Shown here: positions 1 through 64,000 of the stretch, one piece after another
Position numbering within the stretch: position 1 is the stretch's first letter
How the letters are laid out: every line of letters starts with the position of its first letter
Origin: Salminus brasiliensis
Lineage: Eukaryota > Chordata > Actinopteri > Characiformes > Bryconidae
Reading direction: 5' to 3'
DNA: 64,000 nt
Assembly (NCBI RefSeq): GCF_030463535.1
Contig: NC_132901.1
Coordinates: forward strand, 7,756,959-7,820,958
Notes under the pieces: generated by a model
The model's input: the letters and a program-made list of their open reading frames with translations, nothing else
Databases searched by the model: none
Told to the model about the DNA's origin: nothing
Program-made: the position numbers and the translations under genes

Positions 1-325
1 CTCACCCTGACTTCATCATGAGCTCTACACTTACTTTGCTTACCACAATGTCTTTCCATATTTCTTTATCATCCACTAACTGCAACATATGATAAAAGCA
101 ACATTAACTCCCTCTGTGTTTATCTAATCTAACATGACTTTTATTAGAAGATGTAAAGCGAGCCTGAGAAATCCAAGGGGTAAACATGTAGTTTTAGTTG
201 GCCTCATTAGGAGCTTTTCCCTTGTATGCAATAATATACCATTTTTTCGATTTGTGTTTGATCTTTCTTACTTTAAATGTCTCTGTGGACACTATATCTT
301 TAACTTGTAGTGTATTAGATCAACG

Positions 326-344
326 ACTACAATTCCCATGATGC
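326..344 (+). promoter_or_regulatory. ZNF143-like motif (copy 1 of 10)
   Basis: ACTACAATTCCCATGATGC resembles the ZNF143/Staf element ACTACAATTCCCAGMATGC. Other copies start at 2525 (final base altered), 14411, 18626, 30489, 32645, 45261, 46675, 59236 and 60655. Binding is inferred. Confidence 0.4.
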
Positions 345-478
345 CTAACTAAAGATGGTCTCTGACCAAAACCTTGCCAAATAAAATTGACTCATCTGCT
401 ATCAAGACCTGACCGAGGAGCTGGAGGCCAGTGGAGCAAAGCTAAAATATGGAAAAGCATACGCACCCTCAAATTGGT

Positions 479-483
479 GCAAA

Positions 484-532
<49 letters not shown>
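479..532. repeat. A-run plus (AT)n microsatellite
   Basis: Length-variable counterpart at 14564-14616 and 30643-30694, where the A-run and AT lengths differ. Confidence 0.9.
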
Positions 533-536
<4 letters not shown>

Positions 537-719
537 CCTGCATGGTTTAGGTCAGAGACTTTCTTCAAGGCATAGGTAAGTAACAAATGAATACAAAAGT
601 GCTAACAAAAGTTTATCAACAGCCGACCGTACTGCCTCCTCCCTTGTAAGTTAGCTTCTCTGCTATTTAAATGTAACTCTTTCTCCTCTTTCTGATTTTG
701 CTTCTTTAATTGTCTCCGT

Positions 720-725
720 GGACAA

Positions 726-760
<35 letters not shown>

Positions 761-772
761 ATTAATTAAAAA
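720..772. repeat. (AAAT)n microsatellite
   Basis: TAAA repeats, longer here than at 14806-14842 and 30887-30922. Confidence 0.9.
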
Positions 773-1888
773 TTGCAAGATTAATTGTTTTACATTTTGA
801 CCACACGATGGCATCCACGCTCCATTTACGTACTATGACCACAGTCTTGAGGCCTAGCCTTGAAACTCCATCAGAAGCCTAAAAGACTTGACTAGAGAAG
901 TGCACTTCTGTGTAGTGTATACAGTGTAAGGGATTTAGGAAGTGCCCTATTGCAAACGTCACCGTTGTTTTGGGATCGTGGATATATGTCATGGATGGAG
1001 CGTGGATGCAATCGTGTGGTCAAACTCGCAAATGCAAACGCTAAAAACATAGATGTATACGTGTATGTGTGTGAATGTTACAGCTTTTACATATGACAGA
1101 TGGTTGTGAACTCCAGTAAGTCTACTAAGTTCTACCAAGGAACTTTTGGGCATTTTAGTAGCCAGCATGATAACCAGTTGTCATGCTACCAGGCAATGAA
1201 ATGAAAACTTAATTTAGGGCACCGTAATTTTGTTTGGGTTTTAACAATATGCTAATGATAAAGTAGGACAGAAGAAAACAAAATATTCAATACTGTATTA
1301 TCTCCTTACAGATCTTGATAAAATGTCTTTAGTTAAAGAATGCTTGATAGAAGCACTCTTTATTTAAGGCACTTTATTATCAGTTAGGTAAAAAGCCAAC
1401 AATTCGCTCACTAAGAGACAAACTGTAGAGTAGTGCAGTTCTATGTAGGACCTTTGTTCTCCTCCCCTTAGAGCCCTTAAATTCTATGTTGTATGGTTAT
1501 GTGTATGTATGTATGCATCAGCTTATATTGAGGTCAACATAATAATCATAAATCAATAAAGAACACCGCTCTGCTATCAAGACCTGGCTGAAGAGCTGGA
1601 GGCAAGTGGGGCAAAGCTAAAAATTGGAAAGCGGATGCACCATCAGCGCAAAAAATCATTTAACCTGCAAGGTCAGAGACTTTCTTCAAGGCATAGGTAA
1701 GTAACAAATTAACACAAAAGTGCTAACAAAGGTGTATCAAAAGCCAGCCGTACTCACTTGTGAATTAGCTTTTTTGTGCTTCTCAAATTTAACTCTTTCT
1801 CCTCTTTCTGATTTTGCTTCTTTAAATGTCTCTGTGGACCAAAAAAATATATATATATCTATTTATATTTTGCAGATTTACATTTTGA

Positions 1889-1901
1889 CCACCAGATGGC
1901 A
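1889..1901 (+). promoter_or_regulatory. CTCF-like motif (exact copy 1 of 9)
   Basis: CCACCAGATGGCA fits the CTCF core consensus CCASYAGRKGGCR. Further exact copies start at 13977, 15962, 30055, 32040, 44812, 46027, 58787 and 60002. Binding is inferred. Confidence 0.45.
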
Positions 1902-2283
1902 TCCACGCTCCATTCACGTACTACGACCACAGTCTTAAAGCTTAGCCCTGAAACTCCATCAGAATCCTAAAGGGTAGGTCAAGCCAAACTGCTTCCACTC
2001 ACCCTGACTTCATCATGAGCTTTACACTTTATATCACCACAATTTCTTTATCATCCACTAACTGCAACATATGTCTAAGGCTTTATCATCCACTAACTGC
2101 AACATACTTTGCTTTCCACAATTTCTTTCCTTCCTTTCTCTTCCACTAACTGCTAACCAATATGGCTGTTATTAGAATATGTATAGTGGAAACCTGAGGA
2201 ATCCAAATGGTGTGGGTTTAGTTTAAGTTGGCCTCAATTTACTTTATGTGCAAAAATATTTCAGTGGTGGTTTGTGTGTGTGT

Positions 2284-2365
<82 letters not shown>
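2284..2365. repeat. (GA)n microsatellite
   Basis: Preceded by a short GT run. Copies at 18378-18467 and 32435-32485 differ in length; subtype B has a long GT run before GA. Confidence 0.95.
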
Positions 2366-2368
<3 letters not shown>

Positions 2369-2575
2369 GCATTTGTAGACATATATATGGCTTGCTTTAT
2401 GCATACTCATTCATTCTGACAGAAAATACAAACCCTGTACTGGTTTGTGTGTTTCTTTAAACGTCTTTATGTCAATGTGTCAATGACACGATGTGTCTTT
2501 ATCCTGTAGTGTCAAGATCAAGGACTACAATTCCCATGATGACTAACTACAAGTTCGATAGATGACGTATTATTG

Positions 2576-2577
<2 letters not shown>

Positions 2578-2628
<51 letters not shown>

Positions 2629-2668
2629 ATATCTCTATATATCTCTATATATCTCTATATATATATCT
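2578..2668. repeat. (TCTA)n microsatellite
   Basis: GATA-type tetranucleotide followed by TATATCTC repeats that are more numerous here than in units 2 and 3. Confidence 0.95.
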
Positions 2669-2859
2669 TCATCTAATGATGAAATCCGATAACTGCACGT
2701 CCAGTCACAGTAAAAAGTAAACCGTGTGCCATGGTGTACAGTAGTGGGCTGATCTTCGTGGGTGCTTGTTTTATGCTTGCAAGGTCGTAACCCTAGTACT
2801 AAATAGCCATTTATGTGATTTATATTCAGGTGCATTGAGGAAGGACTAATTTTGTCGTG

Positions 2860-4850
2860 TGTGTGTGTGTGTAATAAACGCTGCGCACGTTAGAATGGCG
2901 TGATGTAGTGTGACTTTGTTGTATACGAGACCGAGGCGCACATGGCGACAGCCATCAGAGGGCTGACCGAGGTATTTGTCGTGTTAAGACATATGTTAGC
3001 TACTTTTAATGTTCATACATGTGAAACGTCATTTTTTTTTTAGTCCTTACACTACTGGACCCTGGTTAGCTCCGGTGTGTCGTTGTTAGCACGATAACGT
3101 TTGCTAACTTGCCAAAAATGAAGTAGATAATGATATCCGATAACTCGATTTTGCCGAGAGCCTAAAGTTGTACACCCAGTCACAGCAAATTGATGTAGAA
3201 CTGCCGTTGCTGGATCTATGTGTGGAGTTGTACATAGCTTGGAGCCAGCTTAGCGATTTGCAGCGTGGCTAACGCGGCCAGCATAAATAGTAAAGCGCAA
3301 ATATGAGCCTAATTATGAGGGGTCATTATTTGTTGACCACAGTGCAGTACCACATGCAGAGTTGTAGCATAAAAGTACGCAATACAGCCGTGATTGGTGG
3401 CTGTTGAGTGATTTGAGTTAACTTGCTTTTTCAGGTCCACACATGAGCTAACAAAGCGATTAGCATGCTAGCTAACTCGGATGGTACAAACAATAACATA
3501 CGCCAGCGAGTGTAAATACCTGTCAGATAAATACACACTCGCTCGAGTCAGTCAAGTTTTATTATGAAACGGTGTATATAGCAACATTTATACGTTTACT
3601 GTCGTGGTTGAAACCGAGAAGCCACCTTGGAGAGTAGCATGATGGCTAGGTGTCTTAAAATTAATCACAGAAATAACGATATTACGGACACGTGCGTAGT
3701 TCTCTATATTGTTATTTGGAGCAAGTGAGGGAGAAACAGTCGTGCTTAAACCCGGCTACCAACAGCGTATCTTCTGGTTTTCAGAGCTGGGCAGCCTGTG
3801 TAGCTTGCTAGCTAGTGTTTTGTTTACAAAAGATTATTTTCGTTAGCTAGTTGCCGAAACGACATCGGTCAACCGAGAGAAAAAACAAGAAACAAAAAAA
3901 AAACAATTCCCAAGCAGCTCACTACTCCCTGTGGAGTGCACGATGTCACGAAAAAACGGCTTCTATACTCACCTAGTGCACTAGAGAGTACTGGAGTGCG
4001 GTTTAGGATTGTACAACACACAATCAATTACTACAATAATAACAATAATAATGTCAAGTGTGTAATCTTTCTAAGAAAACGGTGCATAAATGTTTATTTA
4101 CAAAGGTCACATGGCCCCTATGCACTTCAAATTTCGTGAAAAGGAGTCAGAGGCTGTGTATGAGCCTACTTTGAGTCACTGTAAGTTCATCTTAAGCCTA
4201 GGTCACTGAATTTTATTAATTCATTCAGCTATTTATTTATTTATTTTAAGATTTCGCCATAAGACCAAGCTATTTCAGAAGTGATTTTAGCTCCTAATTA
4301 TAGTTTAGCTTACTTTTTAATTATAAGGTCAAGCAGGTCTGGAGCTAGGCTGTAGGTTTCGAAGCTAAATCATGATGAGTTAAAGTATTCAGAGTGAAGG
4401 TTATGCATGATCCAAAGTGTGCTGCGTTATTATTATTACTATTATTAGTTTATTCCTTTTTAGAACACTTGGAGTCTGGATGCCATTGTGTGGCCAGACT
4501 GTGAAACTACAAGCAGTAGAAGGAAGACATGCTGCAAATGCATTGAGAAGTGATGCTATTATTGCTTGACTTTGACTATTGATTGTCCCCCCCCCCCATG
4601 TACACCACATGTTAATGAAATCCACATGAAATCCAAAAAGAGCACTTTTTTGAATTTTGAACATGAGTACATCCAGAGGGTACGGAATTAATATTTAATT
4701 CCGAATTAATATTAATATACTGTATTTTGTATGGCTACCCACTCAGTGGCTTTATGTGCAATCTTTGAGTGGTCTAGGCATGTTTGAGACGCTGTACAGC
4801 AAAACAAGCGTTCTGCTCACGTACAGAGTATGAGGCGGAGCTAATGTACT
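2860..4850. other. Single-copy-per-unit spacer upstream of H4, unit 1
   Basis: About 2 kb of non-repetitive spacer present once per unit. It holds an exon-1-like ATG segment (2942-2971), runs of GCTAGC/TTAGC words, a foldback at 3918-4000, a C-run near 4588 and an AT palindrome at 4683-4720 (GGAATTAATATTTAATTCC). No histone or other recognisable gene. Confidence 0.6.
3918..4000. repeat. Foldback (MITE-like) element, unit 1
   Basis: CTCACTACTCCCTGTGGAGT pairs imperfectly with CACTAGAGAGTACTGGAGTG. The subtype B copy (62403-62470) pairs better: CACTACTCCCTATGGAGTGC against GTGCACTAGGGAGTAGTG. Subtype A counterparts lie at about 19998 and 34040. Confidence 0.45.
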
Positions 4851-4851
4851 G

Positions 4852-5282
<431 letters not shown>

Positions 5283-5312
5283 ACGCTCGGCCTGAACAGC
5301 TCTAAACACAAC

Positions 5313-5328
5313 GGCTCTTTTAAGAGCC
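5313..5328 (+). terminator. Histone mRNA 3' stem-loop, H4 unit 1
   Basis: GGCTCTTTTAAGAGCC: 6-bp stem, TTTA loop, followed by ACCCA. This is the SLBP site for replication-dependent histone mRNA 3' processing. An A/G-rich AGCAAAAGAGC about 12 nt on is a plausible U7 downstream element. Confidence 0.97.
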
Positions 5329-5329
5329 A

Positions 5330-5872
5330 CCCACAAATCCAGCAAAAGAGCCTGTTTCTATTCTTAGTTTGTTATCAAATAAGGCAGTCGATCTCCCGCA
5401 TACTCTGTATTAAAATGTAATATACCGGAAGAATACATGTGTATATATACATATAATAGATATGTCTGTATATATGTATTGTTTTCCATTTTGCCCCCCG
5501 TGTGCGTTGGTTAAATCCGAACTATATGTCTTAATAAATCCTGATAGAAAAAAAATCGCCGTCAACGCCGCTGTGCCGAAAAACAGAAAAACAGCCCTGT
5601 AGATTAAGAATGCGCGGGAAGAATGTTGCAAGAATCATATTTGTTTGTTTGTTTCAATATAGTCAATGATGGTGGTTATGAATCTCCCGGTTAAGAAGCT
5701 AATTTTATATATATGAAGAATACATATAGTTTTCAATTTCCCCCGTATGCGTTGATTAAACGTTTGAATAAATTCAGAATATCGCCGTCAACGCCGATGT
5801 GGCGAAAAATAATGTGCCGTCTGCACGGTGGGTAAAAATGCGCGGGTAGGCGAACAAAGAGAATGCTGCTCA
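5330..5872. other. H4-H2B spacer, unit 1
   Basis: Contains two related half-segments: CCCCCGTGTGCGTTGG ... TCGCCGTCAACGCCGC (5495-5570) and CCCCCGTATGCGTTGA ... TCGCCGTCAACGCCGA (5741-5798), an internal duplication about 240 bp apart. No gene. The same holds in units 2 and 3. Confidence 0.6.
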
Positions 5873-5958
5873 GGGGAGGGGGAAGGGAAGAGGAGAATAG
5901 GGAGGGGAGGGGAGGGAGGGGAGGGAGGGGAGGGGAGGGGAATGAAGGGTGGGGGGTT
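5873..5958 (+). repeat. G-rich purine tract upstream of H2B, unit 1
   Basis: Runs of GGGG separated by A (GGGGAGGGGAGGGAGGGG style), ending about 30 bp before the H2B CCAAT box. Many G-runs of three or more fit a G-quadruplex or triplex-prone tract. Unit 1 has 9 bp more than units 2 and 3. Confidence 0.85.
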
Positions 5959-5986
5959 GGCAAGAAGAGAGCGGACAATTTGTTGT

Positions 5987-6483
<497 letters not shown>

Positions 6484-6513
6484 ATAGTGATAGCGGCTTA
6501 ATCCAAACCCAAC

Positions 6514-6529
6514 GGCTCTTTTAAGAGCC
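6514..6529 (+). terminator. Histone mRNA 3' stem-loop, H2B unit 1
   Basis: Same 16-nt stem-loop preceded by CCAAC; CCAAAGAGCAG follows as the likely downstream element. Confidence 0.97.
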
Positions 6530-6587
6530 ACCCACGGTTTCTTCCAAAGAGCAGTTTTATTCAAGAACCAAGTAAGTTATAATACTA

Positions 6588-6621
6588 ATTATTATTATTA
6601 TTATTATTATTATTATTTATT
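6588..6621. repeat. (ATT)n microsatellite after H2B, unit 1
   Basis: Trinucleotide run also at 22660-22692 and 36702-36734. Confidence 0.9.
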
Positions 6622-6965
6622 AGAGAGTGCCTTTATTGTTACATACTTATTGATGTATGTAAATCAACTTACTTAATTGTTTGTTTGCATTTAATTGGTA
6701 TAGTGTACTAGGATTCAGGGACAGAGCAGCAAACTAAAATACTGTGCCATACTAACTGTATGGAGTGGGCTTGTAGTGCTAAGTGGGATAAATGAAGCTG
6801 CACATCACCTGTGAAAGACCAGTCCAGAGGAGATCAGCCTTACAGGTGGGGAAGAGTGAGGCAGGAAACCATACTAGGGTTGACTTAAACCCTAGAATTA
6901 CACACCCGATCTTTGTAATGAAAGCTGTCTAGTATATATAACCAGGCATACGGTTAGGCTCCCCA

Positions 6966-8575
6966 CAAGCCTTTTTTGTTGGGTCACAGAAGGGTGAAGT
7001 TAGTTAAAGCCTTAGGTTTATGGTGGGATTTGAGTGAGCAAAAGTAGGTTCAGAGCAAGGCTTTTGATGTAGAGGGTCGAAGTAAGGCAAAAGGACGAGG
7101 GTAGAATAATTAAATTGAGGTAGCGTAAGTAAAAAAGTATGGTGGTGAAAGTGTGTTTAGTGCAGATGTGATCTAGGAAGAGTGAGTAACAGTGGCTTTG
7201 TAAGGAGGCCTCAGGTTTGTGATGAAGGTGGATTGAGTTAAAGTGACCGTGAGCTTAGGCCTTTGCCTTAGGATACAAAGGAAGGTTCAGTGAAAGTCAG
7301 TTTCAACATAAGCCATCAGCCTGATGTTTTGGATACACATGGATACACATGGCCTCGGCCTACTGAGGACTGCACATCTAAGTAGAATGGTCATGACTGC
7401 ATGGAATGGGTTAAATGAAAGCAAAAGTTTGGTGTGTTGCTTATTGAGATAGAGGGAAGGATGGGGTTAATTTGTTTTAGGACAAGAATGAAATTGCAGT
7501 TGTTTCATGTGAGGGGTTCGAATGAGGATGGAGTGATTTTGTATAATGGTTGGATGAAGGATGGGGTTATTTCATTTTAGGGTTGGAGAGAGAAGGTGGT
7601 GGGGTTTGTATTAGAGTATGAATGAAAATGGGTTATTTTATTTTGGGGTTAGAAGGCGGATGGGGTTATTTTGTTTCATTGTTAGAATGATGTTAAGGTT
7701 ATGTTGTACTAGGTTAAGAGGGAGGACAGAGTTATTTTGTATTAGGACTATTTGGTTGGGTCACAAAAAGATGAATTTGGTTGAAGCCTTAGGTTAATGT
7801 TGAGATTCGAGCGAGCAAGAATAGGTTCAGAGCTAGACTTTTGATGTAGAGGGTTGAAGCAAGGCAAAAGGACGAGGGTAGAGTAAATAAAATAGTATGG
7901 CGGTCAAAGGCCTCAGGTTTATGATGAAGGTGGATTGAGTTAAAGTGAACGTGAGCTTAGGCCTTTGCCTTAGGATACAAAGGAAGATTCAGTAAAAGTA
8001 AAACAGTTTCAACATAAGCCATCAGCCTGATGTTTTGGATACACATGCCCTTGGCCTACTGAGGAATGCACATCTAAGTAGAATGGTCATGACTGCATGG
8101 AATGGGTTAAATGAAAGCAAAAGTTTGGTGTGTTGCTTATTGAGATAGAGGGAGGGATGGGGTTAATTTGTTTTAGGACAAGAATGAGATTGCAGTTGTT
8201 TCATGTGAGGGGTTCGAATGAGGATGGAGTTATTTTGTATAATGGTTGGAAGAAGGATGGGGTTATTTCATTTAGGGTTGGAGAGAGAAAATGGTTATTT
8301 TCTATTAGGGTTAAAATGAGAATGGGGTTTTAGGGTTTAAATGAGCTTGGGTTTATTTTGTATTGGGGATAGAGTGAAGGTGCAGTTATTTTGTATTAGG
8401 GTTTGAAAAAGGGCATGATTATTTCATGTGATTTTTAGAATAAGGTTTGTCTTTTTTTTAAGATTTTGTTTTTGCGTTTTAGGGTGGGGGGGTGGATGCA
8501 GTTATTTTGTGTTCGGGTTAGTATGAGATTTTTGGCTATGGTATATTGGGTGTGTTGAGGTGATGAAGGAAATGA
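6966..8575 (+). repeat. G/T-rich 0.7-kb repeats in H2B-H1 spacer, unit 1
   Basis: Two and a bit copies of the ~700-bp repeat that is expanded in unit 4. Copy starts (TTTGGTGTGTTGC) lie at 7428 and 8124, 696 bp apart, preceded by a partial copy from about 6966. Each copy is itself made of degenerate ~33-bp words of the form GGATGGGGTTATTTTGTATTAG. No gene. Confidence 0.85.
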
Positions 8576-8589
8576 AGGTGCGAGTGCGT

Positions 8590-8998
8590 ATTAGGGGACC
8601 TATGGAGAGCCGTTCCGTTCATACTGCGCACACACGGCAACACTGTGCTTTACACACTCCTCAAGGTCGCCCCGCACGACGAGCAAAACAACGCACCCAC
8701 GTCTCGGATGCCCAGCACGCTCTCGCCGAGGCTCTCCTCCAACGCACCGGATAACACTCGCCCAGTTCGTGGCACCTTTTGTCGCCGTTTTCCACAGATT
8801 AGCACGCCAAATGCGCCGCCGCCTGTTCGGTACGCCGGTAGCGTGGCACGCTTCGGTGAGCGCCGTATTAAACGCGGCGTCGTTACGCTGCCCTTCCCGT
8901 CTTCTCAACACACGGTGGAGCCTCTCGGAGACGAGAGAGCATTTCTACGCTCGCCAAGTTGAGCTTTCGCCCATATTTCGCTCGACAAACGCCGAGAG
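8590..8998. other. CpG-rich upstream region of H1, unit 1
   Basis: GC- and CpG-rich DNA between the G/T-rich repeats and the H1 box, conserved in all four H1 copies (24660, 38700 and 52490 onward). Unit 4 has an extra ~45 bp near 52516-52556. Open frames exist on both strands but none matches a recognisable protein. Confidence 0.6.
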
Positions 8999-8999
8999 A

Positions 9000-9084
9000 G
9001 AACACAAGTGCGAGACTGTCGCTGCCACACGGCTTTGCGGCATCGAGCGAGTTGAGTCTACAACGTTCTCATGTGGCTTTTAAG
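9000..9084 (+). promoter_or_regulatory. H1 promoter, unit 1 (altered H1 box)
   Basis: The H1-specific box reads GAACACA at 9000-9006, where units 2-4 have AAACACA. A TATA-like CTTTTAAG is at 9077-9084. About 570 bp of CpG-rich DNA lies upstream. Confidence 0.65.
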
Positions 9085-9167
9085 GGCCGGCCCCCTCGTT
9101 GCAGCGGGAGGTTCTACAGAACGCTGCAGCAGTTTGTGCTCACTCGCGCTCTCAGCAAAGCAGAACA

Positions 9168-9791
9168 ATGGCAGAAGTCGCTCCAGCCCCAGCCGCCTCG
9201 GCGCCCGCCAAGGCCCCCAAGAAGAAGGCCGCCGCCCGCCCCAAGAAAGCCGGCCCCAGCGTGGGCGAGCTCATCGTCAAGGCCGTCTCGGCTTCCAAGG
9301 AGAGGAGCGGCGTGTCTCTCGCCGCCCTGAAGAAAGCCCTGGCTGCCGGCGGCTACGACGTCGAGAAGAACAACTCACGCGTTAAGCTCGCCGTCAAGAG
9401 CCTCGTCACCAAGGGCACTCTGGTGCAGACCAAAGGCACCGGCGCGTCGGGCTCTTTCAAGCTTAACAAGAAGCAGGCCAAGGCAAAGAAGAAGCCGGCC
9501 GCCAAGAAACCGGCACCTAAAGCTAAGAAGCCGGCCGCCAAGAAACCAGCCGCGGCCAAGAAGCCCAAGAAGGTAGCAGCCAAGAAACCCACTGCGGCTA
9601 AGAAATCCCCCAAGAAGGCCAAGAAGCCCGTCGCGGCCGCTAAGAAGGCAGCGAAGAGCCCCAAGAAGGCCAAGAAGCCGGCGGCTCCCAAAAAGGCGAC
9701 CAAGAGCCCAAAGAAAGCCAAAACGGTCAAGCCTAAAGCAGCTAAGCCCAAAGCGGCGAAGGCGAAAAAGGCTGCCCCTAAGAAGAAGTAA
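9168..9791 (+). CDS. H1: Linker histone H1, unit 1 (K105 variant)
   Basis: Replication-dependent linker histone of 207 residues that binds linker DNA at the nucleosome entry/exit. A short Ala/Pro/Lys N-terminal tail (1-28) precedes the winged-helix globular domain (about 29-100, [12 protein letters not shown] ... [10 protein letters not shown]). A long Lys/Ala/Pro C-terminal tail carries three SPKK phospho-motifs at S147, S164 and S180. The start is the ATG of MAEVAPAP, 3 nt after the sequence AGCAGAAC; the longer upstream reading frame in this copy is leader and is closed in unit 2. Residue 105 is Lys here but Glu in units 2-4, so this is a private charge-reversing variant. The 3' leader after the stop also lacks a short AGTAAAC-type stretch found in units 2 and 3. 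Confidence 0.98.
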
Positions 9792-9832
9792 AGTTACGCC
9801 GTTTACCTTCATGACTTATTTCTCTCTTCAAC

Positions 9833-9848
9833 GGCTCTTTTAAGAGCC
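9833..9848 (+). terminator. Histone mRNA 3' stem-loop, H1 unit 1
   Basis: Same 16-nt stem-loop, starting 42 nt after the stop; AGAAAGCAG follows as the likely downstream element. Confidence 0.97.
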
Positions 9849-9894
9849 ACCCACAGTTTCATAGAAAGCAGCTTTCCCCCCCTTGTTACTGCAC

Positions 9895-10235
9895 AATGAA
9901 ATGATTGTTAAAAAAAAAAAAAACAACAACAACAACACAAAAATATCTCTCATTAGTTACCCCAAACAATAATTATATATGATAAATATTCTTTGGGGTT
10001 TGGTTTGGTCTTTCCTTCTATGACCACTGTTTGGTCGAACGTGTTACATTTGAGCTGGAAAGGGAAACGAAACACGGTGCACGAGTGGGGGTAAATGTTT
10101 CTTTCTTTAACCCGTTTTCTTTCTTCCTTCCTTTCTTTCTCTCTCTCGCTCACACAGACACAGCACGAGAGGAGGAGGGGGTCGGGTAGGAAAGCGAGCA
10201 GAGGTGGGAGGACGCTAGAGTCTGACGGCGGAAAT
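9895..10235. other. H1-H2A spacer, unit 1
   Basis: A-run with CAA repeats (9909-9936), then a C/T-rich stretch (TTTCTTTCTTCC type, 10100-10150) and GAGAGGAGGAGGGGG before the H2A promoter. No gene. Confidence 0.6.
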
Positions 10236-10238
10236 GCG

Positions 10239-10749
<511 letters not shown>

Positions 10750-10783
10750 ATTGGCGCTCTCCGTTGATTTATCCATACACAAA

Positions 10784-10799
10784 GGCTCTTTTAAGAGCC
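10784..10799 (+). terminator. Histone mRNA 3' stem-loop, H2A unit 1
   Basis: Same stem-loop but preceded by ACAAA rather than CAAC; AAGAAAAGTG follows as the likely downstream element. Confidence 0.97.
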
Positions 10800-10814
10800 A
10801 CCCATTTTTTTCTA

Positions 10815-11230
10815 AGAAAAGTGCTGCTCCTTTACAAACACTACATATTCTTCACGTGATTTCCAACTGCATAAAAATAATAGCTTTATGAACCGATTTA
10901 TTATATAAACACACCGCCGTCCTTTTTTTCTATTTTTCTCTCGTGTTACTAGAGTAGATAATTGCTGATATATTTTTTTCATATATTTCACGTACTGAGA
11001 CCAACACCTCATGCATATGTGTATGTATACACCCTTCATATATATATATATATATGTATATATATTAGACACACACATATATATGTTTGTGTGTAATGTT
11101 CGCAGTAATGTATATTAGTTTACAAATGTTGATTAGTTTGATCCTATTATTTTTCTTCTTATTATATATTTTTTTTTCTTTGTTGTTTTGTATTACAGGA
11201 GCCCGCCGCTTTGCTTTTAGGTTTGAAAAG
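10815..11230. other. H2A-H3 spacer, unit 1
   Basis: AT-rich, with an AT/GTAT microsatellite at 11038-11066 and T-runs. In unit 4 this position has CT and CA repeats (55122-55168) instead. No gene. Confidence 0.6.
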
Positions 11231-11237
11231 AAGACGC

Positions 11238-11805
<568 letters not shown>

Positions 11806-11840
11806 ACAGAGCGCTTCGACGTTTACCTGAAATACCCAAC

Positions 11841-11856
11841 GGCTCTTTTAAGAGCC
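11841..11856 (+). terminator. Histone mRNA 3' stem-loop, H3 unit 1
   Basis: Same stem-loop preceded by CCAAC; the 3' flank is ACCTACCC instead of the ACCCA seen after the other genes. Confidence 0.97.
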
Positions 11857-14579
11857 ACCTACCCGTGTCCGCGCCGAAACAGCAAATGTCCGCCTCACCT
11901 CGGTGTTGCGTTTATATAATGTAAGGCTATTATGACGCGCGCGCTTCTAAATTCCATAGGATTGAGCGAGCGAAACCAGCCGTGAGACAGTGGTTGTGAA
12001 GATTAGGGAAAAAAGCAACTTCTGTATGTGTATATATAAATATATATATTTCACATCAAAATCGCCATTTTTAACGTGTTTTAATACATATGAATACTTT
12101 TCTTTTAATTCCTATCAATATGTTTATACATATTTAATAGTTTGGAAACTGTTCATTCACCCCAGCAGAAAGTAGAAGCCACTGCCGCTTCAGTAGAACA
12201 CTACACTTTACACTATGTAGTGTTTAGGCCGGTTTTGGCCTATTACATACGGCATTAGTCATGGATGGAGCGTAGATCCCACCGCGTGGTGAAACTATAC
12301 AACTGCAAGCACAGTTTCAGAGAGTAATGTATGTGTATATTCATATAATGAGAGCTTGATTTGGGGTACTTACGTTTCATACATATGCAACATGAGTTTG
12401 ATTGCATAGAGAGTAAGCGAGACCAGGGCAGCAGTAAAGGAGGTAAGTGTATAGTCCGGAGAGGAATGTTTGTTTGTTTGTTTGTTTTTAATCTCTTTCA
12501 ATACCTCTACCAGAACAAGGCATGTCTAACTCTAAAAAATTATATGTTTACTCTATATGTTAACTCTATAAAATTCATGTTTCCCGTCACATTGTTTGTA
12601 AAATTAACCCAGATCAGCGGGAAAACTCGCCAAAATTAAATGAATGTTGAGTCAGTATTGTTTTGTGCTATACTTCAAAAATTACCTTATTTAGTACAGT
12701 CTAGCTTGTCTGGAAGTATAACCCTTGAAGTATGGAGCAAATTAAATGAACCTTCCCAGAACATGTAAAATGATCATTAGAGAAGCCTAGGGAAAAGAAA
12801 TAGTGAATAAATACTGGCAGGGGTAAAGTGTTTGTCCTGCCTAGGATGCACCCGGTTATGTAATAGAGAGTAGAAGCCTTTGAGCCTTGAGTACAGTAGT
12901 GCTCTTCTGTGTGGTGAATAGAAGGGCTTTTGGAAGTGCTCATTGCAAACGACCACCGTTGTTTTGGGATCATGGGCATATATGTCATGGATGGAGCGTG
13001 GATGCCATCGTGTGGTCAAACAAGGCAAATGCAAACGTTAACTACGTAGATTTATTCGTGAATGTGTGTGAATGTTACAGCTTTTTCATTTGATAGATGG
13101 TTGTGAACTCCAATACGTCTACTAAGTCATTTGTATTGCGGTGTTATTTTGGTTAGTGTTTTTTAAAGTACATTTTTAAAAATGTTTCTATTGAAGCATA
13201 CTTCAGTTCAGGGCATTTTAGAAGCCAGCATGGTTACCAGTTCTCATGCTGCCAGGCAATGAAATGGAAACTTAATTTAGGGCAATTTTATACACATTAA
13301 ATATGATTGTTAACTGCACCAATAAATCTAAAAAGTAATTACATGTCTTTTGGGATGATTTTCGTTTGGGCTTGGGTTTCATTTTAACAATATGCTAACG
13401 ATAAAGTCGGACAGAAGGAAAGGTTTTGAAGAATGCTTGAAAGAAGCAGTCTTTAAGGAAGGCACTGTATTAGCCATCATGACAACCAAACAGCATGCAG
13501 TTAGGTAAAAAGCCACCAATTCACTCACTGCTAGAAGCCTTTGAGACAAATTGTAGAGTAGTGCACTTCTATGTAGGACCTTTGTTTCCTTCTCTTTAGA
13601 GCCCTTAAACTCTGTGTATCAGTTTATATTGAGGTTCCCATAATAATCATAAATCAATAAAGAAAACCGCTCATCTGCTATCAAGACCTGACTGAGGAGC
13701 TGGAGGCCAGTGAAGCAAAGCTAAAATATGGAAAAGCATACGCACCCTGCAAGGTTTCGGTCAGAGACTTTCTTCAAGGCATAGGTAAGTAACAAATGAA
13801 TACAAAAGTGCTAACAAAAGTTTATCAACAGCTGACCGTACTGACTTGCTCCCTTGTGAGTTAGCTTCTAACTCTTTCTCCTCTTTCTGATTTTGCTTCT
13901 TTAAATGTCTGCATGGACCAAAAAAGAAAAAATCAAAAAGATGAATTGTTTTATATTTTGCAGATTTACATTTTGACCACCAGATGGCATCCACGCTCCA
14001 TTCACGTACTACGACCACAGACTTAAAGCTTAGCCCTGAAACTCCATCAGAAGCCTAAGGGGTAGGTCTAGCCAAACTGCTTCCACTCACCCTGACTTCA
14101 TCATGAGCTCTACACTTACTTTGCTTACCACAATGTCTTTCCATATTTCTTTATCATCCACTAACTGCAACATATGATAAAAGCAACATTAACTCCCTCT
14201 GTGTTTATCTAATCTAACATGACTTTTATTAGAAGATGTAAAGCGAGCCTGAGAAATCCAAGGGGTAAACATGTAGTTTTAGTTGGCCTCATTAGGAGCT
14301 TTTCCCTTGTATGCAATAATATACCATTTTTTCGATTTGTGTTTGATCTTTCTTACTTTAAATGTCTCTGTGGACACTATATCTTTAACTTGTAGTGTAT
14401 TAGATCAACGACTACAATTCCCATGATGCCTAACTAAAGATGGTCTCTGACCAAAACCTTGCCAAATAAAATTGACTCATCTGCTATCAAGACCTGACCG
14501 AGGAGCTGGAGGCCAGTGGAGCAAAGCTAAAATATGGAAAAGCATACGCACCCTCAAATTGGTGCAAAAAAAAAAAAAT

Positions 14580-14618
<39 letters not shown>

Positions 14619-16016
14619 TAACCTGCATGGTTTAGGTCAGAGACTTTCTTCAAGGCATAGGTAAGTAACAAATGAATACAAAAGTGCTAACAAAAGTTTA
14701 TCAACAGCCGACCGTACTGCCTCCTCCCTTGTAAGTTAGCTTCTCTGCTATTTAAATGTAACTCTTTCTCCTCTTTCTGATTTTGCTTCTTTAATTGTCT
14801 CCGTGGACAATAAATAAATAAATAAATAAATAAATTAATTAAAAATTGCAAGATTAATTGTTTTACATTTTGACCACACGATGGCATCCACGCTCCATTT
14901 ACGTACTATGACCACAGTCTTGAGGCCTAGCCTTGAAACTCCATCAGAAGCCTAAAAGACTTGACTAGAGAAGTGCACTTCTGTGTAGTGTATACAGTGT
15001 AAGGGATTTAGGAAGTGCCCTATTGCAAACGTCACCGTTGTTTTGGGATCGTGGATATATGTCATGGATGGAGCGTGGATGCAATCGTGTGGTCAAACTC
15101 GCAAATGCAAACGCTAAAAACATAGATGTATACGTGTATGTGTGTGAATGTTACAGCTTTTACATATGACAGATGGTTGTGAACTCCAGTAAGTCTACTA
15201 AGTTCTACCAAGGAACTTTTGGGCATTTTAGTAGCCAGCATGATAACCAGTTGTCATGCTACCAGGCAATGAAATGAAAACTTAATTTAGGGCACCGTAA
15301 TTTTGTTTGGGTTTTAACAATATGCTAATGATAAAGTAGGACAGAAGAAAACAAAATATTCAATACTGTATTATCTCCTTACAGATCTTGATAAAATGTC
15401 TTTAGTTAAAGAATGCTTGATAGAAGCACTCTTTATTTAAGGCACTTTATTATCAGTTAGGTAAAAAGCCAACAATTCGCTCACTAAGAGACAAACTGTA
15501 GAGTAGTGCAGTTCTATGTAGGACCTTTGTTCTCCTCCCCTTAGAGCCCTTAAATTCTATGTTGTATGGTTATGTGTATGTATGTATGCATCAGCTTATA
15601 TTGAGGTCAACATAATAATCATAAATCAATAAAGAACACCGCTCTGCTATCAAGACCTGGCTGAAGAGCTGGAGGCAAGTGGGGCAAAGCTAAAAATTGG
15701 AAAGCGGATGCACCATCAGCGCAAAAAATCATTTAACCTGCAAGGTCAGAGACTTTCTTCAAGGCATAGGTAAGTAACAAATTAACACAAAAGTGCTAAC
15801 AAAGGTGTATCAAAAGCCAGCCGTACTCACTTGTGAATTAGCTTTTTTGTGCTTCTCAAATTTAACTCTTTCTCCTCTTTCTGATTTTGCTTCTTTAAAT
15901 GTCTCTGTGGACCAAAAAAATATATATATATCTATTTATATTTTGCAGATTTACATTTTGACCACCAGATGGCATCCACGCTCCATTCACGTACTACGAC
16001 CACAGTCTTAAAGCTT

Positions 16017-18033
16017 CAAGGAGACTTTATTGTCATTCGCATCACATGTGGTACATGGGGTGGAACGAAATTGTGGTACCCAAGGACCCAGTTTTACCCA
16101 GAAGCAGTACTTAAATAAATAAAATATACATAAATATATAAAAATATATGTAAAAATGAAAATAAAATACAGAGAGAAGTAAATGGAGAAGGTAGCAGCA
16201 GAGTGTGTTTAAAGTGACTAGTGTCGTCAAAGTGTCGTTGCAGTGGTTCTACTAAGTGGCGTTTAAAAGTCTTACAGCTTCCGGAATGAAGCTGTTCCTC
16301 AGTCTGTTCGTTCTACACTTAATGCTCCGCAGCCTCCTGCCTGAGGGGAGCGGGACAAACAGTGAGTGTGCTGGGTGAGTGGGGTCCTTCATGATGCAGG
16401 TAGCCCTCTTCCTGCATCTGGAGGTGTATATGTCCGTGGTGGTGGGGAGGCTGACTCCGACAGACCTCTGTGCAGCCTTCACCACCCTCTGCAGAGCTTT
16501 CCTGTCTGCAGCAGAGCAGCTTCCGTGCCACACGTTGATGCTGGAGCATAGGACGCTCTCCACCACACATCTGTAGAAGGAGGTGAGGACCGAGCTCCCG
16601 AGCCCAGCTCGCCTCAACCGCCTGAGGAAGTAGAGCCGCTGATGTGCCTTCCTGACCAGGCTGGAAGTGTTGTTGCTCCAGGTGAGGTTGTTGCTCAGGT
16701 GAACACCCAAGTACCTGTAGCTGGAGACCACTTCCACCGCAGACCCTCCGACATGCAGGGGGAGGTGGGCATGTCTGCCCCTTCTGAAGTCCACAATCAT
16801 CTCCTTCGTCTTCTTTATGTTGATGCAGAGGTTGTTCTTTCTGCACCAACCCTCCAGGTGTTCTACCTCCTGCCTGTAGCCAGACTCATCACTGTTTGTG
16901 ATGCATCCGACCACTGCCGTGTCATCTGCAAACTTCACAATATGACAGCCTGGGTGGATGGGTGAGCAGTCATATGTGAGCAGCGTGAACAAGAGGGGGC
17001 TCAACACACAGCCCTGAGGGGAGCCAGTGCTGAGGATTGTGGTGGAGGAGGAGAGGTTGTGGATCCTCACAGACTGCGGCCTGTTGGTCAGGAAGTCCAG
17101 GACCCAGTTGCAGAGAGAAGAGCGCAGACCAAGTGAGGAGAGCTTATCTGTCAGGGTCTGAGGTATCATGGTATTGAAGGCGGAAGTGAAGTCCACAAAG
17201 AGCATACGGACATAAGAGTCCTTCTGCTCCAGGTGGGTGAGGGCAGTGTGGACCACAGAGGAAATGGCATCATCTGTGGATCGGTTCCTCCTGTAGGCAT
17301 ACTGGTGTGGGTCCACAGTGACGTCGATGGTGGCTTTGATGTGGGTCATAACCAGTCTTTCAAAGCATTTAGTGACTATCGGCGTGAGAGCTATCGGCCG
17401 GTAGTCATTCAGACCTGTCACTGTGGAGCTCTTGGGGACCGGGATGATGGTGGCGGTCTTCAGGCAGGTGGGAACAGCTGCCTGAGTGAGGGAGACATTG
17501 AAAATGTCTGCCAGTACCTCGGAGATCTGATCAGCGCACTCCCGTAGTACTCGTCCGGGGATGTTATCCGGACCAGCACTTTTCCGGGGGTTGATCCTCC
17601 TGAGGGTCCTCCTTACCTCTGCTGGTGTCACACTGAGGGGTACTTCTCCAGGTGTAGGGGTGAGTCTTATGCTGGGCGGGGTGTCAGGGTCCTCAAAGCG
17701 GGCATAGAATTTGTTAAGAGCCTCGGGCAGGGAGGGGTCTTTGGAACATTGTGCATCTCTGGTTTTATAGTCTGTGATGCACTTAATTCCCGTCCACATG
17801 CTCCTAGGATCCTGGGAGGAGAAGTGTCCCTGGACTTTCAGAGCATATGCAGCTTTGGCCCTCTTAACACCTGCGGTCAGCTCTCTTCTAGCCCTCCTGA
17901 GTTCCTGTGAGTCGCCAGACCTGAAGGCAGCATCCCTGGCTTTCAGTAGAGAACGCACCTCTCCATTCAGCCAGGGTTTCTGGTTCGGGTAGCAGGTCAC
18001 TGTCTTTGTGGTGGTGACATCCTCCACACACTT
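16017..18033 (-). mobile_element. Rex1-like non-LTR retrotransposon, 5'-truncated
   Basis: Precisely delimited by comparison with spacers at 1945 and 32090: the uninterrupted site AAAGCTTAGCCC becomes AAAGCTT-[insert]-GCTTAGCCC, giving a short GCTT target duplication (16013-16016 and 18034-18037). Read on the minus strand, the element ends in ATGACAATAAAGTCTCCTTG without poly(A), the type of tail known from teleost Rex1/CR1-group LINEs. It encodes reverse transcriptase but lacks the endonuclease half, as expected from incomplete reverse transcription. Found in one of the five spacers only. Confidence 0.88.
16252..18027 (-). CDS. 5'-truncated LINE ORF2 (reverse transcriptase), Rex1-like
   Basis: Continuous 591-codon frame ending in TAG, with no true start: its first codon is GTG and the frame runs into the insertion border, so it is an internal fragment of ORF2. 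RT motifs are visible: LNDYRPIAL (about 206-214), motif A VDFTSAFN (278-285, catalytic Asp279), motif [14 protein letters not shown] (335-347), motif C FADD (366-369) and motif [10 protein letters not shown] (406-414). After these comes the LINE thumb/C-terminal region. The APE endonuclease domain is absent. The absence of stops or frameshifts suggests a recent insertion. Rex1 assignment rests on motif wording and the 3' tail; another CR1/L2-group LINE is the alternative. It is unlikely to be expressed as a functional protein. Confidence 0.85.
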
Positions 18034-18377
18034 GCTTAGCCCTGAAACTCCATCAGAATCCTAAAGGGTAGGTCAAGCCAAACTGCTTCCACTCACCCTG
18101 ACTTCATCATGAGCTTTACACTTTATATCACCACAATTTCTTTATCATCCACTAACTGCAACATATGTCTAAGGCTTTATCATCCACTAACTGCAACATA
18201 CTTTGCTTTCCACAATTTCTTTCCTTCCTTTCTCTTCCACTAACTGCTAACCAATATGGCTGTTATTAGAATATGTATAGTGGAAACCTGAGGAATCCAA
18301 ATGGTGTGGGTTTAGTTTAAGTTGGCCTCAATTTACTTTATGTGCAAAAATATTTCAGTGGTGGTTTGTGTGTGTGT

Positions 18378-18467
<90 letters not shown>
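18378..18467. repeat. (GA)n microsatellite, spacer 1-2
   Basis: Longest GA allele among the subtype A spacers. Confidence 0.95.
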
Positions 18468-18470
<3 letters not shown>

Positions 18471-18677
18471 GCATTTGTAGACATATATATGGCTTGCTTT
18501 ATGCATACTCATTCATTCTGACAGAAAATACAAACCCTGTACTGGTTTGTGTGTTTCTTTAAACGTCTTTATGTCAATGTGTCAATGACACGATGTGTCT
18601 TTATCCTGTAGTGTCAAGATCAAGGACTACAATTCCCATGATGCCTAACTACAAGTTCGATAGATGACGTATTATTG

Positions 18678-18679
<2 letters not shown>

Positions 18680-18726
<47 letters not shown>

Positions 18727-18745
18727 ATATCTCTATATATATATC
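18680..18745. repeat. (TCTA)n microsatellite, spacer 1-2
   Basis: Shortest TCTA allele among the subtype A spacers. Confidence 0.93.
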
Positions 18746-18949
18746 TTCATCTAATGATGAAATCCGATAACTGCACGTCCAGTCACAGTAAAAAGTAAAC
18801 CGTGTGCCATGGTGTACAGTAGTGGGCTGATCTTCGTGGGTGCTTGTTTTATGCTTGCAAGGTCGTAACCCTAGTACTAAATAGCCATTTATGTGATTTA
18901 TATTCAGGTGCATTGAGGAAGGACTAATTTTGTCGTGTGTGTGTGTGTG

Positions 18950-20930
18950 TGTAATAAACGCTGCGCACGTTAGAATGGCGTGATGTAGTGTGACTTTGTT
19001 GTATACGAGACCGAGGCGCACATGGCGACAGCCATCAGAGGGCTGACCGAGGTATTTGTCGTGTTAAGACATATGTTAGCTACTTTTAATGTTCATACAT
19101 GTGAAACGTCATTTTTTTTTTAGTCCTTACACTACTGGACCCTGGTTAGCTCCGGTGTGTCGTTGTTAGCACGATAACGTTTGCTAACTTGCCAAAAATG
19201 AAGTAGATAATGATATCCGATAACTCGATTTTGCCGAGAGCCTAAAGTTGTACACCCAGTCACAGCAAATTGATGTAGAACTGCCGTTGCTGGATCTATG
19301 TGTGGAGTTGTACATAGCTTGGAGCCAGCTTAGCGATTTGCAGCGTGGCTAACGCGGCCAGCATAAATAGTAAAGCGCAAATATGAGCCTAATTATGAGG
19401 GGTCATTATTTGTTGACCACAGTGCAGTACCACATGCAGAGTTGTAGCATAAAAGTACGCAATACAGCCGTGATTGGTGGCTGTTGAGTGATTTGAGTTA
19501 ACTTGCTTTTTCAGGTCCACACATGAGCTAACAAAGCGATTAGCATGCTAGCTAACTCGGATGGTACAAACAATAACATACGCCAGCGAGTGTAAATACC
19601 TGTCAGATAAATACACACTCGCTCGAGTCAGTCAAGTTTTATTATGAAACGGTGTATATAGCAACATTTATACGTTTACTGTCGTGGTTGAAACCGAGAA
19701 GCCACCTTGGAGAGTAGCATGATGGCTAGGTGTCTTAAAATTAATCACAGAAATAACGATATTACGGACACGTGCGTAGTTCTCTATATTGTTATTTGGA
19801 GCAAGTGAGGGAGAAACAGTCGTGCTTAAACCCGGCTACCAACAGCGTATCTTCTGGTTTTCAGAGCTGGGCAGCCTGTGTAGCTTGCTAGCTAGTGTTT
19901 TGTTTACAAAAGATTATTTTCGTTAGCTAGTTGCCGAAACGACATCGGTCAACCGAGAGAAAAAACAAGAAACAAAAAAAAAACAATTCCCAAGCAGCTC
20001 ACTACTCCCTGTGGAGTGCACGATGTCACGAAAAAACGGCTTCTATACTCACCTAGTGCACTAGAGAGTACTGGAGTGCGGTTTAGGATTGTACAACACA
20101 CAATCAATTACTACAATAATAACAATAATAATGTCAAGTGTGTAATCTTTCTAAGAAAACGGTGCATAAATGTTTATTTACAAAGGTCACATGGCCCCTA
20201 TGCACTTCAAATTTCGTGAAAAGGAGTCAGAGGCTGTGTATGAGCCTACTTTGAGTCACTGTAAGTTCATCTTAAGCCTAGGTCACTGAATTTTATTAAT
20301 TCATTCAGCTATTTATTTATTTATTTTAAGATTTCGCCATAAGACCAAGCTATTTCAGAAGTGATTTTAGCTCCTAATTATAGTTTAGCTTACTTTTTAA
20401 TTATAAGGTCAAGCAGGTCTGGAGCTAGGCTGTAGGTTTCGAAGCTAAATCATGATGAGTTAAAGTATTCAGAGTGAAGGTTATGCATGATCCAAAGTGT
20501 GCTGCGTTATTATTATTACTATTATTAGTTTATTCCTTTTTAGAACACTTGGAGTCTGGATGCCATTGTGTGGCCAGACTGTGAAACTACAAGCAGTAGA
20601 AGGAAGACATGCTGCAAATGCATTGAGAAGTGATGCTATTATTGCTTGACTTTGACTATTGATTGTCCCCCCCCCCCATGTACACCACATGTTAATGAAA
20701 TCCACATGAAATCCAAAAAGAGCACTTTTTTGAATTTTGAACATGAGTACATCCAGAGGGTACGGAATTAATATTTAATTCCGAATTAATATTAATATAC
20801 TGTATTTTGTATGGCTACCCACTCAGTGGCTTTATGTGCAATCTTTGAGTGGTCTAGGCATGTTTGAGACGCTGTACAGCAAAACAAGCGTTCTGCTCAC
20901 GTACAGAGTATGAGGCGGAGCTAATGTACT
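18950..20930. other. Single-copy-per-unit spacer upstream of H4, unit 2
   Basis: Counterpart of 2860-4850, essentially identical; no gene recognised. Confidence 0.6.
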
Positions 20931-20931
20931 G

Positions 20932-21362
<431 letters not shown>

Positions 21363-21392
21363 ACGCTCGGCCTGAACAGCTCTAAACACAAC

Positions 21393-21408
21393 GGCTCTTT
21401 TAAGAGCC
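21393..21408 (+). terminator. Histone mRNA 3' stem-loop, H4 unit 2
   Basis: Unchanged 16-nt stem-loop with the same flanks as unit 1 H4. Confidence 0.97.
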
Positions 21409-21952
21409 ACCCACAAATCCAGCAAAAGAGCCTGTTTCTATTCTTAGTTTGTTATCAAATAAGGCAGTCGATCTCCCGCATACTCTGTATTAAAATGTAA
21501 TATACCGGAAGAATACATGTGTATATATACATATAATAGATATGTCTGTATATATGTATTGTTTTCCATTTTGCCCCCCGTGTGCGTTGGTTAAATCCGA
21601 ACTATATGTCTTAATAAATCCTGATAGAAAAAAAATCGCCGTCAACGCCGCTGTGCCGAAAAACAGAAAAACAGCCCTGTAGATTAAGAATGCGCGGGAA
21701 GAATGTTGCAAGAATCATATTTGTTTGTTTGTTTCAATATAGTCAATGATGGTGGTTATGAATCTCCCGGTTAAGAAGCTAATTTTATATATATGAAGAA
21801 TACATATAGTTTTCAATTTCCCCCGTATGCGTTGATTAAACGTTTGAATAAATTCAGAATATCGCCGTCAACGCCGATGTGGCGAAAAATAATGTGCCGT
21901 CTGCACGGTGGGTAAAAATGCGCGGGTAGGCGAACAAAGAGAATGCTGCTCA

Positions 21953-22029
21953 GGGGAGGGGGAAGGGAAGAGGAGAATAGGGAGGGGAGGGGAGGGAGGG
22001 GAGGGGAGGGGAATGAAGGGTGGGGGGTT
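21953..22029 (+). repeat. G-rich purine tract upstream of H2B, unit 2
   Basis: Shorter allele of the same tract. Confidence 0.85.
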
Positions 22030-22057
22030 GGCAAGAAGAGAGCGGACAATTTGTTGT

Positions 22058-22554
<497 letters not shown>

Positions 22555-22584
22555 ATAGTGATAGCGGCATAATCCAAACCCAAC

Positions 22585-22600
22585 GGCTCTTTTAAGAGCC
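22585..22600 (+). terminator. Histone mRNA 3' stem-loop, H2B unit 2
   Basis: Unchanged stem-loop; one substitution lies upstream in the leader. Confidence 0.97.
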
Positions 22601-22658
22601 ACCCACGGTTTCTTCCAAAGAGCAGTTTTATTCAAGAACCAAGTAAGTTATAATACTA

Positions 22659-22691
<33 letters not shown>

Positions 22692-23039
22692 TGAGAGTGC
22701 CTTTATTGTTACATACTTATTGATGTATGTAAATCAACTTACTTAATTGTTTGTTTGCATTTAATTGGTATAGTGTACTAGGATTCAGGGACAGAGCAGC
22801 AAACTAAAATACTGTGCCATACTAACTGTATGGAGTGGGCTTGTAGTGCTAAGTGGGATAAATGAAGCTGCACATCACCTGTGAAAGACCAGTCCAGAGG
22901 AGATCAGCCTTACAGGTGGGGAAGAGTGAGGCAGGAAACCATACTAGGGTTGACTTAAACCCTAGAATTACACACCCGATCTTTGTAATGAAAGCTGTCT
23001 AGTATATATAACCAGGCATACGGTTAGGCTCCCCACAAG

Positions 23040-24645
23040 CCTTTTTTGTTGGGTCACAGAAGGGTGAAGTTAGTTAAAGCCTTAGGTTTATGGTGGGATT
23101 TGAGTGAGCAAAAGTAGGTTCAGAGCAAGGCTTTTGATGTAGAGGGTCGAAGTAAGGCAAAAGGACGAGGGTAGAATAATTAAATTGAGGTAGCGTAAGT
23201 AAAAAAGTATGGTGGTGAAAGTGTGTTTAGTGCAGATGTGATCTAGGAAGAGTGAGTAACAGTGGCTTTGTAAGGAGGCCTCAGGTTTATGATGAAGGTG
23301 GATTGAGTTAAAGTGACCGTGAGCTTAGGCCTTTGCCTTAGGATACAAAGGAAGGTTCAGTGAAAGTCAGTTTCAACATAAGCCATCAGCCTGATGTTTT
23401 GGATACACATGGATACACATGGCCTCGGCCTACTGAGGACTGCACATCTAAGTAGAATGGTCATGACTGCATGGAATGGGTTAAATGAAAGCAAAAGTTT
23501 GGTGTGTTGCTTATTGAGATAGAGGGAAGGATGGGGTTAATTTGTTTTAGGACAAGAATGAAATTGCAGTTGTTTCATGTGAGGGGTTCGAATGAGGATG
23601 GAGTGATTTTGTATAATGGTTGGATGAAGGATGGGGTTATTTCATTTTAGGGTTGGAGAGAGAAGGTGGTGGGGTTTGTATTAGAGTATGAATGAAAATG
23701 GGTTATTTTATTTTGGGGTTAGAAGGCGGATGGGGTTATTTTGTTTCATTGTTAGAATGATGTTAAGGTTATGTTGTACTAGGTTAAGAGGGAGGACAGA
23801 GTTATTTTGTATTAGGACTATTTGGTTGGGTCACAAAAAGATGAATTTGGTTGAAGCCTTAGGTTAATGTTGAGATTCGAGCGAGCAAGAATAGGTTCAG
23901 AGCTAGACTTTTGATGTAGAGGGTTGAAGCAAGGCAAAAGGACAAGGGTAGAGTAAATAAAATAGTATGGCGGTCAAAGGCCTCAGGTTTATGATGAAGG
24001 TGGATTGAGTTAAAGTGACCGTGAGCTTAGGCCTTTGCCTTAGGATACAAAGGAAGATTCAGTAAAAGTAAAACAGTTTCAACATAAGCCATCAGCCTGA
24101 TGTTTTGGATACACATGCCCTTGGCCTACTGAGGAATGCACATCTAAGTAGAATGGTCATGACTGCATGGAATGGGTTAAATGAAAGCAAAAGTTTGGTG
24201 TGTTGCTTATTGAGATAGAGGGAGGGATGGGGTTAATTTGTTTTAGGACAAGAATGAGATTGCAGTTGTTTCATGTGAGGGGTTCGAATGAGGATGGAGT
24301 TATTTTGTATAATGGTTGGAAGAAGGATGGGGTTATTTCATTTAGGGTTGGAGAGAGAAAATGGTTATTTTCTATTAGGGTTAAAATGAGAATGGGGTTT
24401 TAGGGTTTAAATGAGCTTGGGTTTATTTTGTATTGGGGATAGAGTGAAGGTGCAGTTATTTTGTATTAGGGTTTGAAAAAGGGCATGATTATTTCATGTG
24501 ATTTTTAGAATAAGGTTTGTCTTTTTTTTAAGATTTTGTTTTTGCGTTTTAGGGTGGGGGGGTGGATGCAGTTATTTTGTGTTAGGGTTAGTATGAGATT
24601 TTTGGCTATGGTATATTGGGTGTGTTGAGGTGATGAAGGAAATGA
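23040..24645 (+). repeat. G/T-rich 0.7-kb repeats in H2B-H1 spacer, unit 2
   Basis: Same arrangement as unit 1, copy starts at 23498 and 24194. Confidence 0.85.
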
Positions 24646-25069
24646 AGGTGCGAGTGCGTATTAGGGGACCTATGGAGAGCCGTTCCGTTCATACTGCGCA
24701 CACACGGCAACACTGTGCTTTACACACTCCTCAAGGTCGCCCCGCACGACGAGCAAAACAACGCACCCACGTCTCGGATGCCCAGCACGCTCTCGCCGAG
24801 GCTCTCCTCCAACGCACCGGATAACACTCGCCCAGTTCGTGGCACCTTTTGTCGCCGTTTTCCACAGATTAGCACGCCAAATGCGCCGCCGCCCGTTCGG
24901 TACGCCGGTAGCGTGGCACGCTTCGGTGAGCGCCGTATTAAACGCGGCGTCGTTACGCTGCCCTTCCCGTCTTCTCAACACACGGTGGAGCCTCTCGGAG
25001 ACGAGAGAGCATTTCTACGCTCGCCAAGTTGAGCTTTCGCCCATATTTCGCTCGACAAACGCCGAGAGA

Positions 25070-25154
25070 AAACACAAGTGCGAGACTGTCGCTGCCACAC
25101 GGCTTTGCGGCATCGAGCGACTTGAGTCTACAACGTTCTCATGTGGCTTTTAAG
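25070..25154 (+). promoter_or_regulatory. H1 promoter, unit 2
   Basis: Intact H1 box AAACACA at 25070-25076 and CTTTTAAG at 25147-25154. Confidence 0.72.
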
Positions 25155-25237
25155 GGCCGGCCCCCTCGCTGCAGCGGGAGGTTCTATAGAACGCTGCAGC
25201 AGTTTGTGCTCACTCGCGCTCTCAGCAAAGCAGAACA

Positions 25238-25861
25238 ATGGCAGAAGTCGCTCCAGCCCCAGCCGCCTCGGCGCCCGCCAAGGCCCCCAAGAAGAAGGCC
25301 GCCGCCCGCCCCAAGAAAGCCGGCCCCAGCGTGGGCGAGCTCATCGTCAAGGCCGTCTCGGCTTCCAAGGAGAGGAGCGGCGTGTCTCTCGCCGCCCTGA
25401 AGAAAGCCCTGGCTGCCGGCGGCTACGACGTCGAGAAGAACAACTCACGCGTTAAGCTCGCCGTCAAGAGCCTCGTCACCAAGGGCACTCTGGTGCAGAC
25501 CAAAGGCACCGGCGCGTCGGGCTCTTTCAAGCTTAACAAGAAGCAGGCCGAGGCAAAGAAGAAGCCGGCCGCCAAGAAACCGGCACCTAAAGCTAAGAAG
25601 CCGGCCGCCAAGAAACCAGCCGCGGCCAAGAAGCCCAAGAAGGTAGCAGCCAAGAAACCCACTGCGGCTAAGAAATCCCCCAAGAAGGCCAAGAAGCCCG
25701 TCGCGGCCGCTAAGAAGGCAGCGAAGAGCCCCAAGAAGGCCAAGAAGCCGGCGGCTCCCAAAAAGGCGACCAAGAGCCCAAAGAAAGCCAAAACGGTCAA
25801 GCCTAAAGCAGCTAAGCCCAAAGCGGCGAAGGCGAAAAAGGCTGCCCCTAAGAAGAAGTAA
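25238..25861 (+). CDS. H1: Linker histone H1, unit 2 (E105 form)
   Basis: 207-residue H1 with the same layout as unit 1: winged-helix domain at about 29-100 and three SPKK motifs in the C-terminal tail. Residue 105, just after the globular domain, is Glu as in units 3 and 4. An in-frame stop (TAG, in GTTCTATAGAAC) lies in the leader, which confirms the MAEVAPAP start. This unit is the best reference for the array's consensus H1. Confidence 0.98.
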
Positions 25862-25909
25862 AGTAAACAGTTACGCCGTTTACCTTCATGACTTATTTCT
25901 CTCTTCAAC

Positions 25910-25925
25910 GGCTCTTTTAAGAGCC
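25910..25925 (+). terminator. Histone mRNA 3' stem-loop, H1 unit 2
   Basis: Unchanged stem-loop, 7 bp farther from the stop than in unit 1. Confidence 0.97.
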
Positions 25926-26316
25926 ACCCACAGTTTCATAGAAAGCAGCTTTCCCCCCCTTGTTACTGCACAATGAAATGATTGTTAAAAAAAAAAAAAA
26001 ACAACAACAACAACACAAAAATATCTCTCATTAGTTACCCCAAACAATAATTATATATGATAAATATTCTTTGGGGTTTGGTTTGGTCTTTCCTTCTATG
26101 ACCACTGTTTGGTCGAACGTGTTACATTTGAGCTGGAAAGGGAAACGAAACACGGGGCACGAGTGGGGGTAAATGTTTCTTTCTTTAACCCGTTTTCTTT
26201 CTTCCTTCCTTTCTTTCTCTCTCTCGCTCACACAGACACAGCACGAGAGGAGGAGGGGGTCGGGTAGGAAAGCGAGCAGAGGTGGGAGGACGCTAGAGTC
26301 TGACGGCGGAAATGCG

Positions 26317-26827
<511 letters not shown>

Positions 26828-26861
26828 ATTGGCGCTCTCCGTTGATTTATCCATACACAAA

Positions 26862-26877
26862 GGCTCTTTTAAGAGCC
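26862..26877 (+). terminator. Histone mRNA 3' stem-loop, H2A unit 2
   Basis: Unchanged stem-loop with the H2A-type ACAAA flank. Confidence 0.97.
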
Positions 26878-27315
26878 ACCCATTTTTTTCTAAGAAAAGT
26901 GCTGCTCCTTTACAAACACTACATATTCTTCACGTGATTTCCAACTGCATAAAAATAATAGCTTTATGAACCGATTTATTATATAAACACACCGCCGTCC
27001 TTTTTTTCTATTTTTCTCTCGTGTTACTAGAGTAGATAATTGCTGATATATTTTTTTCATATATTTCACGTACTGAGACCAACACCTCATGCATATGTGT
27101 ATGTATACACCCTTCATATATATATATATATATGTATATATATTAGACATACACATATATATGTTTGTGTGTAATGTTCGCAGTAATGTATATTAGTTTA
27201 CAAATGTTGATTAGTTTGATCCTATTATTTTTCTTCTTATTATATATTTTTTTTTCTTTGTTGTTTTGTATTACAGGAGCCCGCCGCTTTGCTTTTAGGT
27301 TTGAAAAGAAGACGC

Positions 27316-27883
<568 letters not shown>

Positions 27884-27918
27884 ACAGAGCGCTTCGACGT
27901 TTACCTGAAATACCCAAC

Positions 27919-27934
27919 GGCTCTTTTAAGAGCC
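27919..27934 (+). terminator. Histone mRNA 3' stem-loop, H3 unit 2
   Basis: Unchanged stem-loop with the H3-type ACCTACCC flank. Confidence 0.97.
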
Positions 27935-28317
27935 ACCTACCCGTGTCCGCGCCGAAACAGCAAATGTCCGCCTCACCTCGGTGTTGCGTTTATATAATGT
28001 AAGGCTATTATGACGCGCGCGCTTCTAAATTCCATAGGATTGAGCGAGCGAAACCAGCCGTGAGACAGTGGTTGTGAAGATTAGGGAAAAAAGCAACTTC
28101 TGTATGTGTATATATAAATATATATATTTCACATCAAAATCGCCATTTTTAACGTGTTTTAATACATATGAATACTTTTCTTTTAATTCCTATCAATATG
28201 TTTATACATATTTAATAGTTTGGAAACTGTTCATTCACCCCAGCAGAAAGTAGAAGCCACTGCCGCTTCAGTAGAACACTACACTTTACACTATGTAGTG
28301 TTTAGGCCGGTTTTGGC

Positions 28318-30641
28318 CTATTACATACGGCATTAGTCATGGATGGAGCGTAGATCCCACCGCGTGGTGAAACTATACAACTGCAAGCACAGTTTCAGAG
28401 AGTAATGTATGTGTATATTCATATAATGAGAGCTTGATTTGGGGTACTTACGTTTCATACATATGCAACATGAGTTTGATTGCATAGAGAGTAAGCGAGA
28501 CCAGGGCAGCAGTAAAGGAGGTAAGTGTATAGTCCGGAGAGGAATGTTTGTTTGTTTGTTTGTTTTTAATCTCTTTCAATACCTCTACCAGAACAAGGCA
28601 TATCTAACTCTAAAAAATTATATGTTTACTCTATATGTTAACTCTATAAAATTCATGTTTCCCGTCACATTGTTTGTAAAATTAACCCAGATCAGCGGGA
28701 AAACTCGCCAAAATTAAATGAATGTTGAGTCAGTATTGTTTTGTGCTATACTTCAAAAATTACCTTATTTAGTACAGTCTAGCTTGTCTGGAAGTATAAC
28801 CCTTGAAGTATGGAGCAAATTAAATGAACCTTCCCAGAACATGTAAAATGATCATTAGAGAAGCCTAGGGAAAAGAAATAGTGAATAAATACTGGCAGGG
28901 GTAAAGTGTTTGTCCTGCCTAGGATGCACCCGGTTATGTAATAGAGAGTAGAAGCCTTTGAGCCTTGAGTACAGTAGTGCTCTTCTGTGTGGTGAATAGA
29001 AGGGCTTTTGGAAGTGCTCATTGCAAACGACCACCGTTGTTTTGGGATCATGGGCATATATGTCATGGATGGAGCGTGGATGCCATCGTGTGGTCAAACA
29101 AGGCAAATGCAAACGTTAACTACGTAGATTTATTCGTGAATGTGTGTGAATGTTACAGCTTTTTCATTTGATAGATGGTTGTGAACTCCAATACGTCTAC
29201 TAAGTCATTTGTATTGCGGTGTTATTTTGGTTAGTGTTTTTTAAAGTACATTTTTAAAAATGTTTCTATTGAAGCATACTTCAGTTCAGGGCATTTTAGA
29301 AGCCAGCATGGTTACCAGTTCTCATGCTGCCAGGCAATGAAATGGAAACTTAATTTAGGGCAATTTTATACACATTAAATATGATTGTTAACTGCACCAA
29401 TAAATCTAAAAAGTAATTACATGTCTTTTGGGATGATTTTCGTTTGGGCTTGGGTTTCATTTTAACAATATGCTAACGATAAAGTCGGACAGAAGGAAAG
29501 GTTTTGAAGAATGCTTGAAAGAAGCAGTCTTTAAGGAAGGCACTGTATTAGCCATCATGACAACCAAACAGCATGCAGTTAGGTAAAAAGCCACCAATTC
29601 ACTCACTGCTAGAAGCCTTTGAGACAAATTGTAGAGTAGTGCACTTCTATGTAGGACCTTTGTTTCCTTCTCTTTAGAGCCCTTAAACTCTGTGTATCAG
29701 TTTATATTGAGGTTCCCATAATAATCATAAATCAATAAAGAAAACCGCTCATCTGCTATCAAGACCTGACTGAGGAGCTGGAGGCCAGTGAAGCAAAGCT
29801 AAAATATGGAAAAGCATACGCACCCTGCAAGGTTTCGGTCAGAGACTTTCTTCAAGGCATAGGTAAGTAACAAATGAATACAAAAGTGCTAACAAAAGTT
29901 TATCAACAGCTGACCGTACTGACTTGCTCCCTTGTGAGTTAGCTTCTAACTCTTTCTCCTCTTTCTGATTTTGCTTCTTTAAATGTCTGCATGGACCAAA
30001 AAAGAAAAAATCAAAAAGATGAATTGTTTTATATTTTGCAGATTTACATTTTGACCACCAGATGGCATCCACGCTCCATTCACGTACTACGACCACAGAC
30101 TTAAAGCTTAGCCCTGAAACTCCATCAGAAGCCTAAGGGGTAGGTCTAGCCAAACTGCTTCCACTCACCCTGACTTCATCATGAGCTCTACACTTACTTT
30201 GCTTACCACAATGTCTTTCCATATTTCTTTATCATCCACTAACTGCAACATATGATAAAAGCAACATTAACTCCCTCTGTGTTTATCTAATCTAACATGA
30301 CTTTTATTAGAAGATGTAAAGCGAGCCTGAGAAATCCAAGGGGTAAACATGTAGTTTTAGTTGGCCTCATTAGGAGCTTTTCCCTTGTATGCAATAATAT
30401 ACCATTTTTTCGATTTGTGTTTGATCTTTCTTACTTTAAATGTCTCTGTGGACACTATATCTTTAACTTGTAGTGTATTAGATCAACGACTACAATTCCC
30501 ATGATGCCTAACTAAAGATGGTCTCTGACCAAAACCTTGCCAAATAAAATTGACTCATCTGCTATCAAGACCTGACCGAGGAGCTGGAGGCCAGTGGAGC
30601 AAAGCTAAAATATGGAAAAGCATACGCACCCTCAAATTGGT

Positions 30642-30696
<55 letters not shown>

Positions 30697-32430
30697 TAAC
30701 CTGCATGGTTTAGGTCAGAGACTTTCTTCAAGGCATAGGTAAGTAACAAATGAATACAAAAGTGCTAACAAAAGTTTATCAACAGCCGACCGTACTGCCT
30801 CCTCCCTTGTAAGTTAGCTTCTCTGCTATTTAAATGTAACTCTTTCTCCTCTTTCTGATTTTGCTTCTTTAATTGTCTCCGTGGACAATAAATAAATAAA
30901 TAAATAAATAAATTAATTAAAAATTGCAAGATTAATTGTTTTACATTTTGACCACACGATGGCATCCACGCTCCATTTACGTACTATGACCACAGTCTTG
31001 AGGCCTAGCCTTGAAACTCCATCAGAAGCCTAAAAGACTTGACTAGAGAAGTGCACTTCTGTGTAGTGTATACAGTGTAAGGGATTTAGGAAGTGCCCTA
31101 TTGCAAACGTCACCGTTGTTTTGGGATCGTGGATATATGTCATGGATGGAGCGTGGATGCAATCGTGTGGTCAAACTCGCAAATGCAAACGCTAAAAACA
31201 TAGATGTATACGTGTATGTGTGTGAATGTTACAGCTTTTACATATGACAGATGGTTGTGAACTCCAGTAAGTCTACTAAGTTCTACCAAGGAACTTTTGG
31301 GCATTTTAGTAGCCAGCATGATAACCAGTTGTCATGCTACCAGGCAATGAAATGAAAACTTAATTTAGGGCACCGTAATTTTGTTTGGGTTTTAACAATA
31401 TGCTAATGATAAAGTAGGACAGAAGAAAACAAAATATTCAATACTGTATTATCTCCTTACAGATCTTGATAAAATGTCTTTAGTTAAAGAATGCTTGATA
31501 GAAGCACTCTTTATTTAAGGCACTTTATTATCAGTTAGGTAAAAAGCCAACAATTCGCTCACTAAGAGACAAACTGTAGAGTAGTGCAGTTCTATGTAGG
31601 ACCTTTGTTCTCCTCCCCTTAGAGCCCTTAAATTCTATGTTGTATGGTTATGTGTATGTATGTATGCATCAGCTTATATTGAGGTCAACATAATAATCAT
31701 AAATCAATAAAGAACACCGCTCTGCTATCAAGACCTGGCTGAAGAGCTGGAGGCAAGTGGGGCAAAGCTAAAAATTGGAAAGCGGATGCACCATCAGCGC
31801 AAAAAATCATTTAACCTGCAAGGTCAGAGACTTTCTTCAAGGCATAGGTAAGTAACAAATTAACACAAAAGTGCTAACAAAGGTGTATCAAAAGCCAGCC
31901 GTACTCACTTGTGAATTAGCTTTTTTGTGCTTCTCAAATTTAACTCTTTCTCCTCTTTCTGATTTTGCTTCTTTAAATGTCTCTGTGGACCAAAAAAATA
32001 TATATATATCTATTTATATTTTGCAGATTTACATTTTGACCACCAGATGGCATCCACGCTCCATTCACGTACTACGACCACAGTCTTAAAGCTTAGCCCT
32101 GAAACTCCATCAGAATCCTAAAGGGTAGGTCAAGCCAAACTGCTTCCACTCACCCTGACTTCATCATGAGCTTTACACTTTATATCACCACAATTTCTTT
32201 ATCATCCACTAACTGCAACATATGTCTAAGGCTTTATCATCCACTAACTGCAACATACTTTGCTTTCCACAATTTCTTTCCTTCCTTTCTCTTCCACTAA
32301 CTGCTAACCAATATGGCTGTTATTAGAATATGTATAGTGGAAACCTGAGGAATCCAAATGGTGTGGGTTTAGTTTAAGTTGGCCTCAATTTACTTTATGT
32401 GCAAAAATATTTCAGTGGTGGTTTGTGTGT
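28318..32430. repeat. Subtype A spacer 2-3, composite module region
   Basis: Same X-Y-Y-X-Y order as spacer 1-2, with no retrotransposon, so it shows the uninterrupted target (AAAGCTTAGCCC at about 32090). No gene seen. Confidence 0.8.
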
Positions 32431-32434
32431 GTGT

Positions 32435-32485
<51 letters not shown>
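32435..32485. repeat. (GA)n microsatellite, spacer 2-3
   Basis: Shortest GA allele. Confidence 0.95.
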
Positions 32486-32489
<4 letters not shown>

Positions 32490-32696
32490 GCATTTGTAGA
32501 CATATATATGGCTTGCTTTATGCATACTCATTCATTCTGACAGAAAATACAAACCCTGTACTGGTTTGTGTGTTTCTTTAAACGTCTTTATGTCAATGTG
32601 TCAATGACACGATGTGTCTTTATCCTGTAGTGTCAAGATCAAGGACTACAATTCCCATGATGCCTAACTACAAGTTCGATAGATGACGTATTATTG

Positions 32697-32698
<2 letters not shown>

Positions 32699-32769
<71 letters not shown>

Positions 32770-32790
32770 ATATCTCTATATATATATCTT
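32699..32790. repeat. (TCTA)n microsatellite, spacer 2-3
   Basis: Longest uninterrupted TCTA run. Confidence 0.95.
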
Positions 32791-32989
32791 CATCTAATGA
32801 TGAAATCCGATAACTGCACGTCCAGTCACAGTAAAAAGTAAACCGTGTGCCATGGTGTACAGTAGTGGGCTGATCTTCGTGGGTGCTTGTTTTATGCTTG
32901 CAAGGTCGTAACCCTAGTACTAAATAGCCATTTATGTGATTTATATTCAGGTGCATTGAGGAAGGACTAATTTTGTCGTGTGTGTGTGT

Positions 32990-34970
32990 GTGTAATAAAC
33001 GCTGCGCACGTTAGAATGGCGTGATGTAGTGTGACTTTGTTGTATACGAGACCGAGGCGCACATGGCGACAGCCATCAGAGGGCTGACCGAGGTATTTGT
33101 CGTGTTAAGACATATGTTAGCTACTTTTAATGTTCATACATGTGAAACGTCATTTTTTTTTTAGTCCTTACACTACTGGACCCTGGTTAGCTCCGGTGTG
33201 TCGTTGTTAGCACGATAACGTTTGCTAACTTGCCAAAAATGAAGTAGATAATGATATCCGATAACTCGATTTTGCCGAGAGCCTAAAGTTGTACACCCAG
33301 TCACAGCAAATTGATGTAGAACTGCCGTTGCTGGATCTATGTGTGGAGTTGTACATAACTTGGAGCCAGCTTAGCGATTTGCAGCGTGGCTAACGCGGCC
33401 AGCATAAATAGTAAAGCGCAAATATGAGCCTAATTATGAGGGGTCATTATTTGTTGACCACAGTGCAGTACCACATGCAGAGTTGTAGCATAAAAGTACG
33501 CAATACAGCCGTGATTGGTGGCTGTTGAGTGATTTGAGTTAACTTGCTTTTTCAGGTCCACACATGAGCTAACAAAGCGATTAGCATGCTAGCTAACTCG
33601 GATGGTACAAACAATAACATACGCCAGCGAGTGTAAATACCTGTCAGATAAATACACACTCGCTCGAGTCAGTCAAGTTTTATTATGAAACGGTGTATAT
33701 AGCAACATTTATACGTTTACTGTCGTGGTTGAAACCGAGAAGCCACCTTGGAGAGTAGCATGATGGCTAGGTGTCTTAAAATTAATCACAGAAATAACGA
33801 TATTACGGACACGTGCGTAGTTCTCTATATTGTTATTTGGAGCAAGTGAGGGAGAAACAGTCGTGCTTAAACCCGGCTACCAACAGCGTATCTTCTGGTT
33901 TTCAGAGCTGGGCAGCCTGTGTAGCTTGCTAGCTAGTGTTTTGTTTACAAAAGATTATTTTCGTTAGCTAGTTGCCGAAACGACATCGGTCAACCGAGAG
34001 AAAAAACAAGAAACAAAAAAAAAAACAATTCCCAAGCAGCTCACTACTCCCTGTGGAGTGCACGATGTCACGAAAAAACGGCTTCTATACTCACCTAGTG
34101 CACTAGAGAGTACTGGAGTGCGGTTTAGGATTGTACAACACACAATCAATTACTACAATAATAACAATAATAATGTCAAGTGTGTAATCTTTCTAAGAAA
34201 ACGGTGCATAAATGTTTATTTACAAAGGTCACATGGCCCCTATGCACTTCAAATTTCGTGAAAAGGAGTCAGAGGCTGTGTATGAGCCTACTTTGAGTCA
34301 CTGTAAGTTCATCTTAAGCCTAGGTCACTGAATTTTATTAATTCATTCAGCTATTTATTTATTTATTTTAAGATTTCGCCATAAGACCAAGCTATTTCAG
34401 AAGTGATTTTAGCTCCTAATTATAGTTTAGCTTACTTTTTAATTATAAGGTCAAGCAGGTCTGGAGCTAGGCTGTAGGTTTCGAAGCTAAATCATGATGA
34501 GTTAAAGTATTCAGAGTGAAGGTTATGCATGATCCAAAGTGTGCTGCGTTATTATTATTACTATTATTAGTTTATTCCTTTTTAGAACACTTGGAGTCTG
34601 GATGCCATTGTGTGGCCAGACTGTGAAACTACAAGCAGTAGAAGGAAGACATGCTGCAAATGCATTGAGAAGTGATGCTATTATTGCTTGACTTTGACTA
34701 TTGATTGTCCCCCCCCCCCATGTACACCACATGTTAATGAAATCCACATGAAATCCAAAAAGAGCACTTTTTTGAATTTTGAACATGAGTACATCCAGAG
34801 GGTACGGAATTAATATTTAATTCCGAATTAATATTAATATACTGTATTTTGTATGGCTACCCACTCAGTGGCTTTATGTGCAATCTTTGAGTGGTCTAGG
34901 CATGTTTGAGACGCTGTACAGCAAAACAAGCGTTCTGCTCACGTACAAAGTATGAGGCGGAGCTAATGTA
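32990..34970. other. Single-copy-per-unit spacer upstream of H4, unit 3
   Basis: Counterpart of 2860-4850 with scattered single-base differences (for example GTACATAAC for GTACATAGC near 33355); no gene recognised. Confidence 0.6.
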
Positions 34971-34973
34971 CTG

Positions 34974-35404
<431 letters not shown>

Positions 35405-35434
35405 ACGCTCGGCCTGAACAGCTCTAAACACAAC

Positions 35435-35450
35435 GGCTCTTTTAAGAGCC
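35435..35450 (+). terminator. Histone mRNA 3' stem-loop, H4 unit 3
   Basis: Unchanged 16-nt stem-loop. Confidence 0.97.
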
Positions 35451-35994
35451 ACCCACAAATCCAGCAAAAGAGCCTGTTTCTATTCTTAGTTTGTTATCAA
35501 ATAAGGCAGTCGATCTCCCGCATACTCTGTATTAAAATGTAATATACCGGAAGAATACATGTGTATATATACATATAATAGATATGTCTGTATATATGTA
35601 TTGTTTTCCATTTTGCCCCCCGTGTGCGTTGGTTAAATCCGAACTATATGTCTTAATAAATCCTGATAGAAAAAAAATCGCCGTCAACGCCGCTGTGCCG
35701 AAAAACAGAAAAACAGCCCTGTAGATTAAGAATGCGCGGGAAGAATGTTGCAAGAATCATATTTGTTTGTTTGTTTCAATATAGTCAATGATGGTGGTTA
35801 TGAATCTCCCGGTTAAGAAGCTAATTTTATATATATGAAGAATACATATAGTTTTCAATTTCCCCCGTATGCGTTGATTAAACGTTTGAATAAATTCAGA
35901 ATATCGCCGTCAACGCCGATGTGGCGAAAAATAATGTGCCGTCTGCACGGTGGGTAAAAATGCGCGGGTAGGCGAACAAAGAGAATGCTGCTCA

Positions 35995-36071
35995 GGGGAG
36001 GGGGAAGGGAAGAGGAGAATAGGGAGGGGAGGGGAGGGAGGGGAGGGGAGGGGAATGAAGGGTGGGGGGTT
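35995..36071 (+). repeat. G-rich purine tract upstream of H2B, unit 3
   Basis: Same length as unit 2. Confidence 0.85.
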
Positions 36072-36099
36072 GGCAAGAAGAGAGCGGACAATTTGTTGT

Positions 36100-36596
<497 letters not shown>

Positions 36597-36626
36597 ATAG
36601 TGATAGCGGCTTAATCCAAACCCAAC

Positions 36627-36642
36627 GGCTCTTTTAAGAGCC
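36627..36642 (+). terminator. Histone mRNA 3' stem-loop, H2B unit 3
   Basis: Unchanged 16-nt stem-loop. Confidence 0.97.
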
Positions 36643-36700
36643 ACCCACGGTTTCTTCCAAAGAGCAGTTTTATTCAAGAACCAAGTAAGTTATTATACTA

Positions 36701-36733
<33 letters not shown>

Positions 36734-37079
36734 TGAGAGTGCCTTTATTGTTACATACTTATTGATGTATGTAAATCAACTTACTTAATTGTTTGTTTGC
36801 ATTTAATTGGTATAGTGTACTAGGATTCAGGGACAGAGCAGCAAACTAAAATACTGTGCCATACTAACTGTATGGAGTGGGCTTGTAGTGCTAAGTGGGA
36901 TAAATGAAGCTGCACATCACCTGTGAAAGACCAGTCCAGAGGAGATCAGCCTTACAGGTGGGGAAGAGTGAGGCAGGAAACCATACTAGGGTTGACTTAA
37001 ACCCTAGAATTACACACCCGATCTTTGTAATGAAAGCTGTCTAGTATATATAACCAGGCATACGGTTAGGCTCCCCACA

Positions 37080-38690
37080 AGCCTTTTTTGTTGGGTCACA
37101 GAAGGGTGAAGTTAGTTAAAGCCTTAGGTTTATGGTGGGATTTGAGTGAGCAAAAGTAGGTTCAGAGCAAGGCTTTTGATGTAGAGGGTCGAAGTAAGGC
37201 AAAAGGACGAGGGTAGAATAATTAAATTGAGGTAGCGTAAGTAAAAAAGTATGGTGGTGAAAGTGTGTTTAGTGCAGATGTGATCTAGGAAGAGTGAGTA
37301 ACAGTGGCTTTGTAAGGAGGCCTCAGGTTTATGATGAAGGTGGATTGAGTTAAAGTGACCGTGAGCTTAGGCCTTTGCCTTAGGATACAAAGGAAGGTTC
37401 AGTGAAAGTCAGTTTCAACATAAGCCATCAGCCTGATGTTTTGGATACACATGGATACACATGGCCTCGGCCTACTGAGGACTGCACATCTAAGTAGAAT
37501 GGTCATGACTGCATGGAATGGGTTAAATGAAAGCAAAAGTTTGGTGTGTTGCTTATTGAGATAGAGGGAAGGATGGGGTTAATTTGTTTTAGGACAAGAA
37601 TGAAATTGCAGTTGTTTCATGTGAGGGGTTCGAATGAGGATGGAGTGATTTTGTATAATGGTTGGATGAAGGATGGGGTTATTTCATTTTAGGGTTGGAG
37701 AGAGAAGGTGGTGGGGTTTGTATTAGAGTATGAATGAAAATGGGTTATTTTATTTTGGGGTTAGAAGGCGGATGGGGTTATTTTGTTTCATTGTTAGAAT
37801 GATGTTAAGGTTATGTTGTACTAGGTTAAGAGGGAGGACAGAGTTATTTTGTATTAGGACTATTTGGTTGGGTCACAAAAAGATGAATTTGGTTGAAGCC
37901 TTAGGTTAATGTTGAGATTCGAGCGAGCAAGAATAGGTTCAGAGCTAGACTTTTGATGTAGAGGGTTGAAGCAAGGCAAAAGGACGAGGGTAGAGTAAAT
38001 AAAATAGTATGGCGGTCAAAGGCCTCAGGTTTATGATGAAGGTGGATTGAGTTAAAGTGAACGTGAGCTTAGGCCTTTGCCTTAGGATACAAAGGAAGAT
38101 TCAGTAAAAGTAAAACAGTTTCAACATAAGCCATCAGCCTGATGTTTTGGATACACATGCCCTTGGCCTACTGAGGAATGCACATCTAAGTAGAATGGTC
38201 ATGACTGCATGGAATGGGTTAAATGAAAGCAAAAGTTTGGTGTGTTGCTTATTGAGATAGAGGGAGGGATGGGGTTAATTTGTTTTAGGACAAGAATGAG
38301 ATTGCAGTTGTTTCATGTGAGGGGTTCGAATGAGGATGGAGTTATTTTGTATAATGGTTGGAAGAAGGATGGGGTTATTTCATTTAGGGTTGGAGAGAGA
38401 AAATGGTTATTTTCTATTAGGGTTAAAATGAGAATGGGGTTTTAGGGTTTAAATGAGCTTGGGTTTATTTTGTATTGGGGATAGAGTGAAGGTGCAGTTA
38501 TTTTGTATTAGGGTTTGAAAAAGGGCATGATTATTTCATGTGATTTTTAGAATAAGGTTTGTCTTTTTTTTAAGATTTTGTTTTTGCGTTTTAGGGTGGG
38601 GGGGTGGATGCAGTTATTTTGTGTTAGGGTTAGTATGAGATTTTTGGCTATGGTATATTGGGTGTGTTGAGGTGATGAAGGAAATGAAGG
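37080..38690 (+). repeat. G/T-rich 0.7-kb repeats in H2B-H1 spacer, unit 3
   Basis: Same arrangement as unit 1, copy starts at 37540 and 38236. Confidence 0.85.
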
Positions 38691-39111
38691 TGCGAGTGCG
38701 TATTAGGGGACCTATGGAGAGCCGTTCCGTTCATACTGCGCACACACGGCAACACTGTGCTTTACACACTCCTCAAGGTCGCCCCGCACGACGAGCAAAA
38801 CAACGCACCCACGTCTCGGATGCCCAGCACGCTCTCGCCGAGGCTCTCCTCCAACGCACCGGATAACACTCGCCCAGTTCGTGGCACCTTTTGTCGCCGT
38901 TTTCCACAGATTAGCACGCCAAATGCGCCGCCGCCCGTTCGGTACGCCGGTAGCGTGGCACGCTTCGGTGAGCGCCGTATTAAACGCGGCGTCGTTACGC
39001 TGCCCTTCCCGTCTTCTCAACACACGGTGGAGCCTCTCGGAGACGAGAGAGCATTTCTACGCTCGCCAAGTTGAGCTTTCGCCCATATTTCGCTCGACAA
39101 ACGCCGAGAGA

Positions 39112-39196
39112 AAACACAAGTGCGAGACTGTCGCTGCCACACGGCTTTGCGGCATCGAGCGAGTTGAGTCTACAACGTTCTCATGTGGCTTTTAAG
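39112..39196 (+). promoter_or_regulatory. H1 promoter, unit 3
   Basis: Intact H1 box AAACACA at 39112-39118 and CTTTTAAG at 39189-39196. Confidence 0.72.
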
Positions 39197-39279
39197 GGCC
39201 GGCCCCCTCGCTGCAGCGGGAGGTTCTACAGAACGCTGCAGCAGTTTGTGCTCACTCGCGCTCTCAGCAAAGCAGAACA

Positions 39280-39903
39280 ATGGCAGAAGTCGCTCCAGCC
39301 CCAGCCGCCTCGGCGCCCGCCAAGGCCCCCAAGAAGAAGGCCGCCGCCCGCCCCAAGAAAGCCGGCCCCAGCGTGGGCGAGCTCATCGTCAAGGCCGTCT
39401 CGGCTTCCAAGGAGAGGAGCGGCGTGTCTCTCGCCGCCCTGAAGAAAGCCCTGGCTGCCGGCGGCTACGACGTCGAGAAGAACAACTCACGCGTTAAGCT
39501 CGCCGTCAAGAGCCTCGTCACCAAGGGCACTCTGGTGCAGACCAAAGGCACCGGCGCGTCGGGCTCTTTCAAGCTTAACAAGAAGCAGGCCGAGGCAAAG
39601 AAGAAGCCGGCCGCCAAGAAACCGGCACCTAAAGCTAAGAAGCCGGCCGCCAAGAAACCAGCCGCGGCCAAGAAGCCCAAGAAGGTAGCAGCCAAGAAAC
39701 CCACTGCGGCTAAGAAATCCCCCAAGAAGGCCAAGAAGCCCGTCGCGGCCGCTAAGAAGGCAGCGAAGAGCCCCAAGAAGGCCAAGAAGCCGGCGGCTCC
39801 CAAAAAGGCGACCAAGAGCCCAAAGAAAGCCAAAACGGTCAAGCCTAAAGCAGCTAAGCCCAAAGCGGCGAAGGCGAAAAAGGCTGCCCCTAAGAAGAAG
39901 TAA
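39280..39903 (+). CDS. H1: Linker histone H1, unit 3 (E105 form)
   Basis: Third H1 copy; its 207-residue protein is identical to unit 2, including Glu105. The leader has CTACAGAAC where unit 2 has CTATAGAAC, so the spurious upstream reading frame seen in unit 1 depends on this single base. An intact AAACACA H1 box lies upstream. Confidence 0.98.
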
Positions 39904-39951
39904 AGTAAACAGTTACGCCGTTTACCTTCATGACTTATTTCTCTCTTCAAC

Positions 39952-39967
39952 GGCTCTTTTAAGAGCC
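39952..39967 (+). terminator. Histone mRNA 3' stem-loop, H1 unit 3
   Basis: Unchanged 16-nt stem-loop. Confidence 0.97.
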
Positions 39968-40353
39968 ACCCACAGTTTCATAGAAAGCAGCTTTCCCCCC
40001 CTTGTTACTGCACAATGAAATGATTGTTAAAAAAAAAAAAAAAACAACAACACAAAAATATCTCTCATTAGTTACCCCAAACAATAATTATATATGATAA
40101 ATATTCTTTGGGGTTTGGTTTGGTCTTTCCTTCTATGACCACTGTTTGGTCGAACGTGTTACATTTGAGCTGGAAAGGGAAACGAAACACGGGGCACGAG
40201 TGGGGGTAAATGTTTCTTTCTTTAACCCGTTTTCTTTCTTCCTTCCTTTCTTTCTCTCTCTCGCTCACACAGACACAGCACGAGAGGAGGAGGGGGTCGG
40301 GTAGGAAAGCGAGCAGAGGTGGGAGGACGCTAGAGTCTGACGGCGGAAATGCG

Positions 40354-40864
<511 letters not shown>

Positions 40865-40898
40865 ATTGGCGCTCTCCGTTGATTTATCCATACACAAA

Positions 40899-40914
40899 GG
40901 CTCTTTTAAGAGCC
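40899..40914 (+). terminator. Histone mRNA 3' stem-loop, H2A unit 3
   Basis: Unchanged stem-loop with ACAAA flank. Confidence 0.97.
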
Positions 40915-41350
40915 ACCCATTTTTTTCTAAGAAAAGTGCTGCTCCTTTACAAACACTACATATTCTTCACGTGATTTCCAACTGCATAAAAATAATAGCT
41001 TTATGAACCGATTTATTATATAAACACACCGCCGTCCTTTTTTTCTATTTTTCTCTCGTGTTACTAGAATAGATAATTGCTGATATATTTTTTTCATATA
41101 TTTCACGTACTGAGACCAACACCTCATGCATATGTGTATGTATACACCCTTCATATATATATATATATGTATATATATTAGACACACACATATATATGTT
41201 TGTGTGTAATGTTCGCAGTAATGTATATTAGTTTACAAATGTTGATTAGTTTGATCCTATTATTTTTCTTCTTATTATATATTTTTTTTTCTTTGTTGTT
41301 TTGTATTACAGGAGCCCGCCGCTTTGCTTTTAGGTTTGAAAAGAAGACGC

Positions 41351-41918
<568 letters not shown>

Positions 41919-41953
41919 ACAGAGCGCTTCGACGTTTACCTGAAATACCCAAC

Positions 41954-41969
41954 GGCTCTTTTAAGAGCC
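41954..41969 (+). terminator. Histone mRNA 3' stem-loop, H3 unit 3
   Basis: Unchanged stem-loop; the subtype A to B switch occurs within about 100 bp downstream or in the gene's 3' half. Confidence 0.97.
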
Positions 41970-44414
41970 ACCTACCCGTGTCCGCGCCGAAACAGCAAAT
42001 GTCCGCCTCACCTCGGTGTTGCGTTTATGTAATGTAAGGCTATTATGACGCGCGCGCGCTTCTAAGTTCCATAGGGCTGCGCGAGCAAAACCAGCCGTAA
42101 GACAGTGGTTGTAAAGTTTAGCAAAAAAAACAACAACTAATATATATGTATATATATATTATAACGTTTTGTACAACATTTCACATCAAAATCGCCATAT
42201 TTAACATGTGTTTTAATACATATTAATACGTTTCTTTAAATACCTATCAATATGATTATACATATTTAATAGTTTGGAAACAGTTCATTCACCCCAGCAA
42301 AAAGTTGAAGCCACTGCTACTTCAGTAGAACACTACACTTTACCCTATGTAGTGTTTAGGCCGGTTTTGGCCTATTACAAACGGCATTTGACATGGATGG
42401 AGCGTGGATCCCACCGCGTGGTGAAACTATACAACTGCAAGCACAGTTTCAGAGAGCAATGTATGTGTATATTTATATAATGAGAGCTTAATTTTGGGTA
42501 CCTACGTTTCATACATATGCAAAATGAGTTTGATTCCATAGAGAGTAAGCGAGACCAGCTGTGGGGCCGCAGTAAAGGAGTTAAGTGTATATTCCGGAGA
42601 GGACCACCGTTGTTGTGGGAACGCAGACATATGTCATGGATGGAGCGTGGATGCCATCGTGTGGTCAAACTAGGCAAATGCAAACGTTAACTACGTAGAT
42701 TTATTCGTGTATGTGTGTGAATGTAACAGCTTTTTTCATTTGATAGATGGTTGTGAACTCCAGTACGTCTACTAAATCATTTGTATTGCGGTGTTATTTT
42801 GGTTAGTGTTTTTTAAAGTACATTTTAAAAAATGTTTCTATTGAAGCATACTTCAGTTCAGGGCATTTTAGTAGCCAGCATGGTTACCAGTTCTCATGCT
42901 GCCAGGCAATGAAATGGAAACTTAATTTAGGGTAATTTTATACACATTAAATATGATTGTTAACTGCACCAACAAATCTAAAAAGTAATTACGTGTCTTA
43001 CGTGATGATTTTCGTTTGGGCTTGGGTTTCATTTCAACAATATGCTAACGATAACATACTCCAGACTCTATAATCTCCTTCCACAACTAGATAAAATGTC
43101 TTGTTTTGAAGAACGCTTGATAGAAGTCTTTAATAAAGGCACTTTATTAGCCATCATGACAACCAAACAGCATGCAGTTATGTAAAAAGCCACCAATTTA
43201 CTCACTGCTAGAAGCCATTGAGACAAACTATAGAGTAGTGCACTTCTATGTAGGACCTTTATTTCCTTTTCTTTAGAGCCCTTAAACTCTGTGTATTAGC
43301 TTATATTGAGGTTACCATAATAATCATAAATCAGTAAAAAACACCGCTCATCTGCTATCAAGACCTGACCGAGGAGCTGGAGGCCAGTGGAGCAAAGCTA
43401 AAATATGGAAAAGCATACGCACCCTCAAATTGGTGCAAAAAAAAATAAATAATAATTTTAATCATTCAAGGCATAGGTAAGTAACAAATGAATACAAAAG
43501 TGCTAACAAAAGTGAATGAAAAGCCAGCCGTACTCACTTGTGAATTCGCTTTTTTGATTTTGCTTCTTTAAACGTCTCTGTGGACCAAAAAAAAAAGATT
43601 AATTGTTTTACATTTTAACCACACGATGGCATCCACGCTCCATTTACGTACTATGACCACAGACTTAAAGCTTAGCCCTGAAACTCCATCAGAAGCCTAA
43701 AAGACTTGACTAGAGAAGTGCACTTCTGTGTAGTGTATACAGTGTAAGGGATTTAGGAAGTGCCCTATTGCAAACGTCACCGTTGTTTTGGTATCGTGGA
43801 TATATGTCATGGATGGAGCGTGGATGCCATCGTGTGGTCAAACTCGCAAATGCAAACGCTAAAAACATAGATGTATACGTGTATGTGTGTGAATGTTACA
43901 GCTTTTACATATGACAGATGGTTGTGAACTCCAGTAAGTCTACTAAGATCTACCAAGGAACATTTGGGCATTTTAGTAGCCAGCATGACAACCAGTTGTC
44001 ATGCTACCAGGCAATGAAAACTTAATTTAGGGCACTGCAATTTTTATACACATTAAATATGATTGTTAACTGCACCAATACATCTAAAAAGTCATTACAT
44101 GTCTTGCGGGATGATTTTTGTTTGGGTTTTAACAATATGCTAATGATAAAGTAGGACAGAAATTTTTTTTACTCCAGACTGTATTACCTCCTTCCACAAC
44201 TCGATCAAATGGCTTTAGATAAAGAATCCTTGATAGAAGCATTCTTTATTTAAGGCACTTTTTTATCAGTTAGGTAAAAAGCCAACAATTCGCTCACTAC
44301 TATAAGCCATTGAGACAAACTGTAGAGTAGTGCAATTCTATGAATGACGTTTTTCCCCTCCCCCTTTAGAGCCCTTAAATTCTATGCTGTATGGTTATGT
44401 GTATGTATGTATGC

Positions 44415-44560
44415 ATCAGCTTATATTGAGGTTAACATAATAATCATAAATCAATAAAGAACACCGCTCATCTGCTATCAAGACCTGACTAAGGAGCTAG
44501 AGGCCAGTGGAGCAAAGCTACAATTACGAAAAGCATACGCACCATCAGTGCAAAAAAATC
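44415..44560 (+). repeat. Inverted repeat arm 1, spacer 3-4
   Basis: 146 bp spanning the X/Y module border (ATCAGCTTATATTG ... GCAAAAAAATC); its reverse complement lies at 45289-45434 with one mismatch. Confidence 0.92.
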
Positions 44561-45288
44561 ATTTTAACCTGCCAGGTTTAGGTCAAAGACTTTCTTCAAG
44601 GCATAGGTAAGTAACAAATGAATACAAAAGTGCTAACAAAAGTGTATCAAAAGCCAGCCGTACTCACTTGTGAATTAGCTTTTTTGTGCTTCTCAAATTG
44701 AACTCTTTCTCTTCTTTCTGATTTTGCTTCTTTAAATGTCTCTGTGGACCAAGAAAAAAAAAACTAAAAAAAAAGATGAATTGTTTTATATTTTGCAGAT
44801 TTACATTTTGACCACCAGATGGCATCCACGCTCCATTCACGTACTACGACAACAGACTTAAAGCTTAGCCCTGAAACTCCATCAGAATCCTAAGGGGTAG
44901 GTCTAGCCAAACTGCTTCCCCTCACCCTGACTTCATCATGAGCTCTACACTTACTTTGCTTACCACAATGTCTTTCCATATTTCTTTATCATCCACTAAC
45001 TGCAACATATGATAAAAGCAACATTACTTAAAGCAACATTAACTCCCTCTGTGTTTATCTAATCTAGCATGACTTTTATTAGAAGATGTAAAGCGAGCCT
45101 GAGAAATCCAAGGGGTAAACATGTAGTTTTAGTTGGCCTCATTAGGAGCTTTTCCCTTGTATGCAATAATATACCATTTATTCGATTTGTGTTTGTTCTT
45201 TCTTTCTTTAAATGTCTCTGTGGACACTATATCTTTAACTTGTAGTGTATTAGATTAACGACTACAATTCCCATGATGCCTAACTAAA

Positions 45289-45434
45289 GATTTTTTTGCA
45301 CCGATGGTGCGTATGCTTTTCGTAATTGTAGCTTTGCTCCACTGGCCTCTAGCTCCTTAGTCAGGTCTTGATAGCAGATGAGCGGTGTTCTTTATTGATT
45401 TATGATTATTATGTTAACCTCAATATAAGCTGAT
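45289..45434 (-). repeat. Inverted repeat arm 2 (templated insertion), spacer 3-4
   Basis: Reverse complement of 44415-44560. It replaces about 12 bp (GGTCTCTGACCA) that subtype A has between AACTAAAGAT and AAACCTTGCC. Confidence 0.92.
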
Positions 45435-46339
45435 AAAACCTTGCCAAATAAAATTATTTTTGCACAGATTTAATTGTGTGGGTATGAGACATGTTAGTAT
45501 TATTCCTACATTCACTTCTCATTGGTGAAGATCTTCTCTAATGGCCAATGTCAGTGTTAACACTTTACTGTACATCCTATACATTTGCACTCCTGGACAC
45601 TACTAACACTTTATTATTATTACTTAATAATACAGTGTTATTATTAAATTTTTATGTATCGTCATCTGTCCACTTCATTTCTTATTTTTCATAACTGCAC
45701 TGTCCTTCATCTGCAGTTAGTTTCAAATGCATTTTCACATGTATTCTATTTATCTGTCTATCTATCTATCTTGCAGTGTGGGTTCTAACTAGACAAAGGA
45801 CTCCAAAAGTCATGTTTGTGTTTTTAAACCACAGTATTGACTTTGTCCTCATGTAACTCATGTATAGTGTAACTGGGTATCTCAGTATCTTCACCTGGAT
45901 TTATTGATCCAAAACTGTAGTTTAGTGATGTCAAGGTTCAAATGTTTAAAGTCATGTCATGTTGAATGTTGTGAGGGAATACGTCTGAAAATATATGGAA
46001 CCTGGCCTGGCAGATACATATTCTGACCACCAGATGGCATCACTACTCCATTCACGTTCTGCAACTACATAGTCTTAGGGCCTAGCCCTGAAACTCCATC
46101 AGAAGCCTAAGAGGTAGGTCCAGCCGAACTGCTACCACTCATCCTGACTTCATCATGAGCTTTACACTTACTTTGCTCACCACAATTTATTTCCTTCCTT
46201 TCTCTTCCACTAACTGCTAACCAATATGACTTTAGAAGAAGATTTATTAGAAGATGTATAGTGAAAACCTGAGGAATCCAAATGGTGTGGGTTTAGTTTA
46301 AGTTTTATTTTATGTGCAGAAATATGTCAGTGGTGGTGG

Positions 46340-46386
<47 letters not shown>

Positions 46387-46393
46387 TGTGTGT

Positions 46394-46480
<87 letters not shown>
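46340..46480. repeat. (GT)n-(GA)n compound microsatellite, spacer 3-4
   Basis: Long GT run interrupted by two GGGT units, then GA. Confidence 0.95.
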
Positions 46481-46484
<4 letters not shown>

Positions 46485-46699
46485 ATGCATACTTATTCAA
46501 TCTGACAGAAAATACAAACCCTGTACTGGTTTGTGTTTGAGCAATATGTGTTGACAAAGAAAAAAAGAACAAATTACTGGTTGAATCTATAAAACACTAT
46601 GCTTCCTTTAAGTGTGTCTATGTCAATGTGTCAATGACACAATGTGTCTTTATCCTGTAGTGTCAAGATCAAGGACTACAATTCCCATGATGCCTAACT

Positions 46700-47716
46700 A
46701 CAAGTTCAGCCTATTGACACACGTGCCATGTATTAGGACTAATCACGTGTTGTTTTAGAACGTTTTCGAAAAGTATAGATGACGTACAGTGTTTTATTGA
46801 TTCAACCATTCATGTGATCCGGCTCTTTAATTCTTGAATTTGATTTATTGTTGTACTGGGTTGTTGGCGTTGTATTTTCCAAACGTTGCAAACCCTTTGT
46901 ATGTGGATTTACTTGTTCAATATGTTGTCATGGAGCCTGTCTCTCTCTCTCTATCTCTGTCTATCTCTCTATGTATACATATCTATCTACCTACCTACCT
47001 TCCTACCTACCACCCTCCCTCTCTTCATCTAATGATGAAATCCGATAACTGCACGTCCAGTCACAGTAAAAAGTAAACCGTGTGCCATGGTGTACAGTAG
47101 TGGGCTGATCTCAGTGTGTGCTTGTTTTATGCTTGCAAGGTCGTAACCCTAGTACTAAATAGCCATTTATGTCATTTATTCAGGCATTCAGGTGCATTGA
47201 GGGAGGACACGTACTCTTGTCGTGTGTGTGTGTGAAATAATCGCTACGCACGTTAGAATGGCGTGATGTAGTGTGACTTCGTTGTATACGAGACCGAGGC
47301 GCACATGGCGACAGCCATCAGAGGGGAGTGGACGGCTGACCGAGGTATTTGTCGTGTTAAGACCTATGTTAACTACTTTTAATGTTCATACATGTGAAAC
47401 GTCGTCTTTACATGACGACATGTGAGTCATTACACTTTGCGTTGCTTTGTGGAATAGGCGTGAGCTGGAGACTGGACCTGATCAGCTCCGTTGTGTCGCT
47501 GTTGGCACGATAACGTTTGCTAACTTGCCAAAAATGAAGTGGATACTGAAATCCGATAAGTCGATTTTGCGGAGAGCCTAAAGTTGTACACCCAGTCACA
47601 GCAAATCGACGTAGAACTGCCGTTGCTGGATCTATGTGTGGAGTTGTACATAGCTTGGAGCCAGCTTAACGATTAGCAGCGTGGCTAACTCGGCCAGCAT
47701 AAACAGTAAAGCACAA
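46700..47716. other. Subtype B spacer truncated by the H4-H2B deletion
   Basis: Matches 60680-61698 of the next spacer, then stops at AAAGCACAA and switches to the G/T-rich array. No gene recognised. Confidence 0.7.
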
Positions 47717-50700
47717 TAATAATTTGGTGTGTTGCTTATTGAGATAGAGGGAGGGATGGGGTTAATTTGTTTTAGTACAAGAATGAAATTGGAGTTGTTT
47801 CATGTGAGGGGTTCGAATGAGGATGGGGAGTGATTTTGTATAATGGTTGGAGGAAGGATGGTGTTATTTCATTTTAGGGTTGGAGAGAGAAGGTCGTGGG
47901 GTTTGTATTAGAGTATGAATGAAAATGGGTTATTTTATTTTGGGGTAGACGGCGGATGGGGTTATTTGGTTTCATGGTTAGAATGATGTTAAGGTTATGT
48001 TGTACTAGGTTAAGAGGGAGGACAGAGTTATTTTGTATTAGGACTATTTGGTTTGGTTCACTAAAAGATGAATTTGGTTGAAGCCTTAGGTTAATGGTGA
48101 GATTCGAGCGAGCAAGAATAGGTTCAGAGCTAGACTTTTGATGTAGAGGGTCGGAGCAAGGCAAAAGGACGAGGGTAGAGTAAGTAAAATAGTATGGCGG
48201 TCAAAGACCTCAGGTTTATGATGAAGGTGGATTGAGTTAAAGTGACGGTGAGCTTAAGCCTTTGCCTTAGGATACAAAGGAAGGTTCAGTAAAAGTGAGT
48301 TTCAACATTAGCCATCAGCCTGATGATTTGGATACACATGGCCTCGGCCTACTGAGGAATGCACATCTAAGTAGAATGGTCATGACTGCATGGAATGGGT
48401 TAAATGAAAGTAAAAGTTTAAAAATAATAATTTGGTGTGTTGCTTATTGAGATAGAGGGAGGGATGGGGTTAATTTGTTTTAGTACAAGAATGAGATTTG
48501 AGTTGTTTCATGTGAGGGGTTCGAATGAGGATGGAGTGATTTTGTATAATGGTTGGAGGAAGGATGGGGTTATTTCATTTTAGGGTTTGTGAGAGAAGGT
48601 GGTGGGGTTTGTATTAGAGTATGAATGGAAATGGGTTATTTTATTTTGGGGTTAGACGGCGGATGGGGTTATTTGTTTTCATGGTTAGAATGATCTTAAG
48701 GTTATGTTGTACTAGGTTAAGAGGGAGGACAGAGTTATTTTGTATTAGGACTATTTGGTTTGGTTCACTAAAAGATGAATTTGGTTGAAGTCTTAGGTTA
48801 ATGGTGAGATTCGAGCGAGCAAGAATAGGTTCATAGATATTTTTTTGATGTAGAGGGTCGGAGCAATGCAAAAGGACGAGGGTAGAGTAAGTAAAATAGT
48901 ATGGCGGTCAAAGGCCTCAGTTTTATGATGAAGGTGGATTGAGTTAAAGTGACGGTGAGCTTAAGCCTTTGCCTTAGGATACAAAGGAAGGTTCAGTAAA
49001 AGTGAGTTTCAACATTAGCCATCAGCCTCATGATTTGGATACACATGGCCTCGGCCTACTGAGGAATGCACATCTAAGTAGAATGGTCATGACTGCATGG
49101 AATGGGTTAAATGAAAGTAAAAGTTTAAAAATAATAATTTGGTGTGTTGCTTATTGAGATAGAGGTAGGGATGGGGTTAATTTGTTTTAGTACAAGAATG
49201 AAATTGGAGTTGTTTCATGTGAGAGGTTCGAATGAGGATGGGGAGTGATTTTGTATAATGGTTGGAGGAAGGATGGTGTTATTTCATTTTAGGGTTGGAG
49301 AGAGAAGGTGGTGGGGTTTGTATTAGAGTATGAATGAAAATGGGTTATTTTATTTTGGGGTTAGACGGCGGATGGGGTTATTTGGTTTCATGGTTAGAAT
49401 GATGTTAAGGTTATGTTGTACTAGGTTAAGAGGGAGGACAGAGTTATTTTGTATTAGGACTATTTGGTTTGGTTCACTAAAAGATGAATTTGGTTGAAGC
49501 CTTAGGTTAATGGTGAGATTCGAGCGAGCAAGAATAGGTTCAGAGCTAGACTTTTGATGTAGAGGGTCGGAGCAAGGCAAAAAGACGAGGGTAGAGTAAG
49601 TAAATTTAGGTAGCGTAAGTAAAAAAGTATGGCGGTGAAAGTGTTTAGTGCAGATGTGATCTAGGAAGAGTGAGTAACAGCAGCTTTGTAAACAAGGCCT
49701 CAGGTTTATGATGGAGGTGGATTGTGTTAAAGTGACTGTGAGCTTAGGCCTTTGCCTTAGGAAGGTTCAGAAAAAGTGAATTTCAACATTGGCCATCAGC
49801 CTGATGATTTGGATACACATGGCCTCGGCCTACTGAGGAATGCAGATCTAAGTAGAATGGTCATGACTGCATGGAATGGGTTAAATGAAAGTAAAAGTTT
49901 AAAAATAATAATTTGGTGTGTTGCTTATTGAGATAGAGGTAGGGATGGGGTTAATTTGTTTTAGTACAAGAATGAAATTGGAGTTGTTTCATGTGAGAGG
50001 TTCGAATGAGGATGGGGAGTGATTTTGTATAATGGTTGGAGGAAGGATGGTGTTATTTCATTTTAGGGTTGGAGAGAGAAGGTCGTGGGGTTTGTATTAG
50101 AGTATGAATGAAAATGGGTTATTTTATTTTGGGGTTAGACGGCGGATGGGGTTATTTGGTTTCATGGTTAGAATGATGTTAAGGTTATGTTGTACTAGGT
50201 TAAGAGGGAGGACAGAGTTATTTTGTATTAGGACTATTTGGTTTGGTTCACTAAAAGATGAATTTGGTTGAAGCCTTAGGTTAATGGTGAGATTCGAGCG
50301 AGCAAGAATAGGTTCAGAGCTAGACTTTTGATGTAGAGGGTCGGAGCAAGGCAAAAGGACGAGGGTAGAGTAAGTAAAATAGTATGGCGGTCAAAGACCT
50401 CAGGTTTATGATGAAGGTGGATTGAGTTAAAGTGACGGTGAGCTTAAGCCTTTGCCTTAGGATACAAAGGAAGGTTCAGTAAAAGTGAGTTTCAACATTA
50501 GCCATCAGCCTGATGATTTGGATACACATGGCCTCGGCATACTGAGGAATGCACATCTAAGTAGAATGGTCATGACTGCATGGAATGGGTTAAATGAAAG
50601 TAAAAGTTTAAAAATAATAATTTGGTGTGTTGCTTATTGAGATAGAGGGAGGGATGGGGTTAATTTGTTTTAGTACAAGAATGAGATTTGAGTTGTTTCA

Positions 50701-52475
50701 TGTGAGGGGTTCGAATGAGGATGGAGTTATTTTGTATAATGGTTGGAGGAAGGATGGGGTTATTTCATTTTAGGGTTTGTGAGAGAAGGTGGTGGGGTTT
50801 GTATTAGAGTATGAATGGAAATGGGTTATTTTATTTTGGGGTTAGACGGCGGATGGGGTTATTTGTTTTCATGGTTAGAATGATGTTAAGGTTATGTTGT
50901 AATAGGTTAAGAGGGAGGACAGAGTTATTTTGTATTAGGACTATTTGGTTTGGTTCACTAAAAGATGAATTTGGTTGAAGTCTTAGGTTAATGGTGAGAT
51001 TCGAGCGAGCAAGAATAGATTCATAGATATTTTTTTGATGTAGAGGGTCGGAGCAATGCAAAAGGACGAGGGTAGAATAAGTCAAATAGTATGGCGGTCA
51101 AAGGCCTCAGTTTTATGATGAAGGTGGATTGAGTTAAAGTGACGGTGAGCTTAAGCCTTTGCCTTAGGATACAAAGGAAGGTTCAGTAAAAGTGAGTTTC
51201 AACATTAGCCATCAGCCTCATGATTTGGATACACATGGCCTCGGCCTACTGAGGAATGCACATCTAAGTAGAATGGTCATGACTGCATGGAATGGGTTAA
51301 ATGAAAGTAAAAGTTTAAAAATAATAATTTGGTGTGTTGCTTATTGAGATAGAGGGAGGGATGGGGTTAATTTGTTTTAGGACAAGAATGAGATTGGAGT
51401 TGTTTCATGTGAGGGGTTCGAATGAGGATGGGGAGTGATTTTGTATAATGGTTGGAGGAAGGATGGTGTTATTTCATTTTAGGGTTGGAGAGAGAAGGTG
51501 GTGGGGTTTGTATTAGAGTATGAATGAAAATGGGTTATTTTATTTTGGGGTTAGACGGCGGATGGGGTTATTTGGTTTCATGGTTAGAATGATGTTAAGG
51601 TTATGTTGTACTAGGTTAAGAGGGAGGACAGAGTTATTTTGTATTAGGACTATTTGGTTTGGTTCACTAAAAGATGAATTTGGTTGAAGCCTTAGGTTAA
51701 TGGTGAGATTCGAGCGAGCAAGAATAGGTTCAGAGCTAGACTTATGATGTAGAGGGTCGGAGCAAGGCAAAAGGACGAGGGTAGAGTAAGTAAAATAGTA
51801 TGGCGGTCAAAGGCCTCAGTTTTATGATGAAGGTGGATTGAGTTAAAGTGACGGTGAGTTTAAGCCTTTGCCTTAGGATACAAAGGAAGGTTCAGTAAAA
51901 GTAAGTTTCAACATTAGCCATCAGCCTGATGATTTGGATACACATGGCCTCGGCCTACTGAGGAATGCACATCTAAGTAGAATGGTCATGACTGCATGGA
52001 ATGGGTTAAATGAAAGTAAAAGTTTAAAAATAATAATTTGGTGTGTTGCTTATTGAGATAGAGGGAGGGATGGGGTTAATTTGTTTTAGTACAAGAATGA
52101 GATTTGATTTGTTTCATGTGAGGGGTTCGAATGAGGATGGAGTGATTTTGTATAATGGTTGGAGGAAGGATGGGGTTATTTTATTTAGGGTTGGAGAGAG
52201 AAAATGGTTATTTTCTATTAGGGTTAAAATGAAAAATGGGGTTTTAGGGTTTAAATGAGCTTGGGTTTATTTTGTATTGGGGTTAGAGTGAAGGTGCAGT
52301 TATTTTGTATTAGGCTTGAAAAAGGGCATGATAGTTTTATGTTATGTTTAGAATAAGTTTTGTCTTTTTTTTTTTGTTATTTTGTTTTTTGTGTTTTAGG
52401 GTTGGGGGGGTGTATGCAGTTATTTTGTGTTAGGGTTAGTATGAGATTTTTGGCTATGGTATATTGGGTGTGTTA
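47717..52475 (+). repeat. Expanded ~708-bp tandem array upstream of H1, unit 4
   Basis: Seven copies starting at 47723, 48431, 49138, 49912, 50621, 51328 and 52037; intervals 708, 707, 774, 709, 707 and 709. Copy 3 is longer because it retains a ~66-bp stretch (TTTAGGTAGCGTAAGTAAAAA ..., about 49603-49690) also found in the first partial copy of units 1-3. Copy 7 runs into the H1 upstream region. The array replaces H4, H2B and the start of the H2B-H1 spacer. Confidence 0.93.
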
Positions 52476-52935
52476 CGAGTGCGTATTAGGGGACCTATGG
52501 AGAGCCGTTCCGAGTGTGGAAGCGCCGGTGACAAAGACGCATCGACGGTGGAAGTCATACTGCGCACACACGGCAACACTGTGCTTTACACACTCCTCAA
52601 GGTCGCCTTGCACGACGAGCAAAACAACGCACCCACGTCTCGGATGCCCAGCACGCTCTCGACGAGGCTCTCCTCCAACGCACCGGATAACACTCGCCCA
52701 GTTCGTGGCACCTTTTGTCGCCGTTTTCCACCGATTAGCACGCCAAATGCGCCGCCGCCCGTTCGGCACGCCGGTAGCGTGGCACGCTTCGGTGAGCGCC
52801 GTATTAAACGCGGCGTCGTTACGCTGCCCTTCCCGTCTTCTCAACACACGGTGGAGCCTCTCGGAGACGAAAGAGCATTTCTACGCTCGCCAAGTTGAGC
52901 TTTCACCCATATTTCGCTCGACAAACGCCGAGAGA

Positions 52936-53020
52936 AAACACAAGTGCGAGACTGTCGCTGCCACACGGCTGTGCGGCATCGAGCGAGTTGAGTCTACAAC
53001 GTTCTCATGTGGCTTTTAAG
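52936..53020 (+). promoter_or_regulatory. H1 promoter, unit 4
   Basis: Intact H1 box AAACACA at 52936-52942 and CTTTTAAG at 53013-53020. The flanking CpG-rich region is kept although H4 and H2B are lost upstream. Confidence 0.72.
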
Positions 53021-53103
53021 GGCCGGCCCCCTCGCTGCAGCGGGAGGTTCTACAGAACGCTGCAGCAGTTTGTGCTCACTCGCGCTCTCAGCAAAGCAGA
53101 ACA

Positions 53104-53727
53104 ATGGCAGAAGTCGCTCCAGCCCCAGCCGCCTCGGCGCCCGCCAAGGCCCCCAAGAAGAAGGCCGCCGCCCGCCCCAAGAAAGCCGGCCCCAGCGTGG
53201 GCGAGCTCATCGTCAAGGCCGTCTCGGCTTCCAAGGAGAGGAGCGGCGTGTCTCTCGCCGCCCTGAAGAAAGCCCTGGCTGCCGGCGGCTACGACGTCGA
53301 GAAGAACAACTCACGCGTTAAGCTCGCCGTCAAGAGCCTCGTCACCAAGGGCACTCTGGTGCAGACCAAAGGCACCGGCGTGTCGGGCTCTTTCAAGCTT
53401 AACAAGAAGCAGACCGAGGCAAAGAAGAAGCCGGCCGCCAAGAAACCGGCACCTAAAGCTAAGAAGCCGGCCGCCAAGAAACCAGCCGCGGCCAAGAAGC
53501 CCAAGAAGGTAGCAGCCAAGAAACCCACTGCGGCTAAGAAATCCCCCAAGAAGGCCAAGAAGCCCGTCGCGGCCGCTAAGAAGGCAGCGAAGAGCCCCAA
53601 GAAGGCCAAGAAGCCGGCGGCAACCAAAAAGGCGATCAAGAGCCCAAAGAAAGCCAAAACGGTCAAGCCTAAAGCAGCTAAGCCCAAGGCGGCGAAGGCG
53701 AAAAAGGCTGCCCCTAAGAAGAAGTAA
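53104..53727 (+). CDS. H1: Linker histone H1, unit 4 (most diverged copy)
   Basis: 207-residue H1 with the same domain plan. Relative to the unit 2/3 protein it carries A93V (end of the globular domain), A104T, P174T and T178I, and it keeps Glu105. The three SPKK motifs are intact. It is the first gene of the incomplete unit 4, with the expanded 708-bp array where H4 and H2B would be expected. The 3' leader also differs (TAAACAGTAACG). The open frame, promoter and stem-loop argue that it is functional. Confidence 0.98.
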
Positions 53728-53770
53728 ACAGTAACGCCGTTTACCTTCATGTCTTGTTTCTCTATTCAAC

Positions 53771-53786
53771 GGCTCTTTTAAGAGCC
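53771..53786 (+). terminator. Histone mRNA 3' stem-loop, H1 unit 4
   Basis: Unchanged stem-loop although both flanks carry subtype B substitutions (AAAAAAACAGC downstream). Confidence 0.97.
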
Positions 53787-54004
53787 ACCCACAGTTTCAT
53801 AAAAAAACAGCTTTTTTCCCCCCTTGTTACTGCATAATGAATTGATTGTTAAAAAAAAAAAAACACTCAACAACACAAAAATAGCTCTCATTACTTTCCC
53901 CACACAATAATTATATATGATCAATATATATATTTTTTTTTGGTTTGGTCATACGTGTTACATTTGAGCGGGAAAGGGAAAGAAAACGCGGGGCACGAGT
54001 GGGG

Positions 54005-54216
54005 CCCTTGAGCAAGGCCCTTTACCCTCTCTGCTCCCCGGGCGCTGGAGTTGGCTGCCCACCGCTCTGGGTGTGTGTGTGTACTCACTGCCCCTAACAC
54101 ATGTGTGTGTGTGAGTGTGTGTTCACTACCAGATGGGTTAAATGCGGAGGACACATTTCGCTGTACAGTCCACACTGTACAGTGACGAATACGTGCACCT
54201 TTATCCTTTTATCCTT
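54005..54216 (+). mobile_element. SINE-like insertion in the unit 4 H1-H2A spacer
   Basis: 212 bp present in unit 4 only; units 1-3 run directly from GCACGAGTGGGG to AAATGTTTC, apart from a GT dinucleotide. It begins CCCTTGAGCAAGGCCC, contains GATGGGTTAAATGCGGAGG and ends in ATCCTTTTATCCTT. These words resemble the central and tail parts of teleost tRNA-derived SINEs. No A/B box Pol III promoter is evident, so it would be 5'-truncated. No clear target duplication. Confidence 0.6.
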
Positions 54217-54357
54217 AAATGTTTCTTTCTTTAACCCGTTTTCTTTCTTCCTTTCTCTCTCTCGCTCACACAGACACACAGCACGAGAGGAGGGAGGGGG
54301 TCGGGTAGGAAAGCGAGCAGAGGTGGGAGGACGCTAGAGTCTGACGGCGGAAATGCG

Positions 54358-54868
<511 letters not shown>

Positions 54869-54902
54869 ATTGGCGCTCTCCGTTGATTTATCTATACACA
54901 AA

Positions 54903-54918
54903 GGCTCTTTTAAGAGCC
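54903..54918 (+). terminator. Histone mRNA 3' stem-loop, H2A unit 4
   Basis: Unchanged stem-loop with ACAAA flank. Confidence 0.97.
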
Positions 54919-55323
54919 ACCCATTTTTTCTAAGAAAAGTGCTGCTCCTTTACAAACAACACTACATATTCTTCACGTGATTTCCAACTGCATAAAAAAA
55001 TAATAGCTTTATGAACCGAGTTATTATATAAACACACTGCCATGCAATACACAATTGCCCTTTTTCATATATTTCACGTACTGAGATCAACACCCTATGC
55101 ATATGTGCATGTATACACACATTCTCTCGCTCTCTCTCACACTCACACACACACACACACACACACACAGTGTGTTTAATGTTCGCTGTAATGTACAGTA
55201 CATTGATTAGTTTGATCATATTATTGTTCTTATTATTATATATTCTTTTAATGGTTTTTTTTTCTTTGTTGTTTTGTATTACAGGAGCCCGCCGTTTTGC
55301 TTTTAGGTTTGAAAAGAAGACGC

Positions 55324-55893
<570 letters not shown>

Positions 55894-55928
55894 ACAGAGC
55901 GCTTCGACGTTTACCTGAAATACCCAAC

Positions 55929-55944
55929 GGCTCTTTTAAGAGCC
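55929..55944 (+). terminator. Histone mRNA 3' stem-loop, H3 unit 4
   Basis: Unchanged stem-loop with ACCTACCC flank. Confidence 0.97.
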
Positions 55945-58389
55945 ACCTACCCGTGTCCGCGCCGAAACAGCAAATGTCCGCCTCACCTCGGTGTTGCGTT
56001 TATATAATGTAAGGCTATTATGACGCGCGCGCGCTTCTAAGTTCCATAGGGCTGCGCGAGCAAAACCAGCCGTAAGACAGTGGTTGTAAAGTTTAGCAAA
56101 AAAAACAACAACTAATATATATGTATATATATATTATAACGTTTTGTACAACATTTCACATCAAAATCGCCATATTTAACATGTGTTTTAATACATATTA
56201 ATACGTTTCTTTAAATACCTATCAATATGATTATACATATTTAATAGTTTGGAAACAGTTCATTCACCCCAGCAAAAAGTTGAAGCCACTGCTACTTCAG
56301 TAGAACACTACACTTTACACTATGTAGTGTTTAGGCCGGTTTTGGCCTATTACAAACGGCATTTGACATGGATGGAGCGTGGATCCCACCGCGTGGTGCA
56401 ACTATACAACTGCAAGCACAGTTTCAGAGAGCAATGTATGTGTATATTTATAAAATGAGAGCTTGATTTTGGGTACCTACGTTTCATACATATGCAAAAT
56501 GAGTTTGATTCCATAGAGAGTAAGCGAGACCAGCTGTGGGGCCGCAGTAAAGGAGTTAAGTGTATATTCCGGAGAGGACCACCGTTGTTGTGGGAACGCA
56601 GACATATGTCATGGATGGAGCGTGGATGCCATCGTGTGGTCAAACTAGGCAAATGCAAACGTTAACTACGTAGATTTATTCGTGTATGTGTGTGAATGTA
56701 ACAGCTTTTTTCATTTGATAGATGGTTGTGAACTCCAGTACGTCTATTAAATCATTTGTATTGCGGTGTTATTTTGGTTAGTGTTTTTTAAAGTACATTT
56801 TAAAAAATGTTTCTATTGAAGCATACTTCAGTTCAGGGCATTTTAGTAGCCAGCATGGTTACCAGTTCTCATGCTGCCAGGCAATGAAATGGAAACTTAA
56901 TTTAGGGTAATTTTATACACATTAAATATGATTGTTAACTGCACCAACAAATCTAAAAAGTAATTACGTGTCTTACGTGATGATTTTCGTTTGGGCTTGG
57001 GTTTCATTTCAACAATATGCTAACGATAACATACTCCAGACTGTATAATCTCCTTCCACAACTAGATAAAATGTCTTGTTTTGAAGAACGCTTGATAGAA
57101 GTCTTTAATAAAGGCACTTTATTAGCCATCATGACAACCAAACAGCATGCAGTTATGTAAAAAGCCACCAATTTACTCACTGCTAGAAGCCATTGAGACA
57201 AACTATAGAGTAGTGCACTTCTATGTAGGACCTTTATTTCCTTTTCTTTAGAGCCCTTAAACTCTGTGTATTAGCTTATATTGAGGTTACCATAATAATC
57301 ATAAATCAGTAAAAAACACCGCTCATCTGCTATCAAGACCTGACCGAGGAGCTGGAGGCCAGTGGAGCAAAGCTAAAATATGGAAAAGCATACGCACCCT
57401 CAAATTGGTGCAAAAAAAAATAAATAATAATTTTAATCATTCAAGGCATAGGTAAGTAACAAATGAATACAAAAGTGCTAACAAAAGTGAATGAAAAGCC
57501 AGCCGTACTCACTTGTGAATTCGCTTTTTTGATTTTGCTTCTTTAAACGTCTCTGTGGACCAAAAAAAAAAGATTAATTGTTTTACATTTTAACCACACG
57601 ATGGCATCCACGCTCCATTTACGTACTATGACCACAGACTTAAAGCTTAGCCCTGAAACTCCATCAGAAGCCTAAAAGACTTGACTAGAGAAGTGCACTT
57701 CTGTGTAGTGTATACAGTGTAAGGGATTTAGGAAGTGCCCTATTGCAAACGTCACCGTTGTTTTGGTATCGTGGATATATGTCATGGATGGAGCGTGGAT
57801 GCCATCGTGTGGTCAAACTCGCAAATGCAAACGCTAAAAACATAGATGTATACGTGTATGTGTGTGAATGTTACAGCTTTTACATATGACAGATGGTTGT
57901 GAACTCCAGTAAGTCTACTAAGATCTACCAAGGAACATTTGGGCATTTTAGTAGCCAGCATGACAACCAGTTGTCATGCTACCAGGCAATGAAAACTTAA
58001 TTTAGGGCACTGCAATTTTTATACACATTAAATATGATTGTTAACTGCACCAATACATCTAAAAAGTCATTACATGTCTTGCGGGATGATTTTTGTTTGG
58101 GTTTTAACAATATGCTAATGATAAAGTAGGACAGAAATTTTTTTTACTCCAGACTGTATTACCTCCTTCCACAACTCGATCAAATGGCTTTAGATAAAGA
58201 ATCCTTGATAGAAGCATTCTTTATTTAAGGCACTTTTTTATCAGTTAGGTAAAAAGCCAACAATTCGCTCACTACTATAAGCCATTGAGACAAACTGTAG
58301 AGTAGTGCAATTCTATGAATGACGTTTTTCCCCTCCCCCTTTAGAGCCCTTAAATTCTATGCTGTATGGTTATGTGTATGTATGTATGC

Positions 58390-58535
58390 ATCAGCTTATA
58401 TTGAGGTTAACATAATAATCATAAATCAATAAAGAACACCGCTCATCTGCTATCAAGACCTGACTAAGGAGCTAGAGGCCAGTGGAGCAAAGCTACAATT
58501 ACGAAAAGCATACGCACCATCAGTGCAAAAAAATC
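58390..58535 (+). repeat. Inverted repeat arm 1, spacer 4-5
   Basis: Counterpart of 44415-44560. Confidence 0.92.
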
Positions 58536-59263
58536 ATTTTAACCTGCCAGGTTTAGGTCAAAGACTTTCTTCAAGGCATAGGTAAGTAACAAATGAATAC
58601 AAAAGTGCTAACAAAAGTGTATCAAAAGCCAGCCGTACTCACTTGTGAATTAGCTTTTTTGTGCTTCTCAAATTGAACTCTTTCTCTTCTTTCTGATTTT
58701 GCTTCTTTAAATGTCTCTGTGGACCAAGAAAAAAAAAACTAAAAAAAAAGATGAATTGTTTTATATTTTGCAGATTTACATTTTGACCACCAGATGGCAT
58801 CCACGCTCCATTCACGTACTACGACAACAGACTTAAAGCTTAGCCCTGAAACTCCATCAGAATCCTAAGGGGTAGGTCTAGCCAAACTGCTTCCCCTCAC
58901 CCTGACTTCATCATGAGCTCTACACTTACTTTGCTTACCACAATGTCTTTCCATATTTCTTTATCATCCACTAACTGCAACATATGATAAAAGCAACATT
59001 ACTTAAAGCAACATTAACTCCCTCTGTGTTTATCTAATCTAGCATGACTTTTATTAGAAGATGTAAAGCGAGCCTGAGAAATCCAAGGGGTAAACATGTA
59101 GTTTTAGTTGGCCTCATTAGGAGCTTTTCCCTTGTATGCAATAATATACCATTTATTCGATTTGTGTTTGTTCTTTCTTTCTTTAAATGTCTCTGTGGAC
59201 ACTATATCTTTAACTTGTAGTGTATTAGATTAACGACTACAATTCCCATGATGCCTAACTAAA

Positions 59264-59409
59264 GATTTTTTTGCACCGATGGTGCGTATGCTTTTCGTAA
59301 TTGTAGCTTTGCTCCACTGGCCTCTAGCTCCTTAGTCAGGTCTTGATAGCAGATGAGCGGTGTTCTTTATTGATTTATGATTATTATGTTAACCTCAATA
59401 TAAGCTGAT
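59264..59409 (-). repeat. Inverted repeat arm 2, spacer 4-5
   Basis: Counterpart of 45289-45434; shared by both subtype B spacers, so the event predates their duplication. Confidence 0.92.
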
Positions 59410-60323
59410 AAAACCTTGCCAAATAAAATTATTTTTGCACAGATTTAATTGTGTGGGTATGAGACATGTTAGTATTATTCCTACATTCACTTCTCATTGG
59501 TGAAGATCTTCTCTAATGGCCAATGTCAGTGTTAACACTTTACTGTACATCCTATACATTTGCACTCCTGGACACTACTAACACTTTATTATTATTACTT
59601 AATAATACAGTGTTATTATTAAATTTTTATGTATCGTCATCTGTCCACTTCATTTCTTATTTTTCATAACTGCACTGTCCTTCATCTGCAGTTAGTTTCA
59701 AATGCATTTTCACATGTATTCTATTTATCTGTCTATCTATCTATCTTGCAGTGTGGGTTCTAACTAGACAAAGGACTCCAAAAGTCATGTTTGTGTTTTT
59801 AAACCACAGTATTGACTTTGTCCTCATGTAACTCATGTATAGTGTAACTGGGTATCTCAGTATCTTCACCTGGATTTATTGATCCAAAACTGTAGTTTAG
59901 TGATGTCAAGGTTCAAATGTTTAAAGTCATGTCATGTTGAATGTTGTGAGGGAATACGTCTGAAAATATATGGAACCTGGCCTGGCAGATACATATTCTG
60001 ACCACCAGATGGCATCACTACTCCATTCACGTTCTGCAACTACATAGTCTTAGGGCCTAGCCCTGAAACTCCATCAGAAGCCTAAGAGGTAGGTCCAGCC
60101 GAACTGCTACCACTCATCCTGACTTCATCATGAGCTTTACACTTACTTTGCTCACCACAATTTATTTCCTTCCTTTCTCTTCCACTAACTGCTAACCAAT
60201 ATGACTTTAGAAGAAGATTTATTAGAAGATGTATAGTGAAAACCTGAGGAATCCAAATGGTGTGGGTTTAGTTTAAGTTGGCCTTGTTTTATTTTATGTG
60301 CAGAAATATGTCAGTGGTGGTGG

Positions 60324-60461
<138 letters not shown>

Positions 60462-61199
60462 TTGATGCATACTTATTCAATCTGACAGAAAATACAAACC
60501 CTGTACTGGTTTGTGTTTGAGCAATATGTGTTGACAAAGAAAAAAAGAACAAATTACTGGTTGAATCTATAAAACACTATGCTTCCTTTAAGTGTGTCTA
60601 TGTCAATGTGTCAATGACACAATGTGTCTTTATCCTGTAGTGTCAAGATCAAGGACTACAATTCCCATGATGCCTAACTACAAGTTCAGCCTATTGACAC
60701 ACGTGCCATGTATTAGGACTAATCACGTGTTGTTTTAGAACGTTTTCGAAAAGTATAGATGACGTACAGTGTTTTATTGATTCAACCATTCATGTGATCC
60801 GGCTCTTTAATTCTTGAATTTGATTTATTGTTGTACTGGGTTGTTGGCGTTGTATTTTCTAAACGTTGCAAACCCTTTGTATGTGGATTTACTTGTTCAA
60901 TATGTTGTCATGGAGCCTGTCTCTCTCTCTCTATCTCTGTCTATCTCTCTATGTATACATATCTATCTACCTACCTACCTTCCTACCTACCACCCTCCCT
61001 CTCTTCATCTAATGATGAAATCCGATAACTGCACGTCCAGTCACAGTAAAAAGTAAACCGTGTGCCATGGTGTACAGTAGTGGGCTGATCTCAGTGTGTG
61101 CTTGTTTTATGCTTGCAAGGTCGTAACCCTAGTACTAAATAGCCATTTATGTCATTTATTCAGGCATTCAGGTGCATTGAGGGAGGACACGTACTCTTG

Positions 61200-62551
61200 T
61201 CGTGTGTGTGTGTGTGAAATAATCGCTACGCACGTTAGAATGGCGTGATGTAGTGTGACTTTGTTGTATACGAGACCGAGGCGCACATGGCGACAGCCAT
61301 CAGAGGGGAGTGGACGGCTGACCGAGGTATTTGTCGTGTTAAGACCTATGTTAACTACTTTTAATGTTCATACATGTGAAACGTCGTCTTTACATGACGA
61401 CATGTGAGTCATTACACTTTGCGTTGCTTTGTGGAATAGGCGTGAGCTGGAGACTGGACCTGGTCAGCTCCGTTGTGTCGCTGTTGGCACGATAACGTTT
61501 GCTAACTTGCCAAAAATGAAGTGGATACTGAAATCCGATAAGTCGATTTTGCGGAGAGCCTAAAGTTGTACACCCAGTCACAGCAAATCGACGTAGAACT
61601 GCCGTTGCTGGATCTATGTGTGGAGTTGTACATAGCTTGGAGCCAGCTTAGCGATTAGCAGCGTGGCTAACTCGGCCAGCATAAACAGTAAAGCACAAAT
61701 ATGAGCCTAATTATGAGGGGTCATTATTTATTGACCACAGTGCAGTACCACATGCGGAGTTGTAGCATAAAAGTACGCAATACAGCCGTGATTTGTGGCT
61801 GTTGAGTGATTTGAGTTAACTTGCTTTTTCAGGTCCACACATGAGCTAACATAGCGATTAGCATGCTAGCTAACTCGGATGGTACAAACAATAGCATTAC
61901 GCCAGCGAGTGTAAATACCTGTCAGATAAATACACACTCGCTCGAGTCAGTCAGGTTTTATTATGAAACCGTGTATATAGCTAGCAACATTTTATACGTT
62001 TACTGCCGTGGTTGAAATCGAGAAGCCACCTCGGAGAGTAGCATGATGGCTAGGTGTCTAAAAATTAATCACAAAAATAACGATATTACGGACACGTGCG
62101 TAGTTCTCTATATTGTTATTTGGAGCAAGTGAGGGAGAAACAGTCGTGCTTAAACCCGGCTACCAGCAGCGTATCTTCTGGTTTTCAGAGCTGGGCGGCC
62201 TGTGTAGCTTGCTAGCTAGTGTTTTGTTTACAAAAGATTATTTTCGTTATTAGCTAGTTGCCGAAACGGCATCGGTCAACCGAAAAAACGAACAAACAAA
62301 AAAACAATGCAATTTCGCTCGTTGGCCAATAGTTAAACAGTAAAAAAGCTCAGAAAAAGCTATGACATTAGAACCGGAGTTGCACTGTCCAATTCCCAAG
62401 CAGCTCACTACTCCCTATGGAGTGCACGGTGTCACGAAAAAACGCTGTGCACTAGGGAGTAGTGGAGTGCGGTTTAGGATCGCCCCAGGTGTACGAAGGA
62501 AGACTTCATGCATGGAGCATGGGGTGTCATCCTGTGGTAAAACACGGAAAG

Positions 62552-62626
<75 letters not shown>

Positions 62627-63120
62627 TTGGCGTTATTATTGTAGTAATTGATTTTTAGAAAACAGTGCATAAATGTTTATTTACAAAGGCCACATGGCCC
62701 CTATCCACTTCTTACAGTGACTCAAAGTAGGCTCATACACAGCCTCACTAAACAGTTCATCTTATGCCTAGGTCACTGAATTGTATGAATTTATTCAGTT
62801 ATTTATTTATTTAAGATTTCGCCATAAGACCAATCTATTTCAGAAATGATTTTAGCTCTTAATTGCAGTTTAGGTTACTTCGTCATTATATGGTCAAGCA
62901 GGTCTGGATCTAGGCTGTAGGTTTCAAAGCTAAATCATGTTGAGTTAAAGTATTCACAGTGAAGGTTATGCATGATCCAAAGTGTGCTGCGTTATTTTGA
63001 ACATGAGTACATCCAGAGAGAACGGAATTCTGGTTGACTGTATTTTGTATGGCTACCCACTCAGTGGCTATACAGCAAAACAAGCGTTCTGCACACGTAC
63101 AGAGTATGAGGCGGAGCTGA
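61200..63120. other. Subtype B spacer upstream of H4, unit 5
   Basis: Diverged counterpart of 2860-4850. It contains an extra ~75-bp segment before the foldback (about 62300-62390) and a long AT microsatellite at 62553-62623 where subtype A has a short AAT tract. No gene recognised. Confidence 0.6.
62553..62623. repeat. (AT)n microsatellite, unit 5 upstream
   Basis: About 35 AT dinucleotides; absent from the corresponding subtype A position. Confidence 0.95.
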
Positions 63121-63127
63121 TGTACTG

Positions 63128-63558
<431 letters not shown>

Positions 63559-63588
63559 ACGCTCGGCCTGAACAGCTCTAAACCCAAC

Positions 63589-63604
63589 GGCTCTTTTAAG
63601 AGCC
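63589..63604 (+). terminator. Histone mRNA 3' stem-loop, H4 unit 5
   Basis: Unchanged stem-loop; the 5' flank is CCCAAC where subtype A H4 has CACAAC. Confidence 0.97.
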
Positions 63605-64000
63605 ACCCACAAATCCAGCAAAAGAGCCTGTTTCTAATCTTAGCTTGTTTGTTTCAAATAAGGCAGTCTCCCGGATACTCTGTATTAAGAATGTAATATA
63701 CGGGAAGAGTACATATATGTTACTTTGTATATATGTATTGTTTTACACCCCCCCCCGTATGCGTTGGTAAAATCAGAACTATACGTCTTAATAAATCCTG
63801 ATAGTCGCCGTCAACGCCGCTGTGGCGAAAAACAGATTAAGCCCTGTAGATTAAAAATGCGCGGGAAGGCGAACAAAGAGTTGATCATATTTGTTTGTTT
63901 CAATAAAGTCAATGATGGTGGTTATGAATCTCGGTTACTCCGGTTACTTTGTTAAGAAGCTCATTTTCAGGAGGAAAAAACATAATTTATATATAATATT

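Follow-up and report, generated by a model that had tools for sequence, protein, structure and literature searches.

A histone unit of H1, H2A and H3 only and the recurrence of partial units in the tandem array of Salminus brasiliensis

The tandem histone gene array of Salminus brasiliensis contains a unit, the fourth in the stretch analysed here, that encodes H1, H2A and H3 and neither H4 nor H2B, and ahead of which the intergenic spacer runs directly into a 708-bp repeat array at position 47716. The two joined sides have two bases in common, and junctions of this kind recur along the array. The join may stem from a partial tandem duplication whose left copy was later overwritten, a reading that we favour slightly over deletion of the H4 and H2B genes. 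The stretch analysed, referred to as the window, comprises 64,000 nucleotides of contig NC_132901.1 (7,756,959 to 7,820,958 of the forward strand).

Organization of the histone array

The window is part of a large tandem array of replication-dependent histone genes of the fish type. Complete units of the array display the order H4-H2B-H1-H2A-H3 with every gene on the + strand, which is the order given for the rainbow trout unit, likewise on one strand (Connor et al. 1984, as cited in PMC6136364). The window contains four H4, three H2B, four H1, four H2A and four H3 genes, the same ratio as reported in the first-pass annotation. Because unit 5 has two H2B genes at 64429 and 66781, just past the window end at 64000, the 4:3 ratio of H4 to H2B is partly an edge effect, and the genes truly absent are therefore the H4 and H2B of unit 4 only.

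Five proteins were scanned against Pfam and each fell within the expected histone family, with H4 scoring below the curated cut-off of the core histone model. The proteins are also similar to their trout counterparts. The histone 3' stem-loop was demonstrated for 16 of the 19 window genes, comprising 15 with a match to Rfam RF00032 above the cut-off and the H3 of unit 3, which is followed at 41949-41995 by a full stem-loop with a score of 28.9 bits, the cut-off being 34. The downstream part of this stem-loop fits the model poorly, and none of the H3 genes in the window passes the Rfam cut-off. The suggestion that H3 stem-loops are absent was rejected, as the one H3 gene checked (unit 3) has one below that cut-off. 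The genes of unit 4 and the first gene of unit 5 are as follows.

53104..53727, + strand: H1 of unit 4, intact, 207 aa, Pfam PF00538, 3' stem-loop at 53766-53810
54482..54868, + strand: H2A of unit 4, intact, stem-loop at 54898-54943
55483..55893, + strand: H3 of unit 4, intact
63247..63558, + strand: H4 of unit 5, indicating that B spacers can precede H4

The H1 of unit 4 (53104-53727) and that of unit 1 share 97.6% identity, and the H1-H3 region of unit 4 is the most distant among the subtype B units compared, with 15-18 substitutions vs 0-14 among the others. The spacer ahead of unit 2 carries a 2-kb insert (window 16017-18033) with a reverse transcriptase frame (RVT_1) on the - strand, and this insert is not found in the corresponding sites at ~1940 and ~32094. 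The contig also carries a second H1 block (11323100-12012335), ~3 Mb further downstream, which accounts for 21 of the 40 H1 matches scored out of 96 candidates.

The survey of units covered the window and 246 kb downstream, giving 310 contiguous kb without any N, in which the window numbering is continued (joined frame). Eighteen units are seen to their end, namely nine intact quintets (units 1, 2, 3, 6, 8, 11, 13, 14 and 16), seven units lacking whole genes and two with a damaged gene; the fish-type order on one strand is thus present in the nine complete ones. Units 4 and 12 consist of H1-H2A-H3, units 7, 9 and 10 of H4-H2B, unit 5 of H4-H2B-H2B-H3 and unit 15 of H4-H3. In unit 17, the H2B is without its first codons and upstream region, ~0.4 kb being deleted at 261951 of the joined frame (contig position 8018909), and in unit 18 a 4.9-kb insert with a terminal A run breaks the H4 close to its start. 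This insert spans 277087-282011 of the joined frame (contig 8034045-8038969). Two units with only H4 and H2B, at 147.6 and 159.4 kb of the joined frame, are near-identical. Complete units are ~14-32 kb long, and the 708-bp array that separates H2B from H1 ranges from 1.4 kb to 19.6 kb across units, the longest being that of unit 8 (117317-136912, joined frame). The 310 kb hold 17 H4, 17 H2B, 13 H1, 13 H2A and 15 H3 genes, when those that are damaged or belong to the truncated unit 19 are counted too. Gene counts over this longer stretch, a check proposed in the first-pass annotation for the whole array, thus reverse the deficit seen within it, as H4 and H2B are in excess.

The junction at 47716

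The join and the sequences on both of its sides comprise the following features.

42049..47716, + strand: subtype B spacer upstream of the join, counterpart of 56024-61698
47715..47716, + strand: junction, the AA at which the end of the B spacer and the 708-bp array overlap
47715..52314, + strand: unit 4 array of 708-bp repeats, 4.6 kb long vs 1.4 kb in units 1-3
47715..49604, + strand: first copy of a 2.19-kb array duplication, the second copy (49904-51794) being 99.2% identical
49605..49694 (approx.), + strand: ~90-bp linker of unit 4, mid-array, with its equivalent at 23185-23275 in unit 2
55894..61698, + strand: subtype B spacer after unit 4, base 61698 corresponding to 47716
61699..63246, + strand: B spacer remainder that runs on to H4, missing from the join
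19381..23497, + strand: unit 2 stretch of 4,117 bp without a counterpart at the junction (spacer end, H4, H2B, array head and linker) if the array was duplicated as described below

Alignment confirmed the proposed switch at 47716 from a spacer like that of unit 5 to the 708-bp repeat, as the spacer at 40207-47716 aligns to 54216-61698 and the alignment ends at 47716. The left parent matches through 47716 and the right parent, the 708-bp array, from 47715, and the AA microhomology described earlier is accordingly found base by base as a 2-bp overlap of the end-joining type. The unit is H1-H2A-H3 as annotated, and neither H4 nor H2B lies in the interval from the unit 3 H3 to the unit 4 H1. No traces of H4 or H2B were found in 47.6-53.1 kb, all protein matches lying elsewhere, and the best DNA match to the absent segment in this interval is only 25 bp (E 0.001). 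A 21-mer spanning the join has a single occurrence in the 310 kb of array. In the 1.07-Gb genome, a 451-bp query over the join gave one full-length match among 40 scored sites out of 769 candidates, the other 39 of these 40 covering the array half only.

The left break at 47716 corresponds to 19380 in unit 2, in agreement with the annotated limit of a missing segment of ~4.1 kb. On the right, 47723 aligns to 23498 and also to further repeat copies, and since the repeats are paralogous, the right limit of the absent stretch depends on the repeat copy chosen. In units 1-3, the array opens with a partial copy followed by the ~90-bp linker near its head. In unit 4, the linker is found mid-array because 47715-49604 is a near-copy of 49904-51794, the two differing by 15 substitutions and one gap over 1.89 kb. 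The simplest reading is a 2.19-kb tandem duplication within the array, with the first linker lost just left of the junction, and it follows from this reading that the 4,117 bp at 19381-23497 of unit 2 are absent. The right limit of the annotated segment holds only if the array was duplicated in this way.

Subtypes A and B and the hybrid unit 3

Unit 3 is an A/B hybrid. Up to the end of H3 it is ~99.9% identical to unit 2 (14 mismatches in ~9.9 kb) and A-like at six of seven diagnostic sites through 41735, and from 42049 it is B-like at nearly all sites.

41735..42049, + strand: A-to-B switch interval of unit 3, with the H3 3' end and stem-loop

Between the B spacer that follows unit 3 and the one that follows unit 4, no mismatches occur over 3.0 kb (43187-46186), with ~0.5% difference on either side, and because of this mismatch-free block within diverged flanks, conversion or exchange has probably acted on the two spacers since. 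Site 58522 was considered as a derived change common to spacers 3, 4 and 5 and was rejected, as subtype A has the same base, which is probably ancestral.

Duplication footprints at other junctions

A partial tandem duplication is expected to leave near-identical copies on either side of the join, ending at the join; the test is one-sided and reveals gains only, as deletions leave no such mark. At 190306, 142.6 kb downstream of the 47716 join, a spacer-to-array join is again associated with an H1-H2A-H3 unit, and the copies at 177611-190305 and 190307-202977 differ by two mismatches and three gaps in 12.7 kb. This join, of the same type as 47716, is best read from its flanking copies as a 12.7-kb tandem duplication. 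Similar footprints are seen at 107100 (14.9-kb copies with no mismatches and four gaps, the left end lying inside an insert) and at 239318 (8.6-kb copies, one mismatch and three gaps), and at 66661 the H2B is copied over 2.35 kb with ten mismatches, a duplication by topology. These four joins thus read as gains, but whole-unit duplication plus deletion could mimic such footprints, at two events each. The spacer of unit 6 contains a 1.6-kb insert at 91515-93130 (joined frame), and the ~0.9-kb 3' part of it is carried by the 14.9-kb duplication to 107101-108025.

Exclusive common sites tie spacers 6 and 7, 11 and 12, and 14 and 15, and no substitutions separate the H4 and H2B regions of units 7 and 8, the H4 region of units 15 and 16, or the H1-H3 region of units 11 and 12. 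No clear duplication footprint was found at 74436 or for the first origin of the join at 152732. The joins at 152732 and 164553 are identical and were probably copied via exchange between spacers, since spacer 9 shares 5' sites with spacer 10 and 3' sites with spacer 8.

Inspected base by base, the six distinct joins show two common bases (47716 and 107100), none (239318), or one (190306), two (66661) and three (152732, the same as 164553) unmatched bases. Such overlaps and unmatched bases are the mark of end joining or template switching, as opposed to homologous exchange. Homologous whole-unit exchange seems to be active as well, as seen in the near-identical units 1-3 and in spacer 9.

The same bases bear on the reality of the 47716 join in the animal, as the region is highly repetitive and its near-identical 8-15 kb copies are where assemblers fail. 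However, the joined sides have only 2 bp in common, from which an overlap-based collapse would hardly produce the join, and the varied small overlaps and unmatched bases at the six joins resemble repair products. Spacers 3 and 4 also each carry private substitutions, and the 310 kb are free of N, making an assembly artefact very improbable and a collapse, as raised in the first-pass annotation, unlikely.

On raw counts, the spacers flanking junctions differ at 9, 10, 3, 6, 12, 0 and 1 positions vs 3, 236, 19, 22, 14, 16, 19 and 23 for other neighbours (one-sided Mann-Whitney p=0.0019, with pairs that are not independent). With gap-near columns masked, the counts are 7, 6, 0, 6, 11, 0 and 1 vs 6, 13, 14, 14, 17 and 15 for other subtype B neighbours. 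The proposal that every junction pair represents closest neighbours was not retained, being clear on raw counts and partly lost after masking, and it offers no proof for 47716. Breakage hotspots within the repeat array were also rejected, as 6 of 14 breakpoints (seven distinct junctions) fall in the array vs its 27% share of 260 kb (binomial p=0.16). A variant in which six of seven junctions have exactly one end in the array (p=0.018) was set aside as a test picked post hoc.

Gain or loss at 47716

The first-pass annotation concluded that unit 4 had lost its genes, as the B spacer of unit 5 leads to H4. This does not follow, because a duplication of 13,982 bp comprising array, H1, H2A, H3 and spacer yields the same join with no gene lost, and a duplication join looks identical, as seen at 190306. 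A deletion would join two points of a single unit without homology, and the join with its 2-bp overlap agrees with this, but equally with a duplication.

In the reading preferred here, the array turns over by whole-unit exchange plus end-joining rearrangements within units, and at 47716 such a rearrangement has brought the end of a B spacer against the 708-bp array, giving the H1-H2A-H3 unit. By a slight margin, the most likely source of the join would be a tandem duplication of part of a unit, array-H1-H2A-H3-spacer (47717-61698), and the left copy would later have been overwritten, from the array to the H3 end, through exchange involving a unit of subtype A. We lean slightly towards this origin because 190306, a join of the same type, bears the footprint of a duplication. 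Against it, the left H1-H2A-H3 is of subtype A and the full footprint is therefore missing, the only stretches alike across the join being ~42.05-47.716 kb and 56.02-61.698 kb, with the 5' part of the left copy belonging to subtype A. Moreover, the four readable gains do not prove the unreadable joins to be gains as well, and losses do occur, as seen for the ~0.4 kb of unit 17. Spacer 3 is closest to spacer 4 on raw counts (nine differences), while after masking it differs by seven from each of spacers 4, 5, 6 and 7 (4,786 unmasked columns), and no sites common to spacers 3 and 4 alone were found.

Alternatively, unit 4 may have lost H4 and H2B in one deletion of ~4.1 kb, corresponding to 19381-23497 of unit 2, with the spacer joined to the array via microhomology-mediated or non-homologous end joining. 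Deletion would involve one small event compatible with the 2-bp overlap, a small deletion has a precedent in unit 17, and the equal distance of spacer 3 from spacers 4, 5, 6 and 7 is expected of any ordinary B spacer. Yet the same-type join at 190306 and three further joins read as duplications, and deletion also requires a prior whole-unit duplication of B plus the A/B switch, leaving it a plausible but somewhat doubtful origin. Partial tandem duplication followed by overwriting of the left copy is thus slightly preferred.

Comparison with other histone arrays

The kind of variant unit described here is already known from Drosophila. According to the accessible part of Bongartz and Schloissnig (PMC6380962), the D. 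melanogaster histone complex of 107 copies includes two with the same long deletion, two with a doubled H2A and two with insertions, apart from nine units of the known 4.8-kb type and degenerate ones past the 3' end. The array of S. brasiliensis similarly has a doubled gene and a variant common to two units. However, units with such indels amount to ~6 of 107 in that account, whereas whole genes are missing from 7 of 18 units here, and the D. melanogaster unit is ~5 kb long as opposed to ~14-32 kb for complete units here. Unlike the D. melanogaster unit as described there, those of this array have a long 708-bp repeat array separating H2B and H1.

In three D. melanogaster strains, landmark units bearing variants or transposable elements move and multiply within the array and unit types cluster, and the part of this source available reports a partial unit (~1.5 kb) only at the array edge (PMC12400953), in contrast to the partial units found here. 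The accessible text on a snail rDNA-histone array contains nothing on partial units (PMC8382920), and no report of partial units in fish histone arrays was found in the literature covered, judged by titles and the opening lines of abstracts, outside of which most subscription journals lie.

Implications for histone array evolution

The H1-H2A-H3 unit is ordinary array turnover, and most likely it has no effect on the animal, as one gene set would have been gained (or removed) among many. By itself, one partial unit means little in a tandem array of this size; it is the share of incomplete units that stands out, and with nine of 18 units incomplete or damaged, the array is not a uniform run of quintets. 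Caution is warranted, as an incomplete unit need not mean loss, several of them apparently having arisen by partial-unit copying. Histone dosage balance in such arrays becomes testable via gene and transcript counts. It is tentatively proposed, at just short of an even chance, that the array grows largely by end-joined duplication of part-units (H4-H2B, H1-H2A-H3 and H3-spacer-H4 blocks), which would give unequal gene copy numbers and leave half of the units read not intact, with concerted evolution spreading some partial units such as those at 147.6 and 159.4 kb. If this is true, the stoichiometry of histone genes would be kept by expression and not by unit structure.
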